Origin: Aquitalea magnusonii
GTDB lineage: Bacteria > Pseudomonadota > Gammaproteobacteria > Burkholderiales > Chromobacteriaceae
Length of the DNA stretch: 52,393 nucleotides
Assembly (NCBI RefSeq): GCF_003202035.1
Contig: NZ_QJKC01000021.1
Location: 1 to 52,393 of the forward strand
Reading direction: 5' to 3'
Shown here one piece after another: positions 1 through 52,393 of the stretch (the first letter of the stretch is position 1; each line of letters starts with the position of its first letter). The position numbers and the translations under genes were made by a program. The notes beneath the pieces are model-generated. The model worked only from the letters and a program-made list of their open reading frames with translations, had not been told where the DNA came from and did no database searches.

Positions 1-1
1 A

Positions 2-88
2 GGGTTTAAGAAGCCCAGCGAAGCATTCTGGGAATGTTGCTTCAATCTGGATATCAGGATTCCAACCACCGTTGCACTTGGCTCTTGA
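2..88 (+). mobile_element. C-terminal end of a transposase (IS30-like), cut by the window edge
   Basis: An open frame runs in from the left edge and stops at a TGA at 86-88, giving 28 residues that begin GFKKPSEAFWE and end TTVALGS. The GFKxPSE segment followed by a VAL-S terminus resembles the extreme C-terminus of IS30-family transposases, after the last catalytic residue. Nothing upstream is visible, so it cannot be told whether the element is intact or a remnant. No clear terminal inverted repeat was recognised after the stop. The family call rests on a short tail only. Confidence 0.45.
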
Positions 89-127
89 AACCGCCCTGGT
101 AAAACCTGCTCTGCCAGTCAACAAAAC

Positions 128-156
128 AAAGGCGTCCGCCGTGAGGGGACGCCTTT
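128..156. terminator. Intrinsic terminator hairpin
   Basis: A 10-bp perfect stem (arms 128-137 and 147-156, 9-nt loop) starts with AAA and ends with TTT, so it can work in both directions. It lies just after the transposase tail. Confidence 0.7.
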
Positions 157-195
157 CTTGCGGCTGACCAAGTGATTTGGTGCGCTTGTACCGGA

Positions 196-309
196 CCCGG
201 CAAAGCCGGGCCTTTCGACTCACTGATTGATTCCGCAGCCTTCCCGTCTATTCCCTATCCCCCCGCCCTTTCCCTGAAAGGGAGCCTCGCTTTCTGTCCA
301 GAAAGCGAG
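196..309 (-). other. Two hairpins downstream of the MetQ-like gene; rest of 89-338 without a gene
   Basis: A GC-rich hairpin (CCCGGC, AAA loop, GCCGGG; 196-210) and a perfect 10-bp hairpin (arms 286-295 and 300-309, loop GTCC) lie 30-140 nt past the minus-strand stop at 339. Neither is followed by a long T run, so they may act as weak terminators or RNA-stabilising stems. No coding frame in 89-338 looks real. Confidence 0.45.
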
Positions 310-338
310 AAGAGCCAGGCTGGCATCAGGGAGCAGTG

Positions 339-1118
339 TCAGAACACCGGCACCACCGCACCCTGATAACGCTGGTCGATGAACTGGCGTACATCGTCGG
401 TGAACAGTGCCGCCACCAGTTTTTTCAGCGCCGGGCTGCTGCGGTTATCCTCGCGCGACACGATGATGTTGGCGTAGGGAGATTGGCTGCCTTCGCTGAA
501 CAGCGCATCACGCTTGGGTTTCAGCCCGCCTTGCAGCGCGTAGTTGGTATTGATCAGCGCAATGTCCACCTGATCCAGCACCCGTGGCAGGGTGGCGGCT
601 TCCAGTTCCTTGATCTTGAAATGGTGCGGGTTGCTGCTGATGTCACGCGCGCTGGCCAGGATATTGGCCGGGTCCTTCAGGCTGATCAGGCCCTGCTTGT
701 GCAGCAGCAGCAAGGCGCGGCCGGTATTGGACGGGTCGTTGGGAATGGCGATGGTGGCACCGTCCGGCAGCTCGCTGACCTTGCGGACCTTGTGCGAGTA
801 CGCGCCGAACGGCTCTACGTGAATGGCCGCCACGCTTACCAGCCGGGTGCCCTTGGACTTGTTGAAGCTATCCAGAAAGGGCTGGTGCTGGAAGTAGTTG
901 GCGTCGATTTCCTTGCCGGCCACTGCCAGGTTTTCCTGCAGCCCATTGCTGAACACTTTCACTTTCAACTCAATGCCCTGTTTGGCCAGCGCCGGTTTCA
1001 CATGTTCCAGAATCTCGGCATGCGGTACCGCTTCGGCACCGATGGTCAGCACTTCGGCGTGGGCGGTAAGGCTGGTGGCCAGGCCGAACAGTGCCAGCCA
1101 GAGGCTTGCGCGTTTCAT
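339..1118 (-). CDS. MetQ/NlpA-family ABC substrate-binding protein
   Basis: 259 residues with a cleavable signal peptide (about 1-21, ending LTAHA) and the NlpA/MetQ fold, including the family segment EIDANYFQHQPFL near residues 72-84. These proteins bind methionine or related sulfur compounds in the periplasm and deliver them to a MetNI importer. The usual lipobox cysteine is absent, so it is probably soluble. It has no cysteine and only the initiator methionine. The start overlaps the stop of the upstream dioxygenase by 4 nt (ATGA), with AGGAG inside the preceding gene. No metN or metI lies beside it; it may share the MetNI encoded at 29-31 kb. The real ligand is unknown. Confidence 0.85.
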   Translation of the reverse strand: MKRASLWLALFGLATSLTAHAEVLTIGAEAVPHAEILEHVKPALAKQGIELKVKVFSNGLQENLAVAGKEIDANYFQHQPFLDSFNKSKGTRLVSVAAIHVEPFGAYSHKVRKVSELPDGATIAIPNDPSNTGRALLLLHKQGLISLKDPANILASARDISSNPHHFKIKELEAATLPRVLDQVDIALINTNYALQGGLKPKRDALFSEGSQSPYANIIVSREDNRSSPALKKLVAALFTDDVRQFIDQRYQGAVVPVF

Positions 1119-2176
1119 GCATATTCTCCTGCGGAGGTGGGAAGGGAAGCTGCCTGCAATGCTTGCGGGGAAAGCAGGTCGGCATGGTGCCGGACGGCTA
1201 CCTTGGGATGGGAGCGCAGCCGTCCTTTGAGATAATTGTCACCAATACGGTAAAACAGCGGGTTGTCCGGGTCGGCCTCCGGGCCACGTGCTTCGGCGGC
1301 CAGCGGTGCCGGCAATTGCAGCAGCGGAATGGTGGCATCCAGCCGCGGGCCGAGGAAAAAGGCCACCGACAAGCGGTCCTTGCCTTCTGGCGGGCTCAGC
1401 ACGCGATGCACATTGGCCCGCAAATACCCATCGGAAGCCATTTCCAGCGATTCACCGATATTGACGATGAAACTGCCCGGCAATGACGGCGCATCAATCC
1501 AGCCCTGCTCGGTTTCCACTTGCAGGCCGTCCTGGCTATCGTCTTGCAGCAACAGGGTGAGAAAGCCGCCGTCCTTGTGCGGCCCCACGCCCTGCCCGGC
1601 TATGCCTTGCTGGCTGCCCGGATAACGGATGATTTTCAGATGCCCCACCGGAGCTTCGACAAAAGCATCGTCGAAAATGTCGACCGGCTGCTGCAGGGCT
1701 TCGGCAAAGGCACGCAACAGGCGGATGGAAAGGCGGGTGGTTTCCTGCTGCCAGTCCAGCAGCACCGGCTTGAGTTGCGGCAAGGCTGTCGGCCATTGAT
1801 TGGGGCCTTGCAGACGCCACCACGGGCCCTGCGCTGCCAGGTCGGGCCGCGGAGGGCGCTCGGCACCGATATCCAGTTGTTCGCGCCAGTCGGCAGCGCC
1901 GCGGGTGCGTTCTTCACCGGCACGGGTATAGCCACGGAAATGCGGCGAGTTTTCCATGTCGATGGCCAGCTTGTCGGCTTTCGGCAGGGCAAAGAATGCG
2001 CGTGCGGCCTGACGCAGTGCCGTCACCTTGTCAGCGGCGACACCATGGCCGACCAGATAAAAGAAACCGTGATCGCGCGCTGCGCCACGCAGTTGTTGCA
2101 GCAGTTGCTGGCGCTGTTCGGGACTGCCATCGAGCAGGCTGAAATCGATGACAGGCAAGGCAAGAGGGCTTGACAT
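1115..2176 (-). CDS. Isopenicillin-N-synthase-family Fe(II)/2-oxoglutarate dioxygenase
   Basis: 353 residues. It has the N-terminal non-haem dioxygenase domain (LPVIDFSLL near 8-15) and the C-terminal double-stranded beta helix. The iron ligands are visible as H200-x-D202 (PHKDGG) and H257 (VHRV), with the 2-oxoglutarate-binding R268-x-S270. The ATG at 2176 is chosen because it begins the conserved domain and is preceded by GGAG at a good distance; an in-frame ATG 60 nt upstream lacks this. It is translationally coupled to the MetQ-like gene (4-nt overlap), which suggests it oxidises the compound that protein imports, perhaps releasing sulfur. It lies behind a sulfur-type promoter box at 2246-2261. 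The substrate is not known. Confidence 0.85.
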   Translation of the reverse strand: MSSPLALPVIDFSLLDGSPEQRQQLLQQLRGAARDHGFFYLVGHGVAADKVTALRQAARAFFALPKADKLAIDMENSPHFRGYTRAGEERTRGAADWREQLDIGAERPPRPDLAAQGPWWRLQGPNQWPTALPQLKPVLLDWQQETTRLSIRLLRAFAEALQQPVDIFDDAFVEAPVGHLKIIRYPGSQQGIAGQGVGPHKDGGFLTLLLQDDSQDGLQVETEQGWIDAPSLPGSFIVNIGESLEMASDGYLRANVHRVLSPPEGKDRLSVAFFLGPRLDATIPLLQLPAPLAAEARGPEADPDNPLFYRIGDNYLKGRLRSHPKVAVRHHADLLSPQALQAASLPTSAGEYA

Positions 2177-2245
2177 GACAACTCCGTAAAGCGGCACCAC
2201 CGGGGTGCCGGGAAGCTTCACGATATGCCATGCCAATGCCGGTGC

Positions 2246-2261
2246 GAACCAAGAAAAACTG
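2246..2261 (-). promoter_or_regulatory. TTTTyCTTGGTT box (copy 1) upstream of the dioxygenase-metQ unit
   Basis: On the minus strand this reads CAGTTTTTCTTGGTTC, about 70-85 nt before the start codon at 2176. Near-identical boxes precede five other sulfur units (13818, 18427, 19600, 22034, 31926). It may be an activator site or an activator-assisted -35 region. Confidence 0.6.
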
Positions 2262-2412
2262 ATTTGAATATCAAGCCGTCAGCGCGGCTGACAAGGGCGG
2301 TGCTTGCCTGAACAACGGCGTGCCGGTGCCGCCCGGACAAGCAGGATGAATGGTGGCGCAAAGCCGCACAGCGGTGTTGTCTGCGCCAAACTGTGACAGT
2401 AACAGCCTGCCC

Positions 2413-3168
2413 TCAGGCTGCCTCGACACTGCCACCCAGATAGAACCGGTGTACGTCTTCACGCGCAGCCAGCTCGGCCGAACTACCCGACAGTGCCACA
2501 TGGCCGTTTTCCAGCAGATAGGCCTGATGGCTGTAGTGCAAGGCCAGGTTGGCGTTCTGTTCGGCCAGCAAAAAGCTCACCCCTTCCTGCCGGTTCAGCG
2601 CCTGCAGTATCTCGAAAATTTCCTCGACGATTTTCGGTGCCAGCCCCATGGATGGCTCATCCAGCAATACCAGCCGGGGTGCGGCCATCAGCGCACGGCC
2701 GATGGCCACCATCTGCTGCTCGCCACCCGAGGTATAGCCCGCTTGCGAGCGGCGGCGTTCTTTCAGCCGCGGGAAATACTGGTAGATGCGTTCCAGATCC
2801 TGCTGCAAGGCTGCGCGGCTGGGCTTGCGCACGAAGGCACCGGTCAGCAGGTTTTCTTCCACGCTCAGGTGGGCAAAGCAATGCCGTCCTTCCAGCACCT
2901 GCACCAGCCCGCGCTGCACCAGCTCATGCGGGGCGGTATGGCTGACATCCTGCCCGTCATAGACAATGCGCCCTTGTTGCAGGCAGCCGCGCTCGGCTGC
3001 CACCAGCCCGGCAATAGCCTTGAGCGTGCTGCTCTTGCCTGCCCCATTGGCCCCCAGCAAGGCCACGATCTGCCCTGCGTCCACCTGCAAGGAAACACTG
3101 CCCACGGCCAGAATGGCCTGGTTGTACACCACCTGAATGCCTTCCACCTGTAGTAAGGGCTGGCTCAT
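2413..3168 (-). CDS. livF: Branched-chain-type ABC transporter ATPase (LivF family)
   Basis: 251 residues, the usual LivF length. Walker A is GANGAGKS (39-46), the signature region is SGGEQ (147-151) and Walker B ends in LLDEP (168-172). It is the second ATPase of the HAAT-family importer encoded upstream and the last gene of the operon. GGAG stands before the ATG. A strong hairpin with a T run separates it from livK, so it may be expressed at a lower level than the binding protein. The operon starts with msuE and sfnG, so the transported solute is inferred to be an organosulfur compound rather than an amino acid. A 7-bp hairpin spans its stop codon (2403-2420). Confidence 0.88.
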   Translation of the reverse strand: MSQPLLQVEGIQVVYNQAILAVGSVSLQVDAGQIVALLGANGAGKSSTLKAIAGLVAAERGCLQQGRIVYDGQDVSHTAPHELVQRGLVQVLEGRHCFAHLSVEENLLTGAFVRKPSRAALQQDLERIYQYFPRLKERRRSQAGYTSGGEQQMVAIGRALMAAPRLVLLDEPSMGLAPKIVEEIFEILQALNRQEGVSFLLAEQNANLALHYSHQAYLLENGHVALSGSSAELAAREDVHRFYLGGSVEAA

Positions 3169-3203
3169 GATTCAACTCCGCAATCCGTCAAAAACCGGGT
3201 GAC

Positions 3204-3232
3204 AAAAACCCGGCGCAGCAAGCCGCGCCGGG
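3204..3232 (-). terminator. Intra-operon terminator/attenuator between livK and livF
   Basis: On the minus strand an 8-bp GC-rich stem (CCCGGCGC / GCGCCGGG, 3209-3232) is followed directly by TTTTT (3208-3204). It lies 20 nt after the livK stop and 36 nt before livF, so partial termination would make more binding protein than ATPase. Confidence 0.7.
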
Positions 3233-3251
3233 CGTGGACGGGCTCAGGCCA

Positions 3252-4586
3252 TCACGATTCCTTGCTGCAATCGCGCGGGGTGATGCCCTTTTCCTTGGCG
3301 TACTTGTGCGAGGAGTCCTCGATGATGGGGCGCAGCAGCTTGCGGTCGGCCTGTACCCACGGCGAAATCACCTTCCACTGCTGGCCGTCCCACTGCTGGA
3401 AGCGCACCGCACCGCCGCCTTCGTGGTCGGCGCAACTCAGTTGCAAGGGTTGCAACAGCCCCAGCGCGCCCACTTCCTTCAAGCGCTTGTCGTCAAAGTG
3501 CAGGTGCTCGAAGCCCCAGCGCACCTGCTCGCCGGTCAGCGGTTTCTTACCGAACTTGGCCTGCGCCAGGCGCACGGCTTCCACATTCAGGATGCCGTTC
3601 ACCACGCCCAGGTTGTAGTACACCGTGCCAAAGCGCTTGGCGTCGGCCAGATTGCCCTTGCCGGCATCCAGCACGGTTTTCTTGATGCCTTGCAGTACCG
3701 GGAACTGGGTGCCGGACGGGTGGGTGGTGATGGAGATGAAGCCCTTGGCGGCGGCGCCGGCCGGGGCGGCGTCTTCTTCCGAGTTGCTCCAGATATTGCC
3801 GATGATGTGGTCTGCCGGATAACCGGTTTTCTGCGCGGTTTTCAGTGCCACCGGGTTCATCACGCCCCAGCCGCGCAGAATCACCCAGTCCGGTTTTTGC
3901 TGGCGGATGGTCAGCCACTGCGACTGCTGCTCGTTACCCGGATGCGGCACTTCCAGCGACACCAGCTGGAAGCCGTACTTCTTCGACAGCAGCTCCAGGA
4001 TGGGGTTGGTTTCCTTGCCATAGGGCGAGCCGTGGTAGAGCACGGCAATCTTCTTGCCCTTCAGCTTGGCCAGGCCGCCGGATTTCTGGCCGATGTAGTT
4101 GATGATGGCCGACACCTCGGAATACGGGTTCAGCTGCAACGGGAATACATAGGGAAACACGCTGCCGTCGGTGGAGTCGGTACGGCCGTGGTTGATGGTG
4201 ATCAGCGGCAGCTTGTCAGCGGTGGAACGCTCCAGCGTGGCATAGGCAATGCCTACCGACAGCGGGTTGGTGGCGGCAGCCGGTGCGCCGTTCAGGCCTT
4301 TTTTCAGGCGCTCGTAGCACTCCACCCCTTTTTCCACCACGTATTCGGTTTCGCACTCGCTCCAGGTGAGCTTGACGCCGTTGACGCCGCCTTCCTTGAG
4401 ATTCACGTATTGCAGGTAATCAATAAAGCCGCCGAAAAAGCCGGTGCCGCCAGCCGCATACGGCCCCACGCGGTAGCTTTGCAGCGGGAAATACTGCTCG
4501 CCGCCTGCCTGTGCCGTGGCCGATGCTGCCGCCAGGCCCAATGCCAGTACGACCGCCCCTTTCAGTGTGTGCAGATGATTTTTCAT
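3252..4586 (-). CDS. livK: LivK-type ABC substrate-binding protein
   Basis: 444 residues with a signal peptide (MKNHLHTLKG..., cleavage near ASATAQA, about residue 26) and the type I periplasmic-binding fold of the HAAT family. At this length it belongs to the long LivK-like group found with AMP-binding-type genes rather than to classical leucine-binding proteins (about 370). The ATG at 4586 is chosen because the signal peptide begins there; longer frames upstream have no such feature. Four cysteines remain in the mature protein, unlike many neighbours. The context (sfnG, msuE) suggests a sulfone or similar neutral organosulfur ligand, which is inference. Confidence 0.85.
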   Translation of the reverse strand: MKNHLHTLKGAVVLALGLAAASATAQAGGEQYFPLQSYRVGPYAAGGTGFFGGFIDYLQYVNLKEGGVNGVKLTWSECETEYVVEKGVECYERLKKGLNGAPAAATNPLSVGIAYATLERSTADKLPLITINHGRTDSTDGSVFPYVFPLQLNPYSEVSAIINYIGQKSGGLAKLKGKKIAVLYHGSPYGKETNPILELLSKKYGFQLVSLEVPHPGNEQQSQWLTIRQQKPDWVILRGWGVMNPVALKTAQKTGYPADHIIGNIWSNSEEDAAPAGAAAKGFISITTHPSGTQFPVLQGIKKTVLDAGKGNLADAKRFGTVYYNLGVVNGILNVEAVRLAQAKFGKKPLTGEQVRWGFEHLHFDDKRLKEVGALGLLQPLQLSCADHEGGGAVRFQQWDGQQWKVISPWVQADRKLLRPIIEDSSHKYAKEKGITPRDCSKES

Positions 4587-4648
4587 TATGGGTAAACTCC
4601 CTGGTTCAGTAGACGAAACTGCTAACGGAAACAACAAGACAAAAACAT

Positions 4649-5716
4649 TCAGAAGCGCAGTGGCCACAGCCGGGCGCGGGCGCGCCAGCCTTGCCACAGC
4701 CGTGCCAGACCGTCCGGCTCCTTGATCAGGAACAGGATGATCAGCACGCCAAAGATGATTTTTTGCAGGTTCTCCAGCTGGCCGGCGGGCAGCACCCCGC
4801 TGAGCAAGCTGCCGGACAGGATGGACAGCACGATGGGCAGCAGCACGATGAAGGCCGCGCCCAGGAAATTGCCCAGAATGCTGCCCATGCCGCCCAGGAT
4901 GATGATGAACAGCACCTGAAACGAGCGGCTGAGATCAAAACCATGCGGCTCCACCGTGCCCAGATAGGTAAACGCCCACAGGGAACCAGCCACCCCCAGG
5001 ATGAAAGAGCTGATGGCAAAGGCCAGCAGTTTGGTGCGCAGGATGGGGATGCCGATGACAGCAGCAGCGGTATCCATGTCGCGCACTGCCATCCAGTTGC
5101 GCCCCAGGCTGCTGCGTACCAGATTGGCCGCCAGCACAAACAGCGGCAGCACCACGCTCAGGGTGAGCAGGTAGCGCCCGGCCGGGCTGCCAAAATCGTG
5201 ACCGGCCACCAGCAGCGGCGGCGCGGTGATGACGCCGGACTCGTTACCGTTGGAGAACCAGGCAAACTTGGTGAGCAGCCATTCGACAAAGAACTGTGCC
5301 GCCAGGGTGGACACCAGCAGATAAAAGCCCTTGATGCGCAGGCTGGGCAGGCCGAACACCACCCCCACTGCCGCGGCCACCACGCCACCGGCGACAAAGC
5401 TGAGCAAGAGCGGCAGGCCCGGCAGCAGGAATTGCAGCTTGTAACTGGCAAACGCCCCCACCGCCATGAAGGCGGCCGAACCCAGCGACAGCTGGCCGGC
5501 ATAGCCGGTAAGCAGGTTCAGCCCCAGCCCGGCCAGTGACAACACCAGAAACGGAATCAGAATGGCGCTGAACCAGTAGTCGTTGCCAATAAAGGGCAAC
5601 AAGCCGAAGGCCAGTGCCAGCAAGGCCCACAGCGCGGCACGCTGCTGCCATAGCCGCAGTGCGCGGCCATCCTGCCGGTAGCGGGTGCTGAACTGCCCGG
5701 ATTCCTGATAAAACAT
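4649..5716 (-). CDS. livM: Branched-chain-type ABC permease (LivM family)
   Basis: 355 residues with about ten hydrophobic membrane segments and the family motif GYAGQLSLGSAAFMAVGAF near residues 71-89, followed by the EAA-like region around GIPILRTKLLAFAISS. The ATG is preceded by AAGGAG. It pairs with LivH to form the membrane channel and is 11 nt downstream of it. An N-terminal soluble extension of about 25 residues precedes the first helix, a common feature of LivM proteins. Confidence 0.88.
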   Translation of the reverse strand: MFYQESGQFSTRYRQDGRALRLWQQRAALWALLALAFGLLPFIGNDYWFSAILIPFLVLSLAGLGLNLLTGYAGQLSLGSAAFMAVGAFASYKLQFLLPGLPLLLSFVAGGVVAAAVGVVFGLPSLRIKGFYLLVSTLAAQFFVEWLLTKFAWFSNGNESGVITAPPLLVAGHDFGSPAGRYLLTLSVVLPLFVLAANLVRSSLGRNWMAVRDMDTAAAVIGIPILRTKLLAFAISSFILGVAGSLWAFTYLGTVEPHGFDLSRSFQVLFIIILGGMGSILGNFLGAAFIVLLPIVLSILSGSLLSGVLPAGQLENLQKIIFGVLIILFLIKEPDGLARLWQGWRARARLWPLRF

Positions 5717-5727
5717 GCGTATTCTCC

Positions 5728-6609
5728 TTACACCCGTTCGATGGCGCGTTCGCCAAACAAGCCCGCCGGGCGCAGCAGCAAAAACAGCAGCGCCAGCACA
5801 TAGGGAAACCAGTTTTCAATGCCACCGCTGAGCAGCGGCCCCAGATACACTTCCGCCAGTTTTTCGCTGGCCCCCACAATCAGCCCGCCGACAATGGCGC
5901 CGCCTATCGAGGTGAAGCCGCCAATGATCAATACCGGCAAGGCCTTGAGCACGATCAGCGACAGGGAAAACTGCACGCCCAGCCGCGCGCCCCACAACAG
6001 CCCGGCCACCAGTCCCACCAGCCCGGCCACCGCCCATACCAGCACCCACATGCGTTGCAGGCGGATGCCCACTGCCAGCGCGGCCAGCTGGTCGTCAGCC
6101 ACGGCGCGCAGCGACAGGCCGATGCGGGTCTTGTTGAACAGCAAGGACAGCAGCAGCACCAGCAGCCCGGCGCTGCCGGCGGCAAACAGGTCGAAGCGCG
6201 ACAGCATCAGCCCGCCCAGCTCCAGCGGCGTGTCCTCGATGCCCAGGTCCAGCCCGTGTACCTGCGCGCCCCACAGCGCCTGGGCCACGCCTTCCACCAC
6301 ATAACTCAGGCCCAGCGTGGCCATGAACAGGGTGATGGGTGGCCGGTTCACCAGATGGCGCAGCACCAGCCGCTCCAGCAACAGCGCCAGCAGCAGCATG
6401 GACAATAGGCTGATGACAAAAGACAGCCAGAACGGCAGGCCACGCTCCAGCAGGCTGACAAAGGTGAGTGCGGCAAACAGCACCATCGAGCCCTGGGCAA
6501 AATTGAACACCCCGCTGGCCTTGTAGATCAGCACGAAGCCGATGGCCACCAGCGAGTACATCACCCCGGCCAGCAAGCCGCCGAGCAGTACTTCCATGAA
6601 AAACGACAT
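5728..6609 (-). CDS. livH: Branched-chain-type ABC permease (LivH family)
   Basis: 293 residues, typical LivH length, with eight or so membrane helices. The N-terminal motif YSLVAIGFVLIYKASGVFNFAQ (about 18-39) is diagnostic of the family. It forms the inner-membrane pore with LivM. A purine-rich GGGGGG stretch precedes the ATG. It lies 75 nt after livG in the same operon. Confidence 0.88.
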   Translation of the reverse strand: MSFFMEVLLGGLLAGVMYSLVAIGFVLIYKASGVFNFAQGSMVLFAALTFVSLLERGLPFWLSFVISLLSMLLLALLLERLVLRHLVNRPPITLFMATLGLSYVVEGVAQALWGAQVHGLDLGIEDTPLELGGLMLSRFDLFAAGSAGLLVLLLSLLFNKTRIGLSLRAVADDQLAALAVGIRLQRMWVLVWAVAGLVGLVAGLLWGARLGVQFSLSLIVLKALPVLIIGGFTSIGGAIVGGLIVGASEKLAEVYLGPLLSGGIENWFPYVLALLFLLLRPAGLFGERAIERV

Positions 6610-6684
6610 CAGACAGCCCCCTTACAGGTCCCCGCCCCGCACGGGCAAGCTGGCGGGAACAAGGTGGATACGGATAAACAGGTT

Positions 6685-7467
6685 TCAGTGACGCTGCTGG
6701 CCCAGATAAGCGGCAATCACCTCGGGCAGCGCACGCACCGCTGCGGGCTCGCCATCGCCGATCTTGCGGCCGTAGTCCAGCACCACCACGTGGTCGGACA
6801 GCTCCATCACCACGCCGATATCGTGTTCGATCAGCACGATGGTGGTGCCGAACACCTGGTTGACCTCGCGGATGAACTGGCTCATCTCGCGCTTTTCTTC
6901 GCGGTTCATCCCGGCCATGGGTTCGTCCAGCAACAGCAAGCGCGGCCGGGCTGCCAATGCGCGCCCCAGTTCCACCCGCTTTTGCAGGCCATAAGGCAGC
7001 TGGCCCACCGGGGTGTGCCGCCAGGCTTGCAGGCGCAGAAAGGCAATCACCTCCTCGGCTACCGCACGCTGGGCTTCTTCATCGGCTACCGCACGGCCTA
7101 CACGGAAGGCCTGCTCCAGCCAGCTGCTGCGGCTGGCCAGGTTGCGGCCGGTGAGGATGTTGTCCAGCACGCTCATGCCCTTGAACAAGGCAATGTTCTG
7201 GAAGGTGCGGGCAATGCCTGCCACCGCAGCCTCGTGCGGCTGCATGGCGCGGCGGGCGCGACCGGCAAAACGGATTTCCCCTTGCTGCGGCTGGTACACA
7301 CCGTTGATGACATTGAGCAAGGAACTCTTGCCCGCGCCATTGGGGCCGATCAAGGCGCAGATTTCCCCTTCGGCCACGTCAAAGCCGATGTCGGTCACCG
7401 CCTTGACACCCTTGAAGCTCAGGGAGATGTGCGACAGGCTCAGCAAGGGCGCTACGGTCTCGGACAT
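6685..7467 (-). CDS. livG: Branched-chain-type ABC transporter ATPase (LivG family)
   Basis: 260 residues. Walker A is GPNGAGKS (41-48). The signature motif is the LivG-style LPYGLQKR instead of the canonical LSGGQ, and Walker B is LLLLDEPMAG. The start is placed at the ATG at 7467 because the conserved domain begins a few residues later; a longer frame extending into the preceding gene is not needed. It hydrolyses ATP with LivF to power import. It begins 22 nt after the AMP-binding-like gene. Confidence 0.87.
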   Translation of the reverse strand: MSETVAPLLSLSHISLSFKGVKAVTDIGFDVAEGEICALIGPNGAGKSSLLNVINGVYQPQQGEIRFAGRARRAMQPHEAAVAGIARTFQNIALFKGMSVLDNILTGRNLASRSSWLEQAFRVGRAVADEEAQRAVAEEVIAFLRLQAWRHTPVGQLPYGLQKRVELGRALAARPRLLLLDEPMAGMNREEKREMSQFIREVNQVFGTTIVLIEHDIGVVMELSDHVVVLDYGRKIGDGEPAAVRALPEVIAAYLGQQRH

Positions 7468-7489
7468 AGTGTTGTTTCCATTTCTTGAT

Positions 7490-8665
7490 TCAGGCTTGCA
7501 GGGGAGGCGTAGCGGAAGGCCGCCATTGCTGTGTGCTGCCTTCCGGTTCTGGCTGCACCGCTCTTTGCTGCCATTCACCGCTATCCGGCCAGTTGCGCAC
7601 TTCCACCCCCAGCACGGCAAAAAAGTGCCGGGTGTTTTCCGCCAGCGGCGCACCCAATAGCAGCGGCACCCGCGTGCGGCTGAAGCCCAGTACGTCGCGC
7701 AGCGGGCGAATCACGCTGTAATACCCGGCCCAGCGCCAGAAGCGCCCGGCATCCGGTTGCAGCACGCGGTCTACCAGCGCACGTTGCCAGCTGCCCGTAG
7801 GCGGCAGACGGCTGCGAGCCAGCTGTTCCAGCCGGCTATAGGTTTCGCGCGTACCGGCCACCAGGGTGGGGCCCAGTTCGCGACGGTCGTTGTCGCGCGT
7901 GGCAAGGTTTTCCGGGAAATTCAGCCGGAAACCGGCTTGCAGCCACGGTGCCAGCAGGTAGCGCACCTGGGCGGAACTGGCAAAGGCACGCGAGGCCAGG
8001 GCGTCTTCATTGGCAGTCAGGCCCTCGGCCTGTAACAGCTGGCTACCCGCCTGCAGCAAATGGCCATGCTGCAAGGCCTGCTGTTGCAGCTCGCCCCGGC
8101 CATCCACCCGCCAGAAGCGGAAAGCAACCGCCTTGTTGCTGGCCAGCAAGGCGGGCGCAGGCAAGGCCGCGCCTGCTTGCTGCAACTGCGCAACCGACAG
8201 CCAGCCCGGCCCTACCCGCTGCTGCAAGCCACGCCCTTCGGCGTAGAGCAATAGCGCGGGGCTGGGCAAATCACGCGGCAGGCTGTGCAGGGCCTCGGCA
8301 TCCTCCACCAGCAAGCAGCGCGGCTGTAAATGCAGCAAGATGGCCTGCAAGTCGCGCACCGGCTGTTGCGGGTCCAGCGCCACCGCCTCCCCGCCCAGCC
8401 ACTGCGCCGCCAGGCTGAGCAACAGCACTTCGGGGCGCGGATGACTGAGCAACACCAGGCTGTGCCCGGCCGCAAAGCCTTGCGCAGCCAGACCGGCCGC
8501 CAGCGCAGCCACTTGCTGCTGCAGCTCGGCCCAGCGCCATTGCTGCCAGATGCCCAGCCGCTTGTGGCGCAGGGCAATGGCCTGCGGCTGTTGGTCGGCC
8601 TGCCATGCCAGCCCGGCTGGCAGGCTGGCGCTGCCGGGCAGCGGTGCTTCCTGATGTCGCTTCAT
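7490..8665 (-). CDS. Short, degenerate AMP-binding (acyl-CoA-synthetase-like) protein
   Basis: 391 residues. The N-terminal 150 residues match the start of long acyl-CoA synthetases (a WAELQQQVAALAAGL helix, then HSLVLLSHPRPEVLLLSLAAQWLGG). The segment AGFRLNFPENLATRDNDRRELGPT near 245-268 matches their NFPES...PT region. The adenylate-forming P-loop (T/S-S-G-T-T-G-x-P-K) expected between these blocks is not visible, and no C-terminal domain follows; homologues are about 600-650 residues. It is therefore probably not an active CoA ligase. Full-length AMP-binding proteins are commonly encoded with this type of Liv transporter, so this looks like a reduced version retained in place. The ATG at 8665 (AGGAG upstream) is preferred to the adjacent GTG. 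Confidence 0.7.
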   Translation of the reverse strand: MKRHQEAPLPGSASLPAGLAWQADQQPQAIALRHKRLGIWQQWRWAELQQQVAALAAGLAAQGFAAGHSLVLLSHPRPEVLLLSLAAQWLGGEAVALDPQQPVRDLQAILLHLQPRCLLVEDAEALHSLPRDLPSPALLLYAEGRGLQQRVGPGWLSVAQLQQAGAALPAPALLASNKAVAFRFWRVDGRGELQQQALQHGHLLQAGSQLLQAEGLTANEDALASRAFASSAQVRYLLAPWLQAGFRLNFPENLATRDNDRRELGPTLVAGTRETYSRLEQLARSRLPPTGSWQRALVDRVLQPDAGRFWRWAGYYSVIRPLRDVLGFSRTRVPLLLGAPLAENTRHFFAVLGVEVRNWPDSGEWQQRAVQPEPEGSTQQWRPSATPPLQA

Positions 8666-8679
8666 CACCCTTGCTCCTG

Positions 8680-9783
8680 TCAGGCGGCTACGGCTTCGTG
8701 CTCTTTGGCGCGCGCTTCCAGCTCACGCACCAGCGGCAGCACTTTTTCGCCGAAGTAGGCCACTTCTTCCTGGAAGTGCAGGAAGCCGCCCAGCACCAGG
8801 TCCACTCCCACGGCCTTCAGCGCGACGATGCGCTCGGCAATCTGCTGCGGGGTGCCAATCAGATTGGTCTTGAAGCCGTCGTTGTACTGCACCAGGTCTT
8901 CAAAGGTGGACTTGGCCCAGTTGCCCTCGCCTTCCGGGCTGGCCTGACCGGCCTGCTTCACCGCATCGCCAAAGGCGTTGACGGCTTCCGGGTCGGCCTT
9001 GTCGATGATTTCGGCCAGCACGGCGCGGGCTTCTTCTTCGGTATCGCGGGCAATGATGAAGGCGTTGACGCCAATCTTGACCTGATGGCCGTTGACTGCT
9101 GCCTTGGCGCGGATGTCGTCCACCTGCGCCTTGATGCCTTCCACGGTATTGCCGTTGGTGAAGTACCAGTCGGACACACGCGAAGCCATGTCACGCGCAG
9201 CACGCGAGCTGCCACCCTGGAAGATTTCCGGGTGCGGCTGTTGCAGCGGTTTCGGCTTCAGGGTGTAGTCACTGAAGCGGTAGAAATCGCCCTTGAAGCT
9301 GAAGTTGTCCTGGGTCCAGATGCCCTTGAGCACGCGGATGAATTCTTCCGAACGGCGATAGCGTTCGTCATGCTCCAGCCACGGTTCGCCAATGGCGGTG
9401 AATTCGCCCTGGAACCAGCCGGAAACGATATTGACTGCCACGCGGCCGCCGGTGAGGTGGTCGATGGTGGCAATCTGCTTGGCCAGCACCGCCGGGGTCC
9501 ACGGGCCGGGCAGAATGGCGGCAATCACACGCAGTTTTTCGGTGGCGGCCAACAGCGCATGGCTGAAGGAAACCGACTCGTGCTGGTATTCCGCGCCATA
9601 ACCGGCGGTAAAGCGGATTTGCGACAGCGCATATTCAAAACCGGCCTTCTCGGCGATTTGCGCCAGTTTGCGGTTGTAGTCGATGTCCCAGCTGGTGCGC
9701 TGTTCGATCTTGCTGACCACCAGGCCACCGCTGACATTGGGTACCCAGTAGGCAAACTTGATGGCGTTTTGTGCTTGGCTCAT
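8680..9783 (-). CDS. sfnG: FMNH2-dependent dimethylsulfone monooxygenase SfnG
   Basis: 367 residues, luciferase-like TIM-barrel monooxygenase very similar to SfnG (N-terminal KFAYWVPNVSGGLVVSKIEQ, then TGGRVAVNIVSGWFQGEF). SfnG converts dimethylsulfone to methanesulfinate with FMNH2 and oxygen. The reduced flavin would come from MsuE, encoded directly upstream. It has no cysteine and only two methionines in 367 residues. GGAG precedes the ATG. Being second in a sigma-54 operon ahead of a Liv-type importer ties the importer to sulfone use. Confidence 0.92.
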   Translation of the reverse strand: MSQAQNAIKFAYWVPNVSGGLVVSKIEQRTSWDIDYNRKLAQIAEKAGFEYALSQIRFTAGYGAEYQHESVSFSHALLAATEKLRVIAAILPGPWTPAVLAKQIATIDHLTGGRVAVNIVSGWFQGEFTAIGEPWLEHDERYRRSEEFIRVLKGIWTQDNFSFKGDFYRFSDYTLKPKPLQQPHPEIFQGGSSRAARDMASRVSDWYFTNGNTVEGIKAQVDDIRAKAAVNGHQVKIGVNAFIIARDTEEEARAVLAEIIDKADPEAVNAFGDAVKQAGQASPEGEGNWAKSTFEDLVQYNDGFKTNLIGTPQQIAERIVALKAVGVDLVLGGFLHFQEEVAYFGEKVLPLVRELEARAKEHEAVAA

Positions 9784-9837
9784 GTGATTTCTCCGTGTAG
9801 ATGCAGGTAATGGTTAAGTAGGCAATGCGGGCTGGAT

Positions 9838-10422
9838 TCAAACGGGGGCAGCGACGGCAGTATCTGTGCTGGCAATCACCGGCTGGCGGTGGCTGATCAG
9901 CGGCAAGGCGCGCTCCACCGCCAGACGGATGCGTGCCTGCAAGGCGCTAGCGCTGACCTGGTAATCGGTAAAGTCGGCCTCGGCGGCATAGATACCCAAT
10001 GGCAGGGTTTGTGCCTGGAAGAAGCTGAACAAGGGGCGCAGCTGATGTTCGATCACCAGCGCATGGCGCTCGCTACCACCGGTGGCAGCCAGTAGCACCG
10101 GCAGGTCGAACAGCGCTTCGTGATGCACGAAGTCAAAGAAATGCTTGAACAGACCGGTATAGCTGGCGCGGTAAACCGGGCTGGCGACAATCAGCAAATC
10201 GGCCTGTTCCACCGCCTGAATGGCTTCCCGCACGGATTCCGGTAAATCCGCCGGACGGGTGACGCCACCGTAGTGCGGGGCCAGCTCGCCCAGTTCGATC
10301 ACGCGGGCCTCAACTGGCAGATGGCCGGACAATTCCGCCAGCACGGCCTGCACCAGCGCCAGGGTGCGCGAGGGGCGCTGCAGACTGCCGGATACGGCAA
10401 CAACATTAAAAGAGTGGCTCAT
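9838..10422 (-). CDS. msuE: NADPH-dependent FMN reductase MsuE
   Basis: 194 residues with a flavodoxin-like fold: the FMN-phosphate loop is SGSLQRPSRT (about 11-20) and a second motif is ASPVYRASYTG. MsuE/SsuE-type enzymes reduce FMN for SfnG, MsuD and SsuD. The start at 10422 is chosen because GGAG precedes it and the fold begins at once. There is no cysteine and no internal methionine. It is the first gene of the operon and lies about 24 nt after the expected start of a sigma-54 transcript. Confidence 0.9.
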   Translation of the reverse strand: MSHSFNVVAVSGSLQRPSRTLALVQAVLAELSGHLPVEARVIELGELAPHYGGVTRPADLPESVREAIQAVEQADLLIVASPVYRASYTGLFKHFFDFVHHEALFDLPVLLAATGGSERHALVIEHQLRPLFSFFQAQTLPLGIYAAEADFTDYQVSASALQARIRLAVERALPLISHRQPVIASTDTAVAAPV

Positions 10423-10455
10423 GCTTGCTCCATCATCAGGGTTCTCCTGATACAT

Positions 10456-10471
10456 AGCAGCAAGCGTGCCA
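10456..10471 (-). promoter_or_regulatory. Sigma-54 promoter of the msuE-sfnG-liv operon
   Basis: Minus-strand TGGCACG-CTTG-CTGCT, with GG and GC separated by exactly 10 nt. The -24 element is perfect and the -12 element has one change from TTGCT. The transcript would start near 10446, shortly before msuE. Confidence 0.75.
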
Positions 10472-10529
10472 GCTTTATTTTTCTTTAATATCAATAGCTT
10501 GCATAAATTTAACCATAACCGGCAACTGC

Positions 10530-10545
10530 TGCTGCCGCACCAGCA
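10530..10545. promoter_or_regulatory. Candidate SfnR enhancer site (imperfect)
   Basis: TGCTGC-CGCA-CCAGCA, 11 of 12 palindrome positions. It is centred about 92 nt upstream of the predicted msuE transcript start and 27 nt from the perfect copy. Confidence 0.55.
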
Positions 10546-10556
10546 TGCTGACCGGC

Positions 10557-10572
10557 TGCTGCCTGGGCAGCA
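10557..10572. promoter_or_regulatory. Candidate SfnR enhancer site (perfect)
   Basis: TGCTGC-CTGG-GCAGCA, centred about 119 nt upstream of the predicted msuE start, a usual distance for a sigma-54 activator. The same arms and spacing recur at 14666 and 21893-21970. The remainder of 10423-10723 holds the promoter, these sites and the ssuA terminator, and no gene. Confidence 0.7.
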
Positions 10573-10654
10573 CCGGCAAAACCATGCAAAACAAAGCCGG
10601 ATTACTGATATGCAAAACGCATCAAAACCAAGACAAACAGCCCGCTTCCAATAC

Positions 10655-10685
10655 AAAAAAAGCACACCCCATAGGGTGTGCTTTT
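10655..10685 (-). terminator. Intrinsic terminator after ssuA
   Basis: A perfect 12-bp stem (arms 10658-10669 and 10674-10685, loop CATA) is followed on the minus strand by a run of T. It ends the ssuD-amidohydrolase-ssuA unit. Confidence 0.85.
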
Positions 10686-10723
10686 CATGATGAAGACGGT
10701 TGTCGGACCGGTCTGGCTTCAGC

Positions 10724-11686
10724 TTATTTGCCGTCCCACACGATGTCCTTCACCACCAGCGGCTTGGGAATCAGCTTCAGCTTGAAGAAGGTGTCGGCAA
10801 TGCGCTGCTGCTCTGCCACCACCTTGCCATCCAGCAGTTTCACGCCATAGCCGGAGCGCTTGGCAGCCACCTGTACAATGTCCTTGTCCAGGCCGATCTG
10901 GCTGGACAGCTCGGCCGCAACTTCCGGGATATGACTCTTGCCCCAGGCATCCAGCCGTTGCAGTTCTTCCAGCACCACCTTGATGACCTTGGGATTGCTG
11001 GCCACATAAGGCTTGCGTGCCAGGTAGAACTGGGTGTTGTTGACGATGCCCTTGCCGTCCGCCAGCTGGCGGGCATTCAGTTGCTTCTCGGCAGCGGCCA
11101 GGAAGGGGTCCCAAATCACCCAGGCATCCACGCTGCCCTGCTGGAAGGCGGCGCGGCCATCAGCCGGGTTGAGGAAGACCGGGGTGATGTCTTCGTATTT
11201 CAGCCCGGCTTTCTCCAGTGCGCGCACCAGCAGGTAATGCACATTGGAGCCCTTGTTCAGCGCCACGCGCTTGCCTTTGAGGTCTTTTACACTGCGGATG
11301 GGCGAATCCTTGCCCACCACGATGGCCTCGCCTTCCGGTGCGGCCGGTTCATTGGCCAGATACAACAGGTCGGCACCGGCTGCCTGGGCAAAGATGGGCG
11401 GGGTTTCACCGGTGGTGCCCAGGTCCACGCTACCCACGTTCAGCGCTTCCAGCAGCTGCGGGCCGCCGGGGAATTCTGCCCATTTCACCTTGACGCCCAG
11501 CGGGGCCAGGCGTTTTTCCAGCGTGCCCTGCGCTTTCAGCAGCACCAGCGTGCCGTATTTCTGATAACCGATATTCAGCGTGTCGCTGCCTGCAGCCAGC
11601 GCGGTGGCAGACAGCGAAGACAGCGCAAGGCCGGCAGCAGCCAGCAGGCCCAAGACACGCCGACGGGTGGGGTTGAAGTGTTGCAT
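10724..11686 (-). CDS. ssuA: Aliphatic sulfonate ABC substrate-binding protein (SsuA-like)
   Basis: 320 residues. A Tat-like signal is seen (TRRRVLGLLAAAGLAL, residues 7-22), cleaved near ATALAAG. The mature part begins LNIGYQKYG, the typical opening of SsuA proteins. They bind alkanesulfonates in the periplasm. It has no cysteine and no methionine after the first. AAGGAA precedes the ATG at 11686. It is the last gene of the ssuD unit, but no SsuB ATPase or SsuC permease is encoded in the window, so its transporter partners must lie elsewhere. The exact sulfonate is unknown. Confidence 0.87.
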   Translation of the reverse strand: MQHFNPTRRRVLGLLAAAGLALSSLSATALAAGSDTLNIGYQKYGTLVLLKAQGTLEKRLAPLGVKVKWAEFPGGPQLLEALNVGSVDLGTTGETPPIFAQAAGADLLYLANEPAAPEGEAIVVGKDSPIRSVKDLKGKRVALNKGSNVHYLLVRALEKAGLKYEDITPVFLNPADGRAAFQQGSVDAWVIWDPFLAAAEKQLNARQLADGKGIVNNTQFYLARKPYVASNPKVIKVVLEELQRLDAWGKSHIPEVAAELSSQIGLDKDIVQVAAKRSGYGVKLLDGKVVAEQQRIADTFFKLKLIPKPLVVKDIVWDGK

Positions 11687-11723
11687 CAGGATTCCTTGTT
11701 GTTTGCAGTATGAGTCTCTGGTT

Positions 11724-12566
11724 TTACAGGCCGAACAGGCGGGCGGCATTGCCGTACAGCACCTTGTCCAGCACATGGGGCCGCAGGCCCAGCCCTTGCA
11801 GATCGTCTATCGACTGGCTAATCGGCCGGAAGGGATAGGACGAACCAAACAGCAGCTGGTCGGCCATGAAGCCGTTGGCCGCCTCGATATACAACTGGCT
11901 GCCGGGCAGAAACTGGTACATGTCCGGCACCACCAGCACGTTTTCATGACGGAAGGCGATGCCGACAATCTCGGCCACCCGCGGCCAGTAGCCGTGGTAG
12001 CAAACAATGGGCAAGTGCGGGAAATCCGCCGCCACCCGTGCCACCCCGGCGGGGTCGTTGAAACGCGGGTCCGGCGTGGTGGGGCCGGACATCAGGAATA
12101 CCGGCACGCCCAGCGCGGCGCAGGTTTCATAGATGGGGTAGTACACCGCATCGTCCGGCTGGCGTGCCGGCACGCCAAAGCCCGGTTCGATATCAATACC
12201 GGCCAGGCCCAGTTGCTGGATGGCGCGTTCGGCCTCGGCCACCGCCGCTTGCTCGCCCTGCAAGGCCGGGTCCACCCCGGCAATACCCAGCAGGCTGTCA
12301 TGGCCGTGGACGATCTGGTGAATGGTGTCATTGGGCAGATGCTGGCCGGGCGTATGCCGCCCCACCACCACCGCGCGGCTCAGCCCGGCATGGGCCACTT
12401 CATTCAGGAAACCCTGCTGGGTGAGCGAGTTGACAAAGTGCTGGTCGTCACGCGAGCCCACGCGGCGGTTGAGCCAGCGCGCGGCTTCATAAGCCTGGGT
12501 GCCGGGCGAGGCACCAAAGAAGTCGTGCAGGAAGGCGGGCCTGCAACGCATGTCGATCACCTTCAT
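11724..12566 (-). CDS. Amidohydrolase-family protein with altered metal motif
   Basis: 280 residues of the ACMSD/amidohydrolase-2 type TIM barrel: GIDIEPGFG near 125, CYHGYWPR near 190, and a C-terminal [15 protein letters not shown]. The N-terminal D-x-H-x-H metal site of the family is replaced by DMRCRP (residues 5-10). A subfamily with RCRP is common, so it may use a different metal site or be decarboxylase-like. Its start overlaps the end of ssuD by 4 nt (ATGA), so the two are co-translated, which implies action on a product of sulfonate oxidation. The reaction is not known. Confidence 0.75.
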
Positions 12567-13714
12567 GCGGCCTCCGTTTCGGCCACGGTTTTCGTCACTA
12601 CGGTGCTGGCATCAAACGGGCCGCCGGTCTGCACGCGGTCGTCGCCATACACCCAGCGCTTGCCCGGCAACAGCGGGAATACCAGTTCGGCAAAGCGGTA
12701 AGCTTCTTCCAGATGCGGGTAGCCGGACAGGACAAAGCTGTCCACGCCCAGGTCGGCATATTCCTTCAGCCGCGCGGCCACGGTTTGTGCATCGCCCACC
12801 AGCGCGGTACCGGCACCGCCACGTACCAGGCCGACACCGGCCCACAGATTGGGGCTGACTTCCAGCTGGTCACGCTTGCCACCGTGCAGCGCGGCCATGC
12901 GACGCTGGCCTTCGGAATCCATTGCAGCAAAACGCTGCTGCACCTTGGCAATCACTTCGTCATCCAGATGGCTGATCAGCGCATTGGCCGCCGCCCAGGC
13001 TTGCTCGGTGGTTTCGCGCACAATCACATGCAGGCGCACGCCAAAGCGCACGGTGCGGCCCAGCTTGGCGGCGCGGGCGCGTACATCGGCAATTTTCTCG
13101 GCCACGGCTGCCGGGGGTTCGCCCCAGGTAAGGTAGGCTTCCACATGCTCGGCCGCCAGGTCGTGCGCAGCATTGGACGAGCCGCCAAAGTACAAGGGCG
13201 GAGCCGGTTTCTGCACCGGCTCGAAGAAGTTCTGCGCGTTTTCCACCGTATGGTATTGACCGGCGTAGTTGACGGTTTCGCCGGCCAGCAGACGTTTCCA
13301 GATATGCAGGAATTCGCTGGCTTCTTCGTAACGCTGGTCGTGATCGAGGAAAATGCCGTCGGCGGCCAGTTCGGCGGAATCGCCCCCTGCCACCACATTC
13401 AGCAGCAGACGGCCATTGCTGGCCTGGTCCAGCGTGGCGGCCATGCGCGCGGCAGCGGTGGGCTTGGTCAGCGCGGTGCGCAATGCCACCAACAGCTTCA
13501 GCCGACTGGTGACCGGCACCAGACTGGAGGCGGTCACCCACGGGTCCAGGCAGCCGCTGCCAGTGGGAATGAGGATGCCGTCGTAACCCAGATTGTCCGC
13601 CGCCACGGCAATCTGCCGCAGGTATTCGTTGCTGACGGCGCGGCCGGAGCCGGACTGGCCCAGATAACGGGTATCGCCGGAGGTCGGCAGAAACCAGAAA
13701 ATGTCGAGACTCAT
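12563..13714 (-). CDS. ssuD: FMNH2-dependent alkanesulfonate monooxygenase SsuD
   Basis: 383 residues, matching SsuD/MsuD length, with the luciferase-like barrel and the characteristic opening [19 protein letters not shown]. SsuD cleaves alkanesulfonates to the aldehyde and sulfite using FMNH2 and oxygen. The ATG at 13714 is preceded by AAGGAAG; an in-frame ATG nine codons earlier is less likely. Reduced flavin could come from MsuE (10 kb). First gene of a three-gene unit behind a TTTTCCTTGGTT box, divergent from a GntR gene that may control it. A cysteine and three internal methionines are present. Confidence 0.9.
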
Positions 13715-13817
13715 GCTGCTTCCTTTGCTGGCAGATTGCATGACGCCGCAGCGCGCCGCTGTGGCCGCTGTGGCATGAAGGTGATGGGCCGATTCTAGTC
13801 AGCGCCCTGCACTGCAC

Positions 13818-13834
13818 GAACCAAGGAAAACAGC
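13818..13834 (-). promoter_or_regulatory. TTTTyCTTGGTT box (copy 2) upstream of ssuD
   Basis: Minus strand GCTGTTTTCCTTGGTTC, about 105-120 nt before the ssuD start. A TAGAAT sequence lies about 20 nt downstream and could be the -10. Confidence 0.6.
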
Positions 13835-13859
13835 AAAGCAAATCAATTTAAGTCATAAC

Positions 13860-13871
13860 CTGTCATGACAG
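13860..13871. promoter_or_regulatory. Palindromic operator CTGTCATGACAG
   Basis: A perfect 12-bp palindrome sits in the ssuD-gntR divergent region, directly upstream of the gntR -10 element, where it would overlap the -35 region. The same palindrome occurs upstream of the tauD-like gene (19536). TGTC-N2-GACA half-sites fit the short inverted repeats bound by GntR/HutC proteins, so autoregulation is plausible. Confidence 0.6.
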
Positions 13872-13890
13872 CTTGCCCGGCGTTTGGGCT

Positions 13891-13896
13891 TATACT
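13891..13896 (+). promoter_or_regulatory. -10 element of the gntR promoter
   Basis: TATACT, about 30 nt before the gntR ATG. No good -35 is seen at 16-18 nt; the operator palindrome occupies that place. Confidence 0.4.
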
Positions 13897-13926
13897 CGGC
13901 GCAATCCAATCAAGCTCTGCCCGCTC

Positions 13927-14655
13927 ATGACCACATTAGCCACGCCCCAGGCCCTGCATGCCCGCATCCGCGAAAGCCTGCGCAGCCAGATTCTCAGCGG
14001 CCATTATGGCCAGCACGACAAACTGCCATCGGAAAAACAGCTGATGGAAAGCTTTGGCGTCAGCCGCATCACAGTGCGCCATGCGCTGGGCGCGCTGGAA
14101 CAGGAAGGCATGATCTTCCGCATTGCCGGCAAGGGCTGCTATGTAGCCAAGAGCAAACCCGCGCAGACCCTTACCCGGCTGCAAGGCTTTGCCGAGGCCA
14201 TGCACAGCCAGGGCTACGCCGCCTGCAACCGGGTGCTGAGCCTGCAAACCCTGCCCGCCAGCGAAACCGTGGCGCTGGCCTTTGGCGTGGCGGTGGGCAC
14301 GCCCATGGTGGAGCTGCGCCGCCTGCGCTATCTGGACAATCTGCCGGTGTCGCTGGACATCAGTTACTTCACCCAGGAGCTGGGCTTGCGGCTGGCGCGG
14401 GAAGACCTGGCCAGCCGGGATGTGTTTCATATTCTGGAAAATGACTACGGCCTGCCGCTGGGCCATGCCGACCTCAGCATAGAAGCCACACTGGCCAGCG
14501 CAGAAGAGGCGCAACTGCTGGACGTGACACCCGCTGCCCCGCTGCTGGCCTTGCAACGCATGACCCGTGGTGCCGATGGCGCCGGGCTGGAGCTGGACTT
14601 CATCCGCTACCGTGCCGACCGCTTCCGCTACCAGCTGCGGGTGGAGCGCAACTAA
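13927..14655 (+). CDS. GntR/HutC-family transcriptional regulator with UTRA domain
   Basis: 242 residues. The N-terminal winged helix (about 5-70) shows the GntR pattern LPSEKQLMESFGVSRITVRHA (33-53), followed by a UTRA effector-binding domain (about 90-235, with RLRYLDNLPVSLDISYF). UTRA regulators usually repress and are released by a small ligand. The start at 13927 is the first in-frame ATG that keeps the domain without extra residues. It is divergent from ssuD, and a perfect palindrome in the shared region is its likely operator. The SfnR-type enhancer for the next operon begins 11 nt after its stop codon. Confidence 0.88.
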   Translation: MTTLATPQALHARIRESLRSQILSGHYGQHDKLPSEKQLMESFGVSRITVRHALGALEQEGMIFRIAGKGCYVAKSKPAQTLTRLQGFAEAMHSQGYAACNRVLSLQTLPASETVALAFGVAVGTPMVELRRLRYLDNLPVSLDISYFTQELGLRLAREDLASRDVFHILENDYGLPLGHADLSIEATLASAEEAQLLDVTPAAPLLALQRMTRGADGAGLELDFIRYRADRFRYQLRVERN

Positions 14656-14665
14656 GCCAATACCC

Positions 14666-14681
14666 TGCTGCGCTGGCAGCA
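14666..14681. promoter_or_regulatory. Candidate SfnR enhancer site (perfect)
   Basis: TGCTGC-GCTG-GCAGCA, centred about 105 nt upstream of the predicted sigma-54 start of the sfnB pair. An inverted repeat in the opposite sense, CAGCAC-N4-GTGCTG, follows at 14688-14703. Confidence 0.7.
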
Positions 14682-14752
14682 GCCAGCCAGCACCGTTGTG
14701 CTGATTTACAGCAAAAAGCCGTGTTTAACGGCGCAAAACCACGCTTTTTGTC

Positions 14753-14768
14753 AGGCACGCTTATTGCC
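14753..14768 (+). promoter_or_regulatory. Sigma-54 promoter of the sfnB pair
   Basis: AGGCACG-CTTA-TTGCC with exact GG-N10-GC spacing. The predicted start is near 14779, 36 nt before the ATG at 14815. Confidence 0.75.
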
Positions 14769-14814
14769 ATTCCTGTGACATCCCCGGTTATCCGGACTTA
14801 CACAAGGAAACGCG

Positions 14815-16071
14815 ATGACGACCTCCCTGAGCGAGCAAGCTGCTGTGCGTGTCAACTCTCCCGAGCCTTTCGCCGCCCGCCCGCGCCCCACCACCCCGGC
14901 GCACATCATCCGTGACGATGCCGAAGCCATCGCCGTGGCGCGTCAGCTGGCCATCCGCTTTGCCCAGGGTGCCGCCCTGCGCGACCGCGAAGGCCTGCTG
15001 CCGCTGGCCGAAGTGGACGCCTACTCGCAAAGCGGGCTGTGGGGCATCAATGTGCCCAAGGCCTATGGCGGCGCTGGCGTGTCCTACGCCACGCTGGCCG
15101 AGGTGATCAAGATCATTGCCGAAGCCGACTCCAGCATCGCCCAGATCACCCAGAACCATCTGGCCATCAACCTGCATATCGCACTGGATGGCAGCGAGGC
15201 GCAAAAGCAGGAACTGTTCGGCCTGGTATTGCAGGGCTACCGCTTTGGCAATGCCTTCTCCGAACTCAACAGCAAGACCGTGGCCGCGTTTGAAACCCGC
15301 TATGCCCTCGATGGTGATACCGCCGTGGTGAATGGCGAGAAGTTCTACACCACCGGCGCGCTGCTGGCGCACATCGTGCCCATCGTGGCGGTGGGTGAGG
15401 ACGGCCTGGGCGCACTGGTATTTGCCGACCGCGACACCCCGGGGCTGAGCGTGATCAACAACTGGTCCAGCTTTGGCCAGCGCACCACCGCCTCCGGTGG
15501 CGTGAAGATAGAACAGGTCCGGGTACCGGCCAGCCGCGTGCTGCCGATTGCCGCCTTCGACACCCCCACCGTGGCCGGGCCGGTGTCGCAAATCATCCAG
15601 GCCGCCATTGACGGCGGCATCGCCCGCGCCGCGCTGGCCGACACCATCGAGTTCATCCGTTCGCAAAGCCGCCCCTGGCTGGATAGCGGCAAGGACAAGG
15701 CCGCCGACGACCCGTTTACCGTCTCCGCCATCGGCCTGCTGGAAATCCGCCTGCATGCTGCCGAGGCGCTGCTGGAAAAGGCCGGCCGCCTGATCGACGC
15801 CGCCCTGGCCCAGCCGGATGAAAGCAGCGTGGCACTGGCCACCGTTGCCACCGCTGAAGCCAAGGTGCTGACCACCGAAATTGCCATTGAGGCCAGCAAC
15901 AAGCTGTTCGAACTGGCCGGCACCCGCGCCACGCTGATTGCCCACAACCTGGACCGCCACTGGCGCAATGCCCGCGTGCACACCCTGCACGACCCGGTGC
16001 GCTGGAAATACTTCCACATCGGCAACTACTACCTGAACCACATTGCGCCGCCGCGCCATCCGTGGAACTAA
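14815..16071 (+). CDS. sfnB: SfnB-family sulfur-acquisition flavoprotein (acyl-CoA dehydrogenase fold)
   Basis: 418 residues with the acyl-CoA dehydrogenase fold: N-terminal helices, the NVPKAYGGAGVSYATLAEVI segment near 77-96, the beta domain with NGEKFYTTGAL, and the C-terminal DRHWRNARVHTLHDPVRWKY shared by SfnB and DszC. Such enzymes use reduced flavin to oxidise sulfur compounds, or support dimethylsulfone use; the exact reaction of SfnB is not settled. It has no cysteine at all and only the initiator methionine. A good ribosome site (CAAGGAAAC) precedes the ATG. First of two genes behind a sigma-54 promoter. Confidence 0.88.
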   Translation: MTTSLSEQAAVRVNSPEPFAARPRPTTPAHIIRDDAEAIAVARQLAIRFAQGAALRDREGLLPLAEVDAYSQSGLWGINVPKAYGGAGVSYATLAEVIKIIAEADSSIAQITQNHLAINLHIALDGSEAQKQELFGLVLQGYRFGNAFSELNSKTVAAFETRYALDGDTAVVNGEKFYTTGALLAHIVPIVAVGEDGLGALVFADRDTPGLSVINNWSSFGQRTTASGGVKIEQVRVPASRVLPIAAFDTPTVAGPVSQIIQAAIDGGIARAALADTIEFIRSQSRPWLDSGKDKAADDPFTVSAIGLLEIRLHAAEALLEKAGRLIDAALAQPDESSVALATVATAEAKVLTTEIAIEASNKLFELAGTRATLIAHNLDRHWRNARVHTLHDPVRWKYFHIGNYYLNHIAPPRHPWN

Positions 16072-16077
16072 AACATC

Positions 16078-16100
16078 ACCGGCAGTGCAGCACTGCCGGT
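16078..16100 (+). other. Perfect hairpin between the two sfnB-like genes
   Basis: A 10-bp stem ACCGGCAGTG / CACTGCCGGT with a 3-nt loop starts 7 nt after the first stop codon. No T run follows, so it is more likely an mRNA processing or stability element than a terminator. Confidence 0.55.
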
Positions 16101-16130
16101 ATTCGCCCAATCGCCAAACAGGAAACAACC

Positions 16131-17363
16131 ATGAGCCAACACACCCTGCCGGACGACCTGTCCACCGGCACCGACTACGAAACCCTGGCCCAGCGCTTTC
16201 GCCCCATCTTTGCCGAAATCGCCCAGACCGCCCTGCAACGCGAACGCGAACGCAAGCTGCCCTACGAGCCGATCAACTGGCTGAAACAGGCCGGTTTTGG
16301 CGCGGTGCGCGTGCCCAAGCAATATGGCGGCGCCGGTGCCTCGCTGCCGCAGCTGTTCCAGCTGCTGGTGGAGCTGGCAACGGCGGACTCCAACCTGCCG
16401 CAAGCGCTGCGCGGCCATTTCGCCTTTGTCGAAGACCGCCTGAATGCCCCGGCAAGCCCGGAACGCGCAGTCTGGTTCAAGCGCTTTGTGGCCGGAGAAA
16501 TTGTCGGCAATGCCTGGACCGAAATCGGCGAAGTGGCGGTGGGTGAGGTGATTACCCGCGTCAGCCGCCAGGGCGACAAATTGCTGCTCAATGGCCGCAA
16601 GTTCTACAGTACCGGCAGCATTTTTGCCGACTGGATCGACGTCTACGCCCAGGTGGATGGCAGCAATCAGGACGTGATTGCCGCCATCCGCACCAGTGAC
16701 CCCGGCGTGACACAAAGCGACGACTGGGACGGCTTTGGCCAGCGCACCACCGGCAGCGGCAGCACCGTGTTTGAAAACGTGACGGTGGAAGCGGAAAACC
16801 TGATCGACTTTGCCAGCCGCTTCAAATACCAGACCGCCTTCTACCAGCTGGTATTGCTGGCGGTACTGGCCGGCATCGGCAAGGCGGTGGAGCGTGATGT
16901 GGCGCAGCAGGTGCGCGACAGAAAGCGCGTATTCAGCACCGGCAATGCCAGCAGCGTGAGTCAGGATGCGCAAATCCAGCAGGTGGTGGGCGAAATCTCC
17001 GCCCTGGCCTATGCCGCCGAAGCCACCGCCATTCGCGCCGCCCACCCGGCCCAGCGCGCTTATGAAGCCCGTTTTGGCAACGATGCCGCGCGCGAACGCC
17101 AGGCTAATATCGACGCCGAGCTGGAGTCGGGCAAGGCGCAGATTGTGGTATCCGAACTGGTATTGCGTGCCGCCACCCAGCTGTTCAACGCGCTGGGCGC
17201 ATCGTCGGCCCGCGCCGAACTGCTGCTGGACCGCCACTGGCGCAATGCCCGCACCGTGGCATCGCACAATCCGCTGATCTACAAGGCGCGCATTGCCGGT
17301 GACTGGGCCATCAACGGCACCGAACCACCTTATGTCTGGCAGATTGGCCGCGGCAAGGCCTGA
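16131..17363 (+). CDS. SfnB/DszC-like flavoprotein monooxygenase (acyl-CoA dehydrogenase fold)
   Basis: 410 residues with the same fold as the preceding gene but clearly diverged (VRVPKQYGGAGASLPQLF near 63-80, NGRKFYSTGSIF, then DRHWRNARTVASHNPLIYK). It has zero cysteines and zero internal methionines in 410 residues, an extreme sulfur-sparing composition. The ATG at 16131 is preceded by AGGAAA; longer frames read back into the previous gene. It probably oxidises a sulfur compound with reduced flavin, perhaps with a partner reductase such as MsuE. Ends before a strong terminator. Confidence 0.85.
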   Translation: MSQHTLPDDLSTGTDYETLAQRFRPIFAEIAQTALQRERERKLPYEPINWLKQAGFGAVRVPKQYGGAGASLPQLFQLLVELATADSNLPQALRGHFAFVEDRLNAPASPERAVWFKRFVAGEIVGNAWTEIGEVAVGEVITRVSRQGDKLLLNGRKFYSTGSIFADWIDVYAQVDGSNQDVIAAIRTSDPGVTQSDDWDGFGQRTTGSGSTVFENVTVEAENLIDFASRFKYQTAFYQLVLLAVLAGIGKAVERDVAQQVRDRKRVFSTGNASSVSQDAQIQQVVGEISALAYAAEATAIRAAHPAQRAYEARFGNDAARERQANIDAELESGKAQIVVSELVLRAATQLFNALGASSARAELLLDRHWRNARTVASHNPLIYKARIAGDWAINGTEPPYVWQIGRGKA

Positions 17364-17387
17364 TGGTTTTGTGCGTTGGACAATGAC

Positions 17388-17411
17388 AAGGCCCGCGTTT
17401 GCGGGCCTTTT
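17388..17411 (+). terminator. Intrinsic terminator after the sfnB pair
   Basis: A 9-bp stem AAGGCCCGC / GCGGGCCTT with loop GTTT is followed by TT, 25 nt after the stop codon. Confidence 0.85.
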
Positions 17412-17563
17412 GCATGGATGTCATCCGTAAAATCTGCAGCGCTAATCCATGAGCAGAAAACCGGTACAGAACAGGCCCTGCAGCTTGACGCCGCCAATGT
17501 CACCGCCATCACAGAAATCCTGGCAACACATAACGCATCAGCTGGCAAGCACCATCCTGACAC

Positions 17564-17585
17564 ATCCCCATGCATGGGGATTTTT
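17564..17585. repeat. 18-bp perfect palindrome with a T run; region 17412-17643 otherwise empty
   Basis: ATCCCCATGCATGGGGAT (17564-17581) is followed by TTTTT. It could be a second terminator for plus-strand transcription. The surrounding 230 nt show no convincing gene. Confidence 0.5.
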
Positions 17586-17643
17586 CCTGCAGATTCCTGC
17601 CCGCCACCTGCAGCAGGTTTTGCAGCCACATCTGCGCCGGCAC

Positions 17644-17669
17644 AAAAAAAACCGGGTCAACAGACCCGG
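17644..17669 (-). terminator. Intrinsic terminator after lsfA
   Basis: Minus-strand stem CCGGGTC / GACCCGG (17652-17669) is followed by eight T residues, about 60 nt after the lsfA stop. Confidence 0.85.
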
Positions 17670-17727
17670 CATGAAGAAGAGACATGCAAGAAGGAGAAAC
17701 AGAGACAACGGAACTACAGACAACACA

Positions 17728-18363
17728 TCAAACCGGTTGTGGCGTCAGGCGCAGATAGGGCCGTACCGCACGGTAACCCTGGGGAAACTTTTCACGGATC
17801 AGCGCTTCATCCTGCAAGGAAGGCACAATCACCACTTCCTCACCCTGCTGCCAGTTGGCTGGCGTGGCCACGCTGTGGTGGTCGGTCAGTTGCAGGGAGT
17901 CGATCACCCGCAGGATTTCGGCAAAATTGCGGCCGGTACTGGCCGGGTAGGTAATGATCAACCGCACCTTGTGTGCGGGATCGATGATGAACAGCGAACG
18001 CACGGTATGGGTGCTGCTGGCATTGGGGTGAATCAGGTCGTAGGCCTCGGACACCTTGCGGTCGGCATCCGCCACGATGGGAAAATTCACCTGGGTCTGC
18101 TGGGTGTCGTTGATATCGGCAATCCAGCCATGGTGGGCTTCCACCGGGTCTACCGACAGCGCCAGCACCTTGACATTGCGGCGGGCAAACTCCTGCTGCA
18201 ACTTGGCCGTGGCACCCAGTTCGGTGGTGCACACCGGGGTGTAGTCGGCCGGGTGGGAAAACAGCACGGCCCAGCTGTCACCCTTCCACTGATGGAAGTT
18301 CAGTTCGCCAATGGTGGATTGCTGGCGGAAATCCGGAGCAAGGTCGCCAAGTCGCAGAGTCAT
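17728..18363 (-). CDS. lsfA: 1-Cys peroxiredoxin (LsfA/Prx6 type)
   Basis: 211 residues, Prx6 length. The peroxidatic cysteine is C45 in PVCTTE (43-48), preceded by SHPADYTP. It is the only cysteine, and the initiator is the only methionine. LsfA is known in Pseudomonas as a peroxidase induced by sulfate starvation; the placement here among organosulfur genes and behind the common promoter box agrees. It would remove peroxides formed by uncoupled flavin monooxygenases. AAGGAAAG precedes the ATG at 18363. Confidence 0.9.
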   Translation of the reverse strand: MTLRLGDLAPDFRQQSTIGELNFHQWKGDSWAVLFSHPADYTPVCTTELGATAKLQQEFARRNVKVLALSVDPVEAHHGWIADINDTQQTQVNFPIVADADRKVSEAYDLIHPNASSTHTVRSLFIIDPAHKVRLIITYPASTGRNFAEILRVIDSLQLTDHHSVATPANWQQGEEVVIVPSLQDEALIREKFPQGYRAVRPYLRLTPQPV

Positions 18364-18426
18364 GCTGCTTTCCTTTATGGTGTGATTGCGTGATGGGCTT
18401 ACTGTAAGCACTGCCACAGCGGCCGT

Positions 18427-18442
18427 GAACCAAGGAAAACTG
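18427..18442 (-). promoter_or_regulatory. TTTTyCTTGGTT box (copy 3) upstream of lsfA
   Basis: Minus strand CAGTTTTCCTTGGTTC, 64-79 nt before the lsfA start; nearly identical to copies 1 and 2. Confidence 0.6.
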
Positions 18443-18561
18443 CGTTGCTTATCAAGCCATGGCTGGATAAGCCAGCGCAAAGCTGCATAAGCCGCGTGGT
18501 TTACACAGCAACAGGGGCAGCCCCTGCGAACTGCCCCTGGTGGAGATACAAACGGCGCCGA

Positions 18562-19497
18562 CTACTGCTGGCTGATGATGGTGCCGGCAGGCTGCGGGCC
18601 GTGCTCCAGATAGGCCGACACGCGCTCACCCCAGCGCTCGAAGGGGTAGTAATCCCAGATGGCGTGGTGCTGGGTGGCCCAGTTGTCCCACAACAGCAGC
18701 ATGTCCGCTTGCCAGTGAATGCGCGCCTGGAAGGACTGGTGTTTTTCGATATGGCGATACAACAGCTGCAATAGCGCATCGCTTTCGGCACGGCTCAGCT
18801 GCACGATGTGCGAAGTAAACGCTTCATTGACAAACAAAAAGGGGCGACCACTGAGCGGATGTTTTGCCACCACCGGGTGTTCGCTGGCATTGAATACCTG
18901 ACCGGGCTTGGGTTCGGCGCCATAGCCATTGCTCCAGCCTTCCCGCCCGTCATGTACCGCAGTCAGCCCCAGCAGCAGTTGCTTGATGGGATCGGACAAG
19001 GATTCATACGCCAGATAAAGGTTGGCAAAAGCGGTGTCACCACCGCCCACTTCCGGCAGGCGGGTGACGCGCAGCAAGGACGCCCAGATCGGATGCGGGT
19101 CGCAAGAAACATCGTTATGCCAGGCATCGCCTGCGGTGTAACGGGTGGTGCGGCCGGTTTTCCAGCCCAGGATTTCCGCATCGCCACTGCGTGCAGTCAG
19201 CTGGGTGCTGTCGCCCAGCACATGCTGGTGCAGGCTGCCAAACAGACGGCCAAAGGCCTTGTGTTGCTCGGCATTGATGGCCTGTCCGGGAAAGGTGAGT
19301 ACCAGATGTTCGGTCAGCGCCTGACGGATTTCTGCCAGCTGGGCAGGCGGCAGTGGCTGGCTGAGGTCCACACCACGAATTTCCGCCCCCAGGGCCGGGG
19401 ACAGCCGCTTGAGGTCGAAAGTCTGGTACTGGGTCAGTTCGCGGGTGTTCCAGCCCTCAATGGCCAGCTTGTCGTTGTAATCCTGATAAAAGCTCAT
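18562..19497 (-). CDS. TauD/AtsK-family 2-oxoglutarate dioxygenase
   Basis: 311 residues of the TauD/TfdA family. Iron ligands are H127-x-D129 (AWHND); the distal histidine and the 2-oxoglutarate arginine lie in the C-terminal segment ATQHHAIWDYYPFERWGER. The family oxidises the carbon next to a sulfonate (taurine) or sulfate ester (AtsK), releasing sulfite or sulfate. The sequence does not separate the two. It has one cysteine and one internal methionine. It is a single-gene unit with the common promoter box about 105 nt upstream and the CTGTCATGACAG palindrome 39-52 nt upstream of the start. Confidence 0.87.
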   Translation of the reverse strand: MSFYQDYNDKLAIEGWNTRELTQYQTFDLKRLSPALGAEIRGVDLSQPLPPAQLAEIRQALTEHLVLTFPGQAINAEQHKAFGRLFGSLHQHVLGDSTQLTARSGDAEILGWKTGRTTRYTAGDAWHNDVSCDPHPIWASLLRVTRLPEVGGGDTAFANLYLAYESLSDPIKQLLLGLTAVHDGREGWSNGYGAEPKPGQVFNASEHPVVAKHPLSGRPFLFVNEAFTSHIVQLSRAESDALLQLLYRHIEKHQSFQARIHWQADMLLLWDNWATQHHAIWDYYPFERWGERVSAYLEHGPQPAGTIISQQ

Positions 19498-19535
19498 CCT
19501 GGCAGCCTCTCAAAGCAAGGGGAATGAAAACACGG

Positions 19536-19549
19536 CCTGTCATGACAGG
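19536..19549. promoter_or_regulatory. Palindromic operator CCTGTCATGACAGG
   Basis: A perfect 14-bp palindrome containing the CTGTCATGACAG seen at 13860. It lies between the presumed promoter and the start codon of the tauD-like gene, where a bound repressor would block transcription. Candidate second target of the GntR protein. Confidence 0.6.
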
Positions 19550-19599
19550 ACATAACCATGTGCATGCAATGGATAATAAAAAACCATGTCCACATTCCC

Positions 19600-19615
19600 A
19601 ACCAAGAAAAACCGG
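19600..19615 (-). promoter_or_regulatory. TTTTyCTTGGTT box (copy 4) upstream of the tauD-like gene
   Basis: Minus strand CCGGTTTTTCTTGGTT. Apart from this box, the palindrome and the ribB terminator, the interval 19498-19840 shows no gene. Confidence 0.6.
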
Positions 19616-19789
19616 ATTGCTTATTCCTGCTGTCGCAAGGGTTATTGGCTCAGCCTTGCAGCCAGAGCATGCTGCGGATGGAAAAAAACGCAGCCACCGT
19701 CGCCGCCAGCAAACTGACCGCGCACAAGCCTTGTGGTCATATGGCAGCCCGATGCAGGGGCAGAGCCGCATCAGCGGCGCGGCATCAAA

Positions 19790-19815
19790 ACAAAAACACC
19801 CGCCGTAGCGGGTGT
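19790..19815 (-). terminator. Intrinsic terminator after ribB
   Basis: Minus-strand stem ACACCCGC / GCGGGTGT (19796-19815, loop TACG) is followed by TTTTTG, 26 nt after the ribB stop. Confidence 0.85.
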
Positions 19816-19840
19816 GATAAAGCATACCGGCCAGACCGGA

Positions 19841-20521
19841 TCAGGCTGGCACGCCCTCAGGTACAGCGGCTGCCAGCGCCGCCATTTCGGTTCGCTCGCG
19901 ATAGGCAATCAGGTCGGCAATGGTGATGATGGGCAGGCCGTGCTGACGGGCAAAGTTCCGCAATTCCGGGCGGCGCGCCATGCTGCCATCGTCATTGACG
20001 ATTTCGCACAGCACCCCCGCCGGGGCCAGGCCAGCCAGCCGCGACAGGTCCAGTGCCGCCTCGGTATGGCCCGGACGCGCCAGCACACCGCCCGGCGCAT
20101 AACGCAGCGGGAAGATATGCCCAGGCCGGGCAAAGTCGCTGGCCGGAATGCGGCTGTCCGCCAATGCCCGCAACGTGGCGGCGCGGTCGGCCGCGCTGAT
20201 GCCGGTACTGGTGCCGTGCAGGTAATCCACCGTCACGGTGAATGCGGTGCGCTGCGATTCATTATTGCTGCTCACCATCAGCGGCAATTGCAGCTGGTCC
20301 AGCCGCTCGCCGGTCAGCGCCACGCACACCACGCCACTGCTGTAGCGCACCAGGAAGGCCATTTGCTGCGGGGTGATTTTTTCAGCGGCAATGATCAGGT
20401 CGCCTTCGTTTTCACGGTCGGTGTCATCCACCACCACGGCAAAGCCACCGGCGGCAATGGCGGCAATGGCTTGTTCCACACTGTCAAAATCGTCTTCAAC
20501 TGCTGGCAGGTTCTGGGTCAT
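19841..20521 (-). CDS. ribB: 3,4-dihydroxy-2-butanone 4-phosphate synthase RibB
   Basis: 226 residues. The catalytic acidic loop DRENEGDL is at 35-42 and the second motif is [15 protein letters not shown]. It makes the four-carbon precursor of riboflavin from ribulose 5-phosphate. This is a stand-alone RibB without a GTP cyclohydrolase II domain, and no riboflavin operon lies nearby. It starts 8 nt after the stop of an SfnB/DszC-like gene, behind the same sigma-54 promoter, so it probably serves as an extra FMN supply for the flavin monooxygenases. No FMN riboswitch is seen upstream. Confidence 0.92.
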
Positions 20522-20529
20522 CTTGGCTC

Positions 20530-21711
20530 TCAGGAATAAAACGAGGGGGTCGGGTACTGGCCATTCAGTGCCCAGTCACCCAGCTCTTGCAGCTTGTAAT
20601 CCAGCGGGTCGTGCAGGCTGTGCACGCGCAAATTGCGCCAGAAGCGGTCCAGCCGCAGTGCGGCGCTGGTGGAGCGTGCGCCGGTTACATCGAAAATGCG
20701 GCTGGTCAGGTCCAGTCCGCTGCGGCTGGCATGCACCTTGGCGGCGGCAATCTGCAGGGCCAGCTGGCCGCGGCCTGCCTCATCCAGCGCCTCGCCCTGC
20801 TGCCAGGCTTCATCCAGCTGGCGACCCGCGTGGTCGGCCAGCACACGCGCACCTTCCAGTGCAGCCTGGAATTCGCCGTAATGCAGCAGGGTGTAAGGGT
20901 CCTTGCTGGCAGTTGTTGCCAGCGAGGCGGGCCACAGGCGGCGCTGCTCCAGCGTGTAGCGCCGGGCTTCGGCCATCGCCCCTTCGGCAATGCCCAGATA
21001 GATATTGGTGAGAATCAGCTGGGCAATCAGCGGACGCAGGCAGGCGCGTGGCGTGGATAGCGGGCCGGGTTGCAGCAGCAGCTCGTCCGCCCTCACCCGT
21101 ACCTGCTCGAAACGGGCAGAGCCGCTATCGGTCTGGCGCTGGCCGATATTGTCCCAGTCCTGATGAATGTGCACGCCTTCCCGAGCGGTGGGGATGACGG
21201 CAATCAGCAAACCACCCTGCCCGGCGCGCAAGGCCGAGGCCAGCAGCATGTCCGAATCGGTGGCGCCGGAGCAGAAGCTCTTGTCACCATGAAAGCGATA
21301 ACCGTCGCCATCCGGCGTGGCCAGCGTGCGGGTATCCAGCGGATTGAGTGCATTACCCCAGAACCAGCGCTCACGCGCGGTCTGCTCGAACCAGGGCTGC
21401 CATTGGTCGGGCCGGCCGAACAGCTGGGCCGTGGCCAACAGCAAGTGCTGGAAGGCAAACACATGGGCCACCGAGCTATCCACCCGTGCCAGTTCACGCA
21501 CAATCTGCAAGGTAGTGCTCCAGCTTTCGCCCAGTCCGCCAAATTCACGCGGAATGATCAGGCCAAGCAGGCCGCTGTCACGCAATGCATCGCGCTCGGC
21601 CTTGGGGGTGCCGCCTTGCTGGTCACGCGCAATGGCTGTGCGGGCAAAACGGCTGGCCAGTTCGCGGGCAATGGCCAGCGGGCTGTCGGGCGCAATGGAT
21701 GAATCAGCCAT
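20530..21711 (-). CDS. SfnB/DszC-like flavoprotein monooxygenase (acyl-CoA dehydrogenase fold)
   Basis: 393 residues. Domain landmarks are [20 protein letters not shown] near 51-70, [35 protein letters not shown] and the C-terminal [19 protein letters not shown] with the ending PTPSFYS. The [12 protein letters not shown] pattern is typical of DszC-like flavin-dependent sulfur oxygenases. The ATG at 21711 is chosen for its GGGAGG ribosome site. It is divergent from a close paralogue (22119) and followed at once by ribB. A sigma-54 promoter with three enhancer-like sites lies upstream. Confidence 0.86.
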
Positions 21712-21837
21712 GCTGCCTCCCGCTCTGACGATACGGCTGGTGGCCAGATGAAACATTTTTGCTGCTGAATAAATGAATAAGCATGAGATTACCTGCGGCT
21801 GAAATTAAACCGGGTGCGGTTTTGCCAGATAGGCATT

Positions 21838-21853
21838 AGCAGATTGCATGCCA
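21838..21853 (-). promoter_or_regulatory. Sigma-54 promoter of the SfnB/DszC-like gene and ribB
   Basis: Minus-strand TGGCATG-CAAT-CTGCT with exact GG-N10-GC spacing; the -12 half is the same as in the msuE promoter. The expected start is near 21828, giving a leader of about 115 nt. Confidence 0.65.
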
Positions 21854-21892
21854 GCCAATTCAGCCTTATTCATGCTGAATCCGGCCAGATAT

Positions 21893-21908
21893 TGCTGCTG
21901 TAGCAGCA
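21893..21908. promoter_or_regulatory. Candidate SfnR enhancer site (perfect), site 1 of 3
   Basis: TGCTGC-TGTA-GCAGCA inside a 20-bp near-palindrome (21891-21910). Centred about 73 nt upstream of the predicted minus-strand start. Confidence 0.7.
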
Positions 21909-21924
21909 ATTCATTCATCAGCAC

Positions 21925-21940
21925 TGCTGCGTACACAGCA
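21925..21940. promoter_or_regulatory. Candidate SfnR enhancer site (one mismatch), site 2 of 3
   Basis: TGCTGC-GTAC-ACAGCA, 11 of 12 positions, 32 nt from site 1 (about three helical turns). Confidence 0.6.
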
Positions 21941-21954
21941 GCCAATAAACACGG

Positions 21955-21970
21955 TGCTGCACCAGCAGCA
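21955..21970. promoter_or_regulatory. Candidate SfnR enhancer site (perfect), site 3 of 3
   Basis: TGCTGC-ACCA-GCAGCA, 30 nt from site 2. The regular spacing puts the three sites on roughly one face of the helix. No real gene is seen in 21712-22118. Confidence 0.7.
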
Positions 21971-22033
21971 CCATTCAAAAAACGGATATTGGCTGCCACC
22001 CCGGCTAATTCGATTTGTGCATATATTCCTGAT

Positions 22034-22047
22034 AAATCCTTGGTTTA
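22034..22047 (+). promoter_or_regulatory. TTTTyCTTGGTT-like box (copy 6) upstream of the sfnR operon
   Basis: AAATCCTTGGTTTA on the plus strand, about 70-85 nt before the TTG start at 22119. The upstream T tract is weaker than in the other copies, but CCTTGGTTT is conserved. It would place the sfnR operon under the first-tier control. Confidence 0.5.
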
Positions 22048-22118
22048 CAGCAACTGATTGGCACGGTTAAAACTGTCATCAATATGCCACACAGCACACC
22101 GTATAAAAGGATGAACGC

Positions 22119-23327
22119 TTGAACCTGCCCCACCACCTGCTGGCACCCTCGCCCACCGCCAGCACTCCGGCTTCGGCCTTGCTGCTGGCGCAGCAACTGG
22201 CTGCCCAGTTTGCGGCTACCGCAGCAGAGCGCGACCACGCCGGCGGCACGCCCAAGGCAGAACGCGATGCCATTCGCGCCAGCGGCCTGCTGGGCCTGTC
22301 CATTGCCAGCGAACTGGGCGGCCTGGGTGCCAACTGGCAGCAAACCCTGCTGGTGGTGCGCGAGTTTGCCAAGGCCGACAGTTCGGTAGCGCATGTATTT
22401 GCCTTTCATCACCTGATGCTGGCCACGGTGGAGCTGTTCGGCCAGCCCGAGCAGTGGCAGCCCTGGCATGAAATCACCACCCGGCAAAACTGGTTCTGGG
22501 GCAATGCCCTCAACCCGCTGGATGAGCGCACCATCAGCCGCCGCTTTGACGGCTGGTACGAGTTTTCCGGGCAGAAAAGCTTTTGCTCCGGTGCGCTGGA
22601 TTCGCAAATGCTGGTGGTTTCCGCCCGCCAGCAGCACAGCGGGCAGTTGGTGGTGGCCGCCATTCCCACCGGCCGCAGCGGCATCAGCGTGCAGCAGGAC
22701 TGGAACAATATCGGCCAGCGCCAGACCGACAGCGGCAGCGTGAATTTCGAGAAAGTACGCATTGAAAACAATGAAGTGCTGGACCAGCCCGGCCCGCTCA
22801 CCACGCCACGCTCCTGCCTGCGGCCACTGCTGGCACAGCTGATTCTCACCAATATTTACCTGGGCATTGCCGAAGGCGCGTTCGAGGAGGCCCGGCACTA
22901 CACCTTGCACGAGGCGCGCCCCTGGCGGGCGGCACAGGTGGACCACACTCACGAAGACCCCTACATCCTGGGCCATTACGGCGAGTTCTGGGTGGGGCTG
23001 GAGAGCGTGCGCGCCCTCACCGACCGTGCCGGTAACAGCATGGTGGCGGCGCTGGCACGCGGCGAGGCACTGACACAGGACGAGCGTGGCGAAGTGGCCA
23101 TGCACATTGCCGCGGCCAAGGTGGCCGCCACCCGGATGGGCCTGAACCTGGCCTGTCAGATGTTCGAGGTCACCGGCGCGCGCGCCACCCATGCCGGACT
23201 GCGTCTGGACCGGCACTGGCGTAATTTGCGCACCCACACCTTGCACGATCCGGTTGATTACAAATTAAAGGAGTTAGGGGAATGGGCTTTGATTCGCAAC
23301 TATCCGACACCGACGTTTTATTCCTGA
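22119..23327 (+). CDS. SfnB/DszC-like flavoprotein monooxygenase (acyl-CoA dehydrogenase fold)
   Basis: 402 residues, a close paralogue of the divergent gene at 20530: [68 protein letters not shown] and the ending PTPTFYS. The start is TTG at 22119 with AAAGG nine nt upstream; an ATG at 22111 opens only a three-codon frame (Met-Asn-Ala-stop) whose TGA overlaps the TTG. In-frame stops rule out an earlier start. Its end overlaps the start of sfnR by 46 nt, so the enzyme and the activator are translated from one message. Confidence 0.85.
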   Translation: MNLPHHLLAPSPTASTPASALLLAQQLAAQFAATAAERDHAGGTPKAERDAIRASGLLGLSIASELGGLGANWQQTLLVVREFAKADSSVAHVFAFHHLMLATVELFGQPEQWQPWHEITTRQNWFWGNALNPLDERTISRRFDGWYEFSGQKSFCSGALDSQMLVVSARQQHSGQLVVAAIPTGRSGISVQQDWNNIGQRQTDSGSVNFEKVRIENNEVLDQPGPLTTPRSCLRPLLAQLILTNIYLGIAEGAFEEARHYTLHEARPWRAAQVDHTHEDPYILGHYGEFWVGLESVRALTDRAGNSMVAALARGEALTQDERGEVAMHIAAAKVAATRMGLNLACQMFEVTGARATHAGLRLDRHWRNLRTHTLHDPVDYKLKELGEWALIRNYPTPTFYS

Positions 23328-24451
23328 AACCTGCATCGGCCCGGCGGGCCGAGCCAGCACAAGGCCCGGCCATGCCCCTGATCACCCTGCCGAACCGGCA
23401 AAGCCTTACCACCTCCATCCGCGCCACGGCACAGGTATTCGAGGACCCGCAATCCACCGCCCTGCTGGCCCGGATACAGCTGATTGCCCCCAGCGACGCC
23501 AATGTGCTGATCATCGGCGAAACCGGCACCGGCAAGGAGCTGATTGCCCGTCATGTACATGCGCTAAGCCAACGGGCCGACCAGCCTTTTGTCGCGGTCA
23601 ATTGCGGGGCGTTTTCCGAATCGCTGGTGGAAAGCGAACTGTTCGGCCATGAAAAAGGCGCATTCACCGGCGCCTTTGCCGCCAAACCCGGCTGGTTCGA
23701 AGCTGCCAATGGCGGTACGGTGTTTCTGGATGAAATCGGCGACTTGCCGCTGAACATTCAGGTAAAGCTGCTGCGCATCCTGCAGGAACGCGAGGTGGTG
23801 CGCCTGGGTTCGCGCAAGCCCATTCCCATCAATGTGCGGGTGATTGCCGCCACCAATGTGCGGCTGGAAGAAGCCGTGGCCGCCGGACATTTTCGCGAGG
23901 ACCTGTTCTACCGCCTGCGGGTGGCCCATCTGGCCCTGCCTGCCCTGCGCGACCGCCCCGGCGACATTCTGCCGCTGGCCCGGCATTTTGTGGACGAATA
24001 CCGCCAGCGCCTGGGTTATGGCGATATCGCCCTGCATGCCGATGCCGAACGCAAGCTGCTGCAACACCCGTGGCCGGGCAATATCCGCGAACTGGAAAAC
24101 GTCATCCACCATGCCTTGCTGATCTGCAAACAGAATGTAGTGCGTGGCGAAGACTTGCAGCTATCCTCGCTGCAACTGAACCGCCGCAACGAGCGCCACA
24201 ACACGCCGGCAAACCCTGCGCTCAACGGCCAGGACGCGGACGAAGGACACCAGCAGTTGCAACAGGCCTTGCAGGCCCTGTTTGAAACCAATGGCAGCCA
24301 TCTGTATGAGGACATCGAAAGCACCATCATCCGCGCCGCCTATAACTATTGCCACCGCAACCAGGTGCAGGCTGCGCGCCTGCTGGGTATCAGCCGCAAC
24401 ATCATCCGCGCGCGGCTGATCCGCCTGGGGGAAATCAGCGCGCTGCGCTAA
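23282..24451 (+). CDS. sfnR: Sigma-54-dependent activator SfnR
   Basis: 389 residues: a short N-terminal stretch (about 50) with no receiver or sensory domain, the AAA+ domain (about 55-290) and a C-terminal Fis-type HTH ([20 protein letters not shown]). Walker A is GETGTGKE (79-86), the sigma-54 contact loop is GAFTGA (126-131) and DEIGD is at 150-154. SfnR of Pseudomonas has this architecture and activates dimethylsulfone genes; lacking a sensor domain, it is controlled by its amount. AAGGAG precedes the ATG inside the upstream gene. Its probable binding sites (TGCTGC-N4-GCAGCA) lie at three promoters in this window. Confidence 0.88.
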
Positions 24452-24513
24452 GTGCGGCCAAACGGCCAGCCAGCGCTGGCTGTCGACCAGGCCAGATGGC
24501 CCTCAGCAAAAAC

Positions 24514-24543
24514 AACAGGCATTGCCGCAGCAATGCCTGTTTT
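24514..24543. terminator. Bidirectional terminator between sfnR and the MetQ-like gene
   Basis: An 11-bp stem ACAGGCATTGC / GCAATGCCTGT (loop CGCA), with A and T tracts on the two sides, lies between convergent genes. Confidence 0.85.
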
Positions 24544-24563
24544 GCTTTGCTCAGGATAAGCGC

Positions 24564-25373
24564 CTATTTTTGCCAGGCCAGGCTGTAGAGCTTGTCGTTA
24601 TTGGCGTAAGACTTGCGAATCTGCGCCTTCACTGCCGGGGAGTTCTGGTAGATCTGCACAAACTTCAACAGCCGCGGGTCACGGGCATTGTCTTCGCGGG
24701 CAACAAAACGCAAGGCGTATTGCTCGTCATCCTTGCCGGAGAAAATCAGCGCGCTGCCGGGGTCGAAGGCATGCGCCGCCACAATGAAGTGCGGATAACC
24801 CTGCGCCAGATCGACATCATTCACCACCCGCACCAGCTGCGGCCCTTCCACTTCCACAAACTCCAGCTTGCGCGGATTGCTGACAATATCGCTCAGCTTG
24901 CCGCGCGCGCCCACGCCGTCACGCAGCTTCACCAGCCCGGCTTTTTGCAGCAACAGCAAGCCACGGCCCTGATTGATGGGGTCGCTGGCAATGGCCACCT
25001 TGGCACCAGTTTTCAGTTCGGAAAACTGTTTGATGCGGCTGGAGTACAGGCCGATATTAGCCAGAATGCCCAAGCCTACCGGCTTGAAATGATAGCCCTG
25101 GGTCTTGATGACATTGTCGAGAAACGCCTGATGCTGGAAATAATTGGCGTCCAGGTCCTTGCTGGCCAAGGCCACATTGGGCGTGGTCCAGTCGGAAAAC
25201 TCCACCACTTCCACGTCCAGCCCCTGCTTTTTCGCTTCTTGTGCCGCCACCTGCACCGAGTCGGCATAGGCACCCGGTGTAACGCCAATCTTCAATGCCG
25301 CCGCCAGCGCGCCTTGCGCCAGCAGCAGGCCGACCAGCGCCAGCGCGCCCAGTTTCTTCTGCTGAAGTTTCAT
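24564..25373 (-). CDS. MetQ/NlpA-family ABC substrate-binding protein
   Basis: 269 residues with a signal peptide (about 1-24, ending LAQGALA) and NlpA-family motifs (VVEFSDWTTPN near 56-66, DLDANYFQHQAFLDNV near 73-88). No lipobox cysteine, no cysteine at all and only the initiator methionine. It is the last gene of a seven-gene unit that begins with a second metQ and contains metN and metI, so the one transporter core would be served by two binding proteins with different ligands. It follows the flavin monooxygenase gene by 44 nt. Confidence 0.87.
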   Translation of the reverse strand: MKLQQKKLGALALVGLLLAQGALAAALKIGVTPGAYADSVQVAAQEAKKQGLDVEVVEFSDWTTPNVALASKDLDANYFQHQAFLDNVIKTQGYHFKPVGLGILANIGLYSSRIKQFSELKTGAKVAIASDPINQGRGLLLLQKAGLVKLRDGVGARGKLSDIVSNPRKLEFVEVEGPQLVRVVNDVDLAQGYPHFIVAAHAFDPGSALIFSGKDDEQYALRFVAREDNARDPRLLKFVQIYQNSPAVKAQIRKSYANNDKLYSLAWQK

Positions 25374-25417
25374 GATTTTCCCTTGCGTGTGTGATGTTGT
25401 TTTGAGTTTTGGGCGCT

Positions 25418-26773
25418 TCAGCGTGGCCGATAGCCCGCTGCGGCATGGCGCGCCGGTAGCCGGTCGCCCTCGGCAAACAATTTGTGGCGCAGGCTGCCTT
25501 CGGCATAGGCCGTTTTGTAACTGCCACGGTTTTGCAGCTCCGGAATCACCAGGTCGATAAAGTCTTCGTAGCTTTCAGGTGTCACGGTGCGCGACAGGTT
25601 GAAGCCATCCACCCCCACCTCGTTGACCCAGCTTTCCAGCTCGTCCGCCACACTGACAGCATCCCCCACCAGCGTCGGGTAACGACTGCCCAGCCGGAAG
25701 CGTTCCAGCAGCTTGCGCCGGGTCAGCTGGTTGGCGGCGGCGGTTTTGGCTGCCGACTGGATGGCATTGCTGCCACCGTATTCAATCGGGTCATCCAGGC
25801 CGTAACGGCTGAAGTCCACCCCAATACTGCTGGCAAAGTGAGCCAGACCTGCCTCAGCACTGGCGTACTGCCAGTAGTCGTCAAACTTCTCCTGCGCCTC
25901 GGCCTGGGTGTGTCCCACCACGGCGGCGATGCCGATGAAGATTTTCACATCCTCGGCACGGCGACCGGCGGCCACCGCCTGACGGCGGATGTCCTGCACC
26001 AGTTGGCGCGTCTTGTCCTTGTCCTGCGCGGCAATGAAGATGCCCTCGGCGTGGCGGGCGGCAAACAGCTGGCCACGGTCCGAGCTACCGGCCTGAAACA
26101 GCACCGGGGTGCGCTGGCGCGAAGGCTCGCACAGGTGGTAGCCATCCAGCTGGTAGAACGGCCCCTGATGGCGGATGCGGTGGATGCGGCTGGCATCGGC
26201 AAACACCCGCGCCGCCTTGTCGCGCCGCACTGCCCCGTCTTCCCAGCTGCCTTCCCACAGTTTGTACAGCAGCTCCAGATAATCATCGGCGCGGTCGTAG
26301 CGCTGGTCGTGTTCGTCCTGGGTGAGCAGGCCCATGGCGCGTGCGCCGCTGTCCAGATAGCCGGTGACAATATTCCAGCCCGCGCGGCCACCGGTGAGGT
26401 GGTCCAGCGTGGACATGCGCCGGGCAAACAGATACGGCGGCTCGTAGCTGAGGTTGGAAGTAACACCAAAACCCAGATGCTGGGTCACTGCCGCCATGGC
26501 GGGCACCAGCAGCAAGGGGTCGTTGACCGGCAGCTGGATGGCTTCGCGCGCGGTCAGGTCTATCGACTGCTGGTACACATCGTAAACACCGATGATGTCG
26601 GCGATGAACAGGCCGTCGAACAGGCCCCGCTCCAGCGTTTTGGCCAGCTCGGTCCAGTAAGACAGCGTGTTGTAGTCCACCGAATTGTCACGCGGGTGGG
26701 TCCACAGCCCGTGGTTGATGTGGCCGACGCAGTTCATGTTGAAGGCATTGAGCAGAATCTGTTTTTTCGCCAT
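25418..26773 (-). CDS. NtaA/SnaA/DszA-family FMNH2-dependent monooxygenase
   Basis: 451 residues, the length of this luciferase-like family (nitrilotriacetate, pristinamycin and DszA monooxygenases). Signatures are the N-terminal ILLNAFNMNCVGHINHGLW, HLTGGRAGWNIVTGYLDSG and VLFQAGSSDRGQLFAARHAE. It probably hydroxylates a carbon next to sulfur using FMNH2 from a separate reductase. The ATG at 26773 lies one nt after the stop of the upstream sfnB-like gene. The substrate is probably what the neighbouring MetQ proteins bind. Confidence 0.86.
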   Translation of the reverse strand: MAKKQILLNAFNMNCVGHINHGLWTHPRDNSVDYNTLSYWTELAKTLERGLFDGLFIADIIGVYDVYQQSIDLTAREAIQLPVNDPLLLVPAMAAVTQHLGFGVTSNLSYEPPYLFARRMSTLDHLTGGRAGWNIVTGYLDSGARAMGLLTQDEHDQRYDRADDYLELLYKLWEGSWEDGAVRRDKAARVFADASRIHRIRHQGPFYQLDGYHLCEPSRQRTPVLFQAGSSDRGQLFAARHAEGIFIAAQDKDKTRQLVQDIRRQAVAAGRRAEDVKIFIGIAAVVGHTQAEAQEKFDDYWQYASAEAGLAHFASSIGVDFSRYGLDDPIEYGGSNAIQSAAKTAAANQLTRRKLLERFRLGSRYPTLVGDAVSVADELESWVNEVGVDGFNLSRTVTPESYEDFIDLVIPELQNRGSYKTAYAEGSLRHKLFAEGDRLPARHAAAGYRPR

Positions 26774-26774
26774 G

Positions 26775-28010
26775 TCACAGTGCTCCGTGCCGCGGCGGCA
26801 GCACATCGTTCAGCAGGTAATTGCCGATGGCGTGGAATTTCCAGCGCAGCGGGTCATGCAGGGTGTGCACGCGGGCATTGCGCCAGTAGCGGTCCAGATT
26901 GCGCGCTTCCAGCGTGGCGCTGGTGCCGGCCAGTTCGAACAGCTGGCTACCAGCCTGCAAGGACACTTCGGTGGTCAGCACCTTGGCTTCCGCCACCGCC
27001 ACCGAGGCCTCTGCCACACTACGCGCATCGGGGAAAGCCTGTGCCTGCAAGGCATCCAGCACCCGCCCGGCACGGCGCAGCAAGGCATCGGCCGCCTGTA
27101 GCCTCACCCGCAGATTGCCCACCCGCTCCAGCAAGAGCGGGTCGCGGCTGGCCTTGTCCACGCCGGAATCTATCCAGGGGCGGGCATGCTCGCGCACATA
27201 GTGCAGGGCTTCCTGGTAGGCGCCTCGCGCCTGGCCCAGGTCGATGGCGCAGTGCAGAATCTGGGCAAACGGGCCGATGGCGGTGGGCCGGTCAAACGAG
27301 GCCTTGAACGGCACAATCCACTCCGGCTCCACCCATACCTGGCTGAAGCCGACCGAGCCACTGCCGGTGACGCGCTGGCCGAAACCATCCCAGTCATCGG
27401 TAATCTCCACCCCATCACTGTGGCGCGGGATGAAAGCCAGATAGCTGTCCTGGTTGTCATCCACCACCAGGGTGGGAATCCACTGCGCATACAAGGCACC
27501 GGTGCAATAAAACTTCTGACCGCTGACGCGATAGCCCTTGCCATCCGGCGTCAGGCGGGTGCGGCGCTGGTAGTCCTTGTGGCCGATTTCGGCCAGCGCA
27601 TTGCCAAAACGCACACCATCCAGCGCCAGGCCGTAGAAAAAGCGCTTTTGCTCTGCGCTGCCGCCCACGCGCAGCACTTCCAGCGCGTAGAAATGGTTTT
27701 GCGGAATCTGCGCCAGCGAGCCGTCCGCCGCGCTGATGGTGGCAATCACCTCGGCCAGCGTGACGGCGGACACCCCGGCCCCGCCATATTCGCGCGGCAC
27801 GGTAATGCCCCACAGCCCGCTCTGGCTGTAGCCTTCCAGCTCGGCCCAGGGCAGGATGCGCTCGCTGTCGCGCCGGGCGGCATCGCGGGCAAATTCGCCA
27901 GCCCAGTGGCGGGCCAGTTGCAGCGCTTCTTCATCGCTGGTGATTCGGTGGGCCGCCTGCGGCTTGGCCTGCTGGCCCTGCACCGGGCGCACTGCAGCCA
28001 CTTCACTCAT
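26775..28010 (-). CDS. SfnB-family sulfur-acquisition flavoprotein
   Basis: 411 residues with the SfnB pattern: ITVPREYGGAGVSAVTLAEV near 68-87, SGQKFYCTGALYAQW, TDDWDGFGQRVTGSGSVGF and DRYWRNARVHTLHDPLRWK. Two cysteines, only the initiator methionine. It lies between a second sfnB-like gene (13 nt upstream) and the monooxygenase (1-nt gap), so all three are tightly co-expressed. The reaction is expected to use reduced flavin. Confidence 0.86.
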   Translation of the reverse strand: MSEVAAVRPVQGQQAKPQAAHRITSDEEALQLARHWAGEFARDAARRDSERILPWAELEGYSQSGLWGITVPREYGGAGVSAVTLAEVIATISAADGSLAQIPQNHFYALEVLRVGGSAEQKRFFYGLALDGVRFGNALAEIGHKDYQRRTRLTPDGKGYRVSGQKFYCTGALYAQWIPTLVVDDNQDSYLAFIPRHSDGVEITDDWDGFGQRVTGSGSVGFSQVWVEPEWIVPFKASFDRPTAIGPFAQILHCAIDLGQARGAYQEALHYVREHARPWIDSGVDKASRDPLLLERVGNLRVRLQAADALLRRAGRVLDALQAQAFPDARSVAEASVAVAEAKVLTTEVSLQAGSQLFELAGTSATLEARNLDRYWRNARVHTLHDPLRWKFHAIGNYLLNDVLPPRHGAL

Positions 28011-28022
28011 GCTGCTCTCCTT

Positions 28023-29228
28023 TCAATTCCATTGATGACGTGCCGGAAACACGCCGTTCAGGCTGTAATTGCCAATGGCGTGGTACTTCCAGCGCACCGG
28101 ATCGTGCAGGGTGTGCACGCGGGCATTGCGCCAGTGGCGGTCCAACTGGTGGCGCGCACGGGTGGCGGCCGAACCGGCCAGCTCGAACAATTTTTCGCTG
28201 GCTTGCAGGGCAATTTCGGTGGTCAGCACCTTGGCTTCGGCCACCGCAATGGAGGCTTCGGCGCTGATGGCATCGGTCACCTCGCCCGTGCGCAGGCGGT
28301 CCAGCGTGCGTGCGGCATCGTCCAGTACTTCCTGTGCGGCATGCAGGTCGATCTGCAAGCGCGCCACCGCCTGAATCACATACGGGTCGTCGCTGGCACG
28401 GCTGAGGCCAGAATCCAGCCATGGCCGGGCATGCTCGCGCACGAACAGGATGGCGTCGCGCAGTGCCGCTTCGGCAATACCGGCGTCAATACTGGCCTGG
28501 ATCAGTTGCGAAATGGGCCCGGTGAGATTGGGGCGGTCCGCCAGCTGCCATACCGGCAGCAGCTGCGCCTCCTCCACCCGTACCCGCTCAAAGCGCACCG
28601 TGCCGCTGGCGGTGGTGCGCTGGCCAAACGAGGACCAGTCGTCGATGACTTCCACGCCCGGCGCATGCCGTGGCACCAGCACCTGTACGGTGAGGCCGGA
28701 TTCATCGCGAGCGCGGGTGGGAATCCAGTCGGCAAACAAGGCCCCGGTGGAGTAAAAACGCTGGCCGCTCAGGTAAAGCCCGTCCGCCTCGCGGCTCAGC
28801 CGGGTACTGAGCTGCTGCATGGGCTGCTTGCCCTTTTCCGGCCCGGCATTGCCCAGACGACGCCCGGACAGCACTTCGCTATAGATGAAGCGCAACTGGG
28901 CAGACGTGGCCAGCAAGGGGAAGACTTCCAGCACGGCAAAGTGGTTTTGCGGAATCTGCCCCAGCGAGGGGTCGGCCGCGCACAGGGTGCGGAACACCCG
29001 CGACAGCGTCAGCAGGCTGACCCCGGCACCGCCAAATTCGCGCGGCACGGTAATGCCGCCCAGGCCGCTGGCGGAATAGCGCGCCAGCTCGGCCCAGGGC
29101 AGGCGGCGCTCACGGTCGCGCACGCCGGCTTCCACGGCGAACTCGGCCGCCAGCTGGCGTGCCACTTCCAGGGCTTCGGCATCGCTGCGGATCAGTGCAG
29201 CTTCTTGCAGGATTGCTTGTTGAGTCAT
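28023..29228 (-). CDS. SfnB-family sulfur-acquisition flavoprotein
   Basis: 401 residues: ITVPREFGGAGVSLLTLSRVF near 58-78, SGQRFYSTGALFADW, DDWSSFGQRTTASGTVRF and DRHWRNARVHTLHDPVRWKY. One cysteine and one internal methionine. It is closer in several segments to the gene at 14815 (SSFGQRTTASG in both) than to its own downstream neighbour, so the tandem pair may come from different duplications. It follows metI by 14 nt. Confidence 0.86.
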   Translation of the reverse strand: MTQQAILQEAALIRSDAEALEVARQLAAEFAVEAGVRDRERRLPWAELARYSASGLGGITVPREFGGAGVSLLTLSRVFRTLCAADPSLGQIPQNHFAVLEVFPLLATSAQLRFIYSEVLSGRRLGNAGPEKGKQPMQQLSTRLSREADGLYLSGQRFYSTGALFADWIPTRARDESGLTVQVLVPRHAPGVEVIDDWSSFGQRTTASGTVRFERVRVEEAQLLPVWQLADRPNLTGPISQLIQASIDAGIAEAALRDAILFVREHARPWLDSGLSRASDDPYVIQAVARLQIDLHAAQEVLDDAARTLDRLRTGEVTDAISAEASIAVAEAKVLTTEIALQASEKLFELAGSAATRARHQLDRHWRNARVHTLHDPVRWKYHAIGNYSLNGVFPARHQWN

Positions 29229-29242
29229 GAATGGTTTCCGGC

Positions 29243-29896
29243 TTATTGACGATGATTGAGACGACGCGCCAGCACGTCACCGGCGGTCTGCACCACGCTG
29301 ACCAGCACCACCAGGCCGATGAGCACCGACACCATCACCTGGGTATCAAAGCGCTGATAGCCATAGCGGATGGCCACGTCACCCAGGCCACCGGCCCCCA
29401 CGGCACCGGCCATGGCCGAGGAGCCGATCATCGCCACCAGGGTGATGGTGAGACCGGAGACAATGCCCGGCAGCGCTTCAGGCAGCAGCACGTGCCACAG
29501 CACATCGCGCTTGCGCCCGCCCATGGCCTGCACCGCTTCAATCAGCCCGCGGTCCACTTCGCGCAGGCTGACTTCGGCAATGCGGGCAAAAAACGGAATC
29601 CCGGCCACCGACAGCGGCACCACCGCCGCCCACACGCCGATGGTGCTGCCCACCACCAGCCGGGTGAAGGGCAGCAGCACCACCAGCAGAATGATGAAAG
29701 GCACCGAGCGGAACACATTCACCACGCTGCCCACAACCCGGTTGAGCCAGGGACGGGCGTACAAATCGCCCGGGCCGGTGGTCACCAGCAGCAAGGCCAG
29801 CGCCAGGCCGAAAATGGCGGACACCAGCGCCGACACGCTGACCATTTGCAGGGTCTGCCAGGCGGCAGTCAGATACAGATCAAAAGAATCAGGCAT
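29243..29896 (-). CDS. metI: Methionine-type ABC transporter permease MetI
   Basis: 217 residues with five predicted membrane helices and the EAA loop motif EAVQAMGGRKRDVLWHVLLPEALPGI near 119-144. It begins MPDSFDLYLTAAWQTLQMV. The ATG overlaps the 3' end of metN by 8 nt. With MetN it forms a MetNI importer fed by two MetQ proteins of this operon. Because monooxygenases follow, its solute is inferred to be an organosulfur compound and not necessarily methionine. Confidence 0.9.
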   Translation of the reverse strand: MPDSFDLYLTAAWQTLQMVSVSALVSAIFGLALALLLVTTGPGDLYARPWLNRVVGSVVNVFRSVPFIILLVVLLPFTRLVVGSTIGVWAAVVPLSVAGIPFFARIAEVSLREVDRGLIEAVQAMGGRKRDVLWHVLLPEALPGIVSGLTITLVAMIGSSAMAGAVGAGGLGDVAIRYGYQRFDTQVMVSVLIGLVVLVSVVQTAGDVLARRLNHRQ

Positions 29897-31019
29897 GGTC
29901 GACGTACCCCAGGATGCGGATATTGCCGGCCGGAATGGCCAGCTGACGGGCCAGATCGCCCAGCCGGTTGCGCGACTGCGGTGCGCAGGCCAGCACCAGC
30001 CTGCCCTGCGCCCTGCCCTGTATGCGTTCCACACCGCCATGCAGCAGGCGGGTGGCCGGCCCCAGGGCTGCCACCAGCGGGCCCAGCGCCGGGTCCTGCC
30101 CGCTGACGCCATCCAGCCGCACATCCAGCAGCAGTTCCGACTGCGCACTGGCCGGTTCCTGCACGATGCGCCCGGCCACATCAGCAGGCAGCTCATGATT
30201 CAGCGAGGCCAGCAAGGCGCGGGTGGCATCGGCCTGCGGTGCACCAAACACCTGCCATACCGGCCCCAGCTCCACCACCTTGCCTGCTTCCAGCACGGCC
30301 ACGCGGTCGCACACCTCTCGGATGACGGCCATTTCGTGGGTAATCAGCACCACGGTGACCTTGAGTTGACGGTTGATATCGCGCAGCAGCGCCAGAATCG
30401 ACTGGGTGGTTTCCGGGTCCAGTGCCGAAGTGGCTTCGTCGCACAGCAGCAGTTCCGGCTGATGCACCAGCGCGCGGGCAATGCCCACCCGCTGTTTCTG
30501 GCCGCCGGACAAACGGGACGGATAGACATCGCGCTTGCCCTCCAGCCCCACCAGTTGCAGCAGGCTGTCGACGCGGGCGTCAATCTCGGCCTGCGGCAGC
30601 CCGGCTATCTTCAAGGGCAGGCCGATGTTCTGCGCCACCGTGCGCGAGGACAGCAGGTTGAAGTGCTGGAATATCATGCCGATGCCGCGCCGCGCCTGCG
30701 CCAGCTGGGCTTCGTTCAGGCCGGACAAATCCTTGCCCGCCACCAGCACCTGGCCGCTGCCAGGTGACTCCAGCCGGTTGATGGTACGCAGCAAGGTGGA
30801 CTTGCCCGCGCCGCTGCGGCCGATGATGCCGAAAATTTCGCCACGCCGGATGTCAAAGCTCACCTCCTGCAAGGCCTGCACGCTGCGGCCGCCAGCCTGG
30901 AACTGACGCCCCACCTGCCGGAAGCTGACCAGCGCCTCCCCGGCGGGTTCCGCCTCGCGCTGCCACAAGGCCGGTCCTTGTACTACCTCTGGCCGGATTG
31001 CCTCTGCCAAAGCATTCAT
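29889..31019 (-). CDS. metN: Methionine-type ABC transporter ATPase MetN
   Basis: 376 residues. Walker A is GRSGAGKS (67-74), the signature is LSGGQKQRVGIARAL and Walker B ends LLCDEATSALDP. A C-terminal NIL-type regulatory domain (about the last 90 residues) follows the ATPase core, as in MetN. An N-terminal extension of about 28 residues is longer than usual. The ATG at 31019 is the start with no in-frame alternative closer to the domain. It begins 11 nt after metQ. Confidence 0.9.
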   Translation of the reverse strand: MNALAEAIRPEVVQGPALWQREAEPAGEALVSFRQVGRQFQAGGRSVQALQEVSFDIRRGEIFGIIGRSGAGKSTLLRTINRLESPGSGQVLVAGKDLSGLNEAQLAQARRGIGMIFQHFNLLSSRTVAQNIGLPLKIAGLPQAEIDARVDSLLQLVGLEGKRDVYPSRLSGGQKQRVGIARALVHQPELLLCDEATSALDPETTQSILALLRDINRQLKVTVVLITHEMAVIREVCDRVAVLEAGKVVELGPVWQVFGAPQADATRALLASLNHELPADVAGRIVQEPASAQSELLLDVRLDGVSGQDPALGPLVAALGPATRLLHGGVERIQGRAQGRLVLACAPQSRNRLGDLARQLAIPAGNIRILGYVDHA

Positions 31020-31030
31020 GCGCCTCTCCC

Positions 31031-31843
31031 TCACAGCCAGGCCGGGGCATACAGCTTGCCGAACACCTTGTCCAGCGAGGCACGCACCTGCTTTGATTGC
31101 TGATAGATGGCAATGAAGCGGCGGATTTGCGCATTGTTCACATCCTGTTTGCGCACCACCCATTGCAGCGCGTAAATCCTGTTTTCCAGCCCGTCAAACA
31201 GCAGGGCATTGTCCGGATTGTCGCCCGCCAGTTTGAGGAAGGACGGGTAGCCTTGCGCCAGATCCACATCATCCAGCGAGCGCGCCAGTTGCGAGGCTTC
31301 CAGCTGCACGATTTGCAGCTTGCGCGGATTGGCCACGATATCCTGGATGGTGGCCTTGTAAGCCAGGCCGGGCTTGAGCTTGATCAGCCCGGCTTTCTCC
31401 AGCAGCAGCAAACCACGGCCGCCATTCACCGGGTCACCGGCAATGGCCACCTTGCCGCCCACCGGAATCTGGGCAAAGGATTTCCATTTGTGCGAATACA
31501 GGCCGATTTTCATGATGGTGCCGGGGGCAATCGGCACAAAATCGTAACCACCCTGCTTCTTGGCGTTTTCCAGAAACGGAATGTGCTGGAAATAATTGAC
31601 GTCGATATCACCGTTAGCCAGCGCGGCATTGGGGGTGTTCCAGTCGGAAAACTCCACCAGCTCCACATTCAGGCCCTGGGCCTTGGCTTCCTTCACCGCG
31701 ATTTGCAGCGATTCGATTTGCGGCGTGGAGGACACCCCCACCTTGATGCCGTTAGGCCCGGCCACGGCCAACGTACTGACAGCCAGCAGCAGCGTGGCCA
31801 GCACACCGCCCCAGCGTGAAAATTTGATTGTTGATGACTGCAT
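31031..31843 (-). CDS. metQ: MetQ/NlpA-family ABC substrate-binding protein
   Basis: 270 residues, signal peptide about 1-28 (LLLAVSTLAVAG), then NGIKVGVSS. Family motifs are VEFSDWNTPNAALANGD and DVNYFQHIPFLENA. As in the other two paralogues of this window, the lipobox cysteine is absent; no cysteine and one internal methionine. GGGAG precedes the ATG at 31843. First gene of the metQ-metN-metI-sfnB-sfnB-monooxygenase-metQ unit, behind promoter box copy 5. Confidence 0.88.
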   Translation of the reverse strand: MQSSTIKFSRWGGVLATLLLAVSTLAVAGPNGIKVGVSSTPQIESLQIAVKEAKAQGLNVELVEFSDWNTPNAALANGDIDVNYFQHIPFLENAKKQGGYDFVPIAPGTIMKIGLYSHKWKSFAQIPVGGKVAIAGDPVNGGRGLLLLEKAGLIKLKPGLAYKATIQDIVANPRKLQIVQLEASQLARSLDDVDLAQGYPSFLKLAGDNPDNALLFDGLENRIYALQWVVRKQDVNNAQIRRFIAIYQQSKQVRASLDKVFGKLYAPAWL

Positions 31844-31925
31844 TGCAGACTCCCTGATGGTGGCTGCCGCAAGTGGGTGGGCAGCACATTCAGGGGACAG
31901 ACTAACCATCCGGCATGCATCAACA

Positions 31926-31941
31926 AACCAAGAAAATCGCC
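31926..31941 (-). promoter_or_regulatory. TTTTyCTTGGTT box (copy 5) upstream of the metQNI unit
   Basis: Minus strand GATTTTCTTGGTTT in context, about 83-98 nt before the metQ start. Confidence 0.55.
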
Positions 31942-31983
31942 GTTTTATATCTTAAATTCAGATAAATACCGGCAAATGACGAC

Positions 31984-32012
31984 AAAAACCGCCCATGCAT
32001 ACACATGAGCGG
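31984..32012 (-). terminator. Intrinsic terminator after the nitroreductase gene
   Basis: Minus-strand stem CCGCTCATG / CATGGGCGG (one G-U pair, 6-nt loop) is followed by TTTTT, 27 nt after the stop codon. Confidence 0.8.
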
Positions 32013-32038
32013 CCAACAGCTTCACATGCGTAATCCGG

Positions 32039-32629
32039 TCAGACGATGGCAGCAGCCTGCTCGAACTCAAGTCGCGGCCCGCGCGGTGGCAAGCCTTCCG
32101 TCACGCCATAGCCCAGGTTTACCACCAGCAAGCTGCGCCACTGGCCATCCGGGAAGAAGGCGGCATCCACGGCAGCGGCGTCAAACCCGGCCATCGGCCC
32201 GGCATCCAGCCCCAGTGCTCGGGCAGCCAGAATCAGGTAGGCCGCTTGCAGGCTGGCATTCAGCCGCGCATGCGGTTCCACCAGTTGCGGCAGGCCATCA
32301 TAAAAGCCCTTGGCGTCGTAGGCCGGAAACTGCGCAGGCAGATGTTGATGAAAGGCCGGGTCCCAGGCCAGCACCACGGTGAGTGGTGCCGCTGCGGTTT
32401 TGTCACGATTGCCGGAGGACAGCGCAGGCAGCAGTTTTTCCCGTGCCTCGGCACTATGAATGAACAGATAACGGCCCGGCTGGCCGTTGAAGGCAGTCGG
32501 CCCCCATTTCAGCAAGTCGTACAACTGACGAATGGTGGCCTCAGTTACCGGCCGGTCCTGGAAACGGTGATTGGAACGGGCCGCCACAAACAGCTGTTGC
32601 AGGGCGGCTTCGGGCAGAATGGCACTCAT
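32039..32629 (-). CDS. Nitroreductase-family flavoprotein (RutE-like)
   Basis: 196 residues, matching the malonic semialdehyde reductase/RutE subgroup: ARSNHRFQDRPVTEATIRQLYDL near 17-39, GPTAFNGQPGRYLFI near 48-62 and a C-terminal LVVNLGYG. The family binds FMN and uses NAD(P)H. It starts 9 nt after the SsuF-like gene. No other pyrimidine-degradation (rut) gene is present, so a role as a flavin-using reductase in the sulfur set is more likely than RutE proper; this is inference. Confidence 0.8.
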   Translation of the reverse strand: MSAILPEAALQQLFVAARSNHRFQDRPVTEATIRQLYDLLKWGPTAFNGQPGRYLFIHSAEAREKLLPALSSGNRDKTAAAPLTVVLAWDPAFHQHLPAQFPAYDAKGFYDGLPQLVEPHARLNASLQAAYLILAARALGLDAGPMAGFDAAAVDAAFFPDGQWRSLLVVNLGYGVTEGLPPRGPRLEFEQAAAIV

Positions 32630-32638
32630 GCCTGCTCC

Positions 32639-32857
32639 TTACGCCAGCGTGGCGATGGATACTTCGGTGGACTTGACGAAGGCAATCACCGGCGAGCCCA
32701 CTTTCAGTTGCAGCTCGCGTACCGAGCGGGTGGTAATCACCGAAGTGACAATACCCGAGGCCGTTTCCACGTCCACTTCGGACAATACCGGCCCTTCCAG
32801 GATTTCCTTGATCACGCCCTTGAACTGGTTGCGTACATTGAGGGATTGAATGCTCAT
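32639..32857 (-). CDS. ssuF: Mop/molbindin-type protein, SsuF-like
   Basis: 72 residues forming a single TOBE/Mop domain (MSIQSLNVRNQFKGVIKEI at the start, VTSVITTRSVRELQLKVGS in the middle). Small Mop proteins bind molybdate. In Pseudomonas putida a protein of this size and type, SsuF, is encoded in the ssu operon and needed for sulfonate and sulfate-ester use by an unknown mechanism. Gene context here favours SsuF. Only the initiator methionine and no cysteine. It precedes the nitroreductase in a two-gene unit. Confidence 0.8.
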   Translation of the reverse strand: MSIQSLNVRNQFKGVIKEILEGPVLSEVDVETASGIVTSVITTRSVRELQLKVGSPVIAFVKSTEVSIATLA

Positions 32858-33304
32858 GACAGATCCTTTGTCTTTTGATAGCTGGCGGACAGGGTGGCCG
32901 CCTGATGCAGCCGCCCTGCTCGGCAGTCGCTACATCGGTAGGGCGCAGTAGCGTGATGTGTGGCTGCTATGTATTGGCAATTGTGTCATCGCGCGCCTGG
33001 GGCGGATACCCTTGTTCTGCCCGCCAATACTACGTTGCAGCATGCGGCTGGCTAAGCAATAAAAACTGCAATGGATATGAAGAAAAATGACAACCACAAC
33101 TGATGAATACTTTTGTCAGCCAACACAGCGCGAGTGGTTTCAAGCCACATGGCAGGCATGGCCGCAAGAGCAAGGCATGGCAAGATCCGTCTTGTAACAC
33201 TGCCGGGTGTGCTCGCATCCCGGATGCAGACAAGGTGGCATCCGGGAAAGCAAGCAGGCCACCCGTTTTACGCAGGGGAAAATACGGTTAACCGAGCTTG
33301 GCAC
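32858..33304. other. 447-nt intergenic region with one strong hairpin
   Basis: It holds the promoter region of the ssuF unit, in which no TTGGTT box was found. A perfect 10-bp inverted repeat (33218-33227 and 33238-33247, arms TCCCGGATGC / GCATCCGGGA) lies about 60 nt after the stop of the binding-protein gene at 33305 and may end that operon, although no T run follows. No gene is evident. Confidence 0.5.
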
Positions 33305-34243
33305 TCAGCTCTTGGGCAGGCCGGGCGGGTTAGTACGGGATTCGCTCACCGCCTCGGCACTCAGGCCCCAGCGGCTGAGTACCCTGGCGTAATTGCCGTT
33401 GGCAATCTGGGTATTGATGATTTTGGTAATGGCTGCGGCCAGGCCGGAGTCCTTGCGCGTGGTGACGGCGATATCCGCGGTCAGCGGCCAACCGCCAGAG
33501 AAGGTACCAGCCAGCTTCACCTTGCCGGTACGCGCGGCTTCCAGCGCATAGATGGCATTGGGGCCCAGCCAGGCATCGGCACGGCCGGACTGCAAGGCTA
33601 CCCGCGCCACGGCTTCATCATCAAAATACAGTGCCTGCAAGGGTTTGAGGCCGGCTGCCTCGTTTTTCTTGTTCCATTCCAGCAGGATCTGCTCCTGATT
33701 GGTGCCCGCGCCCACAATCACCTTCAGCCCGGCGGTGTCCTTGGGCTCATTGATTTTCAGCTTGCTGCCCGCCTTGGTGTAAAAGCCCAGCAAATCCTTG
33801 CGGTAGGTGGAGAAATCAAATTTCTCCTTGCGCGCCTCGGTAACGGTGACATTGGAAATCACCGCATCGTACTTGCCGGACTGCAGGCCCAGCGGCCAGT
33901 CCGCCCAGGCCACGTTCACCAGCTCCAGCTTGCGGCCCAGGCCATCGGCCACCAGGCGCGAAATGTCCGGATCAGCCCCGATAATGGTTTTGGAGTCATT
34001 GGCAAAACCACCCAGTGGCAGAATGCCGCCGGCGATGGCCACCACCAGGGTCTTGTCCTTGACGAAGCGGACATCCTTGGGCAGCAGCTTGATGGCCTCT
34101 GGCACCGGGCGGGCACTGGGTTGGCCTTTTTGCTGCGGGCTCAGGTCGATGCTGCTGGCGGCATGGCCAAACAGCGGGGCCAGCAGGGTGAGGCTAAGGG
34201 CAGCCAGTACGGTACGACGCGGCAGATGGGTGTTACGCGACAT
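33305..34243 (-). CDS. Polar-amino-acid (cystine-type) ABC substrate-binding protein
   Basis: 312 residues, signal peptide about 1-28 (TVLAALSLTLLAPLFGHA), then a type II periplasmic-binding domain (DKTLVVAIAGGILPLGGF near 62-79, ISNVTVTEARKEKFDFSTYRKD). It is the partner of the fused permease-ATPase encoded 67 nt upstream. No cysteine, only the initiator methionine. The operon composition suggests that it binds an S-substituted cysteine. AAGGAAAG precedes the ATG at 34243. Confidence 0.86.
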   Translation of the reverse strand: MSRNTHLPRRTVLAALSLTLLAPLFGHAASSIDLSPQQKGQPSARPVPEAIKLLPKDVRFVKDKTLVVAIAGGILPLGGFANDSKTIIGADPDISRLVADGLGRKLELVNVAWADWPLGLQSGKYDAVISNVTVTEARKEKFDFSTYRKDLLGFYTKAGSKLKINEPKDTAGLKVIVGAGTNQEQILLEWNKKNEAAGLKPLQALYFDDEAVARVALQSGRADAWLGPNAIYALEAARTGKVKLAGTFSGGWPLTADIAVTTRKDSGLAAAITKIINTQIANGNYARVLSRWGLSAEAVSESRTNPPGLPKS

Positions 34244-34310
34244 GATGCTTTCCTTGTTGTGGTCTTGCTGGTGGTGTTGACGGTGTGTGAATGATTTCTG
34301 ACTGATGGCT

Positions 34311-36116
34311 CTACAGCACGCGGGCCAGGAATTCGCGGGTGCGTTGCTGCTGCGGTTGGCGCAATACCTGTTCCGGGCTGCCGCTTTCCACAATGCGGCC
34401 CTGCTCCATGAACACCACGGTATCGGCCACTTCACGGGCAAAGCCGATTTCATGGGTGACAATCAGCAGCGTGGTGCCAGAGCGCGCCAGCTCCTTGATG
34501 ACGTCCAGCACTTCCTGCACCAGCTCCGGGTCCAGCGCCGAGGTGGGCTCGTCAAACAGCAGCACCTTGGGGCGCAGCGCCAGCGCACGGGCAATGGCCA
34601 CCCGCTGTTGCTGGCCGCCGGACAACTGACGCGGCCAGGCATCGGCCTTGTCGGCCAGCCCTACGCGCTTGAGCAGCAGGCGTGCCTGGGCTTCGGCCTC
34701 GGCCCGACTCAGGCCGCGCAGGGCGATGGGCGCTTCAATCAGGTTTTGCAATACGGTGAGATGGGGAAACAGGTTGAAGTGCTGGAACACCATGCCCACT
34801 TCCACCCGGCGTTGCAGGATGTCCTTTTCCTTCAGTTCGTGCAGCGAATTGCCCTGCTGGCGATAGCCGATCAACTCCCCGTCAATGGCAATGAATCCGC
34901 TATCCACCCGCTCCAGATGATTGATGCTGCGCAGCAAAGTGGACTTGCCCGAACCGGACGGGCCGATGATGACGGTGACACTGCCGGGCGGAACGGTCAG
35001 CGACACCGCATCCAGCACCTGCTGATGGCCATAGCGCTTGCTGACAGAATGAATCGCCACTGCGCCACCCTTGACGGCGGGCAGTTCAATCAGCGACGCA
35101 GGCTGGTTGCTGCTGGCACTGCGGCTGCTGGTAGCAGGCCACCAGCGCTGGCGGGCCCGTTGCCACAGCGACTGCGGCTGCTGGCGCAGTGCGCCACGCG
35201 CATAGTGCCGCTCCACCTGCACCTGCACGGTGGACAGTACGGTGAGGATGATCAGGTACCACACGGTGGCCACCATCAGCAGCGGAATCACTTCCAGATT
35301 GCGGTGGTACACCACCTGAATGGTGTAGAACAGCTCCGGCAGCGCCAGGATGTAGACATTGGCCGTACCCTTGGCCAGGCCAATGATGTCATTGAAGGCG
35401 GTGGGCAAGATGGTGCGCATGGCCTGCGGCAGCACGATGCGGAAAATCTGCCGTCCGCGTGGCAGGCCCAGCGCAGCGGCGGCTTCCAGCTGGCCCTGCT
35501 CCACCGACAAAATGCCGCCACGGATGATTTCCGCCGAGAATGCCGCCTGGTTCAGGCTCAGGCCCAGCACGGCAGCGGCAAAGGGGCTGATCAGCTCGGT
35601 GGTGGAATAACTGAACCAGTTGATGCCGGTATACGGCACACCGATATTGATGGTTTCGTACAGATAACCCAGGTTGTTGAGAATAAGCAGCAGCACGATC
35701 AGCGGAATGGAGCGGAACAGCCAGATATAGCTCCACGACAGGCTGGCCAGCAGCGGCGAGCGCGATACCCGCGCCAGCGCCAGCACCGTGCCCAGTGCCG
35801 ACCCCAACACGGTACCGATGGCGGTCAGCAGCAGGGTGCGGCCCAGGCCTTCCAGCACCGGGGCGGCCAGAAACCACTCGGCAAACACCGGCCAGCCCCA
35901 GCGTGGATTGGTGGCCACCGAACTGACGATGGCAGCCAGCAGCAGCACGGCCAGCACACTGCCGGCAATGCGCGCCGGGTAACGCGCCGGGATGATGCGC
36001 AACCCGGCATAGCGGTTGCTGCCGCTGGTTTCAGCCGCTGCAGGCTCGTTTGCCTGCCGTGGCAGCGGGTGCGGATGACTGAAGGCGATATCGCCGACTT
36101 CGCTAATTTCACTCAT
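34311..36116 (-). CDS. Fused amino-acid ABC permease and ATPase
   Basis: 601 residues joining two normally separate subunits. Residues about 45-310 are a HisM-type permease (ALARVSRSPLLASLSWSYIWLFRSIPLIV, then EAAAALGLPRGRQIFRIVLPQA). Residues about 350-601 are a GlnQ-type ATPase with Walker A GPSGSGKS, signature LSGGQQQRVAIARAL and LLFDEPTSALDP. A homodimer would give a complete transporter core from one gene. The linker around 310-345 is rich in Q, R and S. It is encoded between the acetyltransferase and the binding protein. Confidence 0.88.
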   Translation of the reverse strand: MSEISEVGDIAFSHPHPLPRQANEPAAAETSGSNRYAGLRIIPARYPARIAGSVLAVLLLAAIVSSVATNPRWGWPVFAEWFLAAPVLEGLGRTLLLTAIGTVLGSALGTVLALARVSRSPLLASLSWSYIWLFRSIPLIVLLLILNNLGYLYETINIGVPYTGINWFSYSTTELISPFAAAVLGLSLNQAAFSAEIIRGGILSVEQGQLEAAAALGLPRGRQIFRIVLPQAMRTILPTAFNDIIGLAKGTANVYILALPELFYTIQVVYHRNLEVIPLLMVATVWYLIILTVLSTVQVQVERHYARGALRQQPQSLWQRARQRWWPATSSRSASSNQPASLIELPAVKGGAVAIHSVSKRYGHQQVLDAVSLTVPPGSVTVIIGPSGSGKSTLLRSINHLERVDSGFIAIDGELIGYRQQGNSLHELKEKDILQRRVEVGMVFQHFNLFPHLTVLQNLIEAPIALRGLSRAEAEAQARLLLKRVGLADKADAWPRQLSGGQQQRVAIARALALRPKVLLFDEPTSALDPELVQEVLDVIKELARSGTTLLIVTHEIGFAREVADTVVFMEQGRIVESGSPEQVLRQPQQQRTREFLARVL

Positions 36117-36172
36117 GATGTCTTGTCCTGTGCAAAAGCCGTGGTGGGTGCGGCAAGCAAGTCAAAGCGGTG

Positions 36173-36715
36173 TCAAACGGCAATGCCGGCCAGTTCTGTC
36201 AAGTAGCCAGCATGGGATTGCGCGCTGGTCTGACGTGGCACTGCCTTGGTAAACGGCAGGGTGCGCAAGGCTTCCAGATCCCCCTCGGGGTCGAACTGCG
36301 CCTGATAGCCATGACGCAGGTAGAGCCCGACCGCCTCCGGCTGGCGGCAACCGGTGGTCAGGTAAATCTGGCGGTAACCCTGGCGCTGGCATTGCGCCTC
36401 CAGCTCCTGCAACACCAGCCCGGCCAAGCCCTGACGACGGAACTGGCTGTGGGTCCAGATACGCTTGAATTCGGCGGTGTGCTCATCCAGCCGCTTGAAG
36501 GCCCCGCCGGCAATCGCCTGCCCCTGCCGCAGCAGCAACAGAAAGTTGCCATGCGGCGGAGCAAAGGTTTCCGGTGGATAGCGCCGCATTTCTTCAGCCG
36601 CACCGCCGGGGCTGAACAGATTGCCGTAGCGTGCGTCGTATTCCTGCGTCAGCTCGGCCAGCATCACGCTGGCGCGCGGGTCGGTGGTGGTGGTGTAAAC
36701 AAAGTAGTCACGCAT
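36173..36715 (-). CDS. GNAT-family N-acetyltransferase
   Basis: 180 residues with the GNAT core; the acetyl-CoA loop is QFRRQGLAGLVLQELE (about 94-109). In the Bacillus ytm and yxe operons a GNAT enzyme (SnaA) acetylates S-(2-succino)cysteine before a monooxygenase cleaves it and an M20 enzyme removes the acetyl group. The same three enzyme types are adjacent here, so that role is inferred. It lies 39 nt after the M20 gene. Confidence 0.82.
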   Translation of the reverse strand: MRDYFVYTTTTDPRASVMLAELTQEYDARYGNLFSPGGAAEEMRRYPPETFAPPHGNFLLLLRQGQAIAGGAFKRLDEHTAEFKRIWTHSQFRRQGLAGLVLQELEAQCQRQGYRQIYLTTGCRQPEAVGLYLRHGYQAQFDPEGDLEALRTLPFTKAVPRQTSAQSHAGYLTELAGIAV

Positions 36716-36754
36716 GTGCTCGGTCCATTGCGATGTGTGTCTGGCTGTCGCTTG

Positions 36755-37966
36755 TTATGTGGCCGCCTGTTGCAGCGGCAGATAGCGCTCGGCCAGGGCC
36801 ACCCAGTAGCTAGCGGCCAACGGCAGGATGGCGTCGTTGAAGTCGTAGCGCGGGTTGTGCAGGCCGGCGCTGTCGCCATTGCCGAAAAACACGAAGCTGC
36901 CCGGGCGTGCCTGCAACATGAAGGCAAAATCCTCGCTGGCGGTACGGGGACGGAAAGCCTCTTCCACCCGCGCCGCGCCCAGCGTGTCCTGTGCCACTTC
37001 ACGCGCCAGCGCGGTTTCTGCCGGGTGATTGCACACCGGCGGGAAGCCCAGGCGATAATCCACCTCGGCGCGTGCGCCAAAACTGGCCGCCTGCGCCTCC
37101 ACCAGTGCCGGTACGCGCTGTTGCAGCAGGCTGCGCACTTCCGGGCGGAAGGTGCGGGCGGTCAGTTTCAGCTCCACGCTGTCCGGAATCACGTTGGACG
37201 CATGGCCACCGTGGATGCTGCCCACGGTGAGCACGCCCATGTCCAGCGGGTCGACATTGCGTGACACCACACTTTGCAGCGCGGTAATCAGGTGGGCACT
37301 CACCAGCACCGGGTCCACCGTGTTATGCGGTTCGGCGCCATGGCCGCCCTTGCCGTGCACGGTGATGTGGGCCTGATCCACCGAGGCCATGGCCGGGCCT
37401 TCGATGCAGCCGATATGGCCGCAGCTCACTCCAGGCCAGTTGTGCAGGCCGAATACCGCATCGCAGGGAAAGCGCTCGAACAAGCCTTCTTCCAGCATGC
37501 GCTGTGCGCCGCTGCCGGTTTCTTCGGCGGGCTGGAAAATCAGCTGCAAGCTGCCGTCAAACTGGCCGTGCAAAGCCAGAAAGCGGGCAGCGGCCAGCAG
37601 GATGGCGGTGTGGCCGTCATGCCCGCAGGCATGCATCACGCCGGGGTTCTGGCTGGCATACGGCAGGCCGGTGGCTTCCTGGATGGGCAGCGCATCCATG
37701 TCGGCGCGCAGGCCGAGCGAACGCTGGCTGCTGCCACGGCGCAAGCTACCCACCACGCCAGTACCGGCAATACCGGTGGTCACCTGATAGCCCCACTGCT
37801 GCAACAGCGCGGCTACCTTGCCGGCTGTGCGATGTTCGGCAAACGCCAGTTCCGGGTGCTGGTGCAGGTCGCGGCGCAGGGCGACGAATTCGGCATTGGC
37901 AGCCGCAATGCCGGTTTCGATCTGCAGGCTGCGCGGCAACACGGCGCTGTCTAATGCTGCATTCAT
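36755..37966 (-). CDS. M20-family amidohydrolase / N-acyl amino acid deacetylase
   Basis: 403 residues of the M20D group (hippurate hydrolase type). Metal and catalytic segments are visible: MHACGHDGHTAILLAAA, FQPAEETGSGAQRML, VFGLHNWPG and the C-terminal RTASEDFAFML. The start codon overlaps the stop of the upstream monooxygenase by one nt (TGATG), indicating coupled translation. In the proposed pathway it deacetylates N-acetylcysteine or a related product. Confidence 0.87.
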   Translation of the reverse strand: MNAALDSAVLPRSLQIETGIAAANAEFVALRRDLHQHPELAFAEHRTAGKVAALLQQWGYQVTTGIAGTGVVGSLRRGSSQRSLGLRADMDALPIQEATGLPYASQNPGVMHACGHDGHTAILLAAARFLALHGQFDGSLQLIFQPAEETGSGAQRMLEEGLFERFPCDAVFGLHNWPGVSCGHIGCIEGPAMASVDQAHITVHGKGGHGAEPHNTVDPVLVSAHLITALQSVVSRNVDPLDMGVLTVGSIHGGHASNVIPDSVELKLTARTFRPEVRSLLQQRVPALVEAQAASFGARAEVDYRLGFPPVCNHPAETALAREVAQDTLGAARVEEAFRPRTASEDFAFMLQARPGSFVFFGNGDSAGLHNPRYDFNDAILPLAASYWVALAERYLPLQQAAT

Positions 37967-39306
37967 CAGGCCACCTGCTGCTGGCTGCTGTGCTCGGCCG
38001 CTTGCTGGTAACGGCTTTCCTTGCGCGGCAGGCCCAGATGGTCGCGCAGGGTGCGGCCGTCCAGCTGGCGCTGGAAGCGGCCACTGGCTTCCAGCAGCGG
38101 CAGCACATGGGTGATGAAGTCGTCCAGCCCTTCGGCCACCACCGGGAAGCCCAGGATGAAACCGTCAGCCGCGCCCTCGTCCACCCAGCGGATGATTTCC
38201 GCCGCCACTTTTTCACCGCTGCCGACAAAGTTGCTGCGCGGGGTGGCTACTTCCAGCGCCACCTGGCGCAGGGTCAGTCCGTGCTCACGGGCGCGGGCCT
38301 TGATCTGGTCGGTGGTGGAACGGAAGCTGTTGCGACCGATATCGCCCAGCTCCGGGAAGGCCTCGTCCAGCGGGTACTGGGTAAAGTCGTGGTGGTCGAA
38401 GAAGCGGCCCAGATAGGCCAGTGCGTCATCAATGGTCAGCAGTTGCTGGATGATGCGGAACTTGGCTTCGGCCTCGGCATCGGTGGCGGCCACCACCGGC
38501 GCAATGCCGGGGAAGATTTTCACATCGTCGGCCTTGCGGGCATGCAGCACGGCACTGGTTTTCACCTTGCGCAGGAAGTCGCGGGTTTCCTCGATGGAGG
38601 GCGAGTGGGTAAATACCGCGTCGGCATACTTGCCCGCGAGGCCAATCCCGGCATCGGAAGAACCGGCCTGGAAAATCACCGGCTGGCCCTGCGGCGAGCG
38701 GCTGATGTTCAGCGGCCCGGCCACCTGGAAGAAACGCCCCTTGTGGTTCAGGGTGTGCAGCTTGTCCTTGTCGAAAAACTGGCCGGTTTCACGGTTACGC
38801 GGCAGTGCATCGTCGTCCCAGCTGTCCCACAAGCCCTGGGTGACTTGCAGGTATTCGTCGGCAATTTCATAACGCAGGCTGTGTTCCGGATGCGGGCGGC
38901 TGTAGTTGAGCGCCGTGCCTTCCAGCGGGGTGGTCACCACATTCCAGCCGGCGCGGCCGCCGCTGATCAGGTCGAGCGAGCCGAACTGGCGCGCCACGGT
39001 AAACGGGTCGCTGTAGGAAGTGGACACGGTGCCGGCCAGGCCGATCTTGCGTGTCACGCTGGCCAGCGCCGACAGGATGGAAATCGGCTCGAAACGGTTG
39101 AGGAAGTGCGGAATCGATTTTTCGTTGATGTACAGGCCATCCGCCACAAAGGCAAAGGCAATGCCGTTGGCTTCGGCTTTCTGCACGGTATCGATATAGA
39201 ACTGCAGGTTCACGCTGGCATCCGCCGGGCCGCTGGGGTGTTTCCAGGCGTGCATGTGGCCACCAGCGCCGTGCAGCATGATGCCGAAAGTAATGGGTTT
39301 GCTCAT
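37966..39306 (-). CDS. NtaA/SnaA/DszA-family FMNH2-dependent monooxygenase (CmoJ/YtnJ-like)
   Basis: 446 residues with the family's luciferase-like barrel: ITFGIMLHGAGGHMHAWKH at the start, SGGRAGWNVVTTPLEG and VIFQAGSSDAGIGLAGKYAD. The ATG at 39306 has GGAG at a good distance and is preferred to an ATG four codons earlier. It matches the YtnJ-type enzyme in the Bacillus ytm operon, which oxidises N-acetyl-S-(2-succino)cysteine. No cysteine. It is the second gene of the operon, 30 nt after the smaller flavin oxidoreductase. Confidence 0.86.
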   Translation of the reverse strand: MSKPITFGIMLHGAGGHMHAWKHPSGPADASVNLQFYIDTVQKAEANGIAFAFVADGLYINEKSIPHFLNRFEPISILSALASVTRKIGLAGTVSTSYSDPFTVARQFGSLDLISGGRAGWNVVTTPLEGTALNYSRPHPEHSLRYEIADEYLQVTQGLWDSWDDDALPRNRETGQFFDKDKLHTLNHKGRFFQVAGPLNISRSPQGQPVIFQAGSSDAGIGLAGKYADAVFTHSPSIEETRDFLRKVKTSAVLHARKADDVKIFPGIAPVVAATDAEAEAKFRIIQQLLTIDDALAYLGRFFDHHDFTQYPLDEAFPELGDIGRNSFRSTTDQIKARAREHGLTLRQVALEVATPRSNFVGSGEKVAAEIIRWVDEGAADGFILGFPVVAEGLDDFITHVLPLLEASGRFQRQLDGRTLRDHLGLPRKESRYQQAAEHSSQQQVA

Positions 39307-39336
39307 GTTCAGCTCCAAAAAGGTTGATCAGTACGG

Positions 39337-40338
39337 TCAGGCAGCCAGCGGCTCGCGCGCTTCGGCCAGCAGGGCAATGGAGGCGCGGCGCAGCGCAAAC
39401 TGGGCCACGGGGATATCGATGATGAATTCGCGGATGCCGTAGCTCTGGTGCAGGGAATCCAGCTCGGCGCGCACATCTCCGGCGGTACCGGCAATCACGT
39501 GCGGATGCTTTTCTTCCAGCTGGTACTGGCTGCTGCCAGCCTGGCGGGCAAATTCTTCTGCCGCCTCACGGCTGGGCACGTTAACGCTGCGGCCATCTTC
39601 CAGCGTCACCTTGAACAGCTTCAGCTCGCCCACCAGCGCCTGTGCCTGTTCGCGGGTTTCCGCCACAAAGGCATACAGCGCCAGCGCCGGTACCTTGCCG
39701 GTCCACTGGCGGTACACGGCAATGGATTGCTGGATATTCAAGGGGTCGCCATTGAAGTGGCCGGCGTAGGCAAAATCCCAGCCCAGACGGGCGGCCAGCC
39801 GGGCGCTGTCCGGGCTGCCACCCAGCAGGAAGCGCCCCGGGGTAATGGGCGGCTGCGGTGTCGCCTTTGCCCCGGCCAGCGGATGCCCTTCCGGCTGGCC
39901 CTCGTTAAGGAAGGCATTCAGTTCGGTCAGCTGGGCGGTGAAATCCGGTTTGCGCGCGGCATCGTGATAGTGCTGCAAGGCACGGGTGCTGAATGGCAGG
40001 CCGCCGGGGGCCTTGCCTACGCCCAGATCCACCCGGCCCGGCGCCAGCGCCGCCAGCAGATTGAAGGTTTCCGCCACTTTGTAGGGGCTGTAGTGCTGCA
40101 GCATGACGCCGCCACTGCCCACGCGGATGCGGCTGGTATGCGCCAGGATGTGGGAGATCAGCACTTCGGGCGCGGAACTGGCCAGCAGCGGTGTGCTGTG
40201 GTGTTCGGCCACCCAGAAACGGTAATAGCCCAACTGCTCTGCCAGCTTGGCCAGCGCCACGGTATTGGCCAGCGCATCGGCCGCAGTGGCACCCGGCGGA
40301 ATCGGGCTTTTATCCAGAATGGACAGCGAGTATGACAT
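39337..40338 (-). CDS. Luciferase-like flavin monooxygenase (YtmO/MsnO8 group)
   Basis: 333 residues of the bacterial-luciferase-like group whose members start LSILDKSPIPPG. Further segments are WVAEHHSTPLLASSAPEVL and RIRVGSGGVMLQHYSPYKVAE. It corresponds to YtmO in the Bacillus operon. The ATG at 40338 begins the conserved part; a GTG nine codons earlier has no ribosome site. No cysteine, one internal methionine. First gene of the six-gene unit. Confidence 0.84.
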   Translation of the reverse strand: MSYSLSILDKSPIPPGATAADALANTVALAKLAEQLGYYRFWVAEHHSTPLLASSAPEVLISHILAHTSRIRVGSGGVMLQHYSPYKVAETFNLLAALAPGRVDLGVGKAPGGLPFSTRALQHYHDAARKPDFTAQLTELNAFLNEGQPEGHPLAGAKATPQPPITPGRFLLGGSPDSARLAARLGWDFAYAGHFNGDPLNIQQSIAVYRQWTGKVPALALYAFVAETREQAQALVGELKLFKVTLEDGRSVNVPSREAAEEFARQAGSSQYQLEEKHPHVIAGTAGDVRAELDSLHQSYGIREFIIDIPVAQFALRRASIALLAEAREPLAA

Positions 40339-40656
40339 TTGTGTGCACCGTGTAATTGACGCCACAAAATCTATTCCCAGCCCATTTGAAGATCAATCAA
40401 ATTAAATTGATATGCTTATCCGCGCAGCTTATTCATTTTCCTGCAAATTCCAATAAAAAATTGACTTAGCAATATTCAGCAGAAAGCCATCAATAACAAA
40501 TCAATACGAATAAAACCTGCAAAAGCAGTTTGATTTGTTAATCATTTTTTATTGATTAATAAAACGGGAACAATACGCAAGAATAGCCAACAGCCGAAAC
40601 CCGCCACCCTGGCAACGGCTTGCTTGTCCGACCAACCGTATCCCTGTGAACACATC
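40339..40656. promoter_or_regulatory. AT-rich divergent promoter region
   Basis: This 318-nt stretch between the monooxygenase operon and the porin is clearly richer in A and T than its surroundings. It contains an inverted repeat ATCAAT-N8-ATTGAT (40392-40411) and further ATTGATTAAT copies near 40551. Two weak relatives of the TTGGTT box are present: TTTTTTATTGGAAT on the minus strand around 40447-40460 and TTTTTTATTGATT on the plus strand around 40545. No gene is seen. Confidence 0.5.
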
Positions 40657-41766
40657 ATGAAAATAAAACTGCTCACCCTGGCTATTGCTGCTTCTCCCTT
40701 GTTTGCCCATGCCGACGATGGCGTTACCATTTACGGCAAAGTGGCCGGTAACCTATCCAGCGTCCAAAGCTATACCTCCACCGGCAGCCTGAAAACGACC
40801 CAGGTGAATGACAACACTTCGCGCATCGGTTTCAAGGGTTCGGAAAACCTGGGCAATGGCCTGACTGCCATCTGGCAAGTAGAAAACCGCATCCACGTGG
40901 ATGGCAGCGGTACGGACACCTTCGCCAGCCGCGACTCTTTCATCGGCCTGCAAACTGACTACGGCAAGCTGCGCCTGGGCCGCCTGTCCGACTACGCCAA
41001 CCTGGACATGGAATATATCGATCCGGGTTCCTACAGCGGCGTCGGTGGTCAACTGTACTCCACCCGTCTGGACGGCCGCCTGAACAATGCCATCCGCTAT
41101 GACAGCCCCAACCTGGCCGGTTTCAGCTTTACCACCACCTGGGCGGCAGACGAGAAACGCGCCAATGACAGCAATGGCCAGCCCACCAACAACCAGGCAT
41201 TCAACCTGGGCCTGAGCTACGAACAGGCCGGTTACTTTGCCAAGTTCAGCTATGAAACCAAGGGCGATGCCAAGCAGGTGAACTCCTCGGCCCAGACCGG
41301 CGCGGTAAAAGACTGGTGGCGGGTGGAAGCAGGCTATATCAGCGACCCCATCTACCTGGCCTTGGGCTTCCAGACCGTTAACGGCTACCTGGGCGTTTCC
41401 AGTGGCAAGTTTGCTGACAGCCCCGTGGTTTACAACGTCAACGTGCTGAACACCCGTCTGGCGGCCAGCGGCCAGAGCCTGAGCGCCGCCGCCTCCGGTC
41501 AGGATGTGAAAACCCGCGAAGCGGTGCTTACCTTCGGCTACAACGTAGGCGCCTGGCTGCCTTATGTCTCGCTGACCAAGGGCTACGACGTCGAAATCGG
41601 TGGCAGCAATGTCAACAAGACCGGCTACAGCCAGTATGTGGTCGGCACCATCTACAACCTGTCCAAGCAAACGCATGCCTATGCCTCTTATGGCCGCGTC
41701 AACTGGGGTGGCAATGGCGTGGCCAGCGAAAGCGCGCTGAGCCTGGCCCTGGCCAAATCCTTCTAA
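40657..41766 (+). CDS. Gram-negative (beta-proteobacterial type) porin
   Basis: 369 residues, signal peptide 1-19 (ending LFAHA), then the typical DDGVTIYGKVAGNL opening of neisserial/burkholderial trimeric porins, SRIGFKGSENLGNGLTAIWQVE, and a C-terminal phenylalanine (LALAKSF) for outer-membrane assembly. It has no cysteine and one internal methionine, so it fits the sulfur-limited set and may admit organosulfur anions. Its promoter is divergent from the monooxygenase operon. Confidence 0.9.
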   Translation: MKIKLLTLAIAASPLFAHADDGVTIYGKVAGNLSSVQSYTSTGSLKTTQVNDNTSRIGFKGSENLGNGLTAIWQVENRIHVDGSGTDTFASRDSFIGLQTDYGKLRLGRLSDYANLDMEYIDPGSYSGVGGQLYSTRLDGRLNNAIRYDSPNLAGFSFTTTWAADEKRANDSNGQPTNNQAFNLGLSYEQAGYFAKFSYETKGDAKQVNSSAQTGAVKDWWRVEAGYISDPIYLALGFQTVNGYLGVSSGKFADSPVVYNVNVLNTRLAASGQSLSAAASGQDVKTREAVLTFGYNVGAWLPYVSLTKGYDVEIGGSNVNKTGYSQYVVGTIYNLSKQTHAYASYGRVNWGGNGVASESALSLALAKSF

Positions 41767-41775
41767 GCTGACATG

Positions 41776-41793
41776 CCCCGCCTCCCGGCGGGG
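41776..41793 (+). terminator. Terminator-like hairpin after the porin
   Basis: 7-bp stem CCCCGCC / GGCGGGG with loop TCCC, 10 nt after the stop; only a short T stretch follows. Confidence 0.6.
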
Positions 41794-41832
41794 TTGTGGC
41801 TGCCACACCATGTTTAACGCGAAAGATACCCG

Positions 41833-42177
41833 ATGAGCCGCGACACCCTGTTTTTGCTGGAGCCCGGATTCACCCGTCCCGATCATCCGGCCGACCAGCG
41901 TTTTGTCTGCCCGCACAGCAATCTGCTGGAGGGCCTGCTGGCAGTGCAACCGGCACTGGCCAAGCGCATTGCAATCCGCCGCCTGCCGTTTCCACGGCCG
42001 CGCCAGACGGTGGTCGAGTTGCTGGGTGAGGAAAACCAGAGCCTGCCGGTGCTGGTCCTGGACCCGGCCAGCCCGCTACCGGCCGGAGCCAGAGAGCACG
42101 CCGGGCGGCATTTCCTGCAAGACGCCCGGCAGATTGCCGATTATCTGGCACAGCAATACGGTGCCTACCGCCTGTAA
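41833..42177 (+). CDS. DUF3088-family protein
   Basis: 114 residues. The sequence shows the family pattern: DTLFLLEPGF at 4-13, RFVCPHSNLLEGLL near 23-36, RPRQTVVELLGEENQSLPVLVL near 55-76 and a C-terminal DARQIADYLAQ. The fold resembles thioredoxin/glutathione-S-transferase N-domains, but there is no CxxC, only one cysteine (in FVCPH). Function unknown. It is followed by a VOC protein gene 24 nt downstream, probably in one unit. Confidence 0.75.
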   Translation: MSRDTLFLLEPGFTRPDHPADQRFVCPHSNLLEGLLAVQPALAKRIAIRRLPFPRPRQTVVELLGEENQSLPVLVLDPASPLPAGAREHAGRHFLQDARQIADYLAQQYGAYRL

Positions 42178-42201
42178 ACCCTTGTCACAGGAAAGTACAT
42201 C

Positions 42202-42708
42202 ATGGGAATCAAACGCCTGAACCACGCGGTGCTGTATGTCAGCGATGTGGCCGACAGCACGCGCTTCTATCAGCAAGTACTGGGGTTTAACCCCTCCCCC
42301 GGCCCGCAGCCGGAACAAGCCTTCTTTGCCCAGGCGGCGGAGTCGGACAACCATCACGACCTGGCCTTGTTCGCCCGCAATCTCGGCCAGCAACGCGCGG
42401 GGGTTTTCAGCCCGCGTGGCGAAACCCCAGCGGCCAACGAGCCACCGGCCGGTCTTTACCATCTGGCCTGGGAAGTGGATACCCTGCTGGAACTCAAACG
42501 CATTCGCGACCAGCTGCAGGCACTTGGCAAGCTGGGGCTGGAAGAAGACCACGGCATCTTCAAGAGTGTGTACGGCCACGACCCGGACGGCCTGTTGTTT
42601 GAAGTCAACTGGTTCCTGCCGGCCGATGCCATCCGCGACGAGGACCGCAACATCCGTACCGCGCAGCTGGACTGGAAACGCGAGCTGGCACGGTTCGCCA
42701 CGCCCTGA
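42202..42708 (+). CDS. VOC/glyoxalase-superfamily protein
   Basis: 168 residues with paired beta-alpha-beta modules: IKRLNHAVLYVSDVADSTRFYQQVLGF at the start, GLYHLAWEVDTLLEL in the middle and HDPDGLLFEVNWFL near the end. The histidines H8 and H (YHLAW) and the glutamate (FEVNW) match the metal ligands of extradiol dioxygenases and related VOC enzymes. The substrate cannot be inferred. AGGAAAG precedes the ATG. Confidence 0.82.
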   Translation: MGIKRLNHAVLYVSDVADSTRFYQQVLGFNPSPGPQPEQAFFAQAAESDNHHDLALFARNLGQQRAGVFSPRGETPAANEPPAGLYHLAWEVDTLLELKRIRDQLQALGKLGLEEDHGIFKSVYGHDPDGLLFEVNWFLPADAIRDEDRNIRTAQLDWKRELARFATP

Positions 42709-42762
42709 GCTGAACCGGAGCGAACTGTCTCCCGTGCTTGCACAGGAAAGCAATGCCCTGCT

Positions 42763-42795
42763 TTGCCGTAGCAATAGTCACTACTGCTACGGCAA
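42763..42795. repeat. Inverted repeat between convergent genes
   Basis: Perfect 11-bp arms TTGCCGTAGCA / TGCTACGGCAA with an 11-nt loop lie 55 nt after the VOC stop. A smaller hairpin ACCCC / GGGGT follows at 42901-42917. No T tract, so termination is uncertain. Confidence 0.5.
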
Positions 42796-42970
42796 TGGCC
42801 ATCCCTATACGGCAAGCCTGCCCACAAAAGCCAGGACAGGCCACACCGACATCCGTGTTGTGCCAGTGCTGTAAATCCCGGGCACAAGACAACGCAGGAA
42901 ACCCCATGCAGCGGGGTGAAGATCAGCGGCTCCGTACCCCGCCATAAGGCCGGGATGGAAACCCGGTCAA

Positions 42971-43735
42971 TCAATACCGCCCCGGCGTCACACCCAAAAG
43001 ACGTCGAAACATCGCGATAAACGCGCTGACATTGTCGTACCCCAAGTCCAGCGCAGTCGCCTTTACCGACCTGCCGGTCGCCAGCAGCTCCAGTGCCTTC
43101 AGCACACGCACGCGTTGGCGCCACTCCGTGAAGGTGAATCCGGTCTCGGCAATGAAACGACGGGTCAGCGTGCGAGGCGCGATATCCACCCACTCGGCCC
43201 ACTCCTCCAAGCGCCGCTCATCACCCGGCTGCTCGCACAAGGCCTGGGCAACCTTGCGCAAGCGGATATCCTGGGGCATTTGCAGGCCGAGCGCCGCGTG
43301 GGGCGACAAATGAATCTCGTCGAGGATGACCGCTCCCAGCCGTGTCTGCGGCCCGTCCAGTCCATCTGCTCCCCACGTGCTTGCACGCGCCACAGCTTCT
43401 CGCAGCAGACTGGAGACGACCAGGACGCATGGCTCGCCAGGCAATTCAGCGCAGGCAGATGCCGCCACATAAACACTCCACCCCGAGAAAGGCCCATGCG
43501 AGCGCAGCCCGTGTGGAACATCTGGCGGCAACCAGATGGCATAGCTTGCAGGCACAACCCATCGGGTATTTGCCGCATCGACCGACAGCAGACCTTGTGC
43601 CGCACCGAGCAACTGGCCACGAGCATGATGATGAAGGGAGGTCACCCGCACCTCACTGGAGTGGTGCCCTACAGCCAGCAGAAGCGGACCACTCGCGTCC
43701 GCCGCCTGGGCTGGTGGAATCATGGGATCGAACAT
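42971..43735 (-). CDS. AraC-family transcriptional regulator
   Basis: About 254 residues: an N-terminal cupin-like ligand domain (HHHARGQLLGAAQGLLSVD) and a C-terminal double HTH (LEEWAEWVDIAPRTLTRRFIAETG, then ATALDLGYDNVSAFIAMFRRLLGVTPGRY). The layout matches the NimR-like group that controls a neighbouring gene. The start is uncertain: ATG at 43735 is used, but ATG at 43765 is also possible, and neither has a clear ribosome site. Divergent from the SnoaL-like gene, its likely target. Confidence 0.85.
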   Translation of the reverse strand: MFDPMIPPAQAADASGPLLLAVGHHSSEVRVTSLHHHARGQLLGAAQGLLSVDAANTRWVVPASYAIWLPPDVPHGLRSHGPFSGWSVYVAASACAELPGEPCVLVVSSLLREAVARASTWGADGLDGPQTRLGAVILDEIHLSPHAALGLQMPQDIRLRKVAQALCEQPGDERRLEEWAEWVDIAPRTLTRRFIAETGFTFTEWRQRVRVLKALELLATGRSVKATALDLGYDNVSAFIAMFRRLLGVTPGRY

Positions 43736-43835
43736 GAATGGCGTTAAAACAGTATTGATTGGCATTTATACCGTACGCACAGCAATGCAACAAATCTACC
43801 ATGGCGGCTCGATCAACCATCAGGCGCGACACCAC

Positions 43836-44228
43836 ATGCAACCAACAGATATTTATACTGCCCTGGATGACATCCTCAACCAACAGCAGCGCCCCCTGGA
43901 GGATGTGCTCGACCACCATTTCAGCCCCCATTACCGACAGCGCACAAACGGACACTGGGACGACCGCCAGGCCTTCGTGCAACACGCGCGCAAGCTGCGC
44001 GAGGTCGTGGCATCGGCTCGCATCGAGGTGCTGGACGAACTGCGCGATGGCCAGCATTATGCCGACCGCCATCGCGTCCATGTCACGAACCGCAACGGTT
44101 CTCGGGTCGTACAGGAGGTTTATCTGTTTGCGGAATTCGATGTCGAAGGACGTTTCGTCCGCATAGAGGAAACCACGCTGATGCTCGAAGGCATGGAGTC
44201 TGACCGCGACATGGGCAGCATGAAATAA
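43836..44228 (+). CDS. SnoaL-like / NTF2-fold small protein
   Basis: 130 residues with the cone-shaped NTF2 fold pattern: an N-terminal helix (TDIYTALDDILNQQ), HHFSPHYRQRTNGHWDDRQAFVQHARKLREV and a beta sheet ending VYLFAEFDVEGRFVRIEETTLML. Proteins of this type bind or transform small molecules; no reaction is predicted. The ATG at 43836 begins the fold, but there is no clear ribosome site and an ATG at 43785 is possible. Divergent from the AraC gene. Confidence 0.75.
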   Translation: MQPTDIYTALDDILNQQQRPLEDVLDHHFSPHYRQRTNGHWDDRQAFVQHARKLREVVASARIEVLDELRDGQHYADRHRVHVTNRNGSRVVQEVYLFAEFDVEGRFVRIEETTLMLEGMESDRDMGSMK

Positions 44229-44669
44229 TGTGCAGTCGATGCGGGGCAAATCTTGCCGTTTGCGTGCCCCGCCCCTGCTTCCAGATCCAGCGCCGTGTAA
44301 CAAGCACCGCGTGCTGGTTTTCCAGCAAGCACGCCCCATATGGTGACCAATCGCGACGGAAGCCGATGTCAACGGCGTAGCCTGCCTGGCAGCGGAAGAC
44401 GTAGCCCCGGCCAAGCGGCAAATCATCTCCAGCCGCCAATGCGTAAGCTCATCCACCAAGCTCATCTGGGCAGCGCTAGCGCGAGCTGTTTTACTGGATA
44501 CGAATAAAGATAAGTCGCCTTGATCAATACAGCGAAGGCAAAGCCACAATTCCACACTTATCGCACAAGATGGTTCTTGCGCAACAAGAGGTCACGGGCC
44601 AATGAAGGAAAGGCAGCCATCAGCAATATTGCATGTTCTTGTGCTGTCTGGTCCGTCCAAAATCGCTGA
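44229..44669. other. 441-nt region without a recognisable gene
   Basis: Several overlapping open frames exist on the minus strand but change frame against each other, and none was recognised. Base use after 44480 is less GC-rich than the neighbours. It may be a decayed gene or an old insertion. Confidence 0.4.
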
Positions 44670-45827
44670 CTAACGCCGCAACGGGTCAGCCAGTGCGCGC
44701 TGATGCAAAAACTGCTGGTCAGTCAGCGTGCCCAGAAACGCGATGATGTCCTGCTGCTCCTGCCGGCTCAGGTCGATATTGCCGATCAGCTCGCTTTTGT
44801 AAGGGTTCAAGCGGCCATCGCCCTGATAGCTTCCCTGGCTAATCTTGCGGCCACCGCCAGCATAGAAGGCCAGTACTGACGGCAAGTCTTTCAGGCTGCC
44901 ATCATGCATATAGGGTGCAGTAATAGCGATATTGCGCAAGCTGGGCGCGCGGAATTTGCCCATGTCCTCGGCCAGGCCGGTCAGCTCGTATACCCCGCGA
45001 TTGCCCTCGGGAAATGCGCCCTTGCCGTCCAGGTTGTACAGCCCGGTGTTATGGAACAGCATGTCTTCCAGCCGGGTTTTCACCGAGACGGTCTGGTCAC
45101 TGAAATTGAAACCGCCATGACAGTGGAAACATTCGGCCTTCTCGCCAAAAAACAGCGCCTTGCCGCGCAACTCGGCAGCGGTGAGTCGCGCGCGACCTTG
45201 CAAGTAGCGGTCGTAACGGGAATTGCCGGACACCATGCTGCGCTCGAAGCTGGCAATGGCGCGGATGATATTGCGCCAGCTGATGGGCGCTGCGTCCTGC
45301 GCAAAAGCCTGACGAAACAGCCGCCGGTAGCGGGCATCCGCCTGCAAGCGTTGCAACACCTGTTGCTTGTTGCGGTCATTCACCCCCATTTCAACCGGGT
45401 TTTCCCCGAACAAGGGCACGCTCATCTGGGTTTCCAGGCTGGTGAGTGCCGGGTTCGCCCAGGTGTAGCTGGCATTCCAGGCCACATTCATCAGCGCCTG
45501 CGCGCTGCGCGCGGTGTATTCACCCGTGGAGCCGCGTGATACCGGCCGGCCATCAGTAAATGCCAGCCGCTGGATGTGACAGCTGGCACACATCAGCTGG
45601 CCATTGCCCGACAGGCGTTTTTCGTAGAACAGATAATGCCCCAGCTCGACTTTGGCCTGGCTCATCGGGTTATCTGCCGGTACCACCGGGGCAGCAAAAC
45701 CGGCAGGCAAGCGCCACGACCAGCCGCCGGGTACCCCCTCAGCAGCCTGCGCCGGGGCAAGGCAGAACACGCCCAGCCAGGCCAGTCCAAGGTATATGCC
45801 ACGCCACCCGCTCAAGCACTGCTTCAT
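44670..45827 (-). CDS. mbnH: MbnH-family di-haem cytochrome c peroxidase-like enzyme
   Basis: 385 residues, signal peptide about 1-29. Two haem sites are visible, CASCH (80-84) and CFHCH (233-237), with the MauG/CcpA-like segments FTDGRPVSRG and NTGLYNLDGKGAF. MbnH-type enzymes oxidise a tryptophan of the partner MbnP to kynurenine, which then helps bind copper. The start overlaps the mbnP stop by 4 nt (ATGA), so the pair is coupled. No methanobactin genes are seen. Periplasmic. Confidence 0.85.
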   Translation of the reverse strand: MKQCLSGWRGIYLGLAWLGVFCLAPAQAAEGVPGGWSWRLPAGFAAPVVPADNPMSQAKVELGHYLFYEKRLSGNGQLMCASCHIQRLAFTDGRPVSRGSTGEYTARSAQALMNVAWNASYTWANPALTSLETQMSVPLFGENPVEMGVNDRNKQQVLQRLQADARYRRLFRQAFAQDAAPISWRNIIRAIASFERSMVSGNSRYDRYLQGRARLTAAELRGKALFFGEKAECFHCHGGFNFSDQTVSVKTRLEDMLFHNTGLYNLDGKGAFPEGNRGVYELTGLAEDMGKFRAPSLRNIAITAPYMHDGSLKDLPSVLAFYAGGGRKISQGSYQGDGRLNPYKSELIGNIDLSRQEQQDIIAFLGTLTDQQFLHQRALADPLRR

Positions 45828-46738
45828 GGCTGTTGTACCCGGACAAAGGCTGGCGATGTCTGCGGCAGCAGGGGCAGCCCGCGTCGCTCTCCGGCCCCCA
45901 GCTGTATTTGCAGCTGGGCAAACAGCGGCTTGCATTCCGGGTCGTCCATGCTGCTCATGCAGCCGCTGGCCCCGCCCTTGTCCTCGGCCAGATTGCTGTC
46001 GGCCAGCAGGCGGGCCATATCCAGCACCACCCGGTCTTGGGCCGGGTCGAAATCCTGCAGCATCACCGCCACCCGGTTGGGGCTGAGGCAATGTACGGCA
46101 CCGGCCTGGGCCGGATTGCCGCTACAGCCGGTGGAGCCCAGATGCAGCGTCCACACCGCCGCGCGGCCATTGCTGCGTGCCACCCCGCCTTCCGGCAGCA
46201 GTTCCAGCTTGATGAATTTGCGCCCCACCTGCCAGCTCCAGGCCATGCTGGCGCGATCCAGTGGCGCAGCGGCCAGCTCGAAATTGCCATGATTGAGGCT
46301 GACTGGCCGCCCCTCTTCATCCCGCCCTTGCAGCGGCACCCCGATGGTGAAGAGCAGGCCACGGTAGTGAGCGGCGGGCACTTCCCCTTGCACGGTGTCA
46401 TGCACCGGCCCGGCAGAACCGGCGTGGCAGCTGCCACCACCGGGGACAAAGTCCAGCAAGGCAACATCGCGCGACTGCCAGGCATCCCCATGCAGCTGTA
46501 CCGCCTGCGGCTGGCCGTCCTCGCGCAGCAGGCGGATATCCGACAGATAGAACTTGGCATCTTTCAGTCGGGTGAGCACGGCGGGCTGTCCCAGCGGCAG
46601 CGCCGGGCTGGCGCAACTGAAGGGCTGTTCGCCAGCTTGCAGGGCAAAGCGCAGGGCGACTTCCTGCCCGGCGGCCAGCCTTGGGACGGACAGCAAGCAG
46701 ACAGTCAGCAGGCCGGTATGAAATAAACGCTGCAACAT
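45824..46738 (-). CDS. mbnP: MbnP-family metal-binding protein (four-Cys metallo-mystery pair)
   Basis: 304 residues, signal peptide about 1-24. Cysteines at 42, 104, 205, 217, 260 and 269; the 104/205/217 set in GSCHAG, STGCSG and VHCLSP matches the family's conserved cysteines. Family landmarks are LKDAKFYLSDIRLL (58-71) and MAWSWQVGRKFIKLEL (165-180), which contains tryptophans that could be the MbnH target. MbnP binds copper in the periplasm. AGGAG precedes the ATG at 46738. It lies downstream of a TonB receptor gene across a large inverted repeat. Confidence 0.86.
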   Translation of the reverse strand: MLQRLFHTGLLTVCLLSVPRLAAGQEVALRFALQAGEQPFSCASPALPLGQPAVLTRLKDAKFYLSDIRLLREDGQPQAVQLHGDAWQSRDVALLDFVPGGGSCHAGSAGPVHDTVQGEVPAAHYRGLLFTIGVPLQGRDEEGRPVSLNHGNFELAAAPLDRASMAWSWQVGRKFIKLELLPEGGVARSNGRAAVWTLHLGSTGCSGNPAQAGAVHCLSPNRVAVMLQDFDPAQDRVVLDMARLLADSNLAEDKGGASGCMSSMDDPECKPLFAQLQIQLGAGERRGLPLLPQTSPAFVRVQQP

Positions 46739-46791
46739 GACAAGGGCTCCTGCCAGGGGCCAAGGCCCCCGGCTTGCGGGCTGGCTTAGAC

Positions 46792-46897
46792 CCGCTAACA
46801 AAACCCCCGATTCTGCGTTGCGCCGACTTGCCGTACTCATTGTACAGTCTGCGTCGGCGCACCTTGACTCGGGTGCTCTACGAGGTTTTGTTAGCGG
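46792..46897. repeat. Large nested inverted repeat (REP-like) between tonB-receptor gene and mbnP
   Basis: Outer arms CCGCTAACAAAAC (46792-46804) and GTTTTGTTAGCGG (46885-46897) are perfect; an inner stem TGCGCCGAC (46819-46827) / GTCGGCGCA (46853-46861) and a GTAC-N5-GTAC core lie inside. The structure looks like a mobile intergenic repeat and could attenuate transcription into mbnP. Confidence 0.65.
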
Positions 46898-46900
46898 CTT

Positions 46901-49270
46901 TTAGTACTTGCCGCGCAGGGTCAGCATGACATTGCGCGGTTCGCCATAGAAGTTGTAGATATTGGGCGTGCCCACCGAGGCGTAGTAGCGGGTATCAAAC
47001 AGATTATTGATATTCAGCGCCAGGCTGTAGTTCTTGTTGAACTGATAGCCGATACGGGCATTGGCCACCACATAGCCGCTGTTCACCACCTCGTCCGACC
47101 AGCCGCGCGAACTTTGCGCACGGCTCTGGGCAATCAGGCCGCCCCCCAGCGAGTAGCCCTTGAGCCAGCCGGTATCATCAAAGCTGTAGTTGCTCCACAG
47201 CTTGAACTGGTTGCGCGGGGTCTGGATCGAGTAGGTCTTGCCCTGATTGCTGGGGTCGGACAGATAGGTGGTGGTCATGTAGGTGTAGCCGGCCGTCACG
47301 TCAAAGCGGCTGTTCACCTTGCCCTGTACTTCCAGTTCCACCCCTTGCGATTCGATTTCACCGGCATTCAGGTAGTAGTTGGAGCTGGGATAGGCCGGGT
47401 CGGCATAGGCACGGTTCTTGTCACGGATGTTGAAGAAGGCCAGGGTCGCACCCAGTCTGGAATCCAGAAACTCCCCCTTGGCCCCTACTTCATACTGACG
47501 ACCGACCCGCGGGTCCAGCGTGGAGCCATCGGCCTTTTGCTGGGTTTGCGGCACAAAGATATTGGCGTAGCTGGCATACAGGGTCACTTGCTGACTGAAG
47601 TCGTACAGCAGGCCGCCATAAGGCGTGACGCGATTGCTGGCCTTGGCACCGTCTTTCCAGTCGGTAAAGGTGGACGGGGCAATATTGTGCGACTTGGCCA
47701 GGAAGGTGGTGGTGCGCGCACCCAGCAGCAGGGTGGTGGCGTCAGTCAGGTGCAGGCGACCCTGGGTGTAGAACCCGCTTTGCCGGGTATTGCTTTCGCT
47801 GCCCGAGGTGTAGTTGATCACCGGTTCGGCCAGGCTGTTACCGCTGGCGTAGTCCACCCCGGAATAAGTCGGCCCGCGACCGGAACGGCCCTTGCTATTG
47901 TATTCGTCGACATTGAAGCCCAGCAGCATGTCATGCTTGCGACCCCACATTTCCAGCGGCCCGGACAGGCTCAGGTCCATGCCGTCGCGGGTATAGGTGT
48001 AGTCACCGCGCATGGTGCTGTAGTCGATGGTATTGGTCAGCGGGTTCAGGCCGGACGAGGTATAGGCATATTTGTAGTACAGCTCCTGCACGCGGTGGTT
48101 CACGTTCAGCCTGGCGGCCCATTCATTGCCGAACTTGTGCTCCAGCGCGGCCGACAGTTCCTGCGTGTTGTAACTGGTGCGCCCCCAGTCCGGGGCATTG
48201 AAGGTAGAGGGCGATACCTTCAGCAACTGGTAGTGACCGCTGCTGTCGGTGGTGGTGTAAGTGGGCAAGCCGGACCACGGGTCTTTCACCGTCTGGTTCT
48301 GCCCGGTATAGCTGATGTCAAAGGTGGTTTGCGGACTCAGTTCAAAACGCAGCATGCCGGACAGCAACCACTTGTTGCTGTGGGTGTGGTCGTAAAAATA
48401 GTTGCGGTCTTCGCTGCTGGCAATCAGCCGGCCTTGCACCGTGCCGCTTTCATTCATGGCACCGGTGACATCCCCCACCAGACGGTTATTGCTCCAGGAG
48501 CCGGTACTGGCTTCCCAACTGGCGGCAAAGTCTTTTTGCGGCTTTTTCTTTACCAGATTGACAATACCCCCCGGCTCGCCCACCCCGCGCAGTAGTCCGG
48601 CGGGGCCACGCAGCACCTCGATGCTTTCATACAAGGGCAAGTCAAACTGGTGCGAGGGCGACAGGCCGTTATACGACGTCACCCCGTCATACATCACGCC
48701 CACCGAGTTATAACCGCGAATCAGGTACTGGTTGCTCAGGGTGTCGTTGGCAATGACCGTGACACCGGTGGCCTGCTGCATGGCATCGGCCACCGTGGTC
48801 ATGTGCTGGTCTTCCATTTGCTGCTTGCCCACCACCGATACCGAGTTGGCAATCTCGCGCAGGCTGACCGGTTTCTTGCCAAAAATGGCAGCCTTGTCAG
48901 CCTTGTAGCTGTCCAGTGCGCTGGCGGTCACCAGCACTTCCGGCATCAGCTGCGCATTAGCGGGATTGGCTGCCTTGACAATGATATAGCTGCCGGCCGC
49001 GGTTTTCCGGGCTTGCAAGCCACTGTCTTGCAGCAGACGGGCCAGCGCCTGCTCGGCGGACATGGTGCCGTTGAGCCCGGCGCTGTGCTGACCATCCAGC
49101 TCCTGGCTGGCAAACAGCAGTTGCAGGCCGGTTTGCCCGGCCAGGCCAGTGAGAGCGGATGCCAGGCTTTGCGGCGCAATATTTACGGTCACATCCTGTG
49201 CCAGTGCAGCGTTGGAAAACAGGGCGGAAACCAGCAGGGCCAGTCCCATGGATGGATAGCGTTGTTTCAT
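46901..49270 (-). CDS. TonB-dependent outer-membrane receptor with N-terminal signalling (STN) domain
   Basis: 789 residues: signal peptide about 1-24, an STN domain (about 25-100, VNIAPQSLASALTGLAGQTGLQLLF), a plug (about 130-250, with GGIVNLVKKKP) and a beta barrel ending in LTLRGKY. The STN domain transmits ligand binding to a FecR/FecI pair, which is encoded just upstream. The receptor resembles the FpvA/FoxA siderophore type, but the MbnP/MbnH pair downstream raises the chance of a copper-chelate ligand. Met and Cys content is ordinary, unlike the sulfur genes. Confidence 0.88.
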   Translation of the reverse strand: MKQRYPSMGLALLVSALFSNAALAQDVTVNIAPQSLASALTGLAGQTGLQLLFASQELDGQHSAGLNGTMSAEQALARLLQDSGLQARKTAAGSYIIVKAANPANAQLMPEVLVTASALDSYKADKAAIFGKKPVSLREIANSVSVVGKQQMEDQHMTTVADAMQQATGVTVIANDTLSNQYLIRGYNSVGVMYDGVTSYNGLSPSHQFDLPLYESIEVLRGPAGLLRGVGEPGGIVNLVKKKPQKDFAASWEASTGSWSNNRLVGDVTGAMNESGTVQGRLIASSEDRNYFYDHTHSNKWLLSGMLRFELSPQTTFDISYTGQNQTVKDPWSGLPTYTTTDSSGHYQLLKVSPSTFNAPDWGRTSYNTQELSAALEHKFGNEWAARLNVNHRVQELYYKYAYTSSGLNPLTNTIDYSTMRGDYTYTRDGMDLSLSGPLEMWGRKHDMLLGFNVDEYNSKGRSGRGPTYSGVDYASGNSLAEPVINYTSGSESNTRQSGFYTQGRLHLTDATTLLLGARTTTFLAKSHNIAPSTFTDWKDGAKASNRVTPYGGLLYDFSQQVTLYASYANIFVPQTQQKADGSTLDPRVGRQYEVGAKGEFLDSRLGATLAFFNIRDKNRAYADPAYPSSNYYLNAGEIESQGVELEVQGKVNSRFDVTAGYTYMTTTYLSDPSNQGKTYSIQTPRNQFKLWSNYSFDDTGWLKGYSLGGGLIAQSRAQSSRGWSDEVVNSGYVVANARIGYQFNKNYSLALNINNLFDTRYYASVGTPNIYNFYGEPRNVMLTLRGKY

Positions 49271-49352
49271 CTTCGTTTCTTTGCTTTTGAGTGTTCATCA
49301 CGGACAAGAAGGAAGACGAAACAAGGGTCAACAACCTGACATGGTTCAGCAT

Positions 49353-50252
49353 TTATTTTTTTCTGCTCAACAAGACAGTGCCATCCGGCTGCTGCTGCGC
49401 CTGCAAGCGCAGCATGCTGGTGAGCATGCTCAGCAAGGTGTCACGGTCATCGCGCTGTACGCTGCCGCTCAACAAGAGACTGGCCAGTGACGGGTCCGCC
49501 AGTCGCCAAACCTGGGCCGACTGGCCATTCACCGCCAGCAGCAAATCCCCCAGCGGCAGATGGTTGAAGGTCCAGATTCCCCCCTGCCAGTCAAAGCTGC
49601 CGGCGGATAAGGGCCCTGTCAGATGCTGGCCCTGATAACGGGCTTGCTGTCCGGCAGCCAGTTGCAGCACCTGGCCAGCAAGGCGCAGCTCCACCAGCCC
49701 TTGCTGTACATGCACCGCTACCTGATCCCCGCTGTGCATCACAGCAAACTCGGTGCCGATATCGCGTAACTCGCCTGCCCCGGCCAGCACTTTCAGCGGG
49801 CGCGGATTGGGTGCCACCCGGATGCTGGCCATACCCTGCTCCACCACCAACTGCCGCTCGCCCCAGCGATAATCCACCCGTACCCGGCTATGCCCACCCA
49901 GCGTCAGCTTGCTGCCATCGGCCAGGTATTGGCTGCTGCCTTGTCCGTAGGCGGTGAGCAGCACCGAGTGCACCGGCAAGTGCAACAAGGTCCAGCCGCC
50001 GAGCGCCGCCAGCAACAGGCAGCCCAGGCTGGCAGCCCGGCCGCGTCGGCGCGCGGGTGCTTTGGCCAGCTGGTCCATGGCACCCCACAGGCGGCACTGG
50101 GCGGCGTATTCCTGGCGGTGTTCTGCGGCGGCATCATGCCAGCGCTGGAATTCCGCCTGCTGCCGGGGGGTCAGCCCCTCTTGCTGGCGTAGCAACCAGC
50201 GGGCTGCTTCTTCCCGCAGTTGCCGGACAGCGGCATCGGCCTCATGGCTCAT
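49353..50252 (-). CDS. fecR: FecR-family anti-sigma factor
   Basis: 299 residues: an N-terminal cytoplasmic anti-sigma domain (EAARWLLRQQEGLTPRQQAEFQRW near 15-38), one membrane helix (about 78-98) and a periplasmic FecR domain (SQYLADGSKLTLGGHSRVRVDY). It passes the signal from the receptor STN domain to the sigma factor. The ATG at 50252 overlaps the fecI stop by 4 nt; the GTG two codons earlier is less likely. Confidence 0.87.
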   Translation of the reverse strand: MSHEADAAVRQLREEAARWLLRQQEGLTPRQQAEFQRWHDAAAEHRQEYAAQCRLWGAMDQLAKAPARRRGRAASLGCLLLAALGGWTLLHLPVHSVLLTAYGQGSSQYLADGSKLTLGGHSRVRVDYRWGERQLVVEQGMASIRVAPNPRPLKVLAGAGELRDIGTEFAVMHSGDQVAVHVQQGLVELRLAGQVLQLAAGQQARYQGQHLTGPLSAGSFDWQGGIWTFNHLPLGDLLLAVNGQSAQVWRLADPSLASLLLSGSVQRDDRDTLLSMLTSMLRLQAQQQPDGTVLLSRKK

Positions 50253-50755
50253 GCCCACTCCACTTGCTGGCGCAAGGCCAGCATGGCGCGGATCAACAGT
50301 TTCTCCACGGCATTGAGGGTGATGCCCAACTCGACCGCCAGTGCTTTTTGCGGAATGCCATCAAAACGGAAACGGACAAAGGCCTGACGACAGCGTGGCG
50401 GCAGGCTGTCTATCGCGTGGCGCAGCTGGGACAGCTGCTGGCGGGCCAGCACGATGCGTTCGGGAGAGGGGGCGGCGGATGGTTGTTGCTGACACGACTC
50501 CAGCGGCACCATTACCCCGGCATGGGCCGCCTTGCCCCGGTAGTGGTCGATCAGCAGATTGCGGGCAATGCAGAACAGCAAGGCGCGCGGCTGACGCACA
50601 CCGTCCAGCGCTTTGTCCGTTGCCAGGACACGGACAAAGGTTTCATGGGCCAGATCGTCGGCCAGGGCGGTACTGTCTACCTTGCCACTCAGGTAGCGGC
50701 GCAGTTCCACAATATGGTTCAGATACAAAGAGGTGATGTCGGCAGCAATAGGCAT
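50249..50755 (-). CDS. fecI: FecI-type ECF sigma factor
   Basis: 168 residues with region 2 (DDLAHETFVRVLATDKALDG) and region 4 (LPPRCRQAFVRFRFDGIPQKALAVELGITLNAVEKLLIRAM). It should drive the TonB-receptor gene when FecR is triggered. The start is uncertain: ATG at 50755 gives a usual FecI length; ATGs at 50785 and 50788 are also possible and none has a good ribosome site. No clear Fur box was found upstream. It begins about 90 nt after the response-regulator gene on the same strand. Confidence 0.85.
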   Translation of the reverse strand: MPIAADITSLYLNHIVELRRYLSGKVDSTALADDLAHETFVRVLATDKALDGVRQPRALLFCIARNLLIDHYRGKAAHAGVMVPLESCQQQPSAAPSPERIVLARQQLSQLRHAIDSLPPRCRQAFVRFRFDGIPQKALAVELGITLNAVEKLLIRAMLALRQQVEWA

Positions 50756-50843
50756 GGCAGCAGCCAGGCTGGCAAATCCCGACATCATAGATGGCGGCCA
50801 GCGGCGCCACCATGTGGCAAATTGTCACAGGCCGACTGTTTGG

Positions 50844-51428
50844 CTACTCAACGCCATCCTCTGCCTCGCCAGGCCGTGGCGGAGCACCTCGACCAGACAA
50901 AGCCTGCGCCACCGGGGGCGGATGCTTGGCCAGCATGCGCTGCAAGGTGCGACGGTGCATGCCCAGTGCGCGGGCAGTGGCCGAAACATTGCCATTGTGC
51001 TCCAGCAGGATGCGCTGCACATGCTCCCAGCCCAGCCGCCTGACCGATACCGGCCGATCGGCAATCGGCAAGTCGGGATCCGGCTCCCTCTGGCTGAAGG
51101 CCGCCAGAATGTCGTCCACCGAGGCCGGCTTGGACAGATACTGCATGGCCCCCAGCTTGACCGACTCCACTGCGGTGGCAATGCTGGCATAACCCGTCAG
51201 CACCAGGATCTGGCTGCGGGAATAATGTGCCTTGAGATCCGGCAGCAGCTTCAGCCCGTTTTCACCCCCCAGATTCAAATCCAGGATGATGCGTTCACAG
51301 CTGTCGGCAGCATGGCACAAGGCATCGCGGCCATTGTGTGCCAGCAGCACATCAATCTGGTGCCGTCGCAGGGAGCGCGCCAGCACCTGGCAAAAATCGA
51401 CATCGTCATCAACCAACAAAACCGTCAT
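50844..51428 (-). CDS. RegA/PrrA/ActR-family response regulator
   Basis: 194 residues. Receiver domain with D7-D8, phospho-acceptor D50 (IILDLNLGGENG), T78 and K100 (YLSKPAS); C-terminal Fis-type HTH (WEHVQRILLEHNGNVSATARALGMHRRTLQRML). RegA proteins respond to redox state through a RegB kinase and control respiratory genes, including terminal oxidases. No kinase gene is present here. It sits between the cytochrome bd genes and fecI, and has a GGAGG ribosome site. Confidence 0.87.
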   Translation of the reverse strand: MTVLLVDDDVDFCQVLARSLRRHQIDVLLAHNGRDALCHAADSCERIILDLNLGGENGLKLLPDLKAHYSRSQILVLTGYASIATAVESVKLGAMQYLSKPASVDDILAAFSQREPDPDLPIADRPVSVRRLGWEHVQRILLEHNGNVSATARALGMHRRTLQRMLAKHPPPVAQALSGRGAPPRPGEAEDGVE

Positions 51429-51510
51429 GACAATTCCTCCCCATCATTCATTCCTTCACGCCCATCGGATGGCAAGCCATCTGGCATACCACCTGGCATG
51501 CATACAGCAC

Positions 51511-51538
51511 AAAAGCGACGCAGCACATGCTGCGTCGC
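51511..51538 (-). terminator. Intrinsic terminator after cydX
   Basis: An 11-bp stem GCGACGCAGCA / TGCTGCGTCGC with a 2-nt apex is followed on the minus strand by TTTT, just after the cydX stop at 51561. Confidence 0.8.
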
Positions 51539-51560
51539 CCTGTACAACACTTACTGTGAA

Positions 51561-51656
51561 TCAATCATCGTGATGCAGGTTTTCCTCGATCACCGCATTG
51601 ATCACCCCCATGGCCACGGCCAAGGGCAGCCCCAACATCCAGGCGAAATACCACAT
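51561..51656 (-). CDS. cydX: Cytochrome bd oxidase small subunit CydX
   Basis: 31 residues, the usual size of CydX. It begins MWYFAWMLGLPLAV, a single membrane helix with the conserved W and the downstream NAVIEENLHH. It stabilises the haems of cytochrome bd oxidase. AAGGA precedes the ATG, 17 nt after the cydB stop. Confidence 0.9.
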   Translation of the reverse strand: MWYFAWMLGLPLAVAMGVINAVIEENLHHDD

Positions 51657-51673
51657 GATTTTGTCCTTTCGCT

Positions 51674-52393
51674 TCAGTAAACACTCTTGCTGTTGGCACG
51701 GATGTGCTGCTCGGTCACCTTGCCGCGCATCACGCGGTAGCACCAGGTGGTGTAGCTCAGCACGATGGGCGTGAAAATCAGCGCGGCCCAGAACATGGTG
51801 TTCAGCGTCATCTGGCTGGAGGTGGCATCCCAGGCGGTCAGGCTGGAACGCGGGTCCGAGCTGGACGGCAGCAGGAAGGGGAACAGGCTGACACCGGCAG
51901 TACCAATCACCCCGGCCTGTACCAGACTGGAAGCGATAAAGGCCAGCCCAGCCTTGCGCACCGCGGCCAGCGACACGGCAGCCGCAGCACTGACAATACC
52001 CAGCAGCGGCAGCACCATGGTCAGCGGATAGCGCTGGTAGTTGCCCAGCCAGGCCCCGGCGGCACGCACCACGGTTTTGGCCAGCGGATTGGATTGCGCG
52101 GCGGCTTCACCACCCGCGGTAATCACATAGCCATCCAGCTGGCCCACCCACAGCCCACCCAGCACAAACAGCACAATGGTCAGCACGCCAAACAGCATGG
52201 CGGCGCGGCGTGCGCGTTGTGCCATTTTTCCTTCGGTGCGCAGCATCAGGTAGGTGGCCCCTTGCAGCAGGATCATGCTGGCCGATACCAGACCGCATAG
52301 CAGGGCAAACGGGTTGAGCAAGGCCCAGAAGCTGCCTTCGTAGAACACGCGCAGGGTGTCGTCGAAATGGAAAGGCACGCCTTGCAGCAGGTT
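51674..52393 (-). CDS. cydB: Cytochrome bd oxidase subunit II CydB (C-terminal part, cut by window edge)
   Basis: The open frame continues to the window end and gives about 239 residues of a protein normally near 378, so the N-terminal third lies outside. Visible membrane segments include YEGSFWALLNPFALLCGLVS, the SLFPFLLPSSSDPRSSLTAWDATSS loop and the final MFWAALIFTPIVLSYTTWCYRVM helix. CydB partners CydA in the quinol oxidase of the inner membrane. Confidence 0.92.
   Translation of the reverse strand, partial: NLLQGVPFHFDDTLRVFYEGSFWALLNPFALLCGLVSASMILLQGATYLMLRTEGKMAQRARRAAMLFGVLTIVLFVLGGLWVGQLDGYVITAGGEAAAQSNPLAKTVVRAAGAWLGNYQRYPLTMVLPLLGIVSAAAAVSLAAVRKAGLAFIASSLVQAGVIGTAGVSLFPFLLPSSSDPRSSLTAWDATSSQMTLNTMFWAALIFTPIVLSYTTWCYRVMRGKVTEQHIRANSKSVY

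Follow-up and report, generated by a model that had tools for sequence, protein, structure and literature searches.

A candidate SfnR enhancer palindrome at three sigma-54 promoters and a suggested regulatory code in its arms

The palindrome TGCTGC-N4-GCAGCA is very probably the SfnR enhancer, or upstream activating sequence, of three sigma-54 transcription units for sulfone- and sulfonate-sulfur scavenging in the window, that is, the whole 52,393-nt stretch of Aquitalea magnusonii DNA analysed here. The comparison of lineages newly suggests that SfnR clades differ in the arms they are paired with, and hence points to a candidate SfnR code in the arms that would be both readable and testable.

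Palindromes, promoters and genes in the window

A motif scan found perfect copies at 10557, 14666, 21893, 21955 and 22180. The first four, and one-mismatch copies at 10530 and 21925, lie where the earlier note had placed them, but the fifth, inside a gene, was missing from its list. Palindromes with up to two mismatches numbered 36 in the window, compared with 12.97 ± 3.40 in shuffled controls (n = 100). The three GG-N10-GC elements that the note had paired with the palindromes were likewise located, each with 10 or 11 of the 12 consensus positions.

The first unit, on the minus strand, comprises msuE (FMN reductase, 9838..10440; TIGR03566, 254.6 bits, cut-off 212.5) and sfnG (dimethylsulfone monooxygenase, 8680..9783; TIGR04021, 645.8 bits, cut-off 382.95). 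More genes occupy the same strand at 2413..8668, among them UrtB-like (5728-6609), LivM-like (4649-5716) and LivF-like (2413-3168) ABC components, all below curated cut-offs; a profile search gave no match at 1e-20 for the ORFs at 7490-8668 and 3252-4697. These liv genes are perhaps part of the msuE-sfnG unit. Its -24/-12 element of the sigma-54 type (10456..10471, minus strand) reads TGGCACGCTTGCTGCT, with 11 of 12 consensus positions. The perfect palindrome (10557..10572, minus strand) reads TGCTGCCCAGGCAGCA towards msuE and is kept in L113 and L118, and also in L117, where its spacer is different. The one-mismatch copy TGCTGGTGCGGCAGCA (10530..10545, minus strand), of which 10527 is an overlapping alternative register, lies 27 nt from it. 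The mechanical ORF of msuE extends through the promoter to a GTG at 10665; the TIGR03566 match begins at residue 12 of the form started at 10440.

The second unit, on the plus strand, contains sfnB (14815..16071; TIGR04022, 606.4 bits, cut-off 430.9) and a second SfnB-family gene (16062..17363; 287.9 bits, under the equivalog cut-off). Its element at 14753..14768 (AGGCACGCTTATTGCC, 10 of 12) is accompanied by the palindrome at 14666..14681, which directly follows the stop of a GntR-family gene (14655) and whose arms are invariant across six genus relatives. The third unit, on the minus strand, contains a DszC/SfnB-like monooxygenase gene (20530..21756; NF043015, 376.9 bits, below the cut-off of 850) and ribB (DHBP synthase, 19841..20521; PF00926, 4.5e-86), with an element at 21838..21853 (TGGCATGCAATCTGCT, 10 of 12). 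Here three palindromes on that strand, at 21893..21908, 21925..21940 and 21955..21970, are stacked at intervals of 32 and 30 nt, about three helical turns. Seven genus relatives keep the arms of the first while its spacer varies, and the second, with one mismatch in the window, is perfect in the relatives L114, L117 and L119.

Start to start, palindromes and elements are separated by 74 and 101 nt (msuE), 87 nt (sfnB) and 55, 87 and 117 nt (DszC-like gene). Adding about 27 nt, from the start of the element to the expected transcript start, brings these distances roughly to the 70 to 135 nt given by the earlier note. That note had also described arms and spacer as constant; the spacers of the perfect upstream copies are always 4 nt long, but their letters vary (CTGG, GCTG, TGTA and ACCA).

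The copy at 22180..22195 lies within a DszC/MsuC-like ORF (22119..23327, plus strand; ORF list and profile match). It is probably a coding coincidence because its spacer, TGGC, is identical in seven genus relatives, and we did not adopt it as a fourth enhancer. This ORF overlaps sfnR (23282..24451, plus strand), which shares the window with msuE, sfnG and sfnB. As the earlier note had read it, SfnR is a sigma-54 activator: it has an AAA+ Sigma54_activat domain (PF00158, 6.6e-70) with a GAFTGA loop in the alignment, and a C-terminal Fis-type HTH (PF02954, 2e-5; 24.7 bits, cut-off 22). Pfam found no receiver domain in it, and no sigma-54 element was seen at the sfnR operon itself. A class-wide search gave SfnR matches in 3 of 369 genomes, own genome counted.

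Conservation and genomic distribution

The palindrome is conserved as a footprint, with fixed arms and drifting spacers. In alignments of 4, 7 and 8 genus sequences, 68 of 72 arm columns are invariant, as against 7 of 24 spacer columns and 248 of 482 other columns (arms versus spacers, rank test P = 1.2e-11 over columns that are not independent). The GG-N10-GC elements of all three units are similarly preserved, 26 of 27 core columns being invariant.

The genome contains 20 perfect palindromes in 4,405,446 bases, five of them inside an 11.7-kb part of the window (binomial P = 1.9e-9 for an interval picked post hoc, about 7e-7 after scan correction). Of the 15 perfect copies outside the window, 14 fall within ORFs 222 aa or longer. 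The palindrome is therefore not common at random intergenic sites, whereas the earlier note had named such commonness among the outcomes that would contradict it. This non-coding contrast is weaker (P = 0.03) when the copy at 10557 is counted as coding because a 275-aa mechanical ORF covers it, the treatment given to outside copies but not to 10557 in the main contrast.

Recurrence in other lineages and pairing of arms with SfnR clades

In Pseudomonas, an Erwinia MAG and a family relative (G033), related dyads stand upstream of sigma-54 promoters that serve msuE, sfnG and genes like them; the G033 sites are hybrid or degraded. In a set of 44 SfnR-related loci, homologues of the window genes are preceded by 26 strong sigma-54 elements (at least 10/12). 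The degenerate palindrome TGYTGC-N4-GCARCA accompanies 19 of them within two mismatches and 14 within one; random non-degenerate arms (n = 300) gave means of 0.28 and 0.003. Taken singly, TGTTGC arms scored 18 and 11 and TGCTGC arms 9 and 3, and among 90 permuted arms, TGCTGC itself included with its score of 9, the next best scored 7. At Pseudomonas sfnG, a TGTTGC-N4-GCAACA dyad lies at -102 to -116 in four of seven loci; the other three comprise one hybrid dyad and two loci without a dyad beside a strong element, and at the sfnG promoter in L212 no dyad occurs within two mismatches. One genome (G428) has just two perfect TGTTGC-N4-GCAACA copies, at msuE and sfnG. Recurrence before the same genes in SfnR-bearing lineages, together with the footprint, supports the earlier proposal of a candidate SfnR enhancer at sigma-54 promoters.

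The two forms of the palindrome, C/G (TGCTGC-N4-GCAGCA) and T/A (TGTTGC-N4-GCAACA), differ at arm positions 3 and 14. The SfnR of the Pseudomonas msu operon (type 1, HTH NQVH) pairs with T/A arms, and the window SfnR and a Pseudomonas paralogue (type 2, NQ[VL]Q) pair with C/G arms. In a tree that contained no experimentally studied SfnR by name, the SfnR group (support 100/99) is apart from seven activators of the own genome, and within it the window clade and the msu-operon clade are joined (100/97).

The clade-site counts come from related genomes and hence are not independent; for the first set, L192, which has both paralogues, and L115 were excluded. Among type-1 loci, just 10 of 29 in the first set and 10 of 17 in the hold-out set have a T/A site at threshold; 8 of 10 type-2 loci have a C/G site, and four outlying loci show mixed pairs. 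In the hold-out set, for which the prediction was fixed beforehand, the 17 type-1 loci gave 15 T/A and no C/G among 22 sites, and the 3 type-2 loci gave three C/G and no T/A among 5 sites. Of thirteen genomes with both paralogues that were examined, nine (G428, G475, G485, G490, G502, G504, G516, G521 and G538) have a scorable site beside each: in all nine, C/G arms accompany type 2 and T/A arms type 1.

A simple rule resting on Ala or Thr in the recognition helix (R[A/T]RL) was rejected because the G451 helix, RNVVRAR, goes with a T-type site, a single perfect symmetric TGTTGC...GCAACA copy 100 nt from a 9/12 element. As a clade-linked correlation, Gln or His at NQ[VL][QH] fits the arm type better. 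On balance we favor an orthogonal enhancer code of SfnR paralogues, in which TGCTGC-N4-GCAGCA would be ancestral, retained by the window clade, the Erwinia MAG and Pseudomonas type 2, and the msu-operon clade would have switched to TGTTGC-N4-GCAACA, separating two organosulfur regulons where a genome has both paralogues. The switch would amount to one symmetric base-pair change per half-site, alongside HTH changes from NQ[VL]Q to NQVH and from IS to L[ST] ahead of the recognition helix.

It is improbable that another sulfur regulator, either the neighboring GntR-family protein or a LysR protein of the CysB/Cbl type, binds the palindrome and that its placement near sigma-54 elements is incidental. 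The GntR gene does end 11 nt ahead of the 14666 copy, and a paper title states that CysB controls sfnR in P. putida, but arm type changes along with the SfnR clade and 18 of the 28 T/A sites of type-1 loci stand 98 to 102 nt from the element. GntR was rejected as a general binder because sites persist in Pseudomonas and Erwinia loci with no gntR match within the fetched flanks. Use of the palindrome by another sigma-54 activator of this genome is very unlikely. The genome holds 12 further SfnR-related matches, but the best scores 253 bits, compared with 859 for SfnR, and the seven placed in the tree all fall outside the SfnR group. The sole intergenic copy elsewhere (C17:48777) does lie at an NtrC-type promoter; all 12 of its homologues, however, have a separate GCAC-N7-GTGC site with at most one mismatch (ten at -100 to -102, the remaining two at -90 and -65), and three of the 12 have a perfect palindrome. 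As the NtrC-type site explains this promoter, the copy was not adopted as a further SfnR target. Lastly, it is hardly credible that the repeats arose by chance in a genome rich in CTG/GCA: most outside copies do lie within long ORFs and some permuted arms also yield composite sites (14 for the control TGNTCG, all one-mismatch and scattered, versus 27 observed), but the arm-versus-spacer conservation already contradicts this, as do the clustering in the window, the recurrence in other genera and the hold-out outcome.

In a side observation kept out of the evidence, TGGCAC-N6-TGCW gave 101 matches over the own genome, and its reversed-pattern control 11.

Proposed mechanism and comparison with known systems

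We infer that SfnR dimers would occupy the one to three palindrome copies at about -75 to -135, stacked copies being some three helical turns apart, and that DNA looping would bring SfnR to sigma-54 RNA polymerase waiting on the -24/-12 element. The GAFTGA-bearing AAA+ motor would then open the promoter through ATP hydrolysis, jointly activating the three units of the window, the msuE-sfnG unit perhaps including liv. Because SfnR has no receiver domain detectable by Pfam, the likely signal is its level, probably set through sulfur-starvation control of the sfnR operon.

The palindrome provides a scoreable candidate operator for a sulfur-starvation regulon, readable from sequence in several genera, and its arms predict which SfnR paralogue controls each organosulfur cluster. 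If true, the code would offer a compact natural example of how enhancer specificity diverges once a sigma-54 activator has been duplicated, here through one symmetric base-pair change linked to a few residues of the HTH.

Titles in reference lists (PMC8234197, PMC13352529) record SfnR/sigma-54 control of sfnFG and sfnA in P. putida, and SfnR2 in P. aeruginosa. Since such control is already established for Pseudomonas sulfone genes, the enhancer that the earlier note called new is so at most in its C/G arm form; no title or abstract beginning among the matches listed (the best 15 of 244 in one listing) prints an SfnR consensus. Those systems share with the window the activator family, the kind of target gene and the promoter class, and many Pseudomonas msuE and sfnG promoters have a T/A dyad, mostly 98 to 117 nt upstream. 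In contrast, the window's genus has TGCTGC/GCAGCA arms and stacks palindromes two or three deep at two of three units, and the window's targets include the DszC-like gene and ribB. Pseudomonas type 2 SfnR (helix SRNIVRARLEKIG) resembles the window in having C/G arms with the same 16-bp geometry; a sigma-54 element reading divergently from sfnR lies 101 to 137 nt from the site. Its neighbors differ from those in the window, being an amidohydrolase and, both with scores under curated cut-offs, alkanesulfonate-monooxygenase-like proteins and a TonB receptor, and the window SfnR is closer in the tree to the msu-operon clade than to type 2. The NifA upstream activating sequence (TGT-N10-ACA) and NtrC sites (GCAC-N7-GTGC) are dyads of similar length that lie upstream of -24/-12 promoters and are bound by activators with a Fis-type HTH. 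They differ from the SfnR palindrome in arm sequence, and TGT-N10-ACA fits the T/A arms but not the C/G arms.

Palindromes and promoter elements in the window

A pattern search confirmed the palindrome TGCTGC-N4-GCAGCA where the earlier note had reported it, with perfect copies at 10557, 14666, 21893 and 21955 and one-mismatch copies at 10530 and 21925, together with the sigma-54 GG-N10-GC elements upstream of msuE-sfnG (10456-10471, minus strand), the sfnB pair (14753-14768, plus strand) and the DszC-like gene with ribB (21838-21853, minus strand). A fifth perfect copy that had been missed lies at 22180, within the DszC-like ORF 22119-23327. The gene calls largely stood: msuE, sfnG and the first sfnB score above curated cut-offs; the second SfnB and the two DszC-like proteins do not reach their own. 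Around the palindrome units are found ribB, a GntR-family regulator and SsuA-, SsuD- and TauD-type genes, and three Liv/Urt-like ABC components, all under cut-offs, lie 3′ of sfnG on the same strand. The sfnR gene (23282-24451) encodes a sigma-54 AAA+ domain with a GAFTGA loop and a Fis-type HTH; no Pfam domain was reported for the first 53 residues of the protein. Upstream of the DszC-like/sfnR operon, the block ATATATTCCTGATAAATCCTTGGTTTACA (22021-22049) is almost invariant in eight genus sequences. No GG-N10-GC element was seen by eye around it, and the sfnR operon may thus depend on another promoter type and regulator.

We aligned the upstream regions within the genus, window included, for msuE (4 sequences), sfnB (7) and the DszC-like gene (8). 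Over six sites, 68 of 72 arm columns are invariant and 7 of 24 spacer columns, compared with 26 of 27 sigma-54 core columns and 248 of the 482 other columns. Such a pattern, with arms that stay invariant while a spacer of constant length varies in sequence, is the trace expected of a dimeric DNA-binding protein. Copies inside clusters are spaced by 27 to 33 nt, about three helical turns. Genus relatives also carry a fourth candidate unit (loci L116:5642-5883, L118:5710-5951 and L117:14163), in which a one-mismatch palindrome lies 101 nt before a sigma-54 element scoring 11 to 12 out of 12, upstream of a further SfnB-family gene with approximately 58% identity to the window SfnB.

Genome-wide, 20 perfect palindromes were found, five of them within 11.7 kb of the window (binomial P = 1.9e-9 for this interval, which was picked post hoc; approximately 7e-7 after scan correction). 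Fourteen of the 15 outside the window fall within mechanically called ORFs of at least 222 residues. With 4/5 copies in the window counted as non-coding versus 1/15 outside, Fisher P = 0.005. Under the mechanical ORF criterion, the msuE frame is extended at its 5′ end (9838-10665 in all) and takes in the 10557 copy. We treated this copy as non-coding, since the family match of msuE starts at residue 12 when translation is taken from 10440, and a promoter element lies between. Counting it as coding gives 3/5 (P = 0.03). The single intergenic palindrome outside precedes a 12/12 sigma-54 element by 119 nt, at a promoter with an NtrC-type GCAC-N7-GTGC site (at most one mismatch) in all 12 homologues; the palindrome is perfect in just three of them.

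As a separate observation, the Aquitalea locus L014:1620-1776 (G000:C17:48896-49052) harbors a candidate sigma-54/NtrC-driven small RNA, with a 12/12 element TGGCACGCTGTTTGCT, an NtrC-type GCAC-N7-GTGC site at -101, and a conserved block with CGCCAGTCTGCAAAGGAGAAAACAGAGCGGC and a terminator-like hairpin. This interval contains no plus-strand ORF of at least 80 residues and has no Rfam match at gathering scores; DNA matches occur in nine genus relatives and in genomes G014 and G018.

Dyads beyond the genus

SfnR matches at E 1e-115 or better were obtained in 75 of the 119 genomes searched (Pseudomonas set, the genus of genome G428). The cross-genus promoter set comprised 44 SfnR-related loci, with 26 strong sigma-54 elements upstream of homologues of window genes. 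Of these elements, 19 have TGYTGC-N4-GCARCA at up to two mismatches, 14 at no more than one and seven as a perfect copy; the seven that lack it even at two mismatches include an sfnG promoter in locus L212. Each arm of the test pattern has one degenerate position; 300 random, non-degenerate arms gave means of 0.28 (two mismatches) and 0.003 (one), with maxima of 11 and 1. Without degeneracy, TGTTGC alone yielded 18 and 11, and TGCTGC 9 and 3; among 90 permutations of TGCTGC, itself included, the mean at two mismatches was 0.53, with TGCTGC on top at 9 and the next at 7. The palindrome occurs in its perfect window form in an Erwinia MAG, and as TGTTGCCGGCGCAACA upstream of msuE in Cupriavidus (L035), where the element scores just 8/12. 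No gntR match was present in the fetched flanks of these SfnR loci.

A survey of sfnG in 14 genomes found seven loci, none near sfnR. Four have a T/A dyad (TGTTGC-N4-GCAACA; three perfect, one with one mismatch) at -102 to -116 of a strong element, and L260 has a hybrid dyad, TGCTGCTCAGGCAACA, approximately 100 nt before a 10/12 element; no dyad adjoins a strong element in L261 and L266. Six genomes of the Pseudomonas set hold 91 perfect copies of TGYTGC-N4-GCARCA. Of 31 inspected with their flanks, four have an element of 10/12 or better within 200 nt: three at msuE or within approximately 15 kb of an sfnR, and a hybrid dyad in genome G485. A Pseudomonas type-2 SfnR cluster (L225:659-10507) carries four perfect TGCTGC-N4-GCAGCA within 10 kb, each 67 to 101 nt before a 9 to 11/12 element, next to monooxygenase-like, TonB-receptor-like and amidohydrolase genes.

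Two site types and two SfnR clades

In the protein tree, the window clade, with its family relative G033, is sister to type 1, the SfnR of the Pseudomonas msu operon, and type 2, a second Pseudomonas clade, lies outside both. We scored sites with at most one mismatch upstream of sigma-54 elements, leaving arm positions 3 and 14 free. The C/G form accounts for 44/52 sites at seven loci of the window genus and 12/17 at ten type-2 loci (no T/A), and the T/A form for 13/21 at 29 type-1 loci (no C/G), counts that take in overlapping registers and the coding copy, with a remainder that includes likely chance matches. Four outlying loci gave C/A three times and C/G, T/G and T/A once each; the one G033 site is T/G. 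Counted per locus, C/G sites occur at 8/10 type-2 loci and T/A sites at 10/29 type-1 loci.

The rule and its prediction were written down before 20 further loci were fetched. The 17 type-1 loci yielded 22 sites, 15 T/A (four perfect), no C/G and seven others, with a T/A site in ten loci and none in seven; the three type-2 loci yielded five sites, three C/G, all perfect, and no T/A. With permuted arms, composite sites averaged 2.3 versus 27 observed, one permutation (TGNTCG) reaching 14, every one with one mismatch and spread across loci. Thirteen genomes with both paralogues were examined. The rule holds in all nine that are scorable beside each, G485 by one-mismatch sites alone and both G485 and G516 with the TGY/GCAR pattern; in G438, G440, G463 and G508, a scorable site is missing beside at least one paralogue.

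In type 2, G033 and the window genus, the HTH reads NQ[VL]Q and the recognition helix is preceded by IS; Erwinia has NQLQ with VS, and type 1 and Cupriavidus have NQVH with L[ST]. A rule drawn from the recognition helix alone fails in genome G451. Since Erwinia shares the C/G form with the window clade and type 2, we infer that this form is the likelier ancestral state.

Proposed mechanism and relation to known systems

Beside the sites, elements, conservation and clade pairing observed here, a mechanism may be proposed by analogy with the family. SfnR dimers would bind the dyads, reach the sigma-54 polymerase across approximately 75 to 135 nt by looping, and open the promoter via ATP hydrolysis, with SfnR abundance presumably playing a role. 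Desulfurization enzymes and flavin supply (msuE, ribB), perhaps also uptake genes, would be jointly induced. We consider it highly probable that the palindrome is the enhancer of SfnR, most likely working in this manner; our confidence is slightly reduced by the mechanical ORF criterion at 10557 and by the loci without sites.

Neither the C/G dyad nor the split between SfnR paralogues was found among the literature matches listed, as far as titles, opening abstract lines and retrieved passages go. The T/A dyad may have been published earlier. In P. putida, SfnR is established as a sigma-54 activator that controls sfnFG and sfnA, and SfnR2 is likewise established in P. aeruginosa.
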